This document shows positions 1-64,000 of a stretch of 64,000 nt of DNA, piece by piece. The DNA comes from Curvibacter sp. (GTDB lineage: Bacteria; Pseudomonadota; Gammaproteobacteria; Burkholderiales; Burkholderiaceae_C). The position numbers and the translations under genes are program-made. The stretch covers positions 1 through 64,000 of the forward strand of contig JAHRYV010000003.1 in assembly GCA_020621965.1 (NCBI GenBank). The letters are read 5' to 3'. Position 1 is the stretch's first letter; every line of letters starts with the position of its first letter. A model generated the notes under the pieces. It ran no database searches, was not told where the DNA came from, and worked only from the letters and a program-made list of their open reading frames with translations.

Positions 1-670
1 GGCCGGCGGCAGCGCCAAGATGGGCCGCGACAAGGAAAGCCAGGCCATCCTGCCCCTGCGCGGCAAGGTGCTCAACACCTGGGAGGTCGAACGCGACCGC
101 CTGTTTGCCAACACCGAGGTGCACGACATGGCGGTGGCCATCGGCGTGGACCCGCACGGCCCCAACGACACGCCGGACATGTCCGGTCTGCGTTACGGCA
201 AGGTCTGCATCCTCAGCGATGCCGACGTCGACGGCTCGCACATCCAGGTACTGCTGCTGACCCTGTTCTTCCGCCATTTCCCCAAGCTGATCGAGGCCGG
301 GCATGTGTACGTAGCGCGCCCGCCGCTGTTTCGCGTCGACGCGCCGGCGCGCGGCAAGAAGCCGGCCTCCAAGGCCTACGCGCTGGACGAGGGCGAACTC
401 ACCGCCATCCTCGACAAGCTGCGCAAGGAAGGCGTGCGCGAAGGCGCCTGGAGCATCAGCCGCTTCAAGGGCCTGGGCGAGATGAACGCCGAGCAGTTGT
501 GGGAGACCACGCTCAACCCCGACACGCGCCGCCTGTTGCCGGTGCAACTGGGCAGCCTCGATTTCCGCCAGACCGAAGAGCTGATCACCCAGCTGATGGG
601 CAAGGGCGAGGCTGCCGCGCGCCGTGAACTGATGGAGCTGCACGGCGATACGGTCGAAATCGACATCTGA
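1..670 (+). CDS. parE: DNA topoisomerase IV subunit B (ParE), 3' part only
   Basis: This is the C-terminal part of the ATPase/Toprim subunit of topoisomerase IV; the gene enters from the left edge and reads in frame from base 2. With ParC, encoded just downstream, it forms the enzyme that decatenates daughter chromosomes. Visible ParE/GyrB hallmarks are AGGSAKMGRDK at the edge, PLRGKVLNTW, the Toprim metal-binding motif DADVDGSH (about 217-240) and FKGLGEMNAEQLW (about 464-505). Pairing with parC rather than gyrA supports ParE over GyrB. The TGA stop (668-670) shares one base with the next ATG, so the downstream lytic transglycosylase is probably translationally coupled. Confidence 0.95.
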   Translation, partial: AGGSAKMGRDKESQAILPLRGKVLNTWEVERDRLFANTEVHDMAVAIGVDPHGPNDTPDMSGLRYGKVCILSDADVDGSHIQVLLLTLFFRHFPKLIEAGHVYVARPPLFRVDAPARGKKPASKAYALDEGELTAILDKLRKEGVREGAWSISRFKGLGEMNAEQLWETTLNPDTRRLLPVQLGSLDFRQTEELITQLMGKGEAAARRELMELHGDTVEIDI

Positions 671-1476
671 TGGTCAAACCGCTCGTCCGCACCGGTGCCC
701 TGGCACTCCTCCACTGGCTGCTGCTGTGGCAGCCGGTGGCCCATGCGGATGTCTGGGGTTTTGTCGATGAGAAGGGCGTGGCGCATTTCGCCAACGAGCG
801 GCTGGACGAACGCTACGAGTTCTACTTCTCCACCCCGGAAGGCATGCCCACCAAGCGGGCCCGCAAGAAGCCGCGGGATGCCGCGTACACCGTGGCGCCG
901 CCGCCGGCGCCGGCCAAGCTGCTGGCGTTTTTCGAGGTGTCGCCCAGCTACAAGCAGGTCAAGCACCTGCTGCGCGCGGCCGCGCGCGAGCACCAGGTCG
1001 ACTACGAGCTGCTGCAGGCCGTGATTGCAACCGAGTCCGGTTTCGACGCCGCGGCCATCTCCCCGCGCGGCGCCGTCGGGCTGATGCAGATCATGCCGGC
1101 CACGGCGCGCCACTATGGTGTGGTCGCCGACCGGAAATCCACCATTACCAAGAAGCTGACCGATCCCCGCGTCAACATCCGCACCGGCGCCCGGCATCTG
1201 CGCGACATGATGTCGCGCTTTCCGGCGCGGCTCGAACTGGCGCTGGCGGCCTACAACGCCGGCCTGACCGCGGTGCGGCGCGCCGGCAACCGCGTGCCCC
1301 GCTACAAAGAGACGCAGAATTACGTCAAGACCGTGCTGCAGCTTTATGCGGTGCTCAAGCGTCCGTCCATGCGGCCCAGCCCGCCGGCCGGCCCCCTGCT
1401 GGGACGGCGTGGCGCAGACCCGGGTGGCGCGTTCGGCAGCGGCATGCCGCCGGTCCAACCCTATCTACAAGATTGA
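670..1476 (+). CDS. Lytic transglycosylase, SLT domain, with DUF4124-like N-terminus
   Basis: A 268-residue exported murein lytic transglycosylase. Residues 1-26 form a signal peptide ending near AHA. Residues about 27-55 (DVWGFVDEKGVAHFANE) look like the small DUF4124 module often found in beta-proteobacterial envelope proteins. The SLT fold covers about 95-230, with the catalytic Glu122 in IATESGFDA, followed by GAVGLMQIMPATA and ALAAYNAG. The C-terminal 40 residues are a Pro/Gly-rich tail. It would cleave the MurNAc-GlcNAc bond in the periplasm. It lies between parE and parC, starting inside the parE stop and ending 16 bases before parC, so all three are likely one transcript. The Slt/MltC-type subfamily is not resolved. 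Confidence 0.9.
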   Translation: MVKPLVRTGALALLHWLLLWQPVAHADVWGFVDEKGVAHFANERLDERYEFYFSTPEGMPTKRARKKPRDAAYTVAPPPAPAKLLAFFEVSPSYKQVKHLLRAAAREHQVDYELLQAVIATESGFDAAAISPRGAVGLMQIMPATARHYGVVADRKSTITKKLTDPRVNIRTGARHLRDMMSRFPARLELALAAYNAGLTAVRRAGNRVPRYKETQNYVKTVLQLYAVLKRPSMRPSPPAGPLLGRRGADPGGAFGSGMPPVQPYLQD

Positions 1477-1492
1477 GACTCACTGATTTCCC

Positions 1493-3862
<2,370 letters not shown>

Positions 3863-3895
3863 AGCGTTGCAGTCTTGGGGCAGAATAAAGCCCCA

Positions 3896-5077
3896 ATGAG
3901 CAAACAGCTTTTGATCGCCGGCGGCGGCATCGGTGGCCTAGCCGCCGGCCTGGCGTGTTCCCGCGCCGGCTGCCATGTCCGCCTGTACGAGCGGGCCCCG
4001 TCCTTCAACGAGGTCGGCGCCGGCATCCAGATGGGCCCCAATGTCGTACGCGTGCTGCAGGGCTGGGATCTCCAGGCGGCACTCACTGAGGTGGCGGCGT
4101 TCCCCGAGCGACTGCAGGTGCGCAACGCCCTCAGCGGCGCCGAGCTGGGCGTGCTGCGTCTGGGCCAGACCACGGTGCAGCGTTACGGCGCCCCCTACGC
4201 CACCATCCACCGCGCCGACCTGCACACGCTGCTGCTGGCGGCGCTGCGCCAGCGCGAGTCGGTCTGGCTGCATGCCGGCAAGACCGTTACCCGCCAGGTC
4301 GAAACCCCGGATGCCGTGGGTCTGCAACTGGACGACGGGCTTGAAGTCGAGGGTGACGCCCTGATCGGCGCCGACGGCCTGTGGAGCCGGGTGCGCACCC
4401 AGATGCTCAACGATGGCCCGCCGCGCGTGGCCGGCCACCTGGCCTACCGGGCCATGCTGCCGCAGGCCAGCCTGCCTGTCGCCTTGCGCAGCCAGCAGGT
4501 CACGGCCTGGCTGGGGCCGCGCCTGCACGTGGTGCAGTACCCGGTGCGAGGCGGCGAGTGGCTCAATGTGGTGGCCATCGTGCACGGCCATGTGCACGGC
4601 GGGCTGGAGGACTGGGACCACAGCGCCAACGCGGTCGACTTGCAGCAGAAGCTGGCCCACACCTGCGGCCCCCTGCGCGCCCTGATCGACGCCGTGCCCG
4701 ACTGGCGCCTGTGGGTTCTGTGCGACCGGCCGCCGATGAGCGGGGCCGAGCAGATGGCGCGCGGTCGTGTGGCCCTGCTGGGCGACGCTGCGCACCCGAT
4801 GCGGCCGTATCTGGCGCAGGGCGCGGGCATGGCCATCGAGGACGCGGCGGAACTGGCGCGCCAGCTGGCCCAGGCTGATGGTGTGCTGGACGTGCCCACG
4901 CTGCTGCAGCGTTATGCGCTCAACCGCTGGCAGCGCAATGCGCGGGTGCAGGCACGCTCCATCCGCAACGGCGAGATCTTCCACCTGGAAGGCCCCATGG
5001 CCTGGGCGCGTGATGCGTCCTTGCGCCTGCTGGGCGAGCGGCTGCTCGACGTGCCCTGGCTGTACCGGGGCGCATAG
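3896..5077 (+). CDS. FAD-dependent monooxygenase, salicylate/3-hydroxybenzoate hydroxylase-like
   Basis: A 393-residue class A flavoprotein monooxygenase. The N-terminus has the FAD Rossmann motif GGGIGGLAAGLACSRAG, then VGAGIQMGPN, typical of salicylate-1-hydroxylase and 3-hydroxybenzoate-6-hydroxylase relatives. The second FAD/NADPH motif, GRVALLGDAAHPMRPYLAQG, is near residue 290. It would use NAD(P)H and O2 to hydroxylate an aromatic acid in the cytoplasm; the substrate cannot be read from sequence. I use the ATG at 3896; an in-frame TTG at 3875 is unlikely. The start is embedded in a short inverted repeat (TTGGGG, 10-base loop, CCCCAA, 3875-3896) that could form a hairpin over the initiation codon. 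It converges on the next gene with only a few bases between stops. Confidence 0.8.
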   Translation: MSKQLLIAGGGIGGLAAGLACSRAGCHVRLYERAPSFNEVGAGIQMGPNVVRVLQGWDLQAALTEVAAFPERLQVRNALSGAELGVLRLGQTTVQRYGAPYATIHRADLHTLLLAALRQRESVWLHAGKTVTRQVETPDAVGLQLDDGLEVEGDALIGADGLWSRVRTQMLNDGPPRVAGHLAYRAMLPQASLPVALRSQQVTAWLGPRLHVVQYPVRGGEWLNVVAIVHGHVHGGLEDWDHSANAVDLQQKLAHTCGPLRALIDAVPDWRLWVLCDRPPMSGAEQMARGRVALLGDAAHPMRPYLAQGAGMAIEDAAELARQLAQADGVLDVPTLLQRYALNRWQRNARVQARSIRNGEIFHLEGPMAWARDASLRLLGERLLDVPWLYRGA

Positions 5078-5082
5078 GGCGT

Positions 5083-5394
5083 TCAGCCGTCGCTCAGCGG
5101 CGGCAGGCCCACCTTGGCGCGGGCGCGGTGGCAGGCTTCGCTGCCTTCTTCGAACTCGCGGCAGGGCGAGGGGCGCCACTCGTAGATGCCGCAAGCCACC
5201 GACTCGCCGAGCTTGCCGGTCAGCGCCGCGCAGCGCGGCGGCCAATGGTCGGTGCCGCGCATGCGGGCGGTGTTGCCGTTGACCTCGACGGTCAGGCCCG
5301 CCGGCACGCGGCCGCCGTTCTCATCGAGTTCGTAGCTGGAAAAATCGACGCGGCACCAGGAACAGCAGGCGCCGCAACTCGTGCACGCGGTCAT
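5083..5394 (-). CDS. YkgJ-family cysteine-cluster protein
   Basis: A 103-residue protein starting MTACTSCGACCSWCR. The dense N-terminal CxxCxxCC pattern, a middle Cys in PPRCAAL, then ACGIYEWRPSPCREF and a final Cys define the YkgJ / UPF0153 family, thought to coordinate a zinc or Fe-S cluster. Molecular function is unknown. There is no signal peptide, so it is expected in the cytoplasm. It converges on the FAD monooxygenase and lies about 100 bases from the argF stop, separated from it by an inverted-repeat region. Length is normal for the family. Confidence 0.8.
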   Translation of the reverse strand: MTACTSCGACCSWCRVDFSSYELDENGGRVPAGLTVEVNGNTARMRGTDHWPPRCAALTGKLGESVACGIYEWRPSPCREFEEGSEACHRARAKVGLPPLSDG

Positions 5395-5426
5395 GACAGC
5401 ACGCTCAGGACTGCCTGCCCAGCAGC

Positions 5427-5489
5427 AGATATTGGCTACGGCCGCTGCGCTTAACTTCGCTGCGCGAAGTGAGCCTGCGCCGATATCTT
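5427..5489. repeat. Nested inverted repeat downstream of argF
   Basis: The outer arms AGATATTGGC (5427-5436) and GCCGATATCT (5480-5489) pair with one mismatch. The inner arms ACTTCGC (5454-5460) and GCGAAGT (5464-5470) pair perfectly around a 3-base loop. It lies between the ends of argF and the YkgJ gene start, so it may act as argF terminator structure or be a REP-like unit. There is no long T run, so the terminator role is uncertain. Confidence 0.5.
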
Positions 5490-5496
5490 TTGCCCA

Positions 5497-6420
5497 TCAT
5501 TTCTGAATACCCAGCAAAAGATATTCCATCAACGCCTTCTGCACGTGCAACCGGTTCTCCGCCTCGTCCCACACCACGGACTGCGGGCCGTCGATGACCT
5601 CGGCCTCGACTTCCTCGCCGCGGTGCGCGGGCAGGCAGTGCATGAAGAGGGCGTCGGCTTTGGCCGCGCGCATCATGTCGGCGTCCACGCACCAGTCGGC
5701 AAAGGCTTTTTTGCGGGCCTCGTTCTCGGCCTCGAAGCCCATGCTGGTCCAGACGTCGGTGGTCACCAGGTCGGCGCCGGCGCAGGCCTGCATCGGGTCC
5801 TTGAAGACCTGGTAGCTGCCGCGCTTCACGCCGGCCACGGCGGGGTCGATCTCGTAGCCGCTGGGGGTGCTCACGTGCACGGTGAAACCCAACAGCTCGG
5901 CCGCCTGCAGCCAGGTGTTGGCCATGTTGTTGCCGTCGCCCACCCAGGCCACCACCTTGCCCGTGATCGAGCCGCGGTGCTCGATGTAGGTGAAGATGTC
6001 GGCCAGGATCTGGCAGGGGTGGTACTCGTTGGTCAGGCCGTTGATGACCGGCACGCGCGAATACTCGGCAAAGCGCTCGATCTTGTCCTGGCCGAAGGTG
6101 CGGATCATCACCAGGTCCACCATGCGGCTGATCACACGCGCGCTGTCCTCGATCGGTTCGGCGCGGCCGAGCTGGCTGTCGCCGGTGGTCAGGTGCACCA
6201 CGCTGCCGCCCAGCTGGTACATGCCGGCCTCGAAGCTCACGCGCGTGCGTGTGGAGGCCTTCTCGAAGATCATGGCCAGGGTGCGGTCCACCAGGGGGTG
6301 GTGTTTCTCGTAGGCCTTGAACTTCTGCTTGATCAGCGCCGTGCGCGCGAACAGGTAGGCGTACTCGTCGGCCGTCAGGTCGGTGAATTGCAGGTAATGC
6401 TTGAGCTGGGTGGTCGTCAT
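5497..6420 (-). CDS. argF: Ornithine carbamoyltransferase
   Basis: A 307-residue enzyme condensing carbamoyl phosphate and ornithine to citrulline in arginine biosynthesis. Family motifs are visible: the carbamoyl-phosphate loop FEKASTRTRVSFEAG (about 52-66), VVINGLTNEYHPCQ-like HPCQILAD (near 130), the DVWTSMG segment, and the ornithine-binding HCLPAHRGEEV near 265. Length is typical. It starts 10 bases after argD stops on the same strand, so argD-argF are almost certainly one operon. Confidence 0.95.
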   Translation of the reverse strand: MTTTQLKHYLQFTDLTADEYAYLFARTALIKQKFKAYEKHHPLVDRTLAMIFEKASTRTRVSFEAGMYQLGGSVVHLTTGDSQLGRAEPIEDSARVISRMVDLVMIRTFGQDKIERFAEYSRVPVINGLTNEYHPCQILADIFTYIEHRGSITGKVVAWVGDGNNMANTWLQAAELLGFTVHVSTPSGYEIDPAVAGVKRGSYQVFKDPMQACAGADLVTTDVWTSMGFEAENEARKKAFADWCVDADMMRAAKADALFMHCLPAHRGEEVEAEVIDGPQSVVWDEAENRLHVQKALMEYLLLGIQK

Positions 6421-6430
6421 CGCGAGATCC

Positions 6431-7642
6431 TCAGTCCTCGGCCAGGAACTGGCGCACCAGCGGCAGCAGCAGGCCCAGCATCTCGTCGATCTCGGCCTGG
6501 CTGATGATCAGCGGCGGCAGCAGGCGGATCACGCTGTCGGCCGTCACGCTGATCAGCAGGCCGGCCTCGGCCGCGCGGCCGATCAACGTTCCACAGGGTT
6601 TGGCCAGCTCGATGCCGATCATCAGGCCCTGGCCGCGGATCTCCTTCACGCCCGGGTGGCTGCCCAGCTCGCGCTTGAGCGCGGCCATCAGGTAGTTGCC
6701 CAGCTGTTCGGCACGCTGCAGCAGGCCGTCTTCCTCCATGATGCGCAGCGTCTCGACGCCGGCGCGCATGGCCAGCGGGTTGCCGCCGAAAGTGGTGCCG
6801 TGGTTGCCCGGCTGGAAGATGTCGGCCGCCTTGGGGCCGGCCACCACCGCACCGATGGGCACACCCGAGCCCAGGCCCTTGGCCAGCGCCATCACGTCGG
6901 GTTTGATGCCGGCCCACTGGTGGGCAAACCACTTGCCGGTGCGGCCCATGCCGCTTTGCACCTCGTCGATGCACAGCAGCCAGTCGCGCTCGTTGCACAA
7001 CTCGCGCACGGCGCGCAGGTAGTCGGTGCGCATGGCGTTGATGCCGCCTTCGCCCTGGATGGTCTCGAAAAACACCGCCACCACGTTCGGGTTGCCCGCG
7101 GTCGCTTTTTTCAGCGCCTCGATGTCGTTGAGCGGCACACGGATGAAACCCGGCACCAGCGGGCCGAAGCCCTTTTGCAGCTTCTCGTTGCCGGTGGCGC
7201 TGAGCGTGGCAATGGAGCGGCCGTGGAAGGCGCGCTCGTAGACCACGATCTGAGGGTTCTCGATGCCCTTGTCATGGCCGAACTTGCGCGCCAGCTTGAG
7301 CACGGCCTCGTTGGCCTCCAGCCCGGTGGAGCAGAAGAAGACGTTCGTCATGCCCGAGAGCTCGACCAGCTTGCTGGCCAACTGCTCCTGGCCGGGCACG
7401 TGGTAGTAGTTGCAGCTGTGGATGATCTTGGTCAGCTGGTCCTGCAGCGCCGGCACCAGCCTGGGGTGGTTGTGGCCCAGGGTGTTGACGGCGATGCCGG
7501 CCAGGGCATCCAGGTACTGCTTGCCGTTGATGTCCCAGACGCGGCAACCCTGGCCGTGCGACAGCGCGATCGGCACGCGCCCGTAGGTGTTCATCACGTG
7601 CGGGGATGCGGCTGCTACGGGCTTGGCGGCGGGGGCGTTCAT
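6431..7642 (-). CDS. argD: Acetylornithine aminotransferase
   Basis: A 403-residue PLP-dependent class III aminotransferase that converts N-acetylglutamate semialdehyde to N-acetylornithine (and often acts in lysine synthesis). Visible features are NTLGHNHP, FFCSTGLEANEAVLKLAR, FETIQGEGG, LLCIDEVQSGMGRTG and the PLP lysine Lys255 in ALAKGLGSG. I start at the ATG at 7642 (MNAPAA), which has GGAG nine bases upstream, rather than an in-frame ATG 10 codons earlier. It leads the argD-argF pair. A GC-rich hairpin (7675-7696) lies in its leader. Confidence 0.94.
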   Translation of the reverse strand: MNAPAAKPVAAASPHVMNTYGRVPIALSHGQGCRVWDINGKQYLDALAGIAVNTLGHNHPRLVPALQDQLTKIIHSCNYYHVPGQEQLASKLVELSGMTNVFFCSTGLEANEAVLKLARKFGHDKGIENPQIVVYERAFHGRSIATLSATGNEKLQKGFGPLVPGFIRVPLNDIEALKKATAGNPNVVAVFFETIQGEGGINAMRTDYLRAVRELCNERDWLLCIDEVQSGMGRTGKWFAHQWAGIKPDVMALAKGLGSGVPIGAVVAGPKAADIFQPGNHGTTFGGNPLAMRAGVETLRIMEEDGLLQRAEQLGNYLMAALKRELGSHPGVKEIRGQGLMIGIELAKPCGTLIGRAAEAGLLISVTADSVIRLLPPLIISQAEIDEMLGLLLPLVRQFLAED

Positions 7643-7674
7643 GGCTAGACACTCCGGAGGGTCACAAAACAAGG

Positions 7675-7696
7675 CGGCCCAACGCAGGTTGGGCCG
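7675..7696 (-). promoter_or_regulatory. Perfect hairpin in the argD leader
   Basis: The arms CGGCCCAAC (7675-7683) and GTTGGGCCG (7688-7696) pair perfectly around a 4-base loop. The hairpin lies between a candidate minus-strand -10 (TAAAAT, 7712-7707) and the argD start. In the direction of transcription it is followed by CCTTGTTTT, so it could work as an attenuator. No ARG box was recognised by eye. Confidence 0.4.
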
Positions 7697-7785
7697 TTGA
7701 GACGCGATTTTAGACCCAGACCGGGCGACGGCCGCAAGAGGTCGTGGCCGTCGTGCCGAGGGGCGACCTCAAGTCTTATATAAGA

Positions 7786-7791
7786 TACAAT
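7786..7791 (+). promoter_or_regulatory. Candidate -10 for the DUF3579 gene
   Basis: TACAAT lies in a locally AT-rich stretch (TTATATAAGATACAAT) about 70 bases before the DUF3579 start, in the divergent argD/DUF3579 spacer. No convincing -35 is visible at 16-18 bases upstream, so the call is tentative. Confidence 0.3.
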
Positions 7792-7859
7792 ACCAGCAAC
7801 CCACCCGATTCCGGACCAGAGCCCACCCGGCCCGCGTCCGGCGCCCGAGCCGCCAACCC

Positions 7860-8174
7860 ATGGTCTCCAACGCCGCCAAAGAAGTCTTCATCCTCGGGCT
7901 GACCCGCTCCGGCAAGACTTTCCGTCCCAGCGACTGGGCCGAGCGCCTGGCCGGCGTCATGAGCCAGTTCCGCCCCGGCGGCCCGCAGCCCGGCAGCCAC
8001 CTGCGTTATTCCCCCTGGTGCATCCCCAGCTCGCTCGACGGCATCAAGTGCGTGATCGTGAACCGCGAGCTGCGCGACGCCGAGCCCATGGCCTGGGACT
8101 TCTGCGTCAACTTCGCGCGCGACAACGATCTGCAGGTGCGCGAGGGTGACGGCCAGGGCCGGCCGCTGGCCTGA
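7860..8174 (+). CDS. DUF3579 domain protein
   Basis: A 104-residue cytoplasmic protein beginning MVSNAAKEVFILGLTRSGKTFRPSDWAERL. I recognise it as the DUF3579 family, small proteins common in beta-proteobacteria and usually found beside rpsT or arginine genes. Function is unknown. TRSGKTFRPSDW resembles a P-loop fragment but is too short for an NTPase, and I do not infer one. It is divergent from argD and convergent with rpsT, with a shared bidirectional terminator after it. Confidence 0.8.
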   Translation: MVSNAAKEVFILGLTRSGKTFRPSDWAERLAGVMSQFRPGGPQPGSHLRYSPWCIPSSLDGIKCVIVNRELRDAEPMAWDFCVNFARDNDLQVREGDGQGRPLA

Positions 8175-8195
8175 TCCATTTCTCAACGCCCACAA

Positions 8196-8220
8196 AAAAG
8201 CCGCTCGAAGAGCGGCTTTT
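8196..8220. terminator. Bidirectional terminator between DUF3579 gene and rpsT
   Basis: The perfect 11-bp stem AAAAGCCGCTC / GAGCGGCTTTT has a GAA loop and is flanked by A and T runs on its two sides. It lies between convergent genes and suits both strands. Confidence 0.85.
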
Positions 8221-8290
8221 CTGCTTTGCTGACAGCGCACCCGTTACAAACGGCAGACCCTTTTCAGGATCCGTGCGATTTGCCTGAGAT

Positions 8291-8587
8291 TCAGGCGGCG
8301 GCCAGGGCCTTGACCTTGGACGACAGGCGGCTCTTGTCGCGAGCGGCCTTGTTCTTGTGGAAGATGCCCTTGTCGGCCACGGTGTCCACGACGGCTTGCA
8401 TCTTGGCAAACAGCTCGGTGGCCTTGGCCTTGTCGCCGGACAGAACAGCCTTCTCGACGTTCTTCACGGCAGTGCGGTATTTGGAGCGCAGCGAAGTGTT
8501 CGCAGCGTTGATCTTGACGTCCTGACGGACGCGTTTACGGCCCGACGCCAGGCGCGGGTTCTTTTTCTTCGGCTTTCCAGATGCCAT
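8291..8587 (-). CDS. rpsT: 30S ribosomal protein S20
   Basis: A 98-residue, very Lys/Arg-rich protein, [19 protein letters not shown] at the N-terminus and [21 protein letters not shown]-like C-terminus, matching bS20, which binds 16S rRNA early in 30S assembly. Length is slightly above the 86-90 residues usual in other phyla but normal for this order. It is monocistronic, with a terminator downstream (8196-8220) and a TACAAT -10 about 46 bases upstream of its ATG. Confidence 0.95.
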
Positions 8588-8632
8588 ATCAATAGTTCCT
8601 TGTGTCTGTGGATGATGTCAGCAAAGCCGGCT

Positions 8633-8638
8633 ATTGTA
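8633..8638 (-). promoter_or_regulatory. Candidate -10 of rpsT
   Basis: On the minus strand this reads TACAAT, followed by CCGGCTTTGCTGACA and then the rpsT start at 8587. The -35 is poorly conserved, which is common for promoters in GC-rich genomes. Confidence 0.4.
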
Positions 8639-8681
8639 GCAGCTTGTGGTGGGGAGGGTGAGTGGGCACTCCTGGGTGGGC

Positions 8682-9548
8682 TCAGGCCTTCCCGGTCGGC
8701 CCGCTCCCTCTCTGGGTGGTCTCCTGCCGCCGCACCGCCCGGCTCACTGTGGCGTAGTGCACGCCAAAACCCTTGGCAATGGCGTCCATGGTGTAGTCGC
8801 CTGAGGCATAGGCGGCTGCCATGGCGTCGCGCAGGTCGGCGTGCCGGGTGGCGTAGTCGGCCAGCGGCAGTGCCAGGGGGCGGCGCTGGGCGCGCGGGAT
8901 TTCGGGAATCTCGTCTTCCACCAGCGTCTGCATGCGGCTGACGAAGGCGTCGCTGCCCAGATAGATCTGGCCCCGCAGCGCATTCCACAGGCTGGGTAGG
9001 CCGACGCCCGCGCGCACGAAGTCGCGATAGCGTGCCTGCCCTTGCGCTCGCTGGCGCCCGAACTGCCCCAGCAGCCAGTCCGTTTGCAGCCAGGGCGGGG
9101 CCGGCTCCGTACCCAGCATGGCGCCGTAGGAACTCCAGCGCCATTGCGCGGCATCGGCCACCATGCCGGCGCGCACCGGGTTGAGCACCACGTAGCGCGC
9201 CAGCTCCAGCAGGTAGCTCTCCTTCTCCACCAGGATCGCCTTGTAGCGCCCCTGGAACACATGTCCGACCCGCCGGTGCCTGCGGTTGACGTGCTGCGTG
9301 TACACCCCGTTGAGCTGCCGCATGCCCTGCGCCAGATTGCCCTCCACCGTCTCCAGCAACAGGTGGTAGTGGTTGCTCATCTGGCACCAGGCGTGGCAGA
9401 CCCAGTTGAAGCGCTCGCACACCTGCGCCAGCACGCCCAGCCAGGCCTGCCGGTCCGCCTCGTCGACGTAGATGTCCTCCCGCCGGTCACCCCGCGAAGT
9501 CACGTGGTAGATCCCGCCGGCCAGCTCGATTCTCAAAGGTCGCGCCAT
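8682..9548 (-). CDS. REP-associated (RAYT-type) tyrosine transposase
   Basis: A 288-residue single-domain Y1/HUH transposase of the IS200-like, REP-associated class. It starts MARPLRIELAGGIYHVTSRG. The metal-binding HUH motif is in MSNHYHLLLE near residue 60, and the probable nucleophile tyrosine is in YLLELARYVVLNPVRAGMV near 115. The C-terminal 60 residues (AIAKGFGVHYATVSRAVRR) form a helix-turn-helix. RAYTs are domesticated transposases that process REP hairpins and usually lack their own IS ends; I see none. The ATG at 9548 is chosen because the family begins there. It is the first gene of the accessory block inserted between rpsT and murJ. Confidence 0.85.
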   Translation of the reverse strand: MARPLRIELAGGIYHVTSRGDRREDIYVDEADRQAWLGVLAQVCERFNWVCHAWCQMSNHYHLLLETVEGNLAQGMRQLNGVYTQHVNRRHRRVGHVFQGRYKAILVEKESYLLELARYVVLNPVRAGMVADAAQWRWSSYGAMLGTEPAPPWLQTDWLLGQFGRQRAQGQARYRDFVRAGVGLPSLWNALRGQIYLGSDAFVSRMQTLVEDEIPEIPRAQRRPLALPLADYATRHADLRDAMAAAYASGDYTMDAIAKGFGVHYATVSRAVRRQETTQRGSGPTGKA

Positions 9549-9556
9549 GCCCCTGT

Positions 9557-9590
9557 CCTCCCTGAGGGGCAATATCTGACCACAGGGAGG
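9557..9590. repeat. Inverted repeat just upstream of the RAYT gene
   Basis: CCTCCCTG (9557-9564) and CAGGGAGG (9583-9590) are exact inverted copies separated by 18 bases, starting 9 bases before the transposase ATG. It may be a REP-like half site or a self-regulatory site for the transposase. Confidence 0.45.
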
Positions 9591-9677
9591 CGCCGGCACG
9601 CAAGACGGGACATCACCCGCGGGCTTGGCGACGCCGGGTATATTGCAACTCATAACGCAAACACGAGCACGGGAGGA

Positions 9678-12252
9678 ATGATGGGCAAGAGCTTTCGGCA
9701 CACCCGCAAGCAGAGTTCCGGCAGGCCAGCCTTGCGCGCGGCTGGCTTGCTGGGTGCGTCGCTGCTGTCCCTGCCGCTGGCAAGCGCAGCGGGCCGATTC
9801 GGACTGGATGGACAAAACGGGATCGTGGAGATCGCGGCGGCCGATGTTGGAATGCAAGACCTGACCCCTATGGTTTTGACCCCTATGGTTTGCTTGGAAT
9901 GTCAAAGATGCCCTGAGCTATTCATCGCTTCTACCGAAGGTTGCCAGTCCGAGTAGTCAGTTGAACAACCAGCAGGCAGCCTTGGGAGACTTCTTGGCGC
10001 TGTACGCAGTTGTGCGCAGTGATAGCACTCAGGCAAGTGGCACGTGGGACAAGCTAACGTTTTCCAATTCAAAGGATGCGGAAAAGATCCGAATAGCGCT
10101 CTTTGGTGACGGCTCACTGTCTGGTGCACTGATTTCTCAGATTCATATTGGTGGGGCTACTTATACTGAGCAGGTACCAAAGAGAGATGCAAATGGGAAC
10201 GTAGTAAAGGTAAATGGCAAACCGGTGATGGTGACGAATACGTATACCCAGAATTCCTTTCCCAATATGAGGAAGGTGCTTGAAAATCTCGGATTCGTTA
10301 AAGCCACGCCAGTCCAAGCGCATCAGAACCATTTCCATGTCTATTTGAAGCCGCCAACTCCCCTTGAGATTGATGGTGGGAAGAAACTCGAAACTCCGAG
10401 CATCGACGACAACGGGGCGGCGGCTGAAGACCTGAATGTCTCGCTTACTACACTGGACCAGACCGAAGCCTTGCTTGCCTACGTTCAGTCAACGATTCAC
10501 CCGGGAGAGCAAATTATGTTTGCGATGGATATGCCCTATCCGCCACTACAGGGCACGGACATTGTGGTTTCACAGGCGACGAGCACAGACGTGCAAGGTC
10601 AATCAGCCCAGAGCGTGAAGCCGAACTATGTACTTTTCAATTGCTACCAAATTGAAAATGGGGAAGAGAGTGATCCAAGCTCGGCGATGAACTCCCTGGA
10701 TCCCGCTGGTGCGATTCGAAATAGGTTCCAAACGGAAGAGAATCCTATTGATGAGTCTGCTATTCGCGTTGAGCTAATTCAGGCGCCAAAGCATGGGAAG
10801 ATTAGGACAGAGGTTGCCAATACGGGCTACAAATTCTTTGCGTATGAAGCAACGCCGGGTTACTTGGGGAAGGACACCGTGGTGTTTCTCGCTACCCTGG
10901 GTGACAAGCGGTACAAAGTGGTGACTACGTTGCAGGTGGTAGAGATCTCAGACCAAAGTGAAGATCAAACTGTTTGTCCACGGCCTTGGTCAGTCAAGGT
11001 GACTGGAAGTGCGGTGCCAGATTCTCAGGCGCATGCTGCATTTTTGTCCGCGTCAATTAGCTACACCGTCAAGTACGGGAGTCTATTGGGTAGTGCGGTC
11101 GGTGAAGTGACCGGTGAAGGCCAAGCGGCTCAAATCACTCTGGACGTGGATGCCGGCGGTCACGGCTGGTACATCGACCCCACGCCACTGGACAACACCG
11201 ACGACTACCTGCCCACCAGCAACCCCGACGTCTGGCAAGCCAAGGCCGGCACGGATGCCGCCGGCAAGATGGACCTGCTCTCTGTGCTGCTGCACGAGTA
11301 CGGCCACGCCCTGGGGCTGGACCACAGAAGCGAAAGTGGCGACTTCATGGCCGCCACCCTGCAGCCGGGCCAGCGCCGCCTGCCCAGCGCGGAGGAGCTA
11401 CAGCTGATGAGTCAGCTGGTGGCGCAGCTCAAGGGAGCCAGTTCTGGTGACCAGACGCCCAGCAACCCCGCGTTGCCGTCCCTGCCCCTGGGCGCATTGC
11501 TGCTCGGCCGTTTGGCCCTGGGCCGCCGACCCGAAGACGCGGTGTTCGACGGCAGCCAGGCCCTGTTTGCCGCCCACCCCACGCTGCAAGGCGGCGGTCT
11601 GCAGAACCTGCAGGACTGGGCCACCCAGGGCCAGGTCAGCCTGGCCAGCGGTGGCGGCGCCATCCTGCAAGAGGGCGCGGCCAGCCAGACGCGCCTGAAC
11701 CAGGTCTTCACCATCAACGAGCGCGACCGCTTCCTGAGCTTCACCCTGGCCGGCACGGCCCTGGATGACGTCCACGGCGGCCCGGACGATGCCTTTGAAG
11801 TTGCCTTGCTCGAAGCCGACACCGGCCGCTCGCTGATCGGTGCGCTGAGCCTGAGCCATACCGATGCCTTGCTCAACCTGCAGGCCAACGGCACGGAAAC
11901 GGCCGCCGCCAACGTGACCCGCGTCACCAACCCGGACGGCAGCCGCACCTACCGGGTGGACCTGGCCGGTGTTCCCGCCGGTACCGCCGTCAACCTCTCG
12001 TTCGACCTGATCGGCTTCGGCCAGACCGGCAGCCAGGTGGCCGTGCGCGACGTGCGCGTCTCCGGCCTGCCGCAGCTGCATGACGATGCCGCCACCCTGC
12101 TGGAAGACAGCACCCTGGCCTTCGACCCGTTCGCCCAGGTGGACAACGCCGCCCTCCTGGCCCTGGGCTCGCAGGTGGTGGAGGCACCCGCCCACGGCAG
12201 CGTCAGCGTCAATGCCGACGGCACCTTCAGCTACACGCCGGATGGGGCATGA
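9678..12252 (+). pseudogene. Remnant of a large secreted matrixin-like metalloprotease / Ig-repeat protein
   Basis: A 5' piece (ATG 9678 or 9681, GGGAGG just upstream) encodes a signal peptide ending ASAAG and then stops at 9956. A long frame in another phase is open from 9880 (after the 15-bp duplication) through a TTG at 9961 to 12252, about 763 residues from the TTG. That frame holds HQNHFHVYL (near 120), a segment DPAGAIRNRFQTEENP like those of large multi-repeat exoproteins, the matrixin zinc motif LLHEYGHALGLDH (near 445), and the start of a cadherin/VCBS-like repeat, HGSVSVNADGTFSYTPDGA, where it abruptly ends. Both the 5' frame break and missing repeat array indicate a decayed gene. 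G+C changes sharply near 11110, from AT-richer upstream to typical downstream. Confidence 0.7.
9862..9891. repeat. 15-bp perfect tandem duplication
   Basis: Two exact back-to-back copies of TGACCCCTATGGTTT lie at 9862-9876 and 9877-9891, directly before the point where the reading frame of the exoprotein remnant changes. Confidence 0.9.
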
Positions 12253-12273
12253 AGGGCCTGCCCCTCACCCCAG

Positions 12274-12296
12274 CCCTCTCCCCCGAGGGGCGAGGG
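12274..12296. repeat. REP-like hairpin at the broken end of the exoprotein remnant
   Basis: CCCTCTCCCC and GGGGCGAGGG pair with one mismatch around a 3-base loop, preceded by CCCCTCACCCCAG. Units of this look (CCCTCACCCCAGCCCTCTCCC) are common dispersed palindromic repeats in proteobacteria. It follows directly on the truncated coding sequence. Confidence 0.6.
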
Positions 12297-12371
12297 AGTG
12301 GGTGCACTGCTGTCTGAGCAGTAGCACGGTGGCCGGGTGAGCCGGCACTGAGGGCAAGGAGGAGGTTAATC

Positions 12372-12389
12372 AGCACCGTTCACGGTGCT
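12372..12389. repeat. 8-bp inverted repeat upstream of the DUF4160 gene
   Basis: AGCACCGT (12372-12379) and ACGGTGCT (12382-12389) are perfect inverted copies around TC. They lie 24 bases before the DUF4160 ATG, next to a possible -10 (TAGACT). This could be an operator for autoregulation by the gene pair. Confidence 0.45.
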
Positions 12390-12413
12390 TGCCCTGTGCG
12401 CTAGACTTTCGAA

Positions 12414-12654
12414 ATGGCGCCCACCATTTTCCGTGAGGGAGCATTTCGGTTTTTCTTCTTCTCGAGGGAAGAAGTCCCGTATGCACGTTCATGTCACACA
12501 TACGGATGGCGAAGCCAAATTCTGGATGGAGCCCAGTATTGAAATTGCCTTGAATCAGGGACTTTCCCAGAAACAGGTTGGCGAGGCACTGTCATTGGTT
12601 CATGCACACCGAGAGGAGATTACCCATGCCTGGCGTATCCACTTCGGGAGTTGA
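12414..12654 (+). pseudogene. DUF4160 protein with a single-base frameshift
   Basis: The ATG at 12414 opens MAPTIFREGAFRFFFFSREEVP, the typical DUF4160 N-terminus. One extra T at 12480 shifts the frame; skipping it continues as MHVHVTHTDGEAKFWMEP and the rest of the family domain to 12654. The two parts join perfectly if that base is ignored, giving about 79 residues. It is either a one-base sequencing error, a recent mutation or, less likely, +1 frameshifting. A short product could also start at the ATG at 12481. DUF4160 proteins are often paired with DUF2442 proteins in toxin-antitoxin-like loci, as here. Confidence 0.75.
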
Positions 12655-12901
12655 GGTTTCTTTGGTCTCCAGCAAGGGCTTTTGGCTGTTGTTGGGTGGC
12701 GAGGAGCTTTTTGTCCCCTACGCGGAGTTCCCGTGGTTCAAACAGGCCACGGTTGAGGCCATTACGACGGTGGAGCGGCCGTCAACGGATCACCTCTATT
12801 GGCCGCTCATCGATGTTGACCTCGCCGTTGCGTCGATTCGAAATCCCGCCTCGTTTCCTCTGATCTCGAAGGCCAAGCCGTCATCCGAGAAGGGGTGCTG
12901 A
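12626..12901 (+). CDS. DUF2442 domain protein
   Basis: A 91-residue protein starting MPGVSTSGVEVSLVSSKGFWL, with ELFVPYAEFPWFKQATVEAI and YWPLIDVDLAVASIRNP, characteristic of DUF2442. I choose the ATG at 12626 because GAGAGGAG lies at the right distance. It overlaps the end of the DUF4160 gene by 29 bases, so the pair is translated together. Function is not established; gene pairs of this type are suspected toxin-antitoxin modules, DUF2442 being the presumed DNA-binding or neutralising partner. Confidence 0.8.
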   Translation: MPGVSTSGVEVSLVSSKGFWLLLGGEELFVPYAEFPWFKQATVEAITTVERPSTDHLYWPLIDVDLAVASIRNPASFPLISKAKPSSEKGC

Positions 12902-12934
12902 GGAGATCGGGGGCCCCGGCTACACTCGCCGTCA

Positions 12935-14506
12935 ATGAGTCTCTTCAAAGCCGCCTCCACCGTCTCCCTGCTGACCCTGGCCTCCCGCATCACCGGGCTG
13001 GCGCGCGAGCTGCTGATCGCCACCACCTTTGGCGCCAGCGCCCTGACCGACGCCTTCAACGTCGCCTTTCGCATCCCCAACCTGTTCCGTCGCCTGTTCG
13101 CCGAGGGCGCCTTCAGCCAGGCCTTCGTGCCGGTGCTGGCCACCGTCAAGGCCCAGCAGGGCGAGGAGGCCACGCACCGCCTGATCGACCGTGTGGCCAC
13201 GGTGCTGGCGTGGGCGCTGCTGGGCGTGAGCGTGCTGGGGGTGCTGGCCTCGCCGCTGCTGGTCTGGCTGCTGGCCAGCGGCCTGCGCAGCATGGACAGC
13301 GGCAGCGCCTTCGACGCGGCGGTGGTGATGACACGCTGGATGTTTCCCTACATCGCCTGCATGTCGCTGGTGGCGCTGGCCGCCGGCGTGCTCAACACCT
13401 GGAAGCGCTTTGCCGTGCCGGCGGCGACGCCGGTGCTGCTCAACGTGGCCATGATCCTGGCCGCCTGGCTGGGCGCGCCCTGGTTCCAGTCGCTGGGCAT
13501 CGCGCCTATCTACGCCCTGGCGGTGGGGGTGATGGCCGGCGGGCTGTTGCAGCTTGGCAGCCAGATGTGGGCCCTGCGCCGGCTCGGCCTGCTGCCGCGC
13601 ATCGGTCTGGGGCCGGCGGCCTGGCGCGCCGCCTGGGCCGACGAAGGCACCCAGCGCGTGCTCAAGCTGATGGCACCGGCCCTGCTGGGCGTGAGCGTGG
13701 CCCAGCTCTCGCTGCTGATCAACACCCAGATCGCCTCGCACCTGGCGCCGGGCAGCGTGAGCTGGCTCAGCTACGCCGACCGCCTGATGGAGTTTCCCGT
13801 CGCCCTGCTGGGCGTGGCCCTGGGCGTGGTGCTGATGCCGCAGCTGGCGGCGGCCAAGGCGGCCGACGATGCGGCGCGCTACTCGGCCATGCTGGACTGG
13901 GGCCTGCGCCTGGTGGTCCTGCTGGCCGTGCCCTGCGCGGTGGCCCTGCTGACTTTCTCGACCCCGCTGGTGGCGGTGCTCTACCACTATGGCGCCTTCA
14001 GCGCGCGCGATGTGCAGATGACCGCGCTGGCCCTGATGGGCTGGGGCGCGGGCCTGCTGGGCGTGGTGGCCATCAAGGTGCTGGCGCCCGGTTATTACGC
14101 CAGCCAGGACATCCGCACCCCGGTGCGCATCGCCATCGTGGTGCTGGTGTTCACGCAGCTGCTCAACCTCGTGCTCGTGCCCTGGCTGCAGCACGCGGCG
14201 CTGGCCCTGTCCATCGGCATCGGCGCCATGGTGAATGCGCTGTGGCTGCTGATCGGCCTGCTGCGCCGGGGCAGCTACAAGCCGCTGCCGGGCTGGGGCG
14301 TGTACGCCCTGCAGGTACTGGCGGCCACCGCGCTGCTGACGGTGTTCCTGATGTGGGCGGCCGGCGCCTTCGACTGGACGCGGCTGCAGGCCCAGGCCGG
14401 GCTGCGCATCGGCCTGCTGGCGCTGCTGGTGGCGGGCGGCGCGGCCATCTACCTGGGGGCGGTCTGGGCCGCCGGGCTGAGGTTCCGGCAGTTCCTGCGG
14501 CGCTGA
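12935..14506 (+). CDS. murJ: Lipid II flippase MurJ
   Basis: A 523-residue polytopic membrane protein of the MOP superfamily that flips lipid II across the inner membrane for peptidoglycan synthesis. The N-terminus MSLFKAASTVSLLTLASRITGLAREL and FNVAFRIPNLFRRLFAEGAFSQAFVPV are the MurJ/MviN signature, with conserved Arg residues that contact lipid II. About 14 hydrophobic segments are visible. Essential in relatives. Usually a direct neighbour of rpsT in this group, so the accessory block at 8.7-12.9 kb interrupts that arrangement. Confidence 0.95.
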   Translation: MSLFKAASTVSLLTLASRITGLARELLIATTFGASALTDAFNVAFRIPNLFRRLFAEGAFSQAFVPVLATVKAQQGEEATHRLIDRVATVLAWALLGVSVLGVLASPLLVWLLASGLRSMDSGSAFDAAVVMTRWMFPYIACMSLVALAAGVLNTWKRFAVPAATPVLLNVAMILAAWLGAPWFQSLGIAPIYALAVGVMAGGLLQLGSQMWALRRLGLLPRIGLGPAAWRAAWADEGTQRVLKLMAPALLGVSVAQLSLLINTQIASHLAPGSVSWLSYADRLMEFPVALLGVALGVVLMPQLAAAKAADDAARYSAMLDWGLRLVVLLAVPCAVALLTFSTPLVAVLYHYGAFSARDVQMTALALMGWGAGLLGVVAIKVLAPGYYASQDIRTPVRIAIVVLVFTQLLNLVLVPWLQHAALALSIGIGAMVNALWLLIGLLRRGSYKPLPGWGVYALQVLAATALLTVFLMWAAGAFDWTRLQAQAGLRIGLLALLVAGGAAIYLGAVWAAGLRFRQFLRR

Positions 14507-14522
14507 GGGGGGCGGATCGACC

Positions 14523-15374
14523 ATGAACCTGTCCTTCAAGGTCCCCACGCCGCTCGACTACTTTGGCGCCCTGGTGCAGAGCGACGCGCAGTTGCATCTG
14601 CTCGAAGCCGCGATCAGCCTGGGCCAGGACGAGTATCCGCAGCTGGACGTGCAGCAGGTGCTGGCCGAGGTCGACCAGTTGCTGGTGCGGCTGCGCCAGC
14701 GCCTGCCGGCCGATGCGCCGGCCCTGCACCGGCTGCGCATGGTCAACCATTTCTTCTTTCACGACCTGCATTTCGGCGGCAACCTCAACCACTACTACGA
14801 CCCGGACAACAGTTATCTGCATCAGGTGTTGGAGCGCCGGCGCGGCATCCCGGTGTCGCTGGCCGTGCTGTGGCTGGAGCTGGCGCAGGGGGTGGGGCTG
14901 CCGGCGCACGGGGTCGGCTTTCCCGGTCACTTCATGGTCAAGGTCAACCTGCCGCACGCGCAGGTGGTGATCGATCCTTTCAGCGGGCAATCGCTCGGTC
15001 GGGACGAGTTGCAGACCCGGCTGGAGGCCTGGCGCGGAGGTCATGGGCTGCCGGCCGAGGCCGAGTTGCCGCTGGGCCACTACCTGCAGTCCCTGCCGGC
15101 GCGCGAGATCGTGGCGCGCATGCTGCGCAATCTCAAGGAGATCCACCGCGCGCAGCGTGACTGGCCGCGCCTGGTCGCGGTGCAGAACCGGCTGCTGGTG
15201 CTGCTGCCGCAGGCCTGGGACGAGTACCGCGACCGCGGCCTGGCGCAGGCCGAGCTGGGTCGGCTGGGGCCGGCGCTGCAGGATCTGCAGACCTATCTGG
15301 ATCAGACGGTGCCGGGTGACGATGCCGCGGCCGTCGCCGCGCGGGTGGCAGCCTTGCGGCGCGCGCTGGGCTGA
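14523..15374 (+). CDS. SirB1-family transglutaminase-like / TPR protein
   Basis: A 283-residue cytoplasmic protein. The N-terminal two thirds show the SirB1/transglutaminase-like fold (HFFFHDLHFGGNLNHYYDPDNSYLHQVLERRRGIPVSL is conserved; key pieces are YYDPDNSYL and RRGIPVSL). The last 90 residues contain TPR-like helices (RDRGLAQAELGRLGPALQDLQTYL). Role is not known biochemically; family members are linked to regulation of gene expression and starvation survival. It follows murJ by 16 bases and is probably cotranscribed. It converges on a ParA-like gene. Confidence 0.82.
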   Translation: MNLSFKVPTPLDYFGALVQSDAQLHLLEAAISLGQDEYPQLDVQQVLAEVDQLLVRLRQRLPADAPALHRLRMVNHFFFHDLHFGGNLNHYYDPDNSYLHQVLERRRGIPVSLAVLWLELAQGVGLPAHGVGFPGHFMVKVNLPHAQVVIDPFSGQSLGRDELQTRLEAWRGGHGLPAEAELPLGHYLQSLPAREIVARMLRNLKEIHRAQRDWPRLVAVQNRLLVLLPQAWDEYRDRGLAQAELGRLGPALQDLQTYLDQTVPGDDAAAVAARVAALRRALG

Positions 15375-15389
15375 GCCCTCAGGCCACGC

Positions 15390-16406
15390 TCAGCACTTCA
15401 CCAGTTTCAGGAAGGACGGAATCTGCGGTGTGTCGTCCGCCTGCGCGGACTCGGCGGCACGCGTGCCCGGTGCGGAGCGCAGCGGGGCATGGGCGGACAC
15501 GCGGTCGAGCACGCGCGGGCTGTTGATGCGCGTGACGCTGGGGATCGGGCGCGAGGCCGGGGGGCGAGGTGCAGGCGTCGTTGCCGTCGAGGTGACCGGC
15601 GCTGCAGCGACTGGCACCGGCTGAGCGGGTGCTGCCGCCGGCTGGCTGGCCGCAGGGGTCGCCGGCGCGGCGTTGGCTGCCAGCAGACGGTTGGGGACGA
15701 CCGCGGGGGCGCCCGGCTTGGCCGTCTGGCTGGTCTGGTGGCCCGTGGCGCCGTTGGCCGACGTCGTGGCGGGTGCGAGCGCGAGTTGCGGTTCGAGCCA
15801 GCCGAGGATCGGGCGCCACTGGCCCAGATCGGTGGCCACGCGCTCGGGCGGCAGGTCGAACAGGGTCATGCCGCGCTCCAGGCACTGCACATAAGTCTGG
15901 GTTTCGCGCAGGACACCCAGGAAGGGCATGCCCAGCTGGGTGGCCCATTCCTTGAGGACCTGCGGGGTGCGCGTGCGGGGGTCCAGGCGCATGCCGATGC
16001 AGGCGACCTTGCAGCGGCCGGTGGCCACACGCGGCAGGGCCATCAGTTCGGCGTGGCAGTCGGCGGCTGACTCGCGGTCGAAGGCCGAGCCGCAGACCGG
16101 CATGAGGATGATGTCGGCGAACATGACCATGCGCGCCAGGTCAAAGCCGTGCAGACCGCCGGGGGTGTCCAGCACCACGTGGGTGACGCCGATCGGCACG
16201 CGCAGGATGTTCTGGTCCACGGTCCAGGGCGCAATGGCGGGCAAGGCCTCGCTACGCTTGCGCAGCCAGGAGCGGGTCGACTGCTGGCGATCGACGTCGC
16301 CGAGCATGACCGAGTTGCCTTGATGAGCGCACCAGGCCGCCAAGTGAGCGGCGAGCGTGCTTTTCCCACTCCCTCCCTTGCGATTGACCACGGCGATCAC
16401 AGGCAT
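15390..16406 (-). CDS. ParA-family ATPase with long Pro/Ala-rich tail
   Basis: A 338-residue MinD/ParA-type ATPase. The deviant Walker A KGGSGKSTLAAHLA is at residues 9-22, and VVLDTPGGLHG is the Walker B region near 82. The ATPase domain is only about 205 residues; from about 210 on the protein is a low-complexity Ala/Pro/Thr-rich segment ending IPSFLKLVKC. No parB or centromere-like repeats lie nearby, so an orphan ParA (protein positioning or chromosome-associated) is more likely than plasmid partition. It is transcribed alone and converges on SirB1. Confidence 0.75.
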   Translation of the reverse strand: MPVIAVVNRKGGSGKSTLAAHLAAWCAHQGNSVMLGDVDRQQSTRSWLRKRSEALPAIAPWTVDQNILRVPIGVTHVVLDTPGGLHGFDLARMVMFADIILMPVCGSAFDRESAADCHAELMALPRVATGRCKVACIGMRLDPRTRTPQVLKEWATQLGMPFLGVLRETQTYVQCLERGMTLFDLPPERVATDLGQWRPILGWLEPQLALAPATTSANGATGHQTSQTAKPGAPAVVPNRLLAANAAPATPAASQPAAAPAQPVPVAAAPVTSTATTPAPRPPASRPIPSVTRINSPRVLDRVSAHAPLRSAPGTRAAESAQADDTPQIPSFLKLVKC

Positions 16407-16534
16407 GCATGCTCCTTGCGTAACGGCAAAGCCGAAGTTTGACCGGAATGGGTTCGAAAGTCCAGTCCCGGCGAAATTAGTTAGCTAGGGATTTTGTAGC
16501 GAAAAGCAACAGTTTTTCACACTCGCCAGCGATT

Positions 16535-17734
16535 TTAGGTGCGGGCCCCGGCGGGCCGCAACGGACGCTTCAGCCCCAGCAGGAGCAGGGCGGCCAGACT
16601 GAAGAGCGCGCCCGCGGCGAAGGTGTAGGGTGCGCCCCACTGGTCCCACAGCAGGCCGGCCAGGGCGCTGGCCACCAGCATGGCCAGGCCGCTGAGCAGA
16701 TTGAACATGCCGTAGGCCGTGCCGCGCAGGTCCGCCGGGGCGGTGTCGGCCACCATGGTGGCCAGCAGGCCCTGGGTCATGGCCATGTGCAGGCCCCACA
16801 GCACCACACCGGCCCACACAAAAAGGCCGCGGTCGCTCCAGGCCAGCAACACGTCGGCGCCGATCAGCAGCAGCAGGCCCCAGACCAGCAGCTTGCGATG
16901 GTCCAGCGTGTCGGCCAGTTTGCCGAAGGGGTAGGCGCCCAGGGCGTAGATCAGGTTCATGACGATGAGCACCAGCGGCACCCAGGCCAGCGGCAGCCCG
17001 CCTTGCTGGGCGCGCAGCACCAGAAAGGCCTCGGAAAAGCGCGCCAGGGTGAAGATCGCGCCGATGCCCACCACCCACCAGTAGGCGCCGCTCAGCCGGC
17101 GCAGGTTCTCGCGCCGGATCGGGTTGGTGCGCGCCGCGCCGGCCGGGCGTTCCGGCTCTTGCACCCCGAACACCAGCAGGGCCACACAGAGGAAGGCCGG
17201 GATCACGGCGACCCAGAAGACGGCGTGGAAATCGTTGGCCCAGACCAGCATCAGGCCCATGGCCAGCAGGGGGCCGAGGAAGGCACCCACGGTGTCGAGC
17301 GACTGGCGCAGGCCGAAGGCGGCCCCGCGCAGTTCTGGCGGGGCGATGTCGGCCACCAGCGCATCGCGTGGCGCGCCGCGGATGCCCTTGCCCACGCGGT
17401 CCAGCAGACGGGCGACCACCACGGGTTCGACCGAGGTGGCCAGGGCGAACAGGGGTTTGGTCAGTGCGCCCAGGCTGTAGCCCAGCACGGCCAGCGGCTT
17501 GCGCCGGCCCCACCAGTCGCTCAGGGCGCCGGAGAAGACCTTGACGATCAGGGCGGTGGCCTCGGCCGCGCCCTCGAGCAGGCCGACCACCAGCATGCTG
17601 GCGCCCAGGCCGGTGACCAGGAAGACCGGCAGCAGGCTGTGGATCAGCTCGGACGAGATGTCCATCAGCAGGCTGACAAAACCCAGCGCCCAGATGCCGG
17701 CCGGCATGCGGGAGGGCGCGGGGTTTTCAGGCAT
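16535..17734 (-). CDS. MFS transporter
   Basis: A 399-residue major facilitator with about 12 membrane segments. The motif-A-like loop after TM2 reads SGALSDWWGRRKPLAVLGY, and LLDRVGKGIRGAPRDALVAD follows in TM4-5. This form resembles the drug/sugar-type 'MFS_1' exporters found throughout Burkholderiales; substrate unknown. It lies alone between purM and the ParA-like gene, on the same strand as purM, 24 bases after purM's stop is reached from the other side. Confidence 0.8.
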   Translation of the reverse strand: MPENPAPSRMPAGIWALGFVSLLMDISSELIHSLLPVFLVTGLGASMLVVGLLEGAAEATALIVKVFSGALSDWWGRRKPLAVLGYSLGALTKPLFALATSVEPVVVARLLDRVGKGIRGAPRDALVADIAPPELRGAAFGLRQSLDTVGAFLGPLLAMGLMLVWANDFHAVFWVAVIPAFLCVALLVFGVQEPERPAGAARTNPIRRENLRRLSGAYWWVVGIGAIFTLARFSEAFLVLRAQQGGLPLAWVPLVLIVMNLIYALGAYPFGKLADTLDHRKLLVWGLLLLIGADVLLAWSDRGLFVWAGVVLWGLHMAMTQGLLATMVADTAPADLRGTAYGMFNLLSGLAMLVASALAGLLWDQWGAPYTFAAGALFSLAALLLLGLKRPLRPAGART

Positions 17735-17758
17735 GGCGCGCCTACCTGGGGAGGAAGG

Positions 17759-18799
17759 TCAGGCGACCACGACTGGCGCGCCCTGGCCGCGCGCGGCAAT
17801 GACGCCGATCTCGTGGACCTGTTCACCCAGGCCGCGCAAGGTCTGGGCGGTGGCGGCAGCGCTGGCCGCGTCGACCACCACCACCATGCCGATGCCGTTG
17901 TTGAAGGTGCGGTTCATCTCGTAATCATCGATGCCCGCCGTCTTCTGCAGCCAGGCGAAGAGTTCGGTCTGCGGCCAGCTGCCTTTCTTGAGGTGGGCGG
18001 CCGTGCCTTCGGGCAGCACGCGCGGGATGTTCTCCAGCAGGCCACCGCCGGTGATGTGGGCCAGGGCCTTGATCGGGTGTTGCGCCAGGGCGGCCAGCAC
18101 GTTCTTCACGTACAGGCGGGTCGGCTCCATGATGGCCTGCTTGAAGGGCTTGCCGTCCAGGGTCGCGGGGGTGTTGGCGCCGGCACGCTCCAGGCACTTG
18201 CGCACCAGCGAGAAGCCGTTGGAATGCACGCCGCTGGAGGCCAGGCCCAGCACCACGTCACCGGGTTTCACGCTCTGGCCGGTGAGGATCTTCGACTTTT
18301 CCACCGCGCCAACGCAAAAGCCGGCCAGGTCGTATTCGCCGTCCGGGTACATGCCGGGCATCTCGGCCGTCTCGCCGCCGATCAGGGCGCAGCCGGAGAG
18401 CTCACAGCCCTTGGCAATGCCGCCCACGACGGCCGCGGCGGTGTCCACGTGCAGCTTGCCGCAGGCGAAGTAGTCCAGGAAGAACAGCGGCTCGGCGCCC
18501 TGGACCAGCACGTCGTTGACGCTCATGGCCACTAGGTCGATGCCCACGGTGTCGTGCATGTTCCACTCGAAGGCCAGCTTGAGTTTGGTGCCCACACCGT
18601 CGGTGCCGGACACCAGCACCGGCTCCTGGTAGCGTTTGGGCACTTCGAACAGGGCGCCGAAGCCGCCGATGCCGGCCAGCACGCCTTCGCGCATGGTCTT
18701 CTTGGCCAGCGGCTTGATGCGCTCGACCAGCGCGTCACCGGCGTCGATGTCGACACCGGCATCTTTGTAGCTCAGGGGAGAAGTGGATGAAGTGGTCAT
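17759..18799 (-). CDS. purM: Phosphoribosylformylglycinamidine cyclo-ligase
   Basis: A 346-residue AIR synthetase, the fifth step of purine synthesis, converting FGAM to AIR with ATP. Family motifs are [13 protein letters not shown] at the N-terminus, [48 protein letters not shown] and [12 protein letters not shown]. The ATG at 18799 (MTTSSTS) is chosen; upstream in-frame starts would add 42 residues with no family similarity. It is divergent from the PerM-like permease gene with 115 bases between. Confidence 0.95.
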
Positions 18800-18914
18800 G
18801 CTGAGTGCTCTGGTAGGGCTGGTATGCGGTCGGCTGTGCTGCAGTCCGGGCGCCCGCAGGCAAGCCCGATAGAATTCAGCCCTAGATTCTAAGGGTTCAC
18901 CCCTGTCCGGCTGT

Positions 18915-19985
18915 ATGCAGTTCACCGCTACCCAAAAACGCGCCGCAACCTGGTGCCTGATTGCCGCCTTGGCGATGCTGGCCCTGTGGTTGCTGGCGCC
19001 TGCGCTGACGCCTTTTGTGGTGGCGGCCGTGCTGGCCTATGTGTTGACGCCGGTGGTGGACCGGCTCGATCACCTGGGCCGGGGCAGGCTGCCGCGTGTG
19101 CTGGCGGTCCTGATCGTGGAGATCCTGTTCATCCTGATCCTCCTGTCGATTCTGTTGCTGGTGGTGCCGATCTTCGCCAAGGAGCTGCCTTTGCTGCGCG
19201 AGCAGCTGCCCCTGCTGGCCGACCGGGTCAACAGCTCGCTGAGCCCCTGGCTGGCCCAGTTTGGCGTCAAGGTGTCGCTGGACGGCAAAAGCCTCCAGGC
19301 CTTTGTCGTCAAGTACCTCAACGCCAATGCGGAAGATGCCTTGGGTTCGGTCCTGTCGTCGCTCAAGCTGGGCGGCAGCGTGGCGCTGGCGATCATCGGC
19401 AATGTCGTGCTGATACCCGTTGTGCTTTTTCTGTTGCTCAAGGACTGGGACCGCTTCGTCGCCCTTGCGGTTGAGCTGGTGCCGCCGAAGATGCGTGGCG
19501 CCTTCGACAGTTTCATCGAGGAAGCCGATCTGGTGCTCGGCCAATACCTGCGCGGCCAGTTGCTGGTGATGGGGGTGCTGGCGATCTATTTCAGTGTGGC
19601 GTTGGCCGTGTTCGGTTTTGACCTGGCCTTGCCGGTGGGGGTGTTCACCGGGCTGGCCTTTTTCATTCCCTATCTGGGCTTTGGCCTGGGGCTGCTGCTG
19701 GCGCTCATGGCCGGCATGCTGCAGTTCGGCGGCCTGTACGGCGTGCTGGTCGTCGCCGGCGTCTACGGCGCGGGGCAGCTGGTCGAGAGTTTCTACCTTA
19801 CGCCACGGCTGGTCGGCGAGCGCGTGGGGTTGCACCCGCTGGTCGTCATTTTTGCGCTGATGGCGTTCGGACAGGTGTTCGGTTTTGTGGGTTTGCTGAT
19901 TGCGCTGCCTGCCAGTGCCGTCCTGCTGGTGGCGATACGCCGCGTGCGAGCCAGCTACATGGCCAGCAAGTTGTACCAGAACTGA
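18915..19985 (+). CDS. AI-2E family (PerM-like) transporter
   Basis: A 356-residue inner-membrane protein with about eight hydrophobic segments, a cytosolic loop around 100-150 and the family end [19 protein letters not shown]-2E family members include TqsA and sodium/proton antiporter-like proteins; the function here is unproven. It is followed by hda after 16 bases, an arrangement conserved in beta-proteobacteria, so the two are likely one operon. Confidence 0.85.
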
Positions 19986-20001
19986 ACATGGCGCCGCAAG
20001 C

Positions 20002-20688
20002 ATGAAACAGATCGCGCTGGACATCGGCCTGGGCAGCGGGCCGACGCTGGCCAATTTCATGGCTGGCCCCAACGAGGCGGTGCTGCGCCACCTGCAGTTG
20101 TGGGTGGGTGACGGCGCGAGTGCGGCCCTGCGCTCGCCGGTGCCGACCTACCTCTGGGGCCCGACGGGCAGCGGCAAGTCGCACCTGCTCAAGGCGGTGC
20201 GCGAAGCCCTGCGCGAGCAGGGGGCGACCGCTGGCTGGCTGGATGCGACCGTCGCCGAGCCACCGCCCTTCGACGAGCGCTGGGTCGCCGTGCTGCTGGA
20301 CGACGTGCACCGGTACACCGCGGTGCAGCAGCATGCGGCCTTCAACTGGTTCGTACATGCCCAGACCGGCCACCAGTGGGTGCTGGCCGCGGGCGAACTG
20401 GCGCCGGCCGGCCTGACCCTGCGCGAGGACCTGCGCACCCGCCTGGGCTGGGGCCACGTCTACGGCCTGCAGGTGCTGAGCGAGGCCGAGCGCCGCGCCG
20501 TGCTGCGCCAGGCGGCTGACGCGCGCGGCATCTTCCTGGGCGACGACGTGATGGACTTCATGCTGACGCGTTTTTCCCGCGACCTGGGTAGCCTGATGCA
20601 GTTGCTTGACCACCTGGACGGCTATGCCCTGCAGACCCAGCGCGCCATCACCATTCCGCTGATCAAGGCGATGCTGGAAGATGAGTAG
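20002..20688 (+). CDS. hda: DnaA regulatory inactivator Hda-like protein
   Basis: A 228-residue DnaA-like AAA+ protein without the DnaA DNA-binding domain, expected to stimulate ATP-DnaA hydrolysis with the sliding clamp (RIDA). Walker A is GPTGSGKSHLLKA near residue 52; the sensor region VLLDDVHRYT follows near 96; RDLGSLMQLLDHLDGYAL is in the lid. The N-terminus MKQIALDIG contains the short clamp-binding-type sequence expected in Hda. ATG at 20002 is chosen by homology; it starts 16 bases after the PerM-like stop. Confidence 0.88.
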   Translation: MKQIALDIGLGSGPTLANFMAGPNEAVLRHLQLWVGDGASAALRSPVPTYLWGPTGSGKSHLLKAVREALREQGATAGWLDATVAEPPPFDERWVAVLLDDVHRYTAVQQHAAFNWFVHAQTGHQWVLAAGELAPAGLTLREDLRTRLGWGHVYGLQVLSEAERRAVLRQAADARGIFLGDDVMDFMLTRFSRDLGSLMQLLDHLDGYALQTQRAITIPLIKAMLEDE

Positions 20689-20770
20689 CCCCCCTGAGCG
20701 GCTGGCGCCGCTTCCCCCGGAGGGGGACAACGCCAGTGGCCCGGCGAAGCCGGTTCCACGGCGTTCCCCG
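20689..20770. repeat. Dispersed intergenic repeat, copy A
   Basis: This starts at the hda stop and ends shortly before the HAD phosphatase gene. It contains a CCCCC-GG-AGGGGG hairpin and the core GCCAGTGGCCCGGCGAAGCC followed by GGTTCCACGGCGTT. The same architecture recurs at 33376-33473 and 36184-36270. Confidence 0.8.
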
Positions 20771-20820
20771 AATCAAACCCTGCGTGCCTGTGCTTCTGCG
20801 CACGAGGGGCCGTGACTGCT

Positions 20821-21495
20821 ATGACGAAAAAGACCAAACTGGCCCTGTTCGACCTGGACCACACCCTGTTGCCCATCGACTCGGACTACTCCTGGGGCAC
20901 CTTCACCACCACCATCGGCTGGACCGACCCGGTGGAGTTCGCGCGCCGCAACGACGAGTTTTATGCCCACTACCAGGCCGGCACGCTGGACGTGCACGAC
21001 TATGTGCGCTTCGCGACGGAAGCGGTGCGCCGGCGTGGCCCGCAGGAGGCGCAGGCTGCGCGCGAGCGTTTCATGCGCGAGGTGATCGCGCCGGCCATCC
21101 GGCCACAGGCCCTGGACCTGGTGCGCCGGCACCGGGAAGCCGGCGACGAGGTGCTGATCATCACGGCCACCAACGAGTTCGTCACCCGCCCCATCGCCGA
21201 CGTCTTCGGTGTGCAGCAGCTGATCGCGGTCGAGCTCGCGCGCGACGCCGATGGCTGGATCACTGGCGAGATCCGGGGCACGCCGTCCTTCCGGGAAGGC
21301 AAGGTGCGGCGCTTCGGTGAATGGCTGGCGGCACGCCAGCTGGCGCGCGAGCAGGCCGAAGTGACTTTTTACTCGGATTCGATCAACGACCTGCCGCTGA
21401 TGGACAATGCGGACTATCCGGTGGCCACCAACCCCGACGACCGCCTGCGCGCCCTGGCCCAGGAGCGCGGCTGGCGGGTGCTGGATCTCTTCTAG
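20821..21495 (+). CDS. HAD-IB family phosphatase (SerB-like)
   Basis: A 224-residue haloacid-dehalogenase hydrolase. Motif I is LALFDLDHTLLPIDSD with nucleophile Asp in the first ten residues; motif II LIITATNEFVT near 115; motif III/IV FYSDSINDLPLM near 185. Similar to SerB/CicA-type phosphatases; the substrate is probably a small phosphomonoester such as phosphoserine or histidinol phosphate, but cannot be assigned. Start is ATG 20821; an in-frame GTG at 20812 is possible. It lies between hda and pcnB, separated from hda by repeat copy A. Confidence 0.82.
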   Translation: MTKKTKLALFDLDHTLLPIDSDYSWGTFTTTIGWTDPVEFARRNDEFYAHYQAGTLDVHDYVRFATEAVRRRGPQEAQAARERFMREVIAPAIRPQALDLVRRHREAGDEVLIITATNEFVTRPIADVFGVQQLIAVELARDADGWITGEIRGTPSFREGKVRRFGEWLAARQLAREQAEVTFYSDSINDLPLMDNADYPVATNPDDRLRALAQERGWRVLDLF

Positions 21496-21541
21496 CCAGT
21501 TGAGGACAGAACTGACGGTCTGTCCCGCGAGAAACGAACCA

Positions 21542-23104
21542 ATGATCAAGAAAATCATCAACAAGCTGCTGGGCAAGGCCAACGCCGCCCCGCCCGCCTT
21601 CGGCAAGCGCCGCGAATTCGGCTCGGCCGAGCACGGCATCGACCCCACGCTGGTCGACAAGCGCGCCCTGGACGTGGTGCACACGCTCAAGGACGCCGGT
21701 TACGAGGCCTATATCGTGGGTGGCGCCGTGCGCGACCTGCTGGTCGGCCTGCGCCCCAAGGACTTCGACGTCGCTACCGACGCCACGCCCGAGCAGGTCA
21801 AGGGCCTGTTCCGGCGTGCCTTCATCATCGGGCGGCGCTTTCGTATCGTGCACGTGGTCTACGGCCGCGGCCGCGAGCATGAGGTGATCGAGGTCTCCAC
21901 CTTCCGCGCCTACATGGACAACGCCGCGGCCGAGCAGGTGGCCGGCAACGAGCGCACCAGCAAGAGCGAGCTTGCGGGCATGAAACACGCGGTGGATTCC
22001 AGCGGCCGCGTGCTGCGCGACAACGTCTGGGGTCCGCAGGACGAGGACGCGACCCGGCGCGACTTCACCATCAACGCCATGTACTACGACCCGGAAACGC
22101 AGGTCGTGGTCGACTACCACGGCGGCATCGCGGACGCGAAGAAACGCGTGCTGCGCATGATCGGCGACCCGGCGGCGCGTTACCGCGAAGATCCGGTGCG
22201 CATCATCCGCGCCGTGCGTTTTGCCGCCAAGCTCAGCCCGCTGGGCTTCAAGCTGGAGCCCAAGACCGCCAAGCCGCTGGTCGAGATGCGGGACCTGCTG
22301 GCCGACGTGCCGCAAAGCCGCCTGTTCGACGAAATGCTCAAGCTGCTGCAGACCGGCCACGCGCTGGCCACCGTCGAGCAGCTGGTGAAACTGGGCCTGG
22401 CGCGCGGCATCTACCCGCTGCTGGACCTGGTGGTGGAGCGTGCCGCCGAGCCCTTCGTGCGCGCCGCGCTGGAAGACACCGACCGCCGCGTCGGCGAGGG
22501 CAAGCCGGTGGCGCCGAGTTTCCTGCTGGCCTGCGTGCTCTGGTCCGACGTGCGCGACGGTTGGGCCCAGCGCATCCGGCAGCGCCAGCACGCGCATCCG
22601 GCCCTGCAGGAGGCAATCGACGATGTCTTCAACGCCCGCATCGGGGATGTGTCCGGCCGCGGCAAGCTGGCCGCCGACATGCGCGAGATCTGGATGATGC
22701 AGCCGCGCTTCGACAAGCGCGTGGGCAGCACACCCTTCGGCCTGGTGGATTCGCCGCGCTTCCGCGCCGGTTTCGACTTCATGCGGCTGCGCGCCGACAT
22801 CGGCGAGATCGACGAGGCGCTGGCCGAGTGGTGGCAGGAGTTCAGCACCGCCGACGACAACCTGCGCCAGGATCTGGTGGACCAGGTGCGCGAGGAGCAG
22901 GCCCGCCAGCGGGCCAAGGCGCCGCGTGCCCAGCCGCGGACGGCGGGCGAGCGCACGAGCAGCGCCGAGCACACGCCGGCCCCGCGCGAGCCGCAGGCCG
23001 AGGAGGCTCCCGCCGACGAAGGCGCGGCACCGAAGAAACGCCGTCGGCGGCGGCGCTCGGGGGCCAAGAGGTCCGGCGACGCCGCGCCGGACGCGGGCGA
23101 GTGA
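21542..23104 (+). CDS. pcnB: Poly(A) polymerase I (polynucleotide adenylyltransferase)
   Basis: A 520-residue class II nucleotidyltransferase that adds 3' poly(A) tails to RNA, promoting decay. The catalytic region reads YIVGGAVRDLLVGLRPKDFDVATDATPEQV (key GGAVRD and DFDVATD), then RRDFTINAMYYDP and RYREDPVRIIRAVRFAAKL. The C-terminal 70 residues are Arg/Lys/Ala-rich (KKRRRRRRSGAKRSG), typical of PcnB and fitting RNA binding. ATG at 21542 is chosen; upstream frame continues without similarity. Its stop overlaps the folK ATG by one base, the usual pcnB-folK operon. Confidence 0.93.
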   Translation: MIKKIINKLLGKANAAPPAFGKRREFGSAEHGIDPTLVDKRALDVVHTLKDAGYEAYIVGGAVRDLLVGLRPKDFDVATDATPEQVKGLFRRAFIIGRRFRIVHVVYGRGREHEVIEVSTFRAYMDNAAAEQVAGNERTSKSELAGMKHAVDSSGRVLRDNVWGPQDEDATRRDFTINAMYYDPETQVVVDYHGGIADAKKRVLRMIGDPAARYREDPVRIIRAVRFAAKLSPLGFKLEPKTAKPLVEMRDLLADVPQSRLFDEMLKLLQTGHALATVEQLVKLGLARGIYPLLDLVVERAAEPFVRAALEDTDRRVGEGKPVAPSFLLACVLWSDVRDGWAQRIRQRQHAHPALQEAIDDVFNARIGDVSGRGKLAADMREIWMMQPRFDKRVGSTPFGLVDSPRFRAGFDFMRLRADIGEIDEALAEWWQEFSTADDNLRQDLVDQVREEQARQRAKAPRAQPRTAGERTSSAEHTPAPREPQAEEAPADEGAAPKKRRRRRRSGAKRSGDAAPDAGE

Positions 23105-23580
23105 TGGCGGCAGCGCGCGAGCCGGTGACGGCTTTTGTCGCGCTGGGCGCCAATCTGGGTGATGCCCGTGCCGCTGTCGCGCAAGCGCTGCGGGATCTGG
23201 GGACGCTGCCGCAGACGCAACTGCTGCGGGCCTCCTCGCTCTACCGCAGCGCGCCGGTGGATTCCTCCGGGCCCGACTACATCAACGCCGTGGCGGAATT
23301 GCGCACCGGCCTTGCCCCGCACGCGCTGTTGACGGCCTTGCAGGGGCTGGAGCAGGCCGCCGGCCGCGAGCGGCCCTGGCGCAATGCGCCGCGCACGCTG
23401 GACCTGGACCTGCTGCTGTATGACGAACTCACGCTCGACGAGCCGCAGCTGACCCTGCCGCATCCGCGCATGGCCCAGCGCGCCTTTGTGCTGCTGCCGC
23501 TGGCCGAGATCGCCCCGGCCCGGGTCACGGCGGCGCAGTTGCAGGCGGTGGCCGACCAGGCGATCAGCCGGCTGTCCTGA
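23104..23580 (+). CDS. folK: 2-amino-4-hydroxy-6-hydroxymethyldihydropteridine pyrophosphokinase
   Basis: A 158-residue HPPK that transfers pyrophosphate from ATP to the pterin in folate synthesis. It shows AFVALGANLGDARA, the RPWRNAPRTLDLDLLLYD signature with the metal-binding DLD, and LPHPRMAQRAFVLLPLAEIAP. The ATG at 23104 overlaps the pcnB TGA (TGATG), giving translational coupling. Normal family length. It converges on ridA. Confidence 0.94.
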   Translation: MAAAREPVTAFVALGANLGDARAAVAQALRDLGTLPQTQLLRASSLYRSAPVDSSGPDYINAVAELRTGLAPHALLTALQGLEQAAGRERPWRNAPRTLDLDLLLYDELTLDEPQLTLPHPRMAQRAFVLLPLAEIAPARVTAAQLQAVADQAISRLS

Positions 23581-23595
23581 AGCGCCGGGGCTGTC

Positions 23596-24051
23596 TCAGC
23601 CGATCTCGGCGATCAGCTCGATCTCGACACAGGCGCCCAGCGGGATCTGGGCCACGCCAAAGGCGCTGCGGGCATGTGCACCCCGGTCGCCAAACACCTC
23701 GCCCAGCAGCTCGCTGGCCCCATTGGTGACCAGGTGGTGCTCGGTGAAATCGGGGCTGGAGTTGACCAGTGACATGAGCTTGACGATGCGCTGGACGCGG
23801 CTGAGATCGCCCACCGCGGCCTGCAGCGTGCCCATGAGGTCGATGGCCACGGCGCGCGCGGCGGCCTTGCCTTCCTCGGTCGTCAGGGTCTTGCCAAACT
23901 GGCCGACCCAGGGTTTGCCGTCCTTCTTGGCGATGTGACCGCTGAGAAAGACCAGATTGCCGGTCTGCACATAGGGCACGTAGGCGGCCGCGGGCGTGGC
24001 CACCGGGGGCAGGGTGATGCCCAGTTGTTTCAATTTGTCATGCACGTTCAT
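23596..24051 (-). CDS. RidA-family protein (YjgF/chorismate-mutase-like)
   Basis: A 151-residue RidA-superfamily protein, longer than the classical 130-residue RidA. It has TGNLVFLSGHIAKKDGKPWVG and AVAIDLMGTLQAAVGDLSRV, typical of the 'YjgF/chorismate mutase-like' subfamily. RidA proper removes reactive enamines from PLP enzymes; whether this subfamily does so is unknown because the conserved catalytic Arg region is not obvious. It is divergent from the transglutaminase gene, with a perfect 14-bp palindrome in the spacer. Confidence 0.85.
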   Translation of the reverse strand: MNVHDKLKQLGITLPPVATPAAAYVPYVQTGNLVFLSGHIAKKDGKPWVGQFGKTLTTEEGKAAARAVAIDLMGTLQAAVGDLSRVQRIVKLMSLVNSSPDFTEHHLVTNGASELLGEVFGDRGAHARSAFGVAQIPLGACVEIELIAEIG

Positions 24052-24087
24052 GAGGGGCTCCTGTTCCAGGTCTGAGTGTCAGCAAAG

Positions 24088-24101
24088 CCGACAATTGTCG
24101 G
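24088..24101. promoter_or_regulatory. Perfect 14-bp palindrome between ridA and tgpA-like gene
   Basis: CCGACAATTGTCGG is an exact palindrome in the 90-base divergent spacer, next to GGTATTGTTG, which could be a -10 on either strand. It may be an operator shared by the two genes. Confidence 0.35.
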
Positions 24102-24141
24102 GTATTGTTGCGGCGGGCCTCGGGCCCGGAATTTATCGTTG

Positions 24142-26169
24142 ATGACCAATCCGTTCGAGAACCTGCCGCGCGACAGCCGCGACACCCTGTTCCTGTTGGC
24201 CGTGATCGCCTGGGTGCTGCTGCCGCACCTCGGCCATCTGCCCTGGTGGTGCAGCGCGTTGGCCGCGGCCATGCTGGCCTGGCGCGGCTGGCTGGCCTTC
24301 ACGCTGCGACCGCTGCCGGGGCGCTGGGTGCTGCTGGCCTGCCTGCTGCTGACGGTGGCGGCGACCTGGGCCACGCACCGCACCCTGCTCGGGCGCGATG
24401 CCGGGGTGACGCTGACCGTGGTGCTGCTGGCGCTCAAGACCCTGGAGCTGCGCGCACGGCGCGACGCCTTTGTGGTGTTCTTCCTCGGCTTCTTCACGAT
24501 GCTGACCAATTTTTTCTACTCGCAGTCGCTGCTGACCGCCGCGGCCATGCTGCTGGGTCTGATGGGCCTGTTGACCGCGCTGGTCAATAGCCACATGCCG
24601 GCGGGCCGGCCCTCGCTGTGGCAGTCGGCGCGCATGGCCACGCGCATGACGCTGCTGGGCGCGCCCATCATGGTGTTGCTGTTCGTGCTGTTTCCGCGCC
24701 TGGCGCCGCTGTGGGGGACGCCGGGTGACGCCATGAGCGGGCGTAGCGGCTTGTCCGGGCAGATGCGGGTCGGAAGTATCGCCAGCCTGGCGCTGGACGA
24801 GAGCATCGCCATGCGCGTGCGTTTCGAGAACAACGAGGTGCCGCCGGAAGGGACCCTGTATTTTCGCGGCCCCGTTCTTTCCACTTTCGATGGCCGGGAA
24901 TGGAGCCCGCTGCAGTCCACTTTCGTGCCGTCGCAGCAAGCACGCGCCGAGCTGCAGGTCAGCGGCGAGCCGGTGCGGTACGAGGTGACGCTGGAGCCGC
25001 ACAACCGGCCCTGGCTGCTGACCTTGGACGCCACCGCTGTTGCCCCGGTGCTGCCGGGTGACCTGGCGGCGCGCATGAGCGAGGACTTGCAGTGGCGTGC
25101 CAGCGGGCCCGTCAACGACCTGCTGCGTTACCGCGCGCAGAGCCATACCGAATTCCGTCACGGCCCCCAGCGCATGGTGGCCAGCCTGAGCGACTACCTG
25201 AACCTGCCGCCGGGCTACGACCCGCGCACCCGGCAGTGGGCCGAGGAATTGCGGCGCGAGTTCGCCCGTGATTCCGTCGCGCTGATCGAACGCGTCCTGC
25301 AGCAGTTGCGTACGGGCGGCTACCGCTACACCTTGGAGCCCGGCGAGTTCGGCCAGCACACCGCCGACGAGTTCTGGTTCGATCGCAAAGAAGGCTTCTG
25401 CGAGCACATGGCTTCGTCTTTCGCCGTGCTCATGCGCGCGGCGGGCATCCCGGCGCGTGTCGTCACCGGCTACCAGGGTGGCGAGCGCAACACCGTGGAC
25501 AACTACTGGGTGGTGCGCCAGAGTGATGCCCACGCCTGGACCGAGGTCTGGCTGGCGGGACAGGGCTGGCGGCGTGTGGACCCGACGGGAGCCGCCGCTC
25601 CCGGACGGATCGGCCTCCTGCGGCGCCTGCCGGCGCCGCGCGGCGTGATCGCGACAGCGGTGGGCAATGCGGTCGGTGACCTGGTCAGCCCCAACCTCGT
25701 GCAGAGCGTGCGGGCCGTATGGGAGGCCGTCAACAACGCCTGGAACCAGAAGATCCTCAACTACACGCAGAGCCGCCAGCTCAACCTCCTGCGCGCGCTC
25801 GGGTTCGAGTCGCCGAGCTGGGAAGACCTGGGCATGCTGCTGCTGGGCGCGCTCGTGCTGGCCAGCTTGGCCGGTGCGCTCTGGACCCGCTGGGAGCGCC
25901 GGCGTCACGATCCCTGGTTGCGTCTGCTCGAACGCGTGCGGCGCGAGCTGCAGCGCGCCGGCCTGACGCTGGGCGCGGGTGTGACACCGCGCGAAATGGG
26001 CAGCCGGCTGGCGCAGACGCGTGATCCGCAGGACAATCGGGTGCAGGCCATCCAGGCCTGGTTGCAGCGTTTCGAGCAGCTGCGCTACGCCCAGCGCGGT
26101 GACCGTAGCGCCGCCGCCGATCTGGCCGCGCTGCGCCGCGAACTGAAAGAACTGAGCTGGCCCACGTGA
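24142..26169 (+). CDS. TgpA-type transglutaminase membrane protein (DUF3488)
   Basis: A 675-residue protein. The first 200 residues carry about six membrane segments (DUF3488). A periplasmic transglutaminase-like domain follows, with the catalytic Cys in FDRKEGFCEHMASSFAV, His in SDAHAWTEVW and Asp in GWRRVDPTGA, in normal order. One more membrane segment lies near 575, then a cytoplasmic tail (DUF4129-like). Related TgpA is essential in Pseudomonas aeruginosa, with a suspected role in cell-wall metabolism. In many genomes this gene sits next to MoxR and DUF58; here they are 6 kb away. Its stop overlaps the mltB GTG. Confidence 0.88.
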   Translation: MTNPFENLPRDSRDTLFLLAVIAWVLLPHLGHLPWWCSALAAAMLAWRGWLAFTLRPLPGRWVLLACLLLTVAATWATHRTLLGRDAGVTLTVVLLALKTLELRARRDAFVVFFLGFFTMLTNFFYSQSLLTAAAMLLGLMGLLTALVNSHMPAGRPSLWQSARMATRMTLLGAPIMVLLFVLFPRLAPLWGTPGDAMSGRSGLSGQMRVGSIASLALDESIAMRVRFENNEVPPEGTLYFRGPVLSTFDGREWSPLQSTFVPSQQARAELQVSGEPVRYEVTLEPHNRPWLLTLDATAVAPVLPGDLAARMSEDLQWRASGPVNDLLRYRAQSHTEFRHGPQRMVASLSDYLNLPPGYDPRTRQWAEELRREFARDSVALIERVLQQLRTGGYRYTLEPGEFGQHTADEFWFDRKEGFCEHMASSFAVLMRAAGIPARVVTGYQGGERNTVDNYWVVRQSDAHAWTEVWLAGQGWRRVDPTGAAAPGRIGLLRRLPAPRGVIATAVGNAVGDLVSPNLVQSVRAVWEAVNNAWNQKILNYTQSRQLNLLRALGFESPSWEDLGMLLLGALVLASLAGALWTRWERRRHDPWLRLLERVRRELQRAGLTLGAGVTPREMGSRLAQTRDPQDNRVQAIQAWLQRFEQLRYAQRGDRSAAADLAALRRELKELSWPT

Positions 26170-27353
26170 GCACACGATATTTGCCGACCACCACGCTGCT
26201 GGCGTGCCTGGTCCTGTTGCTGGCCAGCCAGCTGCCGACCCAGGCCGCGGCCAAGCAACCCCGGCTCAAGCGCGTGCAGGACAGCACGCCCCAACTGATC
26301 GAGGGCAGCGGCCCGGCCTACGCCACACGCCCCGAGGCCATGGCCCTGGCCGACGAGATCGCCGAGCGTCATGGCCTGGACCGGCGCTGGGTCCGCCGCA
26401 CGCTGGGCCGGGCCCGGCCGCTGCCGGCGGCGGCGGTGGCGCGGCTGGTCGTCCCGCCGCCGGTGAGCACGGCCAAGAACTGGCAGCAGTACCGCAGAAA
26501 CTTTCTGGAGACCGAGCGTGTCCAGGCCGGGGTGGCGTTCTGGCAGGCCCACCGCGAGACGCTGGAGCGTGCCAGCAGCACCTACGGTGTGCCGGCCGAG
26601 CTCATCGTCGGCATCATCGGCGTGGAGACCTACTACGGCCGCCAGCTGGGGCGCTACCGCGTGCTCGACGCCCTGGCCACCCTGTCCTTCGATTTCCCGC
26701 AAGAGCATCCGCGCGCGGCGCAGCGCAGTGCCTTCTTTCGCGGCGAACTGGGGGAGTTCCTGAGCCAGTGGCACCGTGCCGGTCTGGATCCGTTCAAGGC
26801 CCGGGGCAGCTTTGCCGGCGCCATGGGCATCCCGCAGTTCATGCCCTCAAGCTGGGCCAAGTACGCGGTCGACTTCGACGGCGACGGCCGGGTCGACCTG
26901 ATCGACAGCACGGCCGATGCCATCGGCTCGGTTGCGCACTACTTCAAGTCCTTCAACTGGCAACCCGGCATGCCCACCCATTACGCGGTGGACTTCGACT
27001 ACGAGCGGCTGGACATGCCGACCCTGCTGGCGCCGGACATCAAGCCGACCTTCCCGGTCGATCACTTCACGGCCAAGGGCGTCGTGCTGGGAGCGGCCGG
27101 CCGGCAGCATGCCGGTCCGCTGGCGCTGGTGGAGCTGCTCAATGGCGACTACTCGCCCAGCTACGTGGCCGGCACCGAAAACTTCTATGCCGTCACCCGC
27201 TACAACTGGAGCAGCTACTACGCGCTGGCCGTGATCGAGCTAGGACGGGCCGTGGCGGCAGCCCTGCCCGCGCCCCCGGTCCAAGGCGACACCCCGCCGC
27301 CGGCGGCCGCGTGCGCCGCAGCTTCGCCCTCATCTCCGCCAGACTGCCGCTAG
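26166..27353 (+). CDS. mltB: Lytic murein transglycosylase B
   Basis: A 395-residue exported lytic transglycosylase of family 3. The signal peptide occupies about 1-28 and ends near QAAA. The catalytic Glu154 is in IIGVETYYGRQLGRY; FAGAMGIPQFMPSSW and VDFDGDGRVDLIDSTADAIGSV are the classic MltB motifs. No lipobox Cys is seen, so it is probably soluble or N-terminally anchored. A GTG start at 26166 overlaps the stop of the upstream gene (GTGA). It converges on comEC with one base between stops. Confidence 0.92.
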   Translation: MSTRYLPTTTLLACLVLLLASQLPTQAAAKQPRLKRVQDSTPQLIEGSGPAYATRPEAMALADEIAERHGLDRRWVRRTLGRARPLPAAAVARLVVPPPVSTAKNWQQYRRNFLETERVQAGVAFWQAHRETLERASSTYGVPAELIVGIIGVETYYGRQLGRYRVLDALATLSFDFPQEHPRAAQRSAFFRGELGEFLSQWHRAGLDPFKARGSFAGAMGIPQFMPSSWAKYAVDFDGDGRVDLIDSTADAIGSVAHYFKSFNWQPGMPTHYAVDFDYERLDMPTLLAPDIKPTFPVDHFTAKGVVLGAAGRQHAGPLALVELLNGDYSPSYVAGTENFYAVTRYNWSSYYALAVIELGRAVAAALPAPPVQGDTPPPAAACAAASPSSPPDCR

Positions 27354-27354
27354 C

Positions 27355-29820
27355 TCAGGCCGGCGGCACCATCTGCTCCGTCGGGGTGCCGCGGTACTGC
27401 CAGTAACGGCGCGCCCCGTCGCGCTCGCAGTGCGTCTGCTGCGGCTGGGCCGAGTGCCAGCGCAGCGCCCCGCATTGCGGCGTGGCGATGACGCGGATGT
27501 CGCGCGCCTCGTAACGCGCCAGCACGTCGGGCGCCGGATGCCCGAAACGGTTGCGGTAGCCGGCCTGCACCAGCGCCAGGCGCGGCGCCACCGCGTCGAG
27601 GAAACCCGCCGTGCTGGAAGTCTTGCTGCCATGGTGCGGCACCAGCAGCACATCGGCTTGCAAGGATGCCCCGGTGGCGAGCAGCCGGGCCTCCTGCGCC
27701 TTCTCGATGTCGCCCGCCAGCAGCACGGCCTGCGTCGCATTGCGGATGCGCAGCACGCAGGACAGCGCATTGCTGCGCCGGGCGCTGGCGTAGTCGGCCG
27801 GCTGCGGGTGCAGGATCTCGAAGTGCACACCGTCCCACTCCCAGGCCTGGCCGGCGGCGCAGCGCTGACCGCCGCCGCGCGCCAGCAGCGTGTGCCCGTC
27901 CTCCAGCGAACTCCACAGGCCTGCCTGGGGCTGCGCGGCCAGCACCGCAGCGGCGCCACCGGTGTGGTCGCTGTCGCGATGACTCAGCAGCAGGCGGTCC
28001 AGCCGCACGTCGTAGGCCCGCAGCAGCGGCACCAGTACACGCTGGCCGGCATCGCTGTCGTTGGAGTAACGCGGCCCGCTGTCGTAGAGCAGGGCGTGCG
28101 TGGCCGTGCGCACCAGCACCGCATTGCCCTGGCCGATGTCGGCCGCCAGCAGTTCGAACTGGCCCGGCGCCGGGCGCGGCACCTGCCACAACAGCACGGG
28201 CAGCAGCAGGGGCAGGGCGCTCAGGCGCAGCCGCCAGGGCAGGCGCAGCACCAGCAGCAAGCCGCCCAGTACCCCCGCCAGGCCCGCCCACAGCGGCGCC
28301 TGGGCCACCGACAACACGGCCAGTGGCAGCGTCGCCAGCCCTTCGAGCCAGCCGCCCAGCCACTGCACCGTGAGCGCCGCCACGTCCCACAGGGCAGGCC
28401 ACAGCACGCCCAGCAGGGCCAGCGGCGTGACCAGCAGCGTGACCCAGGGGATGGCCAGCAGATTGGCCAGCAGGCTCACCAGCGAGAGCTGGCCGAACAG
28501 GAGCAGCGTCAGCGGCGCCAGCGCCAGCGTGATCAGCACCTGCTCGCGCAGCAGCCCCAGCAGGCGCTGGCGCAGCGTGAACGGCATTTCCTGCGGCGCC
28601 TGGGTCCCGCCGGCGAACAGCACACCCACGGCAACAAAACTCAGCCAGAAGCCCGGCTGCAGCAGGGCCCAGGGATCGGCCAGCAGCACCACGGCCGCCG
28701 CCAGCAGCCACAGCGGCGGCCAGGGCCAGCGCCGCGCCGACAGCCTGAGCAGGCTGACCGTGGCCAGCATGAGGATGGTGCGCTGCGCCGGCACACCCCA
28801 GCCGCTGAACAGCGCATAGGCTGTGGCCAGCAGCAGGCCGCCCAGCAGGCCCGCATGCTGGGCCGGAACGGCCAGGCACAGGCGTGGCGAGCTGCGCCAC
28901 AGGCTGCGCAGCAGCAGCGCGGCCAGCCAGGCGAACAGGGTGATGTGCAGGCCGGAGATGCTCATGAGGTGCGCCACGCCGGTGGCGCGGAACACGTCCC
29001 AGTCGCCGCGTGCGATGGCCTGCTGGTCTCCGGTCACCAGGGCCGCCACGATGCCCATGGCGCGAGCGCGGGCCTCGTCGGCCGGCGTGTCGACGAGGGC
29101 CGGCGCCCGCCGCACGATGGCGTCGCGCACCTGCTGGCGGGCCCACTCCACCGGGTGCTGCCAGCTCTGCCCTAGCCCCTGCGGCGGCGGGTCGCGCCGG
29201 CCGGCGCGCACATACCCGGTGGCCTGCAGGCCCTGTTCCCACAGCCAGAGCTCGAAGTCGAAACCGTGCGGGTTGCGCGCCCCGTGCGGCGCGCGCAGCC
29301 GCGCCGTGAACTGCCAGCGTTCGCCGGCCTGCAGGTCGGGCGGCAGTTGCGCGGGCTCCAGCAGCACGCCGTCTTCGTTGCGAAAGCCGCCGTACCAGCT
29401 CAGGTAGAGCTGGGGCGGCACCGCGACCGCCTGATCGTCCAGCGTCGCGCCCTCCACCAGGAAGCGAAAGCGCGTGCTGTTGTCGCCGAACTGGGGCATG
29501 GCGCTGATGCGGCCAGTGATTCTGATGTCTTTGCCTTCCAGTGCCGGGTTCAAGGCCTGTTGCTGGAACAGTGTCGCGCGCAGACCGGTGCTGGCGTGGC
29601 CGAGCAGGGCCGTGGCGATGAAGATGGTGAGCAGTCTGGCGGCTTGTCGGCGCAGTCTGAACAGCACCAGAGTCAGTGCGAGGGATGTCGCCGCCAGCAG
29701 GCCGTAATGGCTGGCAGGCCAGAGTTCGCTTTGCTGCAGTTGCAGGGCGAGGCCGGCGATCCAGCCCAGGAGGGCCGGAGTCAGCAGTCTGGCGTTGCTC
29801 TGAACTGGGCGGTTCGGCAT
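27355..29820 (-). CDS. comEC: ComEC/Rec2 competence membrane protein
   Basis: An 821-residue multi-membrane protein forming the DNA-uptake channel of natural transformation. Residues 1-190 contain the DUF4131/OB-like part; a ComEC core with many hydrophobic segments lies around 220-520, including GVAHLMSISGLHITLFAWL. The C-terminal part is a metallo-beta-lactamase domain with LLLSHRDSDHTGGAA and VPHHGSKTSS, the probable nuclease that degrades the non-transported strand. Full-length by family standard. It ends beside mltB and begins next to the large inverted repeat. Confidence 0.93.
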   Translation of the reverse strand: MPNRPVQSNARLLTPALLGWIAGLALQLQQSELWPASHYGLLAATSLALTLVLFRLRRQAARLLTIFIATALLGHASTGLRATLFQQQALNPALEGKDIRITGRISAMPQFGDNSTRFRFLVEGATLDDQAVAVPPQLYLSWYGGFRNEDGVLLEPAQLPPDLQAGERWQFTARLRAPHGARNPHGFDFELWLWEQGLQATGYVRAGRRDPPPQGLGQSWQHPVEWARQQVRDAIVRRAPALVDTPADEARARAMGIVAALVTGDQQAIARGDWDVFRATGVAHLMSISGLHITLFAWLAALLLRSLWRSSPRLCLAVPAQHAGLLGGLLLATAYALFSGWGVPAQRTILMLATVSLLRLSARRWPWPPLWLLAAAVVLLADPWALLQPGFWLSFVAVGVLFAGGTQAPQEMPFTLRQRLLGLLREQVLITLALAPLTLLLFGQLSLVSLLANLLAIPWVTLLVTPLALLGVLWPALWDVAALTVQWLGGWLEGLATLPLAVLSVAQAPLWAGLAGVLGGLLLVLRLPWRLRLSALPLLLPVLLWQVPRPAPGQFELLAADIGQGNAVLVRTATHALLYDSGPRYSNDSDAGQRVLVPLLRAYDVRLDRLLLSHRDSDHTGGAAAVLAAQPQAGLWSSLEDGHTLLARGGGQRCAAGQAWEWDGVHFEILHPQPADYASARRSNALSCVLRIRNATQAVLLAGDIEKAQEARLLATGASLQADVLLVPHHGSKTSSTAGFLDAVAPRLALVQAGYRNRFGHPAPDVLARYEARDIRVIATPQCGALRWHSAQPQQTHCERDGARRYWQYRGTPTEQMVPPA

Positions 29821-29860
29821 GCCGCCATGCTAACGGCTTATTTTTTGTTGCATATGCAAT

Positions 29861-30383
29861 ATGCGCCGCATTGTCGGGATGTGCCCCCGACAGGGCAGTA
29901 ACTTTCTTTTGCTTCGCCAAAAGAAAGTCACCAAAGAAAAGGCGAGCCGGATTCGTCGGCCCTGCGCTGCGCTACGGGCACGCTGCGTTGCTCGGGATCG
30001 GCGGGAAGCGCAGAAACTCGCTGCGCTCAAACATCTGCGCTTCTTTCTCCGCCGCTCCCTGCGCTACTCGCCTCCTCATGACGGCGGTGGGGACCGAATA
30101 CCAGATACCAAGACAACAAGGACGCGCCATGGCGCGTCCTTGTGGGGTTCGGCTGTTTGGTTCCCTATGCCGTGTGGCAGGGCTGAGCAGCGCAGCAGCG
30201 GGCGGATCAGGGCGGGCGTTGTTTGAGCGCAGCGAGTTTAGCCCGACCCCGCCCGATGCGAGCAGCGCAAGGTACCCCGCAGGGGCCCTGACTTCGGCTC
30301 GCCTTCTCTTTGCTTACTTTCTCTTGGCGAAGCAAGAGAAAGTGAGCGCGCTGCCGGGCGCACATCCCGGCAATGCCTCGCAT
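29861..30383. repeat. Giant imperfect inverted repeat filling the comEC-DUF58 gap
   Basis: This is the only long gene-free stretch in the window (29821-30405). The left half matches the reverse complement of the right half along about 250 bases with small indels. Best-conserved pieces are the outer ends (29861-29883 against 30361-30383, three mismatches), hairpin units ACTTTCTTTTG-loop-CAAAAGAAAGT (29901-29928) and ACTTTCTCTTG-loop-CAAGAGAAAGT (30316-30343), whose differing bases keep pairing, and a perfect 20-base match (30014-30033 with 30220-30239). Short frames inside it are repeat-derived, not genes. It may be a MITE-like or REP-type element, or two head-to-head copies of one repeat. Confidence 0.85.
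30116..30143. repeat. Perfect 28-bp palindrome at the centre of the inverted repeat
   Basis: The sequence 30116-30143 equals its own reverse complement; its core is GACGCGCCATGGCGCGTC flanked by ACAAG and CTTGT. Its centre (30129.5) is close to the midpoint of the surrounding inverted repeat. Confidence 0.95.
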
Positions 30384-30405
30384 GCAGTGACGTGATGGAG
30401 GACGG

Positions 30406-31415
30406 CTAGTACAGAGCCAAGGCTTCCAGACACCGCCGCTTGTGCGTCTCCCCCTGCTCAGGCGGCAACTCAAGGCCCGGCAGGCGCAGGCCGTAATCGA
30501 GCTCCCGCTCCTCAGACTCCAGCACCCAGGCGCACAGCCGTGACAGCCGCTGCTCCAGCGTCGCGCCATATGTCTCGTTCAGGTCCAGCCAGAGCTGGAA
30601 GTGCTGGGCCTGCAGGCTGTCGCGGCTGACCAGTTCGTCGGTCTTGGCGGCTTTCTTCCAGACGATGCTCTTGAGCGGGTCGCCGCGGCGGTAGGGGCGC
30701 ACACCGTCGAACTCGCTGCTGGCCACGTGGCGGGCGGCGCCACCGCCGCTGCTGTGCGGCTGCCCCGCGGGCAGGGGCGGCGGGGTGGCCTCGGCGCCCG
30801 GGTAGACCAGCACGCCGGAAGCCGGGCGCCAGACGGTCCAGACGCGGAAGATGCCCAAAGGGAAGCGGGTCTCGGCCGTGAGCGCCGGCACGGTGTGGCG
30901 GCCGCGCGGCAGGCCCGCCAGCATCAGCTCCACGTCGGTGCTGCCCAGGCCGGGCACGTCGCACCAGACCCAGTGGGCGCCGTCGGGCCGGTGGTAGACC
31001 TGCAGGCCGATGCCGTAGCGCGGCGCGCGGCGCGCGTTGTGCAGCGTGATGCGCAACTGCGTGGGGGCGCCGGCGTGGTGCGCCGCCGGCGGGTGCAGCA
31101 CCAGGGTCAGACCGCGCAGCGTGCCGTGCGAGATGTAGGTGCTGACGACGGCGCTGCCGCCGAGCAGGAAGGTCAGCAGGTAGCCCAGGTTGAGCTGGTA
31201 GTTGATGGAGGCCACCAGCAGCACCAGCAGCGTGGCGGCCAGCATGAAGCCGGCGCGTGTGGGCAGGATGTAGACGTTGCGCTGGGTCAGTGTCAGCGTG
31301 TCGCTGGCGGGCAGACGGGCCTGCCACCAGCGATCGAAGCGGGCCCGCACATGGGCCAGCGGCCGCAGCACGAGGTTCGGCAGGGGCTGCGCGCCGTTCA
31401 TGGGTGTGCCCGGCA

Positions 31416-31416
<1 letters not shown>
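30406..31416 (-). CDS. DUF58 domain protein
   Basis: A 336-residue membrane-anchored protein. Two hydrophobic segments near residues 55-95 precede a domain with SSEFDGVRPYRRGDPLKSIVWKKAAKTDELVSRD, the DUF58 signature (VRPYRRGD and WKKAAKTD are key). DUF58 proteins are vWA-related partners of MoxR ATPases. The ATG at 31416 overlaps the moxR stop (ATGA), so the two form one transcript moxR-DUF58. An alternative start five codons later is possible. Confidence 0.88.
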
Positions 31417-32336
<920 letters not shown>

Positions 32337-32422
32337 GACGTGACCTTAACCGAATTTTTCCACGGCCTGTCGTCACAAGCGCCTCCACGGCGTTTGTGTG
32401 GGCAGGCCCTGACAGGTGAGAC

Positions 32423-33376
32423 ATGAGCAAGACGGGCTACTACACCCATCAAGATTGCCGCAAGCACGAAATGGGGTCGGGACACCCCGAGTGCCCCGAG
32501 CGGCTCGACGCCATCGAGGACCGTCTGCTGGTGACGGGACTGGACCATGCGCTGGCGCGCCTGGAGGCGCCGCTGGCGTCGGTGGAGGAAATGGAGCTGG
32601 CCCACGGCCGCATGCATCTGGCGGCGTTGCGCGGCCTGAGCAGCAGCCTGACCGAGGAAGTGGCGGCCGGCGGCCCGAGCCATGTCCACGTCGATCCCGA
32701 CACCTCCATGAACGTGCACTCCTGGACTGCCATCCTGCGCGGCGCCGGGGCCGCGATGGCGGCCACCGATGCGGTGATCGCCGGTGAGCTGGAGAACGCC
32801 TTCTGCGCCATCCGTCCGCCCGGGCACCATGCCTGCCGCGACAAGGCCATGGGCTTCTGCTTTGTCAACAACGTGGCGCTGGCGGCCAAGTACGCGGTGG
32901 AGCGCCATGGGCTCAAGCGCGTGGCCATCGCCGATTTCGACGTGCACCATGGCAACGGCACCGAGGACATCGTGGCCGACGACGAGCGCATCCTCATGGT
33001 GAGCATCTACCAGCATCCGTTCTACCCGCACGGCGGCGCGCGGCCCGATACCGCCACCATGGTCAATGTGCCGGTGCCGGCCTATACCAAGGGCATGGAG
33101 GTGCGCGAGCTGATCGAGATGCTGTGGATGCCGCGCCTGGAATCCTTCAAGCCGGAGATGATCTTCATCAGCGCCGGCTTCGATGCGCACCGCGAGGACG
33201 ACATGGGCCAGCTGGGCCTGGTCGAGAACGACTATGCCTGGATCACCGGGCGCCTGAAGGACGTGGCGCGCCGCCACAGCAAGGGGCGCATTGTGTCCTG
33301 CCTGGAAGGCGGCTACAGCCTCAGCGCGCTGGGCCGCAGCGTGGAAGCGCATCTGCGCGTATTGGCAGACGTTTAG
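32423..33376 (+). CDS. Histone-deacetylase-family protein
   Basis: A 317-residue arginase/deacetylase-fold zinc hydrolase. It shows the AIRPPGHHACRDKAMGFC tandem-His motif, VAIADFDVHHGNGTEDI with the zinc ligands Asp and His, ISAGFDAHREDDMG and SCLEGGYS. Bacterial relatives include acetylpolyamine amidohydrolases and AcuC-like deacetylases; the substrate here is not determined. RBS-like AGGTGAG precedes the ATG. Repeat copy B begins directly at its stop. Confidence 0.9.
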   Translation: MSKTGYYTHQDCRKHEMGSGHPECPERLDAIEDRLLVTGLDHALARLEAPLASVEEMELAHGRMHLAALRGLSSSLTEEVAAGGPSHVHVDPDTSMNVHSWTAILRGAGAAMAATDAVIAGELENAFCAIRPPGHHACRDKAMGFCFVNNVALAAKYAVERHGLKRVAIADFDVHHGNGTEDIVADDERILMVSIYQHPFYPHGGARPDTATMVNVPVPAYTKGMEVRELIEMLWMPRLESFKPEMIFISAGFDAHREDDMGQLGLVENDYAWITGRLKDVARRHSKGRIVSCLEGGYSLSALGRSVEAHLRVLADV

Positions 33377-33473
33377 CTCCCCCCAGGCTCCGCTCCCTAC
33401 GTTCGCTTCGCCACCCCCCCTTGCAGGGAGCAACGCCAGTGGCTAAGGCTTTGCCGGTTCCACGGCGTTTCGC
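33376..33473. repeat. Dispersed intergenic repeat, copy B
   Basis: This occupies the gap between the deacetylase gene and the DsrE gene. It shares AACGCCAGTGGC, a variable 6-8 bases, then GCCGGTTCCACGGCGTTTC with copy A, and has the same order of elements (CCCCCC..., Cys-rich-like GC arm, core). It is the most diverged of the three copies. Confidence 0.75.
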
Positions 33474-33499
33474 GACCAGGTCACTACACGCGTTGCCGG

Positions 33500-33982
33500 T
33501 TACCACGCGATGTAGGCGTAGCCCTTTTCCTGCAGCTCCATGATGGCGGCGGCGCCGACTTCCTCGACGCGGGCGAAGTCCAGCATGTCGCTTTTCTCCC
33601 AGCCGAGGGTGTGCATGGTGTTGCCGCAGGCGATGAACTCGATGCCGTAGGACTCGCTCATGCCGCGCACGCGTTGCTGCAGAGTCTTGGGGACCGGCCG
33701 CCTGGGTTTCTTGGCCAGCAGGTGGATGCCCGGGCCCCAGGCCACGACCACGATGCTGACGTCGTCCACGTATTTCTTCAGCATGGCGCTGATCGAGTTG
33801 AGGATGGCCTCCTGGTACTCGGGCTCGTGGCGGTTGATCTGATAGACCACCTTGTGCGGCGGGCCGTCGTTCGTGGCAGCGGTCTGGGCCGCTGCCGCCG
33901 GGGCGGGCAGGGCTGCGCCGGCCGTGGCGGCGGCCACGGCGGTGAACAGCTGGCGGCGGGGCAAGGAATTGGAATGGGACAT
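33500..33982 (-). CDS. Tat-exported DsrE-family protein
   Basis: A 160-residue protein. The N-terminus MSHSNSLPRRQLFTAVAAATA contains a twin-arginine signal (PRRQLF) followed by an Ala-rich hydrophobic stretch and a likely AxA cleavage site. The mature part resembles DsrE/DsrF-like folds (HKVVYQINRHEPEYQEAILNSI; VVVAWGPGIHLLAKK), with one Cys in FIACGNTMHTLGW that corresponds to the sulfur-carrying position of that family. Role likely in periplasmic sulfur relay, which is an inference. It is divergent from the mechanosensitive channel gene. Confidence 0.72.
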   Translation of the reverse strand: MSHSNSLPRRQLFTAVAAATAGAALPAPAAAAQTAATNDGPPHKVVYQINRHEPEYQEAILNSISAMLKKYVDDVSIVVVAWGPGIHLLAKKPRRPVPKTLQQRVRGMSESYGIEFIACGNTMHTLGWEKSDMLDFARVEEVGAAAIMELQEKGYAYIAW

Positions 33983-34123
33983 GGAGCTCTCTCGAATTGA
34001 CTGGCGTCTGGATCAGTCTAATGGACCGGAAGTTCCCCAAGCGCGGCCGGGGTGATCGGCGCGGGCTGATTCGGGGACAATCGTGGCTGACCCAAGTACC
34101 CAGCCCCAAGGACGGACCCTCTG

Positions 34124-35356
34124 ATGACTGAACTGCAACATCTCCTGCGCGACCTGGGCGGTGCCCGCGTCTGGGTGGAAGTGCTGGTGCTGCTGGCCTG
34201 TCTGGCCCTGGCCTATGGCGTCGCCCGGCTGGCGCGGCGCGGCCACGGGGACGATTCGGTCTGGTTCGGGCGCCATGTCTTCGACGGTCTGCTGTTTCCG
34301 GTGCTGGCCCTGCTGCTGGTCTATGCGGCCCGTCATGGCGTGGCCCAGGTCCAGCCGGTGGCGGTGCTCAAGGTGGCCCTGCCCATCTTCACCTCGCTGG
34401 CGGTGATACGCCTGATCGTGCGCGTGCTGGGCGCTTCCTTTGCGCAGACCCCCTCGGTGCAGCTGGTGGGCAATCTGGTGTCCTGGCTGGCCTGGGGTGG
34501 CGCCGTGCTCTGGATCACCGGCCTGCTGCCGGCCGTGCTCGACGAGCTGGAGGCCGTCCACATCGCCTTCGGCAAGTCGCGTATCAGTCTGCGTACCGTG
34601 CTGGAGGGCACGCTGTCGTCGGGCGTGATGCTGGTGGTGGTGCTGTGGATCTCGGCCACGATCGAGCGGCGCATCCTGCGCGAGGCGGTGGGCGATCTGT
34701 CCATGCGCAAGGTGGCGGCCAACGCCATCCGCGCCGGCCTGCTGCTGATCGGCCTGCTGTTCGCGCTGTCGGCCGTCGGTGTGGACCTGACGGCCTTGTC
34801 CGTGCTGGGCGGCGCGTTGGGCGTCGGCCTGGGGTTCGGTCTGCAGAAACTGGCGGCCAACTATGTCAGCGGTTTTGTCATCCTGCTGGAGCGCTCGCTG
34901 CGCATCGGCGACATGGTGCGTGTCGACGGCTTCGAGGGGGTGGTGACCGACATCAAGACGCGCTACACCCTGATCCGCGCCCTCAATGGCCGCGAGTCGG
35001 TGGTGCCCAACGAGCTGATCATCACCCAGCGGGTGGAGAACCTGTCGACGGCCGATCCCAAGATGCTGCTGACCGTCAACGTCTCGGTCGGCTACGACAG
35101 CGACGTGGAGCGGGTGCGCGAGATCCTGTGTGCCGCGGCCGCCGCCAGTGAGCGCGTGCTCAGGGAGCCGGCGCCCGCGGCCTACCTGGCCGGTTTCGGC
35201 GCCGACGGCCTGGATTTTTCGCTGGCGCTGTGGATCACCGACCCCGAGAACGGCCAGCTCAGCCTGCGCTCGGAGATCAACCTGGCCGTCCTGCGCGGCC
35301 TGCGCGAGGCCGGCATCGACATCCCGTATCCGCAACGGGTGGTGCACATGAAATGA
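34124..35356 (+). CDS. MscS-type mechanosensitive channel
   Basis: A 410-residue inner-membrane channel. Five or six hydrophobic segments lie in the first 260 residues. The pore-lining helix is near 215-250 (LGGALGVGLGFGLQKLAANY, with the Gly/Ala packing pattern), and the beta domain starts LLERSLRIGDMVRVDGFEGVVTDI. The C-terminal alpha/beta domain includes VPNELIITQRVENLS. It would release solutes on hypo-osmotic shock. It stands alone ahead of etfBA. Confidence 0.88.
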   Translation: MTELQHLLRDLGGARVWVEVLVLLACLALAYGVARLARRGHGDDSVWFGRHVFDGLLFPVLALLLVYAARHGVAQVQPVAVLKVALPIFTSLAVIRLIVRVLGASFAQTPSVQLVGNLVSWLAWGGAVLWITGLLPAVLDELEAVHIAFGKSRISLRTVLEGTLSSGVMLVVVLWISATIERRILREAVGDLSMRKVAANAIRAGLLLIGLLFALSAVGVDLTALSVLGGALGVGLGFGLQKLAANYVSGFVILLERSLRIGDMVRVDGFEGVVTDIKTRYTLIRALNGRESVVPNELIITQRVENLSTADPKMLLTVNVSVGYDSDVERVREILCAAAAASERVLREPAPAAYLAGFGADGLDFSLALWITDPENGQLSLRSEINLAVLRGLREAGIDIPYPQRVVHMK

Positions 35357-35385
35357 GCGGCCTTCCGGTCGGCCAGAACTCTGCG

Positions 35386-35391
35386 TATAAT
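35386..35391 (+). promoter_or_regulatory. Candidate -10 (TATAAT) upstream of etfBA
   Basis: A perfect TATAAT lies 30 bases after the channel gene stop and 134 bases before etfB. It is followed by an A-run / ACGATCGT / T-run hairpin (35392-35425). The -35 at the right distance is weak (TTCCGG). Confidence 0.4.
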
Positions 35392-35469
35392 CTAAAAAAG
35401 CACGATCGTTCGTTTTTTCGTGTCGCCTTGGCAGCGTTCCCGGATGGTGCGCTGCAATAGAATCCTGTG

Positions 35470-35487
35470 ATTGACGTGCACGTCAAT
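35470..35487. promoter_or_regulatory. 18-bp perfect palindrome, likely operator of etfBA
   Basis: ATTGACGTGCACGTCAAT is an exact palindrome about 38 bases before the etfB ATG. It resembles TTGACGT-NN-ACGTCAA operators described for regulators of fatty-acid and branched-chain amino-acid degradation (LiuR type) in proteobacteria, a fitting role for an ETF operon. The regulator is not in this window. Confidence 0.6.
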
Positions 35488-35524
35488 TGCATGAACCCGA
35501 ACACAAACTAGCTGGAGTCGCCTC

Positions 35525-36184
35525 ATGAAAGTCCTGGTAGCCGTCAAGCGCGTGGTGGACTACAACGTCAAGGTCCGCGTGAAGTCGGACAACACGGGCG
35601 TTGATATTGCCAACGTGAAGATGAGCATGAACCCCTTCGACGAGATTGCCGTCGAAGAAGCCGTGCGCCTGAAGGAAAAAGGCGTCGTGTCCGAAGTCAT
35701 CGCCGTTTCCTGCGGCGTGGCCCAGTGCCAGGAAACCCTGCGCACCGCCATGGCCATCGGCGCCGACCGCGCCATCCTGGTCGAAACCAGTGAGGAGCTG
35801 CAGCCCCTGGCCGTGGCCAAGCTGCTCAAGGCCCTGGCCGACCTGCCGCAAGCCACCTTCGCCTCCAAGGTCGAGATCGCCGACGGCAAAGCCAAAGTCA
35901 CCCGCGAAGTCGACGGCGGCCTGGAGACGCTCTCCATCAGCCTGCCGGCCATCGTCACCACCGACCTGCGCCTGAACGAGCCGCGTTATGTCACGCTGCC
36001 CAACATCATGAAGGCCAAGAAAAAGCAGCTCGACACCCTCAAGCCCGAAGACCTGGGTGTGAACGTCGCCCCGCGCATCAAGACCCTCAAGGTCTCGGAA
36101 CCCCCGAAGCGCAGCGCTGGCATCAAGGTGCCCGACGTCGCCACCCTGGTGGCCAAGCTGAAGAACGAAGCGAAAGTCATTTAA
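35525..36184 (+). CDS. etfB: Electron transfer flavoprotein beta subunit, internally shortened
   Basis: The N-terminus [20 protein letters not shown] and the C-terminal half are excellent EtfB. ETF accepts electrons from acyl-CoA dehydrogenases and passes them to ETF:quinone oxidoreductase. The product is 219 residues, 30 fewer than the usual 249. Compared with the family as I know it, LLKAL joins directly to ADLPQATF; the missing part is the conserved AMP-binding stretch containing LGKQAIDDDANQTGQM. The loss is in frame. A GCCCTGG microhomology fits the junction. GGAG precedes the ATG. It may be an assembly deletion or a damaged gene; the neighbour etfA looks intact. Confidence 0.9.
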
Positions 36185-36270
36185 CCCCCTGAGTCGGCCT
36201 GGCGGCCGCCTTCCCCCAAGGGGGACGAAGCCAGTGGCCCGGCCAAGCCGGTTCCACGGCTTCCCTGGAA
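36184..36270. repeat. Dispersed intergenic repeat, copy C, between etfB and etfA
   Basis: It begins at the etfB stop and contains CCCCC-AAG-GGGG and the core GCCAGTGGCCCGGCCAAGCC then GGTTCCACGGCTTCCC, closely like copy A. It sits inside the etfBA operon without a terminator T-tract. Confidence 0.8.
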
Positions 36271-36293
36271 CAGACACCGAGAGGATACGCATC

Positions 36294-37226
36294 ATGACTG
36301 CACTTGTTATTGCCGAACACGACAACGCCTCCATCAAGGGCGCCACCCTCAACACCGTCGCCGCGGCCCTGGCCTGCGGGGGCGACGTCCACGTGCTGGT
36401 GGCCGGCCACAACGCTGCCGCGGCCGCGGCCGCTGCGGCCCAGATCGCCGGCGTGAGCAAGGTCATCCATGCCGACGGTGCCCAGCTGGCGCACGGCCTG
36501 GCCGAGAACGTCGCCGCCCAGGTGCTGGCCATCGCGGGCAACTACAGCCACATCCTGTTCCCGGCCACCGCCTCGGGCAAGAATGTGGCCCCGCGTGTGG
36601 CCGCCAAGCTCGACGTGGCCCAGATCTCCGACATCACCAAGGTGGAGAGCCCCGACACCTTCGAGCGCCCGATCTACGCCGGCAACGCCATCGCCACCGT
36701 GCAGAGCCTGGATGCCAAGAAGGTCATCACCGTGCGTACCACCGGTTTCGATCCGGCGCCTGCTACCGGTGGCAGCGCCGCCGTGGAAACCGCAGCGGCT
36801 GCGGCCGACAGCGGCAAGAGCAGCTTCGTCGGTTCCGAGATCGCCAAGAACGATCGCCCCGAACTCACCGCCGCCAAGATCATCGTCTCCGGCGGCCGCG
36901 CCCTGGGTTCGAGCGAGAAGTTCAACGAGGTCATGACCCCGCTGGCCGACAAGCTGGGTGCCGCCATCGGTGCCAGCCGCGCCGCGGTGGATGCAGGTTA
37001 TGCGCCCAACGACCTGCAGGTCGGCCAGACCGGCAAGATCGTCGCGCCGCAGCTCTACATCGCCTGCGGCATCAGCGGCGCCATCCAGCACCTGGCCGGC
37101 ATGAAGGACAGCAAGGTGATCGTGGCCATCAACAAGGATCCCGAGGCGCCGATCTTCAGCGTGGCCGACTACGGCCTGGAAGCCGACCTGTTCACGGCTG
37201 TGCCCGAGCTGGTCAAGGCCCTCTGA
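36294..37226 (+). CDS. etfA: Electron transfer flavoprotein alpha subunit
   Basis: A 310-residue EtfA of normal length. The FAD-binding C-terminal domain shows [57 protein letters not shown] in sequence order (key GQTGK and GISGAIQH) and [20 protein letters not shown] at 36294 with GAGAGG upstream is chosen; the in-frame extension to the left is the repeat. It completes etfBA with EtfB. A hairpin follows its stop. Confidence 0.95.
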
Positions 37227-37234
37227 GCTGACAC

Positions 37235-37258
37235 AAGGCATCGTTCGCGGTGCCTTTT
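37235..37258 (+). terminator. Weak terminator / attenuator after etfA
   Basis: AAGGCATC and GGTGCCTT pair (one G-U) around a 6-base loop and are followed by TTTT. It could separate etfBA from the acyl-CoA dehydrogenase gene or only dampen read-through. Confidence 0.55.
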
Positions 37259-37293
37259 CATTTCCCGTTACCGATTGCCGTTGGAGATACGCC

Positions 37294-39078
37294 ATGAGCT
37301 ACGTCGCGCCCGTCAAGGACATGTTGTTCAACCTCAAGCACCTGGCGCAGATCGACGAGATCGCCCGCCTGCCCGGCTTCGAAGACGCCGGTTACGACAC
37401 GGCCCAGGCCGTGCTGGAAGAGGCGGCCAAATTCAATGAACAGGTGGTGGCGCCGCTCAACGTCGACGGTGACCGCAATCCCTCCAGCTGGAAGGACGGC
37501 GTGGTCACCACCACCCCGGGGTTCAAGAATGCGTTTCGGCAGTTCGGCGAAGGCGGCTGGCAGGGCCTGCAGCACCCGGCCGATTTCGGTGGCCAGGGCC
37601 TGCCCAAGACCATCGGTGCGGCCTGCATCGAGATGGTCAACAGCGCCAACCTCAGCTTTGCCCTGTGCCCGCTGCTGACCGATGGCGCCATCGAGGCACT
37701 GCTGACCGCCGGCTCCGACGAGCTCAAGGCCATCTACCTGGAGAAACTGGTCAGCGGCGAGTGGACCGGCACCATGAACCTGACCGAGCCGCAGGCCGGC
37801 TCCGACCTGGCCCTGGTGCGCAGCCGTGCCGAGCCGCAGCCCGACGGCAGCTACAAGGTCTTCGGCACCAAGATCTTCATCACCTACGGCGAGCACGACA
37901 TGGTGGAGAACATCGTGCACCTGGTGCTGGCGCGGGTGAGCGGCGCACCCGAAGGCATCAAGGGCATCAGCCTGTTTGTCGTGCCCAAGTTCCTGGTGAA
38001 CAAGGACGGAACGCTGGGCGCGCGCAACGACGTGCACTGCGTGAGCATCGAACACAAGCTGGGCATCAAGGCCAGCCCGACCGCAGTTCTCCAATATGGC
38101 GACCATGGTGGTGCCGTGGGCTACCTCGTGGGCCAGGAGAACCGCGGCCTGGAGTACATGTTCATCATGATGAACGCCGCGCGTTATGCGGTGGGCGTGC
38201 AGGGCATCGCGGTGGCCGAGCGCGCCTACCAGCAGGCCGTGGCCTACGCGCGCGACCGCGTGCAGAGCCGCCCGGTGGACGGCTCGCTCAAGACCAGCGC
38301 GCCCATCATCCACCACCCGGACGTGCGGCGCATGCTCATGACCATGCGCGCCTACACCGAGGGCTGCCGCGCCATGGCCAGCGTGGCCGCGGCCGCCTAC
38401 GACGCCGCGCACCACCACCCGGATGCCCAGGCGCGCCAACAGAACCAGGCCTTCTACGAATTCATGGTGCCGCTGGTCAAGGGCTACAGCACCGAGATGA
38501 GCCTGGAAGTCACCAGCCTGGGTGTGCAGGTGCACGGCGGCATGGGTTTCATCGAAGAGACCGGCGCGGCCCAGCACTACCGCGACGCCAAGATCCTGAC
38601 GATCTACGAAGGCACCACCGCCATCCAGGCCAATGACCTGGTGGGCCGCAAGACCCTGCGCGACGGCGGCCAGACCGCCAAGGCGATTGCGAAACAGATC
38701 GAGGCGACCGAGGCCGAACTCAGGAAAAACGGCAGCGCCGACGCGCTGGCCGTGGGCCGGCGCCTGGGCGCGGCACGGCAGGCTTTTGTCGACGTGGTGG
38801 AGTTCATGGCCACGCAGAAGGACCCGAACGCCGTCTACGCCGGCAGCGTGCCCTACCTGATGCTGGCCGGCAACCTGATGGCGGGCTGGCAGCTGGCGCG
38901 CGCCCTGCTGGTGGCGCAGGCCGAACTGGCCCGTGGTGTAGACGCGGACTTCATGCAGAGCAAGATCGCGGTGGCCCGTTTCTACGCCGAGCACATCCTG
39001 AGCAAGGCGCCGGGTGCGCGCGACAGCATCGTCGAGGGCGCCGGCAGCGTGACGGCGCTGGCGCTCGACGCCTTCTGA
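37294..39078 (+). CDS. Acyl-CoA dehydrogenase, large C-terminal-extended type
   Basis: A 594-residue acyl-CoA dehydrogenase of the DmdC/AcdB-like group. FAD/substrate motifs are TMNLTEPQAGSDLALVRSRA (about 160-180), KIFITYGEHDM, and VQVHGGMGFIEETGAAQHYRDAKI near 410-435 with the catalytic-base region in the neighbouring helix. The last 130 residues are an extra helical domain found in this subgroup. It delivers electrons to ETF, encoded just upstream, consistent with context. Its natural acyl-CoA is unknown; MMPA-CoA dehydrogenase is one possibility. A paralogue lies at 47616-49301. Confidence 0.9.
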   Translation: MSYVAPVKDMLFNLKHLAQIDEIARLPGFEDAGYDTAQAVLEEAAKFNEQVVAPLNVDGDRNPSSWKDGVVTTTPGFKNAFRQFGEGGWQGLQHPADFGGQGLPKTIGAACIEMVNSANLSFALCPLLTDGAIEALLTAGSDELKAIYLEKLVSGEWTGTMNLTEPQAGSDLALVRSRAEPQPDGSYKVFGTKIFITYGEHDMVENIVHLVLARVSGAPEGIKGISLFVVPKFLVNKDGTLGARNDVHCVSIEHKLGIKASPTAVLQYGDHGGAVGYLVGQENRGLEYMFIMMNAARYAVGVQGIAVAERAYQQAVAYARDRVQSRPVDGSLKTSAPIIHHPDVRRMLMTMRAYTEGCRAMASVAAAAYDAAHHHPDAQARQQNQAFYEFMVPLVKGYSTEMSLEVTSLGVQVHGGMGFIEETGAAQHYRDAKILTIYEGTTAIQANDLVGRKTLRDGGQTAKAIAKQIEATEAELRKNGSADALAVGRRLGAARQAFVDVVEFMATQKDPNAVYAGSVPYLMLAGNLMAGWQLARALLVAQAELARGVDADFMQSKIAVARFYAEHILSKAPGARDSIVEGAGSVTALALDAF

Positions 39079-39097
39079 TCTGCTTCCAAAAAGATAG

Positions 39098-39135
39098 CGG
39101 CTGTCGCCCGATCGACATCGGCGACAGCCGTTTTT
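39098..39135 (+). terminator. Rho-independent terminator after the acyl-CoA dehydrogenase gene
   Basis: CGGCTGTCGCC and GGCGACAGCCG form an 11-bp stem around a short loop, followed by TTTTT. Confidence 0.85.
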
Positions 39136-39169
39136 CCTGAAAATCAGTCAAACGCCCACCGGAGACCCC

Positions 39170-40138
39170 ATGTCCAAGCTGCCCGCCACCCTGCAGAAGC
39201 TGCCCTTGCCCATCATCGGCTCGCCGCTGTTCATCATCAGCAACCCCAAGCTGGTGATCGCCCAGTGCATCGCCGGCGTCGTGGGCTCCATGCCGGCGCT
39301 CAATGCGCGCCCGGCCGCGCAGCTCGACGAGTGGCTGGCCGAGATCACCGAGGCGCTGGCCGCACACAACAAGGCACACCCGGAGCGCCCGGCTGCACCG
39401 TTCGCGATCAACCAGATCGTGCACAAGTCCAACGACCGGCTGGAGCACGACATGGCCCTGTGCGTGAAGTACAAGGTGCCGGTCATCATCACCTCCCTGG
39501 GCGCGCGCGAGGAGATCAACCAGGCCGCGCACAGCTACGGTGGCGTGGTGCTGCACGACGTCATCAACAACAAGTTCGCGCATAAGGCGATCGAGAAGGG
39601 GGCCGACGGCCTGATCGCCGTGGCGGCCGGGGCCGGCGGCCATGCGGGCGTGAAGAGCCCCTTTGCCCTGGTGCAGGAGATCCGCCAGTGGTTCGACGGC
39701 CCGCTGGCGCTCAGTGGCTCGATTGCCACCGGCGCCTCCGTGCTGGCGGCGCAGGCCATGGGGGCGGACTTCGCCTACATGGGCACGGCCTTCATCGCCA
39801 CGCACGAGGCGCGTGCCGTCGATGCCTACAAGCAGGCCATCGTCGAAGGTAGTTCGGACGACATCGTCTACAGCAATCTGTTCACCGGTGTGCACGGCAA
39901 CTACCTGGCGCCCAGCATCCGCGCCGCCGGCCTGGACCCGGACAAGCTGCCCGAGAGCGACCCCAGCAAGATGAACTTCGGCGGTGACGCCAAGAAGGCC
40001 TGGAAGGACATCTGGGGCTCGGGCCAGGGCATCGGCGCCATCACCCAGGTGCAGGGCGCGGGCGAGTTCATCGCGCAGCTGCGGCGCGAATACCGTGCGG
40101 CGCGCGAGCGCCTGCTGGCCATCTCGGCCGCGGTCTGA
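39170..40138 (+). CDS. Nitronate monooxygenase
   Basis: A 322-residue FMN-dependent TIM barrel of the 2-nitropropane dioxygenase family. It has the N-terminal PIIGSPLFIISNPKLVIAQ, GADGLIAVAAGAGGHAG (phosphate-binding loop) and ALSGSIATGASVLAAQAMGADFAYMGTAF. It oxidises nitronates such as propionate-3-nitronate to remove toxic nitro compounds. It has a good Shine-Dalgarno sequence (GGAGA) and follows the dehydrogenase terminator. It converges on the truncated EptA-like gene. Confidence 0.88.
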   Translation: MSKLPATLQKLPLPIIGSPLFIISNPKLVIAQCIAGVVGSMPALNARPAAQLDEWLAEITEALAAHNKAHPERPAAPFAINQIVHKSNDRLEHDMALCVKYKVPVIITSLGAREEINQAAHSYGGVVLHDVINNKFAHKAIEKGADGLIAVAAGAGGHAGVKSPFALVQEIRQWFDGPLALSGSIATGASVLAAQAMGADFAYMGTAFIATHEARAVDAYKQAIVEGSSDDIVYSNLFTGVHGNYLAPSIRAAGLDPDKLPESDPSKMNFGGDAKKAWKDIWGSGQGIGAITQVQGAGEFIAQLRREYRAARERLLAISAAV

Positions 40139-40150
40139 GCGGGGGGCGGC

Positions 40151-40801
40151 TCAGCGGCGCAGGCTGAGCAGGGTGTTGAAGGGGCTCAGCAGTTCCAGCC
40201 AGCGTGGCTGGTCCTGCAGCAAGGGCAGCAGGGTCTGGCGGGCACCGAGCCAGACCAGCGCCAGCAGGCCGGCGAAGATCACCGCGAGCAGCGCGTTCTG
40301 CGGCAGACGGGCCAGCAGGGCGACCCGTTTGACCCGGATGTGCCATAACCACAGGGACGGCACGACGGCCAGCAGCCCGAAGCCCAGCAGCAGCTGCCAG
40401 GTCGGCAGGGCCCGCAACTGAACCAGTGCGGCTTTCCAGACGGCAGGCTGCAGGTTGAGCTGCAGCGCGCCGTGGCCGGCCCACAGCAGCAAGGTGTTGA
40501 GCGCGACCAGCCACAGCAGCACGGTGATGATCGAGCGCAGTACCCCGGGCCAGTTGAGCAGGCTGAGCACGATGCCGAGCACGGCGGTGGTCAGCAGGCC
40601 GAAACACAGGCCGACCCACAGCAGCGGGCCGCTGTCCATAGGCAGGCGCGCCAGTTCACGCCACAGGGGCAGGTTGCCGACGATGGCGACCCACAGGCTG
40701 GCCAGCAGCAGCAGCGGCGCGGGATGGCGCGATTCGCGCTGCGCCGCCGGCGAGAGCCTCGACTGAGCGAATTCGGTGATGTGGAAGAGTCGCAGACCCA
40801 T
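40151..40801 (-). CDS. Membrane-domain-only remnant resembling phosphoethanolamine transferase EptA (DUF1705)
   Basis: A 216-residue protein with five hydrophobic segments. LLLASLWVAIVGNLPLWREL, and the last residues LELLSPFNTLLSLRR, resemble the N-terminal membrane part of EptA/DUF1705 phosphoethanolamine transferases, which modify lipid A. The sulfatase-like catalytic domain that should follow (about 330 residues) is absent: the frame stops 13 bases before the convergent nitronate monooxygenase stop. It is either a decayed gene or a stand-alone membrane protein. The identification rests on eye comparison only. Confidence 0.55.
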   Translation of the reverse strand: MGLRLFHITEFAQSRLSPAAQRESRHPAPLLLLASLWVAIVGNLPLWRELARLPMDSGPLLWVGLCFGLLTTAVLGIVLSLLNWPGVLRSIITVLLWLVALNTLLLWAGHGALQLNLQPAVWKAALVQLRALPTWQLLLGFGLLAVVPSLWLWHIRVKRVALLARLPQNALLAVIFAGLLALVWLGARQTLLPLLQDQPRWLELLSPFNTLLSLRR

Positions 40802-40872
40802 GGCGGGCCATTCTGACGCATTGGCGCCAGGTGGTGTAACGATTCGTAACCCTGGTTGCAGGCTGGAGCCGG

Positions 40873-42237
40873 TCAGCAGGGCCAGGTGGCGCCATGCTCG
40901 GGCACCAGGGCGCGCCAGCCCAGGCCGTGCTCGATGCGCTGGCGCAGCGCATCGGCGGCGCCGGTTTCACCGTGCACCACGTAGACCTGCGACGGTGCCT
41001 CGGGCAGGGTGCGCAGCCAGGCCATGAGCTGCGGCGCGTCGGCATGGGCCGAGGCCGACTGCAGTTGCACCACCTCGGCGCTGACACTCACGTCCTTGCC
41101 GTGGATGCGCACCGTATCGGCGCCGCTGGCCAGCGTGGCGCCGCGTGTGCCGGGCGACTGGAAGCCGGTCAGGATGATCATGTTGCGGTGACTGCCGGCG
41201 TAGAGCGCCAGGTGGTGCAGCACGCGCCCGCCGGTGGCCATGCCGCTGGCGGCCAGGATCACCATGGGGCCGTGGCGGCGCGCCAGGGCCTTGGACTCGT
41301 CGGGTGTGTTGATCATGGTGGCGCAGTGGGTCAGCGCGCGCACCTGCCGGGCATCGAGGCGGTGCTCGGCCATGTAGTCGTCGAACAGATGGGTGGTGTG
41401 GATGGCCATGGGGCTGTCCAGGAACACCGGCAGCTTGTGCGGTATGTCGCCGCGCTCCTTGAGCTCGCCGATCGCATGCAAGATTTCCTGCGCGCGCCCG
41501 ACCGCGAACACGGGCACCACCGCCACGCCGCCGCGTGCGGCCAGGCGCTGCAGCGCCGGCCCCAGTTCGGCCAGCACGTCTTCCTTCGGATGGGTGCGGT
41601 CGCCGTAGGTGGACTCGATGAGCACGGTGTCGGCCGCGGGGGCACGGTCCGGCGGGTTCATGAGGAAGTCGTCGGTGCGCCCGAGGTCGCCCGAGAACAG
41701 GATGCGGCGCCCGGCCACCTCCAGCAGCAGGCTGGCCGCGCCCAGGATGTGGCCGGCCCGCAGGAAGGTGGCGCGCCAGCCCTTGATGGGCTCGAAGCTG
41801 TGGCTGAATTCGTGGGCCTTGATCAGCTTCAGGCAGGCTTGCGCGTCCTGGCGCGTGTACAGCGGCAGCGCGGGCGCGTGCTTGGAAAAACCATGCCGGT
41901 TGGCAAAGGCCGCATCCTCTTCCTGGATATGGCCGCTGTCGGGCAGCAGGATGGCGCACAGGTCGCGTGTGCCGTGCGTGGCATGAACGCGGCCGGCGAA
42001 CCCCTCGCGTGCCAGCAAGGGCAGGTAGCCGCTGTGGTCCAGGTGGGCGTGGGTCAGGATGACGGCGTCGATCTGGTCCGGCGGCACCGGCAGGGGCGTC
42101 CAGTTGCGCAGGCGCAGCTGCTTGTAGCCCTGGAACAGGCCGCAGTCCACCAGCAGGGTCTCGCGCCCGTGGCGCACCAGATATTTGGAACCGGTGACGG
42201 TACTGGCGCCGCCGAGGAAGGTAATGCCGACACTCAT
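40873..42237 (-). CDS. MBL-fold metallohydrolase with RNA-specificity (beta-CASP) domain
   Basis: A 454-residue beta-CASP metallo-beta-lactamase (CPSF73/RNase-J-related). The N-terminus GITFLGGASTVTGSKYLV is followed by the zinc motif LTHAHLDHSGYLPLL near 65, the second metal ligands in FSGDLGRTDD and the C-terminal VYVVHGETGAADALRQRI. The beta-CASP middle part has ILAASGMATGGRVLHHL. Likely an RNA exo- or endonuclease; biological substrate unknown. Start at ATG 42237 (MSVGITF) chosen; upstream extension is shadow sequence. Confidence 0.87.
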   Translation of the reverse strand: MSVGITFLGGASTVTGSKYLVRHGRETLLVDCGLFQGYKQLRLRNWTPLPVPPDQIDAVILTHAHLDHSGYLPLLAREGFAGRVHATHGTRDLCAILLPDSGHIQEEDAAFANRHGFSKHAPALPLYTRQDAQACLKLIKAHEFSHSFEPIKGWRATFLRAGHILGAASLLLEVAGRRILFSGDLGRTDDFLMNPPDRAPAADTVLIESTYGDRTHPKEDVLAELGPALQRLAARGGVAVVPVFAVGRAQEILHAIGELKERGDIPHKLPVFLDSPMAIHTTHLFDDYMAEHRLDARQVRALTHCATMINTPDESKALARRHGPMVILAASGMATGGRVLHHLALYAGSHRNMIILTGFQSPGTRGATLASGADTVRIHGKDVSVSAEVVQLQSASAHADAPQLMAWLRTLPEAPSQVYVVHGETGAADALRQRIEHGLGWRALVPEHGATWPC

Positions 42238-42273
42238 GTCCGCATGGTAGCGCGTACCGGCGCACTGTCCATG

Positions 42274-42309
42274 AAAAAAGCCGCGAAGGCGATGCGCCAG
42301 CGCGGCTTT
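42274..42309 (-). terminator. Terminator of the dnaJ transcript
   Basis: On the minus strand AAAGCCGCG, a short inner helix, then CGCGGCTTT is followed by TTT, just after the dnaJ stop. Confidence 0.8.
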
Positions 42310-42328
42310 GCGGGCGGGTGCCCGGGCC

Positions 42329-43468
42329 TCAGCTGAAAAAGCTCTTGAGCCGGTCGGCCCAGCTGCCTTCGCCGGGTGAATGCTTGGCGCCGCCTTTTTG
42401 CAGCGATTCACCCAGCTCGCGCAGCAGCTTGCGCTGGTGCTCGGTCAGCTTGACCGGCGTTTCCACCGTGATGTGGCAGTAGAGGTCGCCCGGGATGCTC
42501 GAGCGGATGCCCTTGATGCCCTTGCCGCGCAGGCGGAACTGCTTGCCGGTCTGGGTGCCTTCGGGAATGTCGATGGCCGCCTTGCCCTGCAGCGTGGGCA
42601 CCTCGATCTCGCCGCCCAGCGCGGCCGTGACGAAGCCGATGGGCACGGCGCAATGCAGGTCGTCGCCATCGCGCTCGAAGATGTCGTGCTTGCGCAGGCG
42701 GATCTCGATGTAGAGGTCGCCCGGCGGGCCGCCGTTGGTGCCGGGCTCGCCGTTGCCGGCGCTGCGGATGCGCATGCCGTCGTCGATGCCGGCCGGGATC
42801 TTCACCTCCAGCGTCTTCTGGCGCTTGATGCGGCCCTGGCCATGGCAACTGGTGCAGGGCTCGGGAATGATCTTGCCCGTGCCGTGGCAGTGCGGGCAGG
42901 TCTGCTGCACGCTGAAGAAACCCTGGCGCATCTGCACGGTGCCCGCGCCGTGGCAGGTGCTGCAGGTCTTGACCTGGGTGCCGGGCTTGGCGCCCGTGCC
43001 GTGGCAGGTGTCGCAGCTGTCCCAGCTGGGGATGCGGATCTGGGCGTCCTTGCCGTGTGCCGCTTCCTCCAGCGAGATCTCCATGGCGTAGCTCAGGTCG
43101 CTGCCGCGGTAGACCTGGCGGCCGCCGGCCCCGCGCCCACCCCGTTGCTGGCCGAACATGTCACCGAAGATGTCGCCGAAAGCCTCGGCAAAACCGCCGC
43201 CGAAACCCTCGCCCGCGCCGCCGCGCATGTTCGGGTCGACGCCGGCGTGGCCGTACTGGTCGTAGGCCGCGCGTTTCTGCGCGTCCGACAGCATCTCGTA
43301 GGCTTCCTTGGCTTCCTTGAATTTCTCCTCGGCCGCCTTGGCGCTGTCGCCCTGATTGCGGTCAGGGTGGTGCTTCATCGCGAGCTTGCGATACGCCTTT
43401 TTGATGTCCTCCTCGGAGGCGTTCTTGGGCACGCCGAGGATTTCGTAAAAGTCTCTTTTGGTGGCCAT
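42329..43468 (-). CDS. dnaJ: Chaperone protein DnaJ
   Basis: A 379-residue class A J-protein. The J domain (1-70) has [18 protein letters not shown] and the HPD motif in [11 protein letters not shown] Gly/Phe linker follows. Four zinc-finger repeats are intact at about 140-215: [33 protein letters not shown]-terminal beta domains follow. It stimulates the DnaK ATPase and delivers substrates. It is downstream of dnaK with 93 bases between, the usual grpE-dnaK-dnaJ order. Confidence 0.96.
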
Positions 43469-43561
43469 GTTCGTTATGTTCTAGAGCAGGAACGCCGCGC
43501 TGACCTTACCGGTGGGTAAGTATCGAACGCGGCGAGTTGAATCGGCGCAGGGCGTCCGACG

Positions 43562-45495
<1,934 letters not shown>

Positions 45496-45512
45496 TCAAG
45501 CCCCCCGGCGCC

Positions 45513-46031
45513 TCATTTGGGGGCGGCGACGGTGACCAGGGCCGGGCGCAGCACACGCTCGGCGATGGTGTAGCCCTTTTGCAGCACGCTGACCACGGTG
45601 TTGGCGTCCTGTTCGGCCGGCACCATGCTGATGGCCTGGTGCTGATGCGGGTCGAACTTGGTGCCGGGGGCCGGGTTGATGGCAAGCACCTTGTTACGTT
45701 CCAGTGCGGCGTTCAGCTGGCGCAGCGTGGCCTCGGCGCCCTCGCGGATCTGCTCGGGCGTGGCGTCCTTGATGCTCAGGCCGGCCTCCAGGCTGTCGGT
45801 CACCGGCAGCAGGCTTTCGGCAAAGGCTTCGACGGCGAACTTGCGGGCCTTGGAGATCTCCTCCTCGGCGCGGCGGCGGGCGTTTTCGGCTTCGGCCTTG
45901 GCGCGCAGGAACTGGTCGGCCAGCTCGGCGCTCTTGGCCTTGAGTTCCGCCAGCTCGGCGTGGACGTCGGCTTGCGGGGCGGTGCCGCCCTGCTCGTCGG
46001 CGGGGGCAGAAGTGGGTTGCGTGTCAGACAT
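45513..46031 (-). CDS. grpE: Nucleotide exchange factor GrpE
   Basis: A 172-residue GrpE. The long helix with [17 protein letters not shown] and [22 protein letters not shown] is followed by the beta-wing [16 protein letters not shown] and [18 protein letters not shown]. It releases ADP from DnaK. The ATG at 46031 (MSDTQ) is chosen; upstream frame has no similarity. 80 bases before dnaK on the same strand. Confidence 0.95.
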
Positions 46032-46146
46032 GCTTGAATCGGGAGGTTGGAGATGCGTCAGACGCCGACATGGGGGCAGGGCCCGCCATTTCAAGGGGCG
46101 GCCGGCAGTGGCACCCGCCGGGGCGGGCGCCGCGGGGAGGTCGGCT

Positions 46147-46506
46147 TCAGCCGGCCAGGGCCAGCAGCTCGACTTCGAACTTGAGGGTGGCGTTGGGGGG
46201 GATCACGCCGCCGGCGCCGCGGGCGCCATACCCCAGGCTGGCGGGGATGATCAGCACACGGGTGCCGCCGATCTTCATGCCGGCCACGCCCTCGTCCCAG
46301 CCGCGGATCACCATGCCGGCGCCCAGCGAGAACTGGAAGGGGTCATTGCGGTCCTTGCTGGAATCGAACTTGGCGCCTTGCACGCCGTTGTTCCAGAGCC
46401 AGCCGGTGTAGTGCACGGTCACCTGCTGGCCGCGTTGGGCCTCGGCGCCGGTGCCGGCGACGGTGTCTTCGTACTGCAGTCCGGAGGGGGTGGTGGTCAT
46501 GGCCAT
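46147..46506 (-). CDS. FKBP-type peptidyl-prolyl cis-trans isomerase
   Basis: A 119-residue single-domain FKBP, with [30 protein letters not shown] and ANAT-like [13 protein letters not shown], so catalytic residues of the fold are present. No signal peptide; cytoplasmic folding helper. An alternative start two codons later is possible. It is upstream of grpE with 115 bases between and may share the chaperone region only by position. Confidence 0.88.
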
Positions 46507-46631
46507 GGCGCGGTCTTTCTTGCTATTGATTTGATAGCCGACAGCGCTTCCACAAGGCCCGCGCGCCAGCCCGGAAAGGGCAAATTATGCCAGCAGGCGC
46601 GTTGCCGGCCGCTCGCCGCCGCGCTGCCGGT

Positions 46632-46943
46632 TCAGCGCGCCTTGCGCGCCTGGCTGGTCACCCACTTGCTGGCAAAACCCGGCAATTCGCCCAGGCGTTT
46701 GGTGAGCTCGGTGCCGGTGCTGGTGAGCAGGTAGCCGTCACTGCCGTGGTTGAGCAGGCCAGCCTCGCGCAGTTCCTTGATGCGGGTGTTCAGGGTGTTG
46801 GGGGTGATGCCGCCGACGCTGTCCTGCAGCAGGCGGAAGGTCTGGGCGTGGCCGTCGCGCAGGGCCCAGAGCACGCGCATGGCGTAGCGTGACTCCAGCA
46901 GAGCCAGCAACTGACCGATCGCGGCATTTTCCTTGTAGCTCAT
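46632..46943 (-). CDS. HxlR-family winged-helix regulator
   Basis: A 103-residue regulator. The winged-helix reads YAMRVLWALRDGHAQTFRLLQDSVGGITPNTLNTRIKELREAGLL with key RFxxL-like QTFRLLQ and the wing HGSDGYLLTSTG. No ligand-binding Cys is evident. Start ATG 46943 has AGGAG eight bases upstream; a GTG seven codons earlier is less likely. It may regulate a neighbouring gene but none stands out. It is the gene after the MarR gene. Confidence 0.8.
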   Translation of the reverse strand: MSYKENAAIGQLLALLESRYAMRVLWALRDGHAQTFRLLQDSVGGITPNTLNTRIKELREAGLLNHGSDGYLLTSTGTELTKRLGELPGFASKWVTSQARKAR

Positions 46944-47146
46944 CAACAGCACTCCTTGATACACCGTGACCGCAGATCCGGTGCTCCTTCCCTGGGCCGG
47001 TGGCGACCTGGCGGTCGACCCGGCAATCGAGGCGAAGGCGGACTATAGCCCAGATCGCAATTTGCTACAAGATTAATAGCTGGCCGACATTTCCTTGTCT
47101 GCCGTGGTGGCCAACCATAGGGGGTATGGGGGCTTACGTGAAAAAT

Positions 47147-47611
47147 TTACGGTATGTAGATTTTTCTGAGCAACTGCATCAGCGTTCGGCGCTCAGTCGC
47201 GGTCAGGCGCACGGTGGCCTGGTCTTCCAGCTCGGCGGCGGTCACCTCGGCCTGCTTCACCAGCTTCTTGCCCGTCGCTGTCAGGTGCAGGCCCATGGCG
47301 CGGCCGTCGTGCGGGTGCGGGCGGCGTGTGATGAGCTCGCGTCTTTGCAGCTGATTGATCATGCCCACCAGATTGGGCGGCTGGATGCTCAGCGAGGTGC
47401 AGAGCTGGCGCGAGGTGATGCCCGGGTTGTGCGCGATCAGCGACAGCACCGAGAAGTCCACCGGGCGCAGGCCGTAGACCGCCATCTGGCGGAAGAAGGC
47501 GTCCATGATGACCAGGGTGGCGCGCCGGGCGTTGTAGCCGACCAGGCTTTCCAGGTAGCTGGTGTCGACCTGCTCGACGGCGGTGGCGGGGGCGGGTGTA
47601 CGGCTGGCCAT
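47147..47611 (-). CDS. MarR-family regulator of the phenylpropanoid-type cluster
   Basis: A 154-residue MarR protein with dimerisation helices at both ends, a recognition helix in SIQPPNLVGMINQLQRRELITRRPHPHDGRA and the D-x-R wing DGRAMGLHL. MarR repressors of hydroxycinnamate catabolism release DNA on binding the CoA-thioester. It ends the minus-strand cluster, 4 bases after the acyl-CoA dehydrogenase gene stops, so it is probably cotranscribed. The inverted repeat at 57692-57710 in the divergent promoter is its most plausible target. Start MASRTP is by Shine-Dalgarno/family judgement. Confidence 0.85.
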   Translation of the reverse strand: MASRTPAPATAVEQVDTSYLESLVGYNARRATLVIMDAFFRQMAVYGLRPVDFSVLSLIAHNPGITSRQLCTSLSIQPPNLVGMINQLQRRELITRRPHPHDGRAMGLHLTATGKKLVKQAEVTAAELEDQATVRLTATERRTLMQLLRKIYIP

Positions 47612-47615
47612 GGCG

Positions 47616-49301
47616 TCAGAGCGTTGCCGTTTCGGCCGGCGCCAACTGGCGCTCGATGATCTGCAGGCGCAGATCGAACTCGGGCAGCACCCAGGTCCGC
47701 AGGGCCCGGGCCGGGGCCTGCCAGTGGCCGTCAGCGCCCGCTTCGATGCGCGCGCCGGCCCAGCCCAGCAGGGCCAGCGCCAGCGCCGGCAGAAAGTCGT
47801 CGGCCACCCAGTAGGGCAGAGCGGGCTGCTCGGTCGCCGCCTGGCCCAGGTCGGCGACGCACTGCCGCAGACGGGCAAAACGCTGTCGCACCTCGTGGGT
47901 GCAGGCGGCGTCGGCGGCCAGCTCGTCGAGCAGCGCGCCCAGCGCCGCGCCGCCGTCGCTCAGCACCTTGCGCAGCAGCAGGTCGATGGCCTGGATCTCG
48001 TTGGTGCCCTCGTAGATCATGGTGATGCGGGCGTCGCGCACGATCTGCTCGATGCCCCATTCGCGCACATAACCATGGCCGCCGAAGACCTGCAGGCAGG
48101 CGCTGGAACCCACGAAACCCTGGTTCGTCCAGGCGGCCTTGAGCACCGGCGTGACCAGGCTGCACCAGCGCTGCGCGGCCGCGCGGCGGGCGGGGTCGGC
48201 GTGGTGTCTGGCGATGTCCAGTTCGATGGCCGTGCGGTAGGCCAGCAGACGGCCGCCGTCAATCCAGGCGCGCTGGGTGCTCAGGATGCGCTGGATCGCG
48301 GGATGATCCTCGATCAGGCTGGTCTGGGTGGCGCCGGGCGCGCGCATCTGGCGCCGCTCCTGGGCGTAGGCGCTGGCCTTCTGCCAGGCGGCTTCCAGCA
48401 GGCCGATGCCTTGCAGGGCCACGTGCAGCCGGGCGGCGTTCATCATGACGAACATGGCATTCAGGCCGCGGTGCGGTTCGCCGACCAGCCAGCCGGTGGC
48501 GTCTTCAAAGCGCAGCACGCAGGTCGGGCTGCCGTGCAGGCCCATCTTCTCCTCGATGCGCTCGCAGAACACGCCGTTGCGACTGCCGTCGGGCAGGAGC
48601 TTGGGCGCCAGAAAGAGCGACAGGCCCTTGGGGCCGGGCGGCGCATTCGGCAGGCGCGCCAGCACCAGGTGCACGATGTTGTCGGTCAGGTCGTGCTCGC
48701 CGCCGGAGATGAAGATCTTGCCGCCGCTCAGGGTGTGGCTGCCGTCGGCCTGCGCCACGGCCCGGGTCGCGACCAGGCCCAGGTCGCTGCCGGCCTGCGG
48801 CTCGGTCAGGCACATGGTGGCCAGCCACTCGCCGCTGGCGATCTTCTCCAGATAACGCGCTTTCAGCGCATCGCTGCCGTGGTGCTTGAGGCATTCGTAG
48901 GCGCCGTGCAGCAGACCGGGCGCCATGGTCCAGCCATGGTTGGCTGCGCTCAGCATCTCGTAGAGCATGGCCTCCAGCACGGTGGGCAGGCCCTGGCCGC
49001 CGTCCTCGCTCGCGCAGGCCAGCGCGGGCCAGCCGGCCTGCCAGAAGGCCTGGTAGGCGGCCTTGAAACCCGGCGGCATGGTCACACGGCCGCCCTCGAA
49101 ACGTGCGCCGACCTCGTCGCCGACGCGGTTGAGCGGCGCGATCTCGCTGGCCACGAACTTGCCGGCCTCTTCCAGCACCTGCTGCATGAGTTCGGCGTCG
49201 ACCTCCGCGAAGGCCGGCAGGGCCTGCAACTGGGCCGGCGCCTGCAGCACCTGCGTGAGGATGTAGCGCATCTCGTCGGTGCGCGGTGCGAAGTCGCTCA
49301 T
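47616..49301 (-). CDS. Acyl-CoA dehydrogenase of the cluster
   Basis: A 561-residue acyl-CoA dehydrogenase of the same large type as 37294-39078. It shows TMCLTEPQAGSDLGLVATRA, KIFISGGEHDLTDNIVHL and LQVFGGHGYVREWGIEQIVRDARI with an intact Gly-rich FAD segment. In this context it may desaturate saturated phenylpropanoyl-CoA esters before hydration; that is inference. It starts 3 bases after LivF stops and ends next to the MarR gene. Confidence 0.88.
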   Translation of the reverse strand: MSDFAPRTDEMRYILTQVLQAPAQLQALPAFAEVDAELMQQVLEEAGKFVASEIAPLNRVGDEVGARFEGGRVTMPPGFKAAYQAFWQAGWPALACASEDGGQGLPTVLEAMLYEMLSAANHGWTMAPGLLHGAYECLKHHGSDALKARYLEKIASGEWLATMCLTEPQAGSDLGLVATRAVAQADGSHTLSGGKIFISGGEHDLTDNIVHLVLARLPNAPPGPKGLSLFLAPKLLPDGSRNGVFCERIEEKMGLHGSPTCVLRFEDATGWLVGEPHRGLNAMFVMMNAARLHVALQGIGLLEAAWQKASAYAQERRQMRAPGATQTSLIEDHPAIQRILSTQRAWIDGGRLLAYRTAIELDIARHHADPARRAAAQRWCSLVTPVLKAAWTNQGFVGSSACLQVFGGHGYVREWGIEQIVRDARITMIYEGTNEIQAIDLLLRKVLSDGGAALGALLDELAADAACTHEVRQRFARLRQCVADLGQAATEQPALPYWVADDFLPALALALLGWAGARIEAGADGHWQAPARALRTWVLPEFDLRLQIIERQLAPAETATL

Positions 49302-49304
49302 GAC

Positions 49305-50048
49305 TCAGGCCTTCTGTTTGGCCGCGCCGAGGTAGGTATCGATCACGCGCGCATCCTGGGCCAGCGCGGCGGCCGGGCCCTGCAGGGCGATCTCGCCCAT
49401 CTCCAGCACGTAGCCGTGGTCGGCCACCGCCAGCGCGGCGCGGGCGTTCTGCTCGATCAGCACGATGGTCACGCCGGTTTGGCGCAGGGTCTCGATGATG
49501 GCAAAGATCTCACGCACGATCAGCGGCGCCAGGCCCAGGCTGGGCTCGTCGAGCATGAGCAGCTTCGGCCCCGCCATCAGCGCGCGGCCCACGGCCAACA
49601 TCTGCCGCTCGCCGCCCGAGAGCGTACCGGCCAGCTGGCTGCGGCGCTCCTGCAGGCGCGGGAACAGGGTGTAGACCTCGTCGAGCTTGTCGCGCCAGCG
49701 GGCATTGCCCAGGCGTTTCTGGCGGTAGCCGCCCAGCACCAGGTTGTCCTCGACCGGCATGCTGGAGAACAGCTCGCGTTTTTCCGGCACCAGCGAGATG
49801 CCGCACATCACGCGCTCTTCCAGCGTCAGGCGGGTCATGTCCTCGCCGTCGAAGCGGATCGTGCCCTGGCCGGGCAGGATGCCCATCAGGGTGTTGAGCA
49901 GGGTGGACTTGCCCGCGCCATTGGGGCCGATCACGGTGATCACGCTGCCCTGGTCGGCCTTCAGACTCAGGCCGTGCAGGACTTCGGCGCGGCCATAGCC
50001 GGAACGCAGGTTCTCGACTTGCAGCAGGGGAGTGGTCATTTCGTTCAT
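49305..50048 (-). CDS. Branched-chain-type ABC transporter ATP-binding protein LivF
   Basis: A 247-residue ABC ATPase. Walker A GPNGAGKSTLLNTLMG (near 41), the LivF-type EERVMCGISLVPEKRELF, signature LSGGERQMLAVGRAL, Walker B LLMLDEPSLGLAPL and the H-loop region are all present. The gene starts 3 bases after the LivM-LivG stop; MNEM is used, with a possible alternative at 50039. Part of an importer with the LivH, LivM-LivG fusion and binding-protein genes. Confidence 0.9.
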   Translation of the reverse strand: MNEMTTPLLQVENLRSGYGRAEVLHGLSLKADQGSVITVIGPNGAGKSTLLNTLMGILPGQGTIRFDGEDMTRLTLEERVMCGISLVPEKRELFSSMPVEDNLVLGGYRQKRLGNARWRDKLDEVYTLFPRLQERRSQLAGTLSGGERQMLAVGRALMAGPKLLMLDEPSLGLAPLIVREIFAIIETLRQTGVTIVLIEQNARAALAVADHGYVLEMGEIALQGPAAALAQDARVIDTYLGAAKQKA

Positions 50049-50050
50049 GC

Positions 50051-51820
50051 TCAGTGTTCCGTGCCCAGGTAGGCCGCGCGCACCTTGGGGTCCTGCTGGA
50101 TCTGCGCCGGCGGGCCCTGGGTCAGCAGGGTGCCGAACTCCATCACCACCAGGTGGTCGCAGACGTCCATCACCAGGTCCATGTCGTGTTCCACCAGCAG
50201 GATGCTCATGCCCTCGGCCTGCAACTGGCGCAGCACGGCGACCAGGTCCTGCTTTTCCTTGTGGCGCAGGCCGGCGGCCGGCTCGTCGAGCAGCAGCAGG
50301 GCCGGGTCGCTGCACAGCGCGCGGGCGATCTCCATCAGCCGCTGCAGGCCCATGGCCAGGTTGCCGGCCTGCTCGTGCAGGTAGGCACCCATGCCGATGC
50401 GCTCCAGCTGGCGCTGCGCCTCGCGGTAGAGCTGACGCTCTTCGTCGCGGTTCAGGCGCGTCATGGCGCTGGCCACGCCCTTGCGGCCGCGCAGGTGGGC
50501 GCCCAGGGCCACGTTTTCCAGCACCGTCATGTCGGGGATCATCTTGACGTGCTGGAAGGTGCGCGCCATGCCGCGGCGGGCGATCTGGCGCGAGGGCAGG
50601 CCGTCGAGCGGCGCGCCGGCGAACAGCACGTGGCCGCGGGTCATCCTGAGCACGCCGGTCACCAGGTTGAAGGTGGTGGACTTGCCGGCGCCGTTGGGGC
50701 CGATCAGGCCGACGATCTGGCCGGCGCGGATCTGGAAGCTGATGTCGTTGACCGCGACCAGGCCGCCGAACTCCTTGCGGATGGCCTGCACGTCCAGCAG
50801 CAACTCGCCGGCGGCGGGTTTGGCGCGTTCGGGCAGCGGCGCGGCGTCGCCCCAGTCGTTGGTGCGCTGGCGCCGCGGCAGCTTCTTCTCCACCATGGAC
50901 CACAGGCCGTCGGGCAGGTACTTGAGCACCAGCACCAGGGTGATTCCGAAGACGATGATCTCGTAGCTGCCGCTGGTGCCGATCAGCCGCGGCAGCAGCA
51001 CCTGCAGCTGGTCGTCCAGCAGCTTGACCAGGCCGGCGCCCACCAGCGCGCCCCAGACGTGGCCGACGCCGCCGACCACGGCCATGAACAGGTACTCGAT
51101 GCCCATCTTCAGGCCGAAGGCCGTGGGGCTGACCGAGCGCTGGAAGTGCGCGAACAGCCAGCCCGAGAGTGCGGCCAGCACCGCGGCGAGCACGAAGATG
51201 GTGACCTTGTAGCGGAAGGTGTCGATACCCATGGCCTCGGCCATCTGGGCGCCGTTCTTCAGCGAGCGGATGGCGCGGCCGGCGCGCGAGTCCAGCAGGT
51301 TGAGCACGGCCAGCGCGGCCACCAGCACGATGGCCCAGACCAGCACGAAGAAGCCGCGCCCCTCGCCGAAGTCGAAACCGCCCAGGCCCAGGGTCTTGAT
51401 GCCCGTGATGCCGTCGTATTTGCCCAGCGCGTCGAGATTGCCCATCAGGTAATAGAGCGACAGGCCCCAGGCGATGGTGGCCAGCGGCAGGTAGTGGCCC
51501 GACATACGCAGCGTGATCAGGGCCAGCAGCAGCGCACAGACGGCGGTCAGCGCCAGGCCCAGGGGCAGGGTCAGCCAGGGCGAGGCCCCCATCTGCACCG
51601 TCAGCACGGCGGTGGTGTAGGCGCCGATGCCGACGAAGGCTGCCTGGCCGAAGGAGGTCAGGCCGCCCACGCCGGTGAGCAGCACCAGGCCCAGGCAGGT
51701 CAGGCTGTACACGCCGATGGTGTTGAGCTGGGTGAACCAGAAGTCCGGCAGCGGCAGCACGGTCAGCAGCGGGATGGCGATGGCGAGGGCCAGCAGGCCC
51801 AGGGTACGAGGCGACTTCAT
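50051..51820 (-). CDS. Fused branched-chain-type permease LivM and ATPase LivG
   Basis: A 589-residue fusion. Residues 1-300 form the LivM permease with about eight segments (GVGGLTSFGQAAFVGIGAY and MGIEYLFMAVVGGVGHVWGALVGA). Residues 335-589 form LivG: LDVQAIRKEFGGLVAVNDISF, Walker A GPNGAGKSTTFNLVTG, the LivG insert GMARTFQHVKMIPDMTVLENV, then Walker B LLLLDEPAAGL. The C-loop reads NLAMGLQRLMEIARAL, deviating from LSGGQ at several positions, although LivG signatures are often poor. Such fusions occur in Burkholderiales aromatic-uptake clusters. One base separates it from the LivH stop. Confidence 0.9.
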   Translation of the reverse strand: MKSPRTLGLLALAIAIPLLTVLPLPDFWFTQLNTIGVYSLTCLGLVLLTGVGGLTSFGQAAFVGIGAYTTAVLTVQMGASPWLTLPLGLALTAVCALLLALITLRMSGHYLPLATIAWGLSLYYLMGNLDALGKYDGITGIKTLGLGGFDFGEGRGFFVLVWAIVLVAALAVLNLLDSRAGRAIRSLKNGAQMAEAMGIDTFRYKVTIFVLAAVLAALSGWLFAHFQRSVSPTAFGLKMGIEYLFMAVVGGVGHVWGALVGAGLVKLLDDQLQVLLPRLIGTSGSYEIIVFGITLVLVLKYLPDGLWSMVEKKLPRRQRTNDWGDAAPLPERAKPAAGELLLDVQAIRKEFGGLVAVNDISFQIRAGQIVGLIGPNGAGKSTTFNLVTGVLRMTRGHVLFAGAPLDGLPSRQIARRGMARTFQHVKMIPDMTVLENVALGAHLRGRKGVASAMTRLNRDEERQLYREAQRQLERIGMGAYLHEQAGNLAMGLQRLMEIARALCSDPALLLLDEPAAGLRHKEKQDLVAVLRQLQAEGMSILLVEHDMDLVMDVCDHLVVMEFGTLLTQGPPAQIQQDPKVRAAYLGTEH

Positions 51821-51821
51821 A

Positions 51822-52862
51822 TCAGTGGTCCTCGTCCGAATGCGAGCTGTACAGGGAGCGCACCAGCAGCACGGGCAGGATGACGGTGAACACGATGACT
51901 TCCTTGAAGGCGCTGGCCCAGAAAGAGCCGAAGGATTCGATGATGCCGACGAACATGGCGCCGATCAGCGCGCCCGGGTAGCTCGACAGGCCGGCGACGA
52001 CCGCGGCCACGAAGCCCTTGAGGCCGATGATGAAACCCGAGTCGTAGAAGACGGTGGTGGTGGGGCCGATCAGCAGGCCCGAGAGCGCGCCGATCAGCGC
52101 TGCCATGGTGAAACTCAGCTGGCCGGCGGCATGGCTGGAGATGCCCATCAGGCGCGCGCCCAGGCGGTTGACCGCGGTGGCGCGCAGCGCCTTGCCGAAC
52201 AGCGAGCGCTCGAAGAACAGCCACAGCAGCACGATCAGCGCCAGCGAGCTCAGGCCGATGATGATGGCCTGGCCTGAGAGCATGACCGGGCCCAGGTTCA
52301 GGCGCAGGTCCCAGAAGGCGGGGTTGCGGAAACCTTCGGCGCCGAAGAACAGCAGGCCCAGGCCGGTGAGGGCGAAGTGCACACCCACCGAGACGATCAA
52401 CAGCACCAGCGGGGTGGCCGACTCCAGCGACTGGTAGGCCACGCGATACAGCAGCGGGCCGAAGGCGGTGACCACGGCCACGGCCAGCAGGGCCTGCACC
52501 AGCAGGTGGAACTGCTGCGGCGCGGCCCAGATGGTGAGCAGCGAGACGAGCACGGGGGCGATCAGCATCTTGAGGGCCGGCTTGAGGGCGGTGCGCAGGT
52601 CGCGGTGGTGGCGCCAGCCGGTGTACAGCTCCATCAGTGCGGCGGTGCCGGCCAGGATCAGCAGCAGCCAGACCGTGCCGGGCACGCGCCCGGTCTGCAG
52701 GATGGCCAGGGTCAGGGCGCCGTAGGCGACGAACTCGCCCTGGGGAATGAAGATGACGCGTGTGACGGCGAACACGAGCACGGTAGCCAGGCCCAGCAGT
52801 GCGTAGATGGCACCGTTGGTCAGGCCGTCGAGCAGCAGAATGCTCGCGATAGACGAATCCAT
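51822..52862 (-). CDS. Branched-chain-type ABC permease LivH
   Basis: A 346-residue permease with about eight hydrophobic segments; it is slightly longer than the typical 290-300 residues, with an insertion around 75-110. Conserved features are [22 protein letters not shown] and the cytoplasmic EAA-like loop [18 protein letters not shown], then [24 protein letters not shown]. Partner of the LivM-LivG fusion. 109 bases after the binding-protein gene. Confidence 0.9.
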
Positions 52863-52971
52863 GGGACGGGTCTCGGCAGTAGGAGGAAAGAAGACCGGGA
52901 GGGACCGGGCGCCGGCGTCAGCACGCCAGCGCCCGGCACGGACAGGCGCTCAGGCCTGCCGCGGGGGCGTT

Positions 52972-54105
52972 TTACTGGACGACAACGAACTTGCCGTCCT
53001 TGACCTGCAGCAGCACGGCGGTCTCGTTGGTGTAGCCCCAGTGGTCCGTGGCGCTCCAGTTCATCACGCCGTGCGAGAACACGGTGCGGCCCATGGTTTC
53101 CATGGCGTCGCGCAGCGCGGCGCGGAACTCAGGCGTGCCGGGTTTGGCCTTCTTCAGCGCCACGGGCAGGATCTTCTGCAGCACGATGGCCGCATCGTAG
53201 GAGTGGGCGGCAAACTGGTTGCGGCTGCCCGGGCCGTAGGCCTTCTCGTAGTTCGTGACGAAATCCACCGCGGCTTTCTTGGACGGGTGGCTGTCGGGCA
53301 GCTGCTCGGCGACCACGGCCGGGCCGGAGGACACGTAACCGCCTTCGACGTCCTTGCCGCCGATGCGCACCAGATCCGGCGTGGCGGCGGCGTGCGTCTG
53401 GTATATCTTGCCCTTGTAGCCGCGCTCGACCAGGGCCTTGTGCGGCATGGCCGCGCCCGAGCCCGAAGCCACCACCAGGATGGCCTGGGGGTTGGCCGAG
53501 CTCAGCTTGAGGGCCTGCGGCGTGACGCTGGTGTCGGTGCGCGCGAAACGCTCGACCGCGACCATCTTGATGCCGGCCTTTTCCAGCGCCGGGTTCATGG
53601 CCTTGAGCCAGATCTCGCCGTAGGCGTCGGCATAACCGAGGAAACCCACGGTCTTGACGCCGGTCTTTTTCATGTGTTCGACGATGGGGTAGGCGATCAC
53701 GTCGGCGCCCTGCGGCAGGCGGAACAGCCAGCGCTCCTGCTCCGGCGGCCCGCCCACGGGCGAGACCGCGAGCTGCACGGTCTTGGCATCGGCGGCCAGC
53801 GGGATCATGGCGGCCGACACCGGCGTGATGGACGAGCCGATGATCATGTCGACCTTGTCCTCGGTGATGAAGCGGCGTGCGTTGTTCGCGCCCTTGCCCG
53901 GGTCGGAGGCATCGTCGAGGATGATCAGGTTGACCTTCTCGCCGGCAATGGTCTTGGGAAACAGCTTGAACTGGTTGTTCACCGGGATGCCCAGGCCGGA
54001 GCCAGGACCGGTGAGCGAGAGGCTCACGCCGATGTTGACGTCGGCCAGGGCAGTGCCGCAGGCCAGTGCGACCAGGGTGGCCAGCAGGGTAGAGCGTAGT
54101 TTCAT
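52972..54105 (-). CDS. Periplasmic binding protein of the Liv-type importer
   Basis: A 377-residue type I periplasmic binding protein. The signal peptide is MKLRSTLLATLVALACGTALA. The mature part opens NIGVSLSLTGPGSGLGIPV and has IIGSSITPVSAAMIPLAAD. Several binding proteins of this form in Burkholderiales and Rhodopseudomonas bind lignin-derived aromatic acids rather than amino acids, and this location supports that. A gap of about 100 bases separates it from the SDR gene. Confidence 0.87.
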   Translation of the reverse strand: MKLRSTLLATLVALACGTALADVNIGVSLSLTGPGSGLGIPVNNQFKLFPKTIAGEKVNLIILDDASDPGKGANNARRFITEDKVDMIIGSSITPVSAAMIPLAADAKTVQLAVSPVGGPPEQERWLFRLPQGADVIAYPIVEHMKKTGVKTVGFLGYADAYGEIWLKAMNPALEKAGIKMVAVERFARTDTSVTPQALKLSSANPQAILVVASGSGAAMPHKALVERGYKGKIYQTHAAATPDLVRIGGKDVEGGYVSSGPAVVAEQLPDSHPSKKAAVDFVTNYEKAYGPGSRNQFAAHSYDAAIVLQKILPVALKKAKPGTPEFRAALRDAMETMGRTVFSHGVMNWSATDHWGYTNETAVLLQVKDGKFVVVQ

Positions 54106-54204
54106 GGTGGTCTCCTCGTTGGGGTTAAAACACAGTGGGGTGCAGTATCGAAGCTGGACGCGCGGCTGTCTGCTTGGGGTTTACGTGTAGCCCTGGGCCG
54201 GGTC

Positions 54205-54969
54205 TCAGCGCGGCGCCATGCGCAGCGCGCCGTCCAGGCGGATCACCTCGCCGTTGAGGTGGCCGTTGGTGACGATGTGGCAGGCCAGCTGGGCGAACTC
54301 CTCGGGTTTGCCCAGGCGCGGCGGGAAGGGGATGGAGGCGGCCAGCGATTGCTGCACGGCCTCGGGCAGCTCCTTCATCAGCGGCGTGGCGAACAGGCCC
54401 GGCGCCACGGTGCAGACGCGGATGCCGTGCTGCGCCAGATCGCGCGCCATCGGCAGGGTCATGCCGACCACGCCGCCCTTGGAGGCGCTGTAGGCCTGCT
54501 GGCCGACCTGGCCGTCGAAGGCGGCCACGGAGGCGGTAAACATCATCACACCGCGTTCGCCGTCGTCCAGCGCCGGCAGCTTCACGCACTGCGCCGCAAA
54601 GAGGCGGCTGATGTTGTAGCTGCCGATCAGGTTGACGTTGACCACGCGCGCAAAGTCTTCCAGCGGGGCGGGATTGCCGTCCTTGCCGACGATGCGCTTG
54701 GCGCTGCCGATGCCGGCGATGTTCATCAGGATGCGCGCCGGGCCGTGGGCGGCGGCCGCCTTGGCCAGCGCGGCGTTCACGCTGTCGGTATTCGTGATGT
54801 CGCACGAGCAAGCGACGCCGCCGATCTCGGCCGCCACTTTCTCGGCCAGCGCGGCGTTCACGTCCAGCACGGCGACCTTGGCGCCCAGGCGGGCCAGTTC
54901 GCGCGCCGTGGCCTCGCCCAGACCCGAGGCGCCGCCGGTCACGAGTGCTGCTTGTCCTTCGATCTTCAT
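54205..54969 (-). CDS. SDR-family 3-hydroxyacyl-CoA dehydrogenase
   Basis: A 254-residue short-chain dehydrogenase of the HSD17B10-like group. NAD motif TGGASGLGEATARELARLG at the N-terminus, NIAGIGSAKRI, and the catalytic YxxxK in QQAYSASKGGVVGMTLPMARDLA. In context it is the candidate for oxidising the 3-hydroxy-3-arylpropanoyl-CoA intermediate to the beta-keto-thioester. 11 bases after the CoA-ligase stop; one operon. Confidence 0.88.
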   Translation of the reverse strand: MKIEGQAALVTGGASGLGEATARELARLGAKVAVLDVNAALAEKVAAEIGGVACSCDITNTDSVNAALAKAAAAHGPARILMNIAGIGSAKRIVGKDGNPAPLEDFARVVNVNLIGSYNISRLFAAQCVKLPALDDGERGVMMFTASVAAFDGQVGQQAYSASKGGVVGMTLPMARDLAQHGIRVCTVAPGLFATPLMKELPEAVQQSLAASIPFPPRLGKPEEFAQLACHIVTNGHLNGEVIRLDGALRMAPR

Positions 54970-54980
54970 CTTTTTTCTCC

Positions 54981-56852
54981 TCAGGGCTGGGGCAGGATGA
55001 TGCCGGGCGCGCTGTTGTCGTGCAGGGCCTGCACCAGGGCGTCGCGGTGTTTGAGCACGGCACGCTGGTTGATCGAACCCTTGTCGGTGACCTCGCCCTT
55101 GTCGATGGAGGGCGGCTCGGCCAGCAGCAGGGCGCGCGCGATGCGGTTGGCGCTACCGGTGGCCTGGCGGGCCAGCTCGTCGAGCACGGCCTGCATCCGG
55201 TCGCGCACCGGCGCGCTGGCCAGCACGGCCTCCCACGGGGCGTCGGCACCCAGGCCGCTGACCGTGCGGCAGGCCGGGGACGGGAAGATCAGGGCGCCGA
55301 CTTCCTTCATGTTCAGGCCGGTCAGCACCACGTCCTGCACATAAGGCGCGCCGGTGACGATGACCTTGGCGCGCAGCGGGCCCACGCTGACGAAGGTGCC
55401 GGTGGCGAGCTTGAAATCCTCGGCGATGCGGCCGTCGAATTTGAGGCCGCGGTGCACGTCCTGCGGGTCGATCCACTGCACGGCGTCGCCGGTGCACAGA
55501 TAACCTTCCTCGTCGAAAACTTCGCGTGTGGCCTGCTCGGAGCGCCAGTAGCCGGGTGTGACGTTGGGGCCCTTGTAGCGCACCTCGGTCTTGCCGTCCA
55601 CGTCGACCAGCTTGAGTGTCATGCCCGGCACCGGTACGCCGATGTCGCCGGCTTTCACGTTGGGGCTGTTGACGAACATGGCCGAGGGGGCGGACTCGGT
55701 CATGCCCAGACCGGTGGCCATGACGATGCGTTCGCCGACCTCGGCCTGCGCCGTGGCGTGCAGGCTGTCCCACACGGGCTGGGCCAGGCCGGCGCCGGAG
55801 TAGAAGAACATACGCACGCGCGACAGCAGGTTCTTGCGCAGCGCGGCGTCGGTCTTCATGGCCTGGGCGATCATCTCGAAGCCGGTGGGCACGTTGAAGT
55901 ACAGCGTGGGTGCGATCTCGCGCAGGTTGCGCAGGGTCTCGCCGATCAGCGCCGCGGTGGGTTTGCCGTCGTCGATGTAGAGCGTGCCGCCGTGCTGCAG
56001 CGTCAGGCCCACGTTGTGGTTGCCGCCGAAGGTGTGGTTCCAGGGCAGCCAGTCGACGAAGATGGGCGGCGCCTCGGCGATGACCGGCATGGACAGGGTG
56101 ATCTGCTGCAGGTTGGCGCACCACATGCGGTGCGTGTTGATCACCGGCTTGGGCATCTTGGTCGAGCCCGAGGTGAAGAGGAACTTGGCGATGGTGTCGG
56201 GGCGCACCGCGTGCATGGCGGTGTCCACGGCCGGCGTGGCGGCCGTGTGGCGCAGCGTCTCGAACGGGGTGGTCGCACGGCCGTCGATGGCGCCCTGGCC
56301 CAGCACCACCTCGACGTCGCCGGCCACGGTGGCCTGGATGGCGCGGCCGTAGCGCGCGCCGTCGGCGGCATACACGAGGCCGGGCGTGAGCGTGGTCAGT
56401 ACATGCTTGAGCTTGTCGTAGTCCTGGCTCACCGTGGCGTAGGCCGGCGACACCGGGCAATACGGCACGCCGGCGTAGAGGCAGCCCAGCGAGAGCAGGG
56501 CGTGCTCCAGCGTGTTCTCGCTCATGATGACCACCGGGCGCTCGGCGTTGAGCTCGCGGTCCAGCAGGGCCTGGCCGATGCGCCGCGCGCCCTCCAGGGC
56601 CTGGGCATAACTGATGCGCTGCCAGTCGCCGGTGCGGCCTTCGCCCAGCGGCTCGCGCCGGGCCATGAAGGTACGCCCGGGTTCGACCTCGGCCCAGTGC
56701 ACCAGGAAGTCGCTCAGGCGCCGGGCATAGGCGCCCAGCGGCAGTTCGGCCTGCACATAACGGGTGCCGGGGGCACCTTCGCGCACCGATACACGGGTGA
56801 CGCCGAAGTTGACCGGGCGGTAGCGCGGGGTGGTCGTCGTTGTCTCGCTCAT
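54981..56852 (-). CDS. Feruloyl-CoA synthase-type acyl-CoA ligase
   Basis: A 623-residue ATP-dependent acid-CoA ligase of the ANL superfamily. The AMP-binding motif is AKFLFTSGSTKMPKPVINTH near 215, with the family's WLPWNHTFGGNHNVG, MATGLGMTESAPSAMF and YLCTGDAVQW. The overall form (tags SGSTKMPKPV and NHTFGG) matches bacterial feruloyl-CoA / p-coumaroyl-CoA synthases. Start ATG 56852 (MSETTT). Follows the crotonase gene by 30 bases on the same strand. Confidence 0.9.
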   Translation of the reverse strand: MSETTTTTPRYRPVNFGVTRVSVREGAPGTRYVQAELPLGAYARRLSDFLVHWAEVEPGRTFMARREPLGEGRTGDWQRISYAQALEGARRIGQALLDRELNAERPVVIMSENTLEHALLSLGCLYAGVPYCPVSPAYATVSQDYDKLKHVLTTLTPGLVYAADGARYGRAIQATVAGDVEVVLGQGAIDGRATTPFETLRHTAATPAVDTAMHAVRPDTIAKFLFTSGSTKMPKPVINTHRMWCANLQQITLSMPVIAEAPPIFVDWLPWNHTFGGNHNVGLTLQHGGTLYIDDGKPTAALIGETLRNLREIAPTLYFNVPTGFEMIAQAMKTDAALRKNLLSRVRMFFYSGAGLAQPVWDSLHATAQAEVGERIVMATGLGMTESAPSAMFVNSPNVKAGDIGVPVPGMTLKLVDVDGKTEVRYKGPNVTPGYWRSEQATREVFDEEGYLCTGDAVQWIDPQDVHRGLKFDGRIAEDFKLATGTFVSVGPLRAKVIVTGAPYVQDVVLTGLNMKEVGALIFPSPACRTVSGLGADAPWEAVLASAPVRDRMQAVLDELARQATGSANRIARALLLAEPPSIDKGEVTDKGSINQRAVLKHRDALVQALHDNSAPGIILPQP

Positions 56853-56882
56853 GGGTCTCAATTCGTTCGCAATATCGGCGGC

Positions 56883-57665
56883 TCAGCCCTTGCTGACCTT
56901 GGCGGCTTTGCCTTCCAGGAAGGCGCGCACGCGTTGTTTGGCTTCCGGGGCGCTCTGGGCGATGGCGGCCATCATGGCTTCGGTCAGGAAACCCTGGTCG
57001 GCCGGCTGCTCGGCGATGCGCGGCAGAGCGTGGATCAGCGCGTAATTGGTCAGCGGGGCGTTCTGCGCCACGCGCACGGCCAGCTCAAAGGCCTTGTCGA
57101 AGGCCGTGCCCTGCGGCACCAGGTACTGCGCCATGCCGATCTTCTCGCCGTCCTGCGCGTTGTAGACGCGGCCGGTGAGCATCATGTCGGTCATGCGCGC
57201 GGCGCCGATCAGGCGCGGGATGCGCACCGCGCCGCCGCCGCCCACGAAGATGCCGCGCGAGCCTTCGGGCAGGGCGTAGAAGGTGCTCTCGTCGGCCACA
57301 CGGATGTGGCAGGCGGCCGCCAGTTCCAGGCCGCCGCCGACCACGGCGCCGTGCAGCGCGGCGATCACCGGCACCGGGCCGTACTGCACCTGTTCCAGGG
57401 CGGCGTGCCACATGCGCGAATGGTGCAGGCCCTGGCCGGCGTCGCGTTCCTTGAGTTCGCTCAGGTCCAGGCCGGCGCAGAAGTGTTCGCCGTCGCCGTC
57501 GATCACGGCGGCGCGCACGCCTTCGGGCATGTCCTCGAACAGACGGCGGATGGCGAGGATGAGGCCGTCGTTGAGCGCGTTACGCTTGGCCGCCCGGGTC
57601 AGGCGGATGACGGCGATTTCCTGCTCTTCGCCACGGCGTTCGAAATGGAGGTCGGGGTTGCTCAT
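56883..57665 (-). CDS. Enoyl-CoA hydratase/crotonase-family protein
   Basis: A 260-residue crotonase. The oxyanion-hole loops are GEHFCAGLDLSELKE and VVGGGLELAAACHIRV, with a catalytic-type Glu in LPEGSRGIFVGGGGAVRIPRLIG. It is not the retro-aldol feruloyl-CoA hydratase-lyase (HCHL) sequence type, so hydration without C-C cleavage is more likely, followed by the SDR dehydrogenase. First gene of the minus-strand operon. Start at ATG 57665; promoter and operator at 57688-57716. Confidence 0.88.
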   Translation of the reverse strand: MSNPDLHFERRGEEQEIAVIRLTRAAKRNALNDGLILAIRRLFEDMPEGVRAAVIDGDGEHFCAGLDLSELKERDAGQGLHHSRMWHAALEQVQYGPVPVIAALHGAVVGGGLELAAACHIRVADESTFYALPEGSRGIFVGGGGAVRIPRLIGAARMTDMMLTGRVYNAQDGEKIGMAQYLVPQGTAFDKAFELAVRVAQNAPLTNYALIHALPRIAEQPADQGFLTEAMMAAIAQSAPEAKQRVRAFLEGKAAKVSKG

Positions 57666-57687
57666 ATTGTGTTTCTTTCGGGAATCG

Positions 57688-57716
57688 ATTATGGTTATGG
57701 AATATAACCAATTCAA
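57688..57716 (-). promoter_or_regulatory. Minus-strand promoter of the catabolic operon
   Basis: On the minus strand: -35 TTGAAT (57716-57711), a 17-base spacer, then -10 CATAAT (57693-57688), ending about 23 bases before the crotonase ATG. Confidence 0.65.
57692..57710. promoter_or_regulatory. Inverted repeat, probable MarR operator
   Basis: TGGTTAT, 5-base spacer, ATAACCA form a perfect 7-bp dyad inside the spacer and -10 of the minus-strand promoter, and 71 bases before the divergent amidohydrolase. Its size (19 bp) fits MarR dimers. Confidence 0.6.
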
Positions 57717-57780
57717 GCCACTGCGCCCTTCTTTTTGTCAGTGTTTACCCTAGGGCTCCGGCCCGAACCAGGAGACGGTC

Positions 57781-58644
57781 ATGGACCACAAGAACCTCGT
57801 CGCCATCGACATCCACACGCACGCTGAGGTCAGCTGCTGGAACCCCTTCGACAACTACGGCGAGGAGTACGACCGCGCGGCGGACAAGTACTTCCGATCA
57901 AACCGGCGACCGACCATCGCCGAGACCATCGCCTACTACCGCGAGCGCAAGATCGGCCTGGTGATGTTCACCGTGGACAGCGAGTCGCAGCTGGGCCGCC
58001 GGCGCATTCCGAACGAGGAGATCGCCGAGGCCGCCAAGGCCAACAGCGACATGATGATGGCCTTCGCCAGCATCGATCCGCACAGGGCAGATGGGCGCGC
58101 GCGAGGCGCGCCCCTGATCGAGGAGCACGGCATCAAGGGTTTCAAGTTCCACCCCACGGCAGGGTTACCACCCTTACGACAAGATGGCCTGCCGATCTAC
58201 GAGGTGATCGCCGAGTACAAGATGCCGGCCATCTTCCACACCGGCCATAGCGGCATCGGCAGCGGCATGCGCTGCGGCGGCGGCCTGCGGCTGGAGTACA
58301 GCAACCCCATGCACCTGGACGACGTGGCGATCAGCTTCCCGGACATGCAGATCGTCATGGCCCACCCCAGTTTCCCCTGGCAGGACGAGGCGCTGAGTGT
58401 GGCCACGCACAAGCCCAATGTATGGATCGATCTCTCGGGCTGGAGCCCCAAGTATTTTCCGAAGCAGCTGGTGCAGTACGCCAACACCCTGCTGAAGGAC
58501 CGCATCCTGTTCGGCTCCGACTACCCGCTGATCACGCCCGAGCGCTGGATGAAGGATTTCGAAGAGGCCGGCTTCAAGCCGGAGGTGATGCCCGGCATCC
58601 TGAAAGGCAATGCGGTGCGCCTGCTGGGCCTGGAGCAGGGCTGA
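57781..58644 (+). CDS. Metal-dependent amidohydrolase, CouO-like beta-ketoacyl-CoA hydrolase candidate
   Basis: A 287-residue TIM-barrel amidohydrolase. Metal ligands: HxH in AIDIHTHAEV; His in IFHTGHSGIG; His in IVMAHPSFPW; Asp in LFGSDYPLI. The rest (LRLEYSNPMHLDDVAISFPD; WIDLSGWSPKYFPKQ) is conserved in a family that includes 4-hydroxyphenyl-beta-ketoacyl-CoA hydrolase (CouO), which would split the keto-thioester into acetyl-CoA and an aromatic acid. Two short stretches, 58081-58116 and 58159-58191, read in a wrong frame: MGAREAR and QGYHPYDKMA appear in alternate frames. Each can be restored by inserting three single bases, so errors are suspected. Confidence 0.7.
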   Translation: MDHKNLVAIDIHTHAEVSCWNPFDNYGEEYDRAADKYFRSNRRPTIAETIAYYRERKIGLVMFTVDSESQLGRRRIPNEEIAEAAKANSDMMMAFASIDPHRADGRARGAPLIEEHGIKGFKFHPTAGLPPLRQDGLPIYEVIAEYKMPAIFHTGHSGIGSGMRCGGGLRLEYSNPMHLDDVAISFPDMQIVMAHPSFPWQDEALSVATHKPNVWIDLSGWSPKYFPKQLVQYANTLLKDRILFGSDYPLITPERWMKDFEEAGFKPEVMPGILKGNAVRLLGLEQG

Positions 58645-58670
58645 CACAGCGCGGCGTCGACCGCAACAAA

Positions 58671-58691
58671 AAGCCCCGCGTTGCGGGGCTT
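58671..58691. terminator. Bidirectional terminator between amidohydrolase and MetE-like gene
   Basis: AAGCCCCGC / GCGGGGCTT with a GTT loop, an A-run before and TTCTTT after, between convergent genes. Confidence 0.85.
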
Positions 58692-58728
58692 CTTTCATGG
58701 TGCGAGACGGCGCGTTTCGCGCGGTCGC

Positions 58729-59856
58729 TCAGGCCTTGCCCCAGACTTCCTGCGCCGTTTCCACCACCAGGCGCAGCTTGGCGCGCTGGTCTTCCACGGC
58801 AATGTCGTTGCCGTGCACGGTGCTGGAGAAGCCGCACTGCGGCGACAGGCAGAGCTGGTCCATGGAGACGTACTTGGCGGCCTCGTCGATGCGGCGCTTG
58901 AGATCGTCTTTCGACTCGAGCTTGCCGAACTTGGTGGTCACCAGGCCCAGCACCACGATCTTGCCCGGGGCCAGGTAACGCAGGGGGCGGAAGTCGCCGC
59001 TGCGCTCGTCGTCGTACTCCAGGAAGTAGGCGTCCAGGTTCATTTCCTTGAGCAGGGCTTCGGCCACCGGCTCGTAGTTGCCCGAGGCCGCGTGCGTGCT
59101 CTTGAAGTTGCCGCGGCACAGGTGCATGGCCAGGGTCATGCCGGCGGGCTTTTGCGCCACCACTTTGTTGATGAACTTGGCGTAGCGGTGCGGCAGCTCG
59201 TTGGGGTCGTCACCGCGCTGGCGGGCGGCTTCGCGCATCTTCTCGTCGCACAGATAGGCCAGGTTGGTGTCGTCCATCTGCACATAGGTGCAGCCGGCCG
59301 CGGCCAGCGAACGCAGCTCGTCGCCGTAGGCTTTCGCCACGTCGTCATAGAAGGTGGGCTCCAGCTCGGGGTAATGGTCCTTGCTGATGCCGGCGCGCCC
59401 GCCGCGGAAGTGCAGCATGGTGGGCGAGGGGATGGTCACCTTGGCCACGGCGCCGCGGCCCGGGGCGATCTGGCTCTTGAGGTACTGGAAGTCGGCGAGC
59501 TGGATGTCCTTGACGTGGCGCACCTTGTCGATCACACGCATGACGGGCGGGGCCAGTTCCTTGGTGCCGTCGGGTTTGATCACGGTGACCGGCACGTCGG
59601 TCTTGACGCCGCCGATCTGTTCCAGAAAGTCGATGTGGAAGTAGGTGCGGCGGAACTCGCCGTCGGTGATGCTCTGCAGGCCCACGTCTTCCTGGAACTT
59701 CACGATCTCGGTGATGGCCTTGTCTTCCACCTTGCGCAGTTGCTCGGCGTTCATCTCGCCCTTGGCCTTCTGCTCACGCGCTTCGAGCAGGTACTTGGGG
59801 CGCAGGAAGCTGCCGACATGGTCGGCGCGGAACGGGGGGGTGGTGCGTAAGGTCAT
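58729..59856 (-). CDS. MetE-like (cobalamin-independent methionine synthase II family) protein
   Basis: A 375-residue protein of the single-domain MetE-like YxjG/YxjH group. Motifs include PPFRADHVGSFLRPKYL, YVQMDDTNLAYL, AMHLCRGNF and the C-terminal LSPQCGFSSTVHG with a zinc-type Cys in SPQCGF and another His/Cys in MHLCRGN. Full MetE has two such domains; this is about half length. Zinc-dependent methyl transfer between thiols is the family theme. Its substrate is unknown; next to an aromatic cluster it might handle methyl groups from O-demethylation. ATG 59856 with AGGAG is chosen. Divergent from the binding-protein gene. Confidence 0.75.
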   Translation of the reverse strand: MTLRTTPPFRADHVGSFLRPKYLLEAREQKAKGEMNAEQLRKVEDKAITEIVKFQEDVGLQSITDGEFRRTYFHIDFLEQIGGVKTDVPVTVIKPDGTKELAPPVMRVIDKVRHVKDIQLADFQYLKSQIAPGRGAVAKVTIPSPTMLHFRGGRAGISKDHYPELEPTFYDDVAKAYGDELRSLAAAGCTYVQMDDTNLAYLCDEKMREAARQRGDDPNELPHRYAKFINKVVAQKPAGMTLAMHLCRGNFKSTHAASGNYEPVAEALLKEMNLDAYFLEYDDERSGDFRPLRYLAPGKIVVLGLVTTKFGKLESKDDLKRRIDEAAKYVSMDQLCLSPQCGFSSTVHGNDIAVEDQRAKLRLVVETAQEVWGKA

Positions 59857-59957
59857 GAGTTTCTCCTGCGGCTTTGGGGGATGCGTGCCTGTCGTGTTGG
59901 TGATCATTCAGGGTACGGACTGTGGATTATTAACCAGTTCGTGCCGCTAAATGTGCC

Positions 59958-59978
59958 GATATCGCGTCTTGTTATATC
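59958..59978. promoter_or_regulatory. GATAT-N11-ATATC dyad, LysR-type box candidate
   Basis: GATAT and ATATC are inverted copies around 11 bases (T-N11-A form) in the MetE-like / binding-protein divergent spacer. The same form with the same spacing recurs at 61296-61316. Confidence 0.5.
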
Positions 59979-59998
59979 AGTCATACAGGGTTTTCACG

Positions 59999-60018
59999 GT
60001 TGCGTAATCGATCGCAAC
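59999..60018. promoter_or_regulatory. Inverted repeat GTTGCG-N8-CGCAAC
   Basis: Exact 6-bp arms with an 8-base spacer, 53 bases before the binding-protein ATG. Possible operator. Confidence 0.35.
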
Positions 60019-60030
60019 GCAAACTACGGG

Positions 60031-60049
60031 CGCGATCGGATCGATCGCG
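60031..60049. promoter_or_regulatory. Inverted repeat CGCGATCG-GAT-CGATCGCG
   Basis: Exact 8-bp arms around a 3-base spacer, 22 bases before the binding-protein ATG, so it could also shape the leader RNA near the ribosome-binding site. Confidence 0.45.
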
Positions 60050-60071
60050 TGACGACAGCGAGGTAACCATC

Positions 60072-61217
60072 ATGCAGCCAATCAACAAGTTCACCAAGAG
60101 CGCCAGCGCTTTTCTATTGGGGGTTTCCGCCCTGTTCGGCCTGCCGGCCGCGGTCCAAGCGCAGGACATCGTGATCGGCCAAGTCGGGCCCTTCACCGGC
60201 CTGCCGGTGCCCGATGCCCTGCAGATCAGCCAGGGGGCCAAGGCCTATATCGCCCAGGTCAACAAGGCCGGTGGCGTACACGGGCGCAAGATCTCCTATT
60301 TCGAGGTGGATGACACCTACAAGCCCGACGGCTTCGTCGCCGCCATGGAGCAGGCCATGCAGCGCAGGCCGGTGGCCCTGATCTCCCCGGTCGGATCGGC
60401 GTCCTTGAAGCGCATGCTGGACGACAAGCTGCTGGACAAGTACGACGTCGTGGTCATGAACGCCGTGCCGGGCGCCGAAGCCCTGCGCAATCCCGGCCAT
60501 CCGCGCCTCTTCCATGTGCGCGCCGGGGACAAGCAGCAGCTCGAGAAGATCGTGAACCATGCCCGCACGCTGGGCATCCTCAAGCTGGGTGTGCTGCACC
60601 AGAACATCCCCATGGGCGTCTCCGGCATGAAGGTGGTGGCCGACGAGGCGACCCGCCTGACCGGGATGGAGGTCAAGGGCTACGAGGGCTCCATCAACCC
60701 GGAACAAATGGCCAAGGCGGCCCAGGACGTGGCGAATCTCAACGCCCAGGGTGTGCTGGTGATCGGCGCGCCGCCGTTTGCCTCGGCCGGTGTGGCGCAG
60801 TTGCGCAAGATCGGCGTGACGCAGTCCATCTTCATCCTGGCCGACACCTCGCCCGGCCTGCTCATGAAGGTCGCGGGCGATTCCGCACGCGGTGTCGGCA
60901 TCGCCCAGATCTATCCGAATCCCAACGGCCGGACCACCACGCTCATGCGCGACTTCCAGACCGCGATGAAGGCGGCCTACCCGGAGGTGACGTCCTTTGC
61001 GTCTTTCCAGCTCGAGGGTTATCTGTCCGCGCGCATCGTGATCGAGGGCCTGCGCCGCTCCAAGGACGTCACCAAGTCCGAAGCCCTGGCCAAGGCGCTG
61101 GTGGCCATGGGTGAGCTGGATTTCGACGGCTACCGTGTCGACTTCTCCAAAGGCCCGGTCGGCGGCCGCTTCGTGGACATCGCGGTGGTCGACATCTCGG
61201 GCCGCCTGCGCTACTGA
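60072..61217 (+). CDS. Periplasmic binding protein, Liv type (second importer)
   Basis: A 381-residue type I periplasmic binding protein. Signal peptide ends in PAAVQAQ. Mature start DIVIGQVGPFTGLPVPDALQIS; ends SKGPVGGRFVDIAVVDISG. Start ATG 60072 (MQPINKF) chosen; a longer frame to 60000 covers the inverted repeats. A strong terminator follows it, so it is transcribed apart from the next binding-protein gene. Confidence 0.85.
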   Translation: MQPINKFTKSASAFLLGVSALFGLPAAVQAQDIVIGQVGPFTGLPVPDALQISQGAKAYIAQVNKAGGVHGRKISYFEVDDTYKPDGFVAAMEQAMQRRPVALISPVGSASLKRMLDDKLLDKYDVVVMNAVPGAEALRNPGHPRLFHVRAGDKQQLEKIVNHARTLGILKLGVLHQNIPMGVSGMKVVADEATRLTGMEVKGYEGSINPEQMAKAAQDVANLNAQGVLVIGAPPFASAGVAQLRKIGVTQSIFILADTSPGLLMKVAGDSARGVGIAQIYPNPNGRTTTLMRDFQTAMKAAYPEVTSFASFQLEGYLSARIVIEGLRRSKDVTKSEALAKALVAMGELDFDGYRVDFSKGPVGGRFVDIAVVDISGRLRY

Positions 61218-61236
61218 CCCTTTGCACCGCGCTGCC

Positions 61237-61273
61237 AACGAACACAGGGCCCGCGTGGCCCTGTGTTCGTTTA
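61237..61273 (+). terminator. Strong terminator after the first plus-strand binding-protein gene
   Basis: A perfect 15-bp stem (61237-61251 with 61257-61271) around CGCGT, followed by TTT. Confidence 0.85.
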
Positions 61274-61295
61274 TGCTTCAGATGGCTGTCTATAA

Positions 61296-61316
61296 GATAT
61301 GTCATTTCGCTATATC
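61296..61316. promoter_or_regulatory. Second GATAT-N11-ATATC dyad
   Basis: Same inverted arms and 11-base spacing as 59958-59978, 120 bases before the second binding-protein gene. Confidence 0.5.
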
Positions 61317-61435
61317 TATCAGTCCGAAATTTGACTTGCGGCTGACGGGATTTGGGGCGAAAGTAGCCACCTTCGCGAACGGCCGCCACGTGCGCGAGCA
61401 GTCGTGTAGCCATAACGCATATTTAGGAGTCTTCA

Positions 61436-62611
61436 ATGTTGAACAAGCGAGTCTTTCTGAGCGCCTCCATGCTGGCCCTGGCAGCGGTCTCCTCGACCAC
61501 CGTGCTGGCCGCTGAGCCGTTCAAGATCGGCCTGATCCTGCCCATGACCGGTCAGCAGGCTTCCACCGGCCGCCAGATCGAAGCGGCCGCCAAGCTCTAC
61601 ATGGCCCAACACGGAGACACCGTCGCCGGCCGCAAGGTCCAGCTGATCGTCAAGGACGACACCAGCGTGCCCGACGTCACCAAGCGCCTGGCGCAGGAAC
61701 TGGTGGTCAACGACAAGGTCAACGTGCTGGCCGGCTTCGGCATCACGCCCTCGGCCTTTGCCACCGCGCCGATCGCCACCCAGTCCAAGACCCCGATGGT
61801 CGTGATGGCCGCCGCCACCTCCAGCATCACCAACGCCTCGCCCTACGTCGTGCGCACCAGCTTCACGCTGCCGCAGGCCTCGGTCTCCATGGCCGACTGG
61901 GCCACCGCCAAGGGCGGCATCAAGAAGGTCGTGACCCTGGTCAGCGACTACGGCCCGGGCATCGACGCCGAGAAGTACTTCAAGGACCGTTTCGTCCTCA
62001 ACGGCGGCACCATCGTCGACACCCTGCGCGTGCCGCTGCGCAACCCCGACTTCGCCCCCTTCCTGCAGAAGGTGCGCGACGCCAAGCCCGACGCCCTGTT
62101 CGTCTTCGTGCCCTCGGGCGCCGGCGCGGCCGTCATGAAGCAGTTCCTGGAGCGCGGCATGGACAAGGCCGGCATCAAGCTCATCGGCACCGGCGACCTC
62201 ACCGATGACGACCAGCTCAACGACATGGGCGACGGCGCCATCGGCGTGGTCACGGCACACCACTACGGTGCCCACCACCCCTCGGCCGTGAACAAGAAGT
62301 TCGTCGAAGCCTTCAAGAAGGCCAACAAGGGCATGCGCCCGAACTTCATGGCCGTGGGCGGTTATGACGGCATGCGCGTGATCTACGAAGCGCTCAAGGC
62401 TTCCAAGGGCCAGGGCGGCGGCGACGGCCTGCTCGCCGCGATGAAGGGTCAAGTGTTCGAGAGCCCGCGCGGCCCGATGTTCATCGACGCCCAGACCCGC
62501 GACGTCGTGCACAACATCTACCTGCGCAAGGTGGAGCGTGTCGGTGGCGAACTGCACAACGTGGAGTTCGACGTCATCAAGGACGTCAAGGACCCCGGCA
62601 AGGCCAAGTGA
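61436..62611 (+). CDS. Periplasmic binding protein, Liv type
   Basis: A 391-residue type I periplasmic binding protein. Signal peptide ends TTVLA. Mature start EPFKIGLILPMTGQQASTGRQIEAA; YDGMRVIYEAL near the C-terminus. It precedes LivH and LivM of this set, separated by a terminator-like hairpin, so extra binding protein relative to permease may be made. A ligand is not readable. Confidence 0.88.
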   Translation: MLNKRVFLSASMLALAAVSSTTVLAAEPFKIGLILPMTGQQASTGRQIEAAAKLYMAQHGDTVAGRKVQLIVKDDTSVPDVTKRLAQELVVNDKVNVLAGFGITPSAFATAPIATQSKTPMVVMAAATSSITNASPYVVRTSFTLPQASVSMADWATAKGGIKKVVTLVSDYGPGIDAEKYFKDRFVLNGGTIVDTLRVPLRNPDFAPFLQKVRDAKPDALFVFVPSGAGAAVMKQFLERGMDKAGIKLIGTGDLTDDDQLNDMGDGAIGVVTAHHYGAHHPSAVNKKFVEAFKKANKGMRPNFMAVGGYDGMRVIYEALKASKGQGGGDGLLAAMKGQVFESPRGPMFIDAQTRDVVHNIYLRKVERVGGELHNVEFDVIKDVKDPGKAK

Positions 62612-62618
62612 TGACCAG

Positions 62619-62662
62619 CCCATGGGCGCCTCCGGTCAGGGGGTGTCCATGGGTTTTTTTTT
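62619..62662 (+). terminator. Terminator / attenuator between binding protein and LivH genes
   Basis: CCCATGG and CCATGGG arms (extended by G-U pairs) and a run of nine T, in the gap before LivH. Confidence 0.75.
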
Positions 62663-62696
62663 GTCCTGACCTGACCACGGCCTTTGCACACTACTC

Positions 62697-63572
62697 ATGC
62701 TGACGATATTGTTTGACGGCATTGCCTACGGCATGCTGCTGTTTATCCTGGCGGTCGGCCTGTCCGTGACCATGGGGCTGATGAACTTCATCAACCTGGC
62801 CCACGGCGCCTTTGCCATGGTCGGTGGCTACATCACGGTGATCCTGATGCAGCGCTACGACATTCCCTTCCTGTTGTGCCTGCCGGTGGCTTTCGTGGGG
62901 GTGGCGCTGCTGGGCGCCGTGCTCGAGCGCACGCTCTACCGCCCGATGTACAGCAAGCCGCACCTGGACCAGGTGCTGTTCTCCATCGGGCTGACCTTCA
63001 TGGCCGTGGCGGCCATGGACTACTTCATGACCTCCAGCCAGCAGATCGTCCAGCTGCCCGAGTGGCTCAAGGGCCGCACCGAGATCGGCGAGGGCCACTG
63101 GATGCTGGGCATGGGCCACTACCGCCTGTTCATCATCGCCATCTGCGCCGCGCTGACCATCGGCCTGCAGTTCATCCTGGCCAAGACCCGCTTCGGCAGC
63201 CGCCTGCGCGCCTCGGTCGACGACCAGCGCGTGGCCGCCGGCCTGGGCATCAACGTCAACGTGGTGTTCCTGCTGACCTTTGCGGTCGGCTCCGGCCTGG
63301 CCGGCCTGGGTGGTGCGCTGGGCGCCGAAGTGCTGGGCATGGACCCGAGCTTCCCCCTGAAGAACATGATCTATTTCCTGATCGTCGTGGCCGTGGGCGG
63401 CACCTCGTCCATCACCGGGCCGCTGCTGGCGGCCCTGCTGCTGGGCATTGCCGACGTGGCCGGCAAGTACTACATCCCGCGCTTCGGCGCCTTCATCGTC
63501 TACTTCCTGATGATCGTCATCCTGATCTGGCGTCCGCAGGGCCTGTTCGTGCGCAAGGGGGGCAAAGCATGA
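62697..63572 (+). CDS. Branched-chain-type ABC permease LivH (second importer)
   Basis: A 291-residue permease with about eight segments. Features: MGLMNFINLAHGAFAMVGGY, LRASVDDQRVAAGLGINVN (cytoplasmic EAA-like loop) and FVVAVGGTSSI-like region VVAVGGTSSITGPLLAALL. Its TGA overlaps the next ATG (ATGA), so coupled to LivM. Confidence 0.9.
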   Translation: MLTILFDGIAYGMLLFILAVGLSVTMGLMNFINLAHGAFAMVGGYITVILMQRYDIPFLLCLPVAFVGVALLGAVLERTLYRPMYSKPHLDQVLFSIGLTFMAVAAMDYFMTSSQQIVQLPEWLKGRTEIGEGHWMLGMGHYRLFIIAICAALTIGLQFILAKTRFGSRLRASVDDQRVAAGLGINVNVVFLLTFAVGSGLAGLGGALGAEVLGMDPSFPLKNMIYFLIVVAVGGTSSITGPLLAALLLGIADVAGKYYIPRFGAFIVYFLMIVILIWRPQGLFVRKGGKA

Positions 63573-64000
63573 AAAACGCGATGCAATCCCTGCACGACGT
63601 CCAGCGCTGGAAGCTCTGGGAGCCCGTGCTCTGGCTGCTGGCCCTGGCCTCGCCCTGGCTGCTGTCCACCCACGCCCTCATCATCAACGAGATCGCCATC
63701 GTGGCGCTGTTTGCCGTCTCGCTGGACCTGATCCTCGGTTATGCCGGCATCGTCTCGCTGGGCCATGCGGCCTTCTTCGGCATGGGCGCGTATGCCGCAG
63801 CCCTGTTCGCCAAGCTGGTCATGCCCGATCCGCTGGTGGGCCTGGGTTTTGCCATCGTCGTGTCCACCCTGCTGGGCGCGGTCTGCTCGCTGACCATCAT
63901 GCGCGGTACCGACCTCACGCGCCTGATGGTGACCATGGGCGTGGCCATGATCCTGATGGAGCTGGCCAACAAGCTGGACATCACCGGCGGCGCCGACGGC
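63569..64000 (+). CDS. Branched-chain-type ABC permease LivM, 5' part
   Basis: The first 144 codons are in the window, starting MKNAMQSLHDVQRWKLWEP and with GYAGIVSLGHAAFFGMGAY, typical of LivM. The gene continues past the right edge. ATP-binding subunits are presumably downstream. Confidence 0.88.
   Translation, partial: MKNAMQSLHDVQRWKLWEPVLWLLALASPWLLSTHALIINEIAIVALFAVSLDLILGYAGIVSLGHAAFFGMGAYAAALFAKLVMPDPLVGLGFAIVVSTLLGAVCSLTIMRGTDLTRLMVTMGVAMILMELANKLDITGGADG

Follow-up and report, generated by a model that had tools for sequence, protein, structure and literature searches.

The window analysed here, a stretch of 64,000 nucleotides (positions 1 to 64,000 of contig JAHRYV010000003.1, assembly GCA_020621965.1, from Curvibacter sp.), carries a gene cluster which, with a probability of roughly 0.8, is predicted to encode a CoA-dependent, beta-oxidative deacetylation of hydroxycinnamates that ends in a hydrolysis. 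Ligation, hydration, oxidation and finally hydrolysis to an aromatic acid, the order proposed in the first-pass annotation, is still the best reading of sequence and context. The evidence consists of the gene families, the conserved ligand contacts of CouP, a crotonase which is not of the HCHL type, a recurring operator, the exchange of hydrolase and thiolase among relatives, and the linkage to ring cleavage. From this we infer each catalytic step, the pairing of regulator and operator and the exact substrates. The pathway type is already known from the cou genes of Rhodococcus and the SpG8-1b region of Agrobacterium, and the importer type from CouPSTU.

Every gene of the set that had been described could be located (Table 1). 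On the minus strand the transcription order is crotonase, ligase, SDR, binding protein, LivH, LivM-LivG, LivF, acyl-CoA dehydrogenase and MarR, in the order claimed and head to tail, and the CouO-like amidohydrolase was found divergent from it. Using gene starts taken from the ORF translations, the intergenic gaps are about 1-30 bp, except for about 100 bp on each side of the binding-protein gene. A broadly similar gene set is found on plasmids of Rhizobium, Paracoccus and Terrarubrum.

Table 1. Features of the cluster and its flank, in window coordinates.
Feature	Position	Strand	Basis or remark
MarR-family regulator	47147..47611	-	Pfam MarR
Acyl-CoA dehydrogenase, 561 aa	47616..49301	-	Pfam Acyl-CoA_dh N, M and C
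LivF-type ATPase	49305..50048	-	profile match
LivM-LivG fusion, permease + ATPase	50051..51820	-	BPD_transp_2 + ABC_tran + BCA_ABC_TP_C (Pfam)
LivH-type permease	51822..52862	-	profile match
CouP-like periplasmic binding protein, phenylpropenoids (predicted)	52972..54105	-	4jb0 match
SDR, predicted aryl-beta-hydroxyacyl-CoA dehydrogenase	54205..54969	-	FabG-like
Feruloyl-CoA-synthase-type ligase	54981..56852	-	PRK12582
Crotonase, predicted hydroxycinnamoyl-CoA hydratase, not HCHL	56883..57665	-	PRK08150
Palindrome, predicted operator	57692..57710	no strand	TGGTTAT-N5-ATAACCA
Amidohydrolase, CouO/HpeF type, predicted aryl-beta-ketoacyl-CoA hydrolase	57781..58644	+	PF04909
MetE-C-like protein	58729..59907	-	PF01717
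Start of second Liv importer: two binding proteins + LivH	60072..63572	+	predicted benzoate-derivative uptake

In the proposed pathway ferulate, p-coumarate, caffeate or cinnamate would enter through the Liv-type importer and its CouP-like binding protein, and the ligase would convert the hydroxycinnamate into its CoA thioester. The crotonase would add water to the double bond without acting as a lyase, the SDR would oxidise the beta-hydroxyl, and the amidohydrolase would hydrolyse the beta-keto-thioester to a benzoate-type acid and acetyl-CoA, a net shortening of the side chain by two carbons. Acting at the palindrome between crotonase and amidohydrolase, the MarR protein would keep both divergent units repressed until hydroxycinnamoyl-CoA appears. 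The aromatic product would be led to protocatechuate, with vanAB located elsewhere in the genome, and then to the 4,5-cleavage genes that lie farther down the contig.

The binding protein matches 4jb0 (CouP with ferulate) at an E-value of 1.2e-105, and all five ligand contacts of CouP (T102, R197, S222, Q305 and H309) are identical in it. The LivM-LivG fusion is real and recurs in relatives. Our survey of relatives' loci covered the best 80 of 582; in 24 of these 80 the fusion and the binding protein occur together, and in 22 of the 24 a single alignment spans 87% or more of the fusion. Terrarubrum has a LivM-LivG fusion gene of 1773 bp. A dedicated Liv-type importer for this class of phenylpropenoids has been described, namely CouPSTU (available part of PMC3610893); it has three genes besides the binding protein, so the same fusion could be present there.

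According to the same part of PMC3610893 the ligand range of CouP is broad and includes cinnamate. The main substrate could thus be another aryl-propanoate, such as cinnamate or phenylpropionate derivatives, with hydroxycinnamates as minor substrates, which the acyl-CoA dehydrogenase would permit. We regard this as unlikely, as Gln305 and His309, which in CouP contact the 4-hydroxyl, are kept and a benzoate-type importer and protocatechuate genes lie nearby; being a narrower variant of the hydroxycinnamate reading, it also overlaps with that reading in its odds. The acyl-CoA dehydrogenase itself scores far under the cut-off for all NCBIfam equivalogs and is present in 24 loci (best 80 of 582). 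It is predicted possibly to admit dihydro-cinnamates.

In profile searches the crotonase exceeds the PRK08150 cut-off; the ligase, at 709 bits with PRK12582, stays below the subfamily cut-off of 777. Among the matches listed, the ligase is 41-53% identical to plasmid genes annotated as feruloyl-CoA synthase. The SDR is FabG-like, stays under the cut-off of each of the 25 NCBIfam families listed, and is 51-58% identical to the SDRs of two Rhizobium clusters and one Paracoccus cluster. A candidate beta-hydroxyacyl-CoA dehydrogenase, its function being predicted, is co-located within the cluster.

The first-pass annotation had reported neither a thiolase nor an HCHL-type lyase, and window searches at an E-value of 1e-10 agree: the thiolase query gave no match, and the HCHL query (a sequence scoring 504 bits with PRK09120) matched only the crotonase, at 24% identity. 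In the tree the crotonase groups with 17 amidohydrolase-linked crotonases (support 100/99), and HCHL is placed outside this clade. A close HCHL match is absent from the genome, the best by E-value being 29% identical. An HCHL identity for the crotonase was rejected on identity and tree, and it is predicted to be of the hydratase type. These results bear directly on a retro-aldol, non-beta-oxidative route, in which the crotonase, like HCHL, would be a hydratase/lyase that releases an aldehyde, with the SDR acting elsewhere. In its favour, the CouP importer is known from Rhodopseudomonas palustris, where couAB and CouPSTU likewise group an ABC importer and its CouP-type binding protein with a ligase, a hydratase and a MarR protein, and for which the available part of PMC3610893 favours the non-beta-oxidation route; no amidohydrolase is mentioned there. 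Furthermore, on one Paraburkholderia plasmid the ligase and the amidohydrolase adjoin an aldehyde dehydrogenase and a crotonase that shares 82.5% identity with HCHL. However, HCHL at 45% identity or more was found in none of 80 loci (best 80 of 582) and in none of 91 loci, and the window gave no aldehyde dehydrogenase match at an E-value of 1e-10; together with the separate clade of the crotonase this leaves the retro-aldol route very improbable.

The amidohydrolase is 71%, 55% and 49% identical to proteins of hpe-like operons in P. putida, R. leguminosarum and Rhodococcus, respectively, the last figure referring to the protein that holds the HpeF position in Rhodococcus sp. JS3073. These orthologs occur in hpe-like operons together with a CoA ligase; in P. 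putida the kinase position is taken by a Tm-1-like protein. HpeF and CouO share 95% identity (available part of PMC9618137). We predict a CouO/HpeF-type hydrolase cleaving aryl-beta-ketoacyl-CoA, a class assigned by comparison with HpeF-position proteins. Residues ~102-112 and ~127-138 are unlike all 24 aligned relatives; both stretches look off-frame and may result from assembly indels. Four residues which we take to be the metal ligands of the superfamily (H12, H14, H195 and D247) fall outside both stretches. No relative of the amidohydrolase was found in viral contigs.

A search with the predicted fold gave dihydroxybenzoate and 5-carboxyvanillate decarboxylases among its highest-ranked matches and LigY, a C-C hydrolase, at rank 50. 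The predicted fold is nearer to decarboxylases than to LigY, but the search does not separate hydrolase from decarboxylase. This would suit an enzyme that is a decarboxylase, or another AHS enzyme, for the downstream aromatic acid, with a thiolase encoded elsewhere ending the pathway; the genome does encode four thiolases elsewhere. Additionally, 6 of the 58 amidohydrolase loci with at least 10 kb of upstream sequence (best 80 of 582) have neither ligase nor hpe genes, so the amidohydrolase is not always part of such a cluster. Against a decarboxylase speak the hpe-like operons with their CoA ligase, the near-exclusion with an operon thiolase described below, and the four genomic thiolases being just 31-38% identical to the operon type; we consider it improbable.

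The hydrolytic ending was followed through a family survey of 150 genomes, 91 of which have the crotonase. All 57 amidohydrolase-bearing genomes also carry the crotonase. Near the crotonase, the 91 genomes have the amidohydrolase only (43), an operon thiolase only (25), both (5) or neither (18), which makes the two near-exclusive (Fisher p = 1.4e-6, 91 genomes); in tree-aware independent-pairs sign tests, with few informative pairs, the exclusivity was not significant (median p 0.25 to 1). In six loci the thiolase occupies the amidohydrolase's own divergent position. That many relatives have a thiolase replacing the hydrolase suggests two exchangeable endings. Operons with a thiolase and a 4HBT-like thioesterase (Limnohabitans, Hydrogenophaga and others) have the same SDR, ligase and crotonase, and importer parts were found in 8 of 10 Limnohabitans/Hydrogenophaga-type thiolase loci, but the thiolytic ending stands beside the amidohydrolase or replaces it. 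The titles and abstract openings listed in our searches of an open-licence library gave no report of exchangeable endings in Comamonadaceae.

The perfect palindrome had been overlooked in the first-pass annotation. With up to three mismatches allowed, the window holds no other match, and 0.28 would be expected by chance. Its core occurs 32 times in the regions of 90 relatives, upstream of the crotonase in 32 of 32 cases, and is missing from 58 of the 90 regions. It is common to hydrolase- and thiolase-type clusters, being present in 11 of the 25 thiolase-only family loci. The palindrome is predicted to be the operator for the MarR protein, released by hydroxycinnamoyl-CoA. No NCBIfam equivalog was found at cut-off for this regulator; by context and by analogy with CouR and HcaR (available parts of PMC4737184 and PMC7797058) it is a probable CoA-thioester-responsive repressor.

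The MetE-like gene co-occurs with the amidohydrolase: 39 of the 48 genomes having it also have the amidohydrolase (Fisher p = 6.5e-14, 150 genomes), and it is found in 37 of 50 amidohydrolase-only genomes versus 1 of 24 thiolase-only genomes. A phylogeny-aware test of the link was underpowered. Around MetE-like copies picked away from the amidohydrolase (20 regions, from 20 of the 48 genomes), a VanA-type gene was found in 12 of 20 and the second Liv binding protein also in 12 of 20. Since the copies often lie near such genes, among them those for vanillate demethylase, the hint of a direct partner is weakened, and we rejected the MetE-like protein as a direct amidohydrolase partner; it is probably no part of side-chain shortening. 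The arrangement had been called less familiar, but it is known in part: importer type, fusion and enzyme set have precedents.

A benzoate-type importer adjoining the cluster had been overlooked. The second binding protein of this second importer is nearest to 4ey3/4eyg/4eyk (E-value 3e-160), the ligands of which we take to be of benzoate type, hence the predicted uptake of benzoate derivatives. Beyond the amidohydrolase, at a distance of 12-16 kb, lie protocatechuate 4,5-cleavage genes, which had also been overlooked. Of 17 other genomes of the genus that have both genes, 11 carry the 4,5-cleavage dioxygenase gene on the same contig, at a distance of 15-23 kb. For pobA, no match over the cut-off was found in the genome, which is 86% complete; 24 of 26 same-genus genomes, the source genome among the 26, have a match.

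Three other systems can be compared, as far as the available parts of the cited papers go. The cou genes of Rhodococcus jostii RHA1 (CouL, CouO, CouR and others) share CoA ligation, beta-oxidative cleavage, an amidohydrolase ending that gives an aromatic acid, and a MarR protein, but belong to an actinobacterium which passes the product to the beta-ketoadipate pathway, and neither Liv importer, fusion nor acyl-CoA dehydrogenase is mentioned (PMC4737184). In Agrobacterium fabrum, SpG8-1b (Atu1415, 1416, 1417, 1421 and HcaR) has a phenylhydroxypropionyl-CoA dehydrogenase, feruloyl-CoA synthase, enoyl-CoA hydratase, a vanillate-yielding last enzyme and a MarR repressor, and is likened here by name; its last enzyme is instead named a beta-keto-thiolase, the region has a THF-dependent vanillate demethylase, and no CouP importer is mentioned (PMC7797058). 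The hpe system of Rhodococcus rhodochrous GD02 has with HpeF an orthologous enzyme type and the same predicted last reaction, but its beta-keto-CoA arises from hydroxyacetophenones via phosphorylation, carboxylation, dephosphorylation and CoA ligation (PMC9618137).

One of the funnel steps through which lignin is used shortens the side chains of ferulate and p-coumarate, and a 2018 study of a Comamonas genome still described the enzymes behind the beta-oxidative route as unclear (available part of PMC6307125). The family comparison yields a candidate enzyme set together with importer and operator. Tentatively, and with well under even odds, Comamonadaceae may terminate this pathway interchangeably under a single operator, either with a CouO-type hydrolase that sets free the aromatic acid or with a thiolase, often joined by a hotdog thioesterase, the choice depending on substrate. 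The hydrolytic one would then go with methoxylated phenylpropanoids, because the MetE-like gene, which in relatives often lies near vanAB, is commoner in amidohydrolase-only genomes, and the MetE-like protein would handle the one-carbon unit of vanillate demethylation. Relatives in which the last enzyme is exchanged offer a natural experiment for comparing the hydrolytic with the thiolytic ending.

All the genes named in the first-pass annotation were recovered by gene calls and family searches in the order claimed, and no thiolase or HCHL-type lyase was found in the window at E 1e-10. The contig from which the window takes the opening 64 kb is 143 kb long and belongs to a 3.04-Mb genome (82 contigs, 86% complete). 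Four thiolases are found outside the window in the same genome, and no close HCHL match in the whole genome. Judging from sequence, the pathway proposed there, i.e. ligation, hydration, oxidation and hydrolysis giving an aromatic acid, is very probably right; precedents are the Rhodococcus cou pathway (PMC4737184) and Agrobacterium SpG8-1b (PMC7797058). Elsewhere in the window, the dnaK reading frame passes into unlike sequence midway and is apparently split over frames (by eye), as assembly indels would be expected to give.

The ligase scored 709 bits against PRK12582, below the subfamily cut-off of 777, and is 41-53% identical to plasmid genes annotated as feruloyl-CoA synthase among the 40 matches listed. 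The crotonase belongs to PRK08150, and in a tree of 28 crotonases the window copy fell in a clade of 18 (support 100/99) whose members all come from clusters linked to the amidohydrolase; HCHL lay outside this clade. A single amidohydrolase-linked crotonase row, that of the Paraburkholderia sp. PREW-6R plasmid, was placed with HCHL instead. On this plasmid HCHL, an aldehyde dehydrogenase, a feruloyl-CoA-synthase-type ligase and the amidohydrolase form one row, a meeting point of both pathway logics. Such a mixed case is evidence against a strict rule.

For surveying the last step we used 150 family genomes, spaced evenly through the larger group with 90% completeness requested and the window's genome included. 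The crotonase served as query, so that sampling does not select on the amidohydrolase, and the thiolase query was taken from a relative's cluster. Thresholds were E 1e-70 for the crotonase, 1e-60 for the amidohydrolase and 1e-130 for the operon-type thiolase. The crotonase was present in 91 genomes, among them all 57 with the amidohydrolase and all 31 with the thiolase. Within 8 kb of the crotonase, 43 loci had the amidohydrolase only, 25 the thiolase only, 5 both and 18 neither (Fisher p 1.4e-6 for near-exclusion, kinship ignored), and direct reading of the 91 loci gave the identical split. Seven genomes of the 18 'neither' loci have an amidohydrolase elsewhere and one a thiolase. The SDR was found in 62 of the 91 loci, 58 of which carry one ending or both, and at 6 loci the thiolase stands in the amidohydrolase's place, divergent from the crotonase. 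A 4HBT-type thioesterase is a frequent companion of the thiolase (19 of 30 loci), and it also occurs at 9 of the 43 loci with the amidohydrolase only and at 8 of the 18 lacking both endings. A quick tree was built from 87 rows of concatenated crotonase, ligase and SDR sequences; its well-supported branches require no fewer than 7 label changes for thiolase-only and no fewer than 10 for amidohydrolase-only. Independent-pairs tests mostly ran in the expected direction; since informative pairs were few and median p was 0.25 to 1, the exclusivity is an uncorrected association. Eight loci (L174, L187, L219, L220, L221, L224, L227, L241) carry crotonase and thioesterase, six of them with the ligase as well; at the survey thresholds neither the SDR nor either of the two endings was found there.

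The palindrome listed in the table is the only match to itself in the window when up to three mismatches are allowed (0.28 expected). Its core, GTTAT-N5-ATAAC, was searched for about 9 kb on each side of the crotonase (shorter near contig ends) in 90 relatives' regions, 1.58 Mb altogether. All 32 occurrences lie within a 410-bp zone around the crotonase start, and no core was found in 58 of the 90 regions so covered. It is common to both ending types, occurring in 14/42 amidohydrolase-only, 11/25 thiolase-only, 3/5 both and 4/18 neither regions. Most likely the palindrome is the MarR site, a prediction from sequence. CouR of RHA1 is released by p-coumaroyl-CoA (PMC4737184). By analogy, the window MarR protein would work like CouR.

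Positions of features in the window, its contig and related plasmids
Feature	Sequence	Position	Strand	Remark
dnaK	window	43506-44819	-	
Palindrome TGGTTATGGAATATAACCA	window	57692-57710		between crotonase and amidohydrolase starts; arms exactly palindromic
Amidohydrolase	window	57781-58644	+	
4-oxalomesaconate hydratase-like gene	contig	70.8-74.6 kb region		nearest match
2-pyrone-4,6-dicarboxylate hydrolase-like gene	contig	70.8-74.6 kb region		nearest match; fragment
LigK aldolase-like gene	contig	70.8-74.6 kb region		nearest match; fragment
Class III extradiol dioxygenase beta subunit	contig	70.8-74.6 kb region		protocatechuate 4,5-dioxygenase type
LigK and 2-pyrone-4,6-dicarboxylate hydrolase genes	L005 (stretch of the same contig)	11662-13282 (contig about 71.7-73.3 kb)		fragmentary or stop-containing
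Mixed row, Paraburkholderia sp. PREW-6R plasmid	L009	7623-12891		
hpe-like operon, P. putida YC-AE1 plasmid	L010	4274-12864		

The amidohydrolase belongs to PF04909, had no NCBIfam match, and has its nearest named relatives mostly in Comamonadaceae. Relatives on Rhizobium, Paracoccus and Terrarubrum plasmids lie within the same kind of cluster, one from Rhizobium being annotated as 4-hydroxyphenyl-beta-ketoacyl-CoA hydrolase. Other relatives lie in an operon of a two-part kinase, a biotin-dependent carboxylase, a HAD phosphatase, an acyl-CoA ligase and the amidohydrolase, a gene set that agrees with the hpe pathway. HpeF, the last enzyme of that pathway, is 95% identical to CouO of RHA1 (PMC9618137). 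Identities to the window protein are 55% (R. leguminosarum), 49% (Rhodococcus sp. JS3073, where 6/6 hpe queries matched) and 71% (P. putida); the first two have the two-part kinase, and the P. putida YC-AE1 plasmid a Tm-1-like ATP-binding protein in its position. Occurrence in both cou-like clusters and hpe-like operons therefore indicates one enzyme type after two unrelated routes, whose predicted common product before the amidohydrolase is the same aryl-beta-keto-CoA. Linkage to the feruloyl-CoA-synthase-type ligase is common, not universal: it was found in 69 of the best 80 of 582 relatives' loci and in 52 of the 58 whose upstream sequence extends for 10 kb or more. In the remaining 6 of these 58 (L018, L033, L041, L080, L088 and L090), neither this ligase nor hpe genes were found within the sequence covered, although the amidohydrolase there is a close ortholog (75-88% identity). 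An AlphaFold2 model (mean pLDDT 78.5) was nearest to 3irs, with decarboxylases next and LigY at rank 50; the modelled fold does not discriminate between a hydrolase and a decarboxylase. Residues about 102-112 and 127-138 are unlike all 24 aligned relatives, each stretch being one codon shorter, as if off-frame.

Seven solved structures matched the importer's binding protein at E 2.3e-89 or better (next best 8.7e-14), including the ferulate-bound CouP of Rhodopseudomonas palustris, 4jb0. CouP and the window protein are 49% identical over 309 columns compared. The ferulate contacts in CouP are Thr102, Arg197, Ser222, Gln305 and His309 (PMC3610893). In the alignment the window protein has the same residue at each of these five positions, so the importer is best interpreted as taking up phenylpropenoids. 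The arrangement had been called less familiar. A dedicated importer of this kind is already known; the LivM-LivG fusion is real and recurs in 24 of the best 80 of 582 relatives' loci and in a Terrarubrum plasmid cluster of similar gene content.

Past the MetE-like gene begins a second Liv operon with two binding proteins, the second of which is closest among solved structures to 4ey3, 4eyg and 4eyk (E 3e-160), which we take to be benzoate-derivative binding proteins. Ring-cleavage genes follow on the contig (table), where the breaks in the LigK and 2-pyrone-4,6-dicarboxylate hydrolase genes are possibly assembly errors. Among 17 other same-genus genomes having both dioxygenase and amidohydrolase, 11 carry them on one contig 15-23 kb apart (by eye) and 6 on separate contigs. 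In the window's genome vanA and vanB lie on a different contig, and no pobA was found above cut-off in this 86% complete assembly; 24 of 26 same-genus genomes, this one counted, have a pobA match at E 1e-30, 23 above cut-off. The MetE-like gene occurs in 48 of the 150 family genomes (E 1e-130). With endings scored per genome, it is present in 37/50 amidohydrolase-only, 1/24 thiolase-only and 2/7 genomes with both, in 6/10 with the crotonase and neither ending, and in 2 crotonase-less genomes; tree-aware tests against the endings were underpowered. A VanA-type oxygenase was found in 12 of 20 regions around MetE-like copies (20 of the 48), and the second importer's binding protein likewise in 12 of 20. 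Most likely the protein belongs to methoxy-aromatic use rather than side-chain shortening.

Neither the pathway nor its importer is of a new kind, and the form seen in the window is clear and conserved in many relatives. The present analysis adds three points: an operator that recurs among relatives, a last step at which hydrolase and thiolase replace each other repeatedly, and an association between the hydrolase form and vanillate genes.
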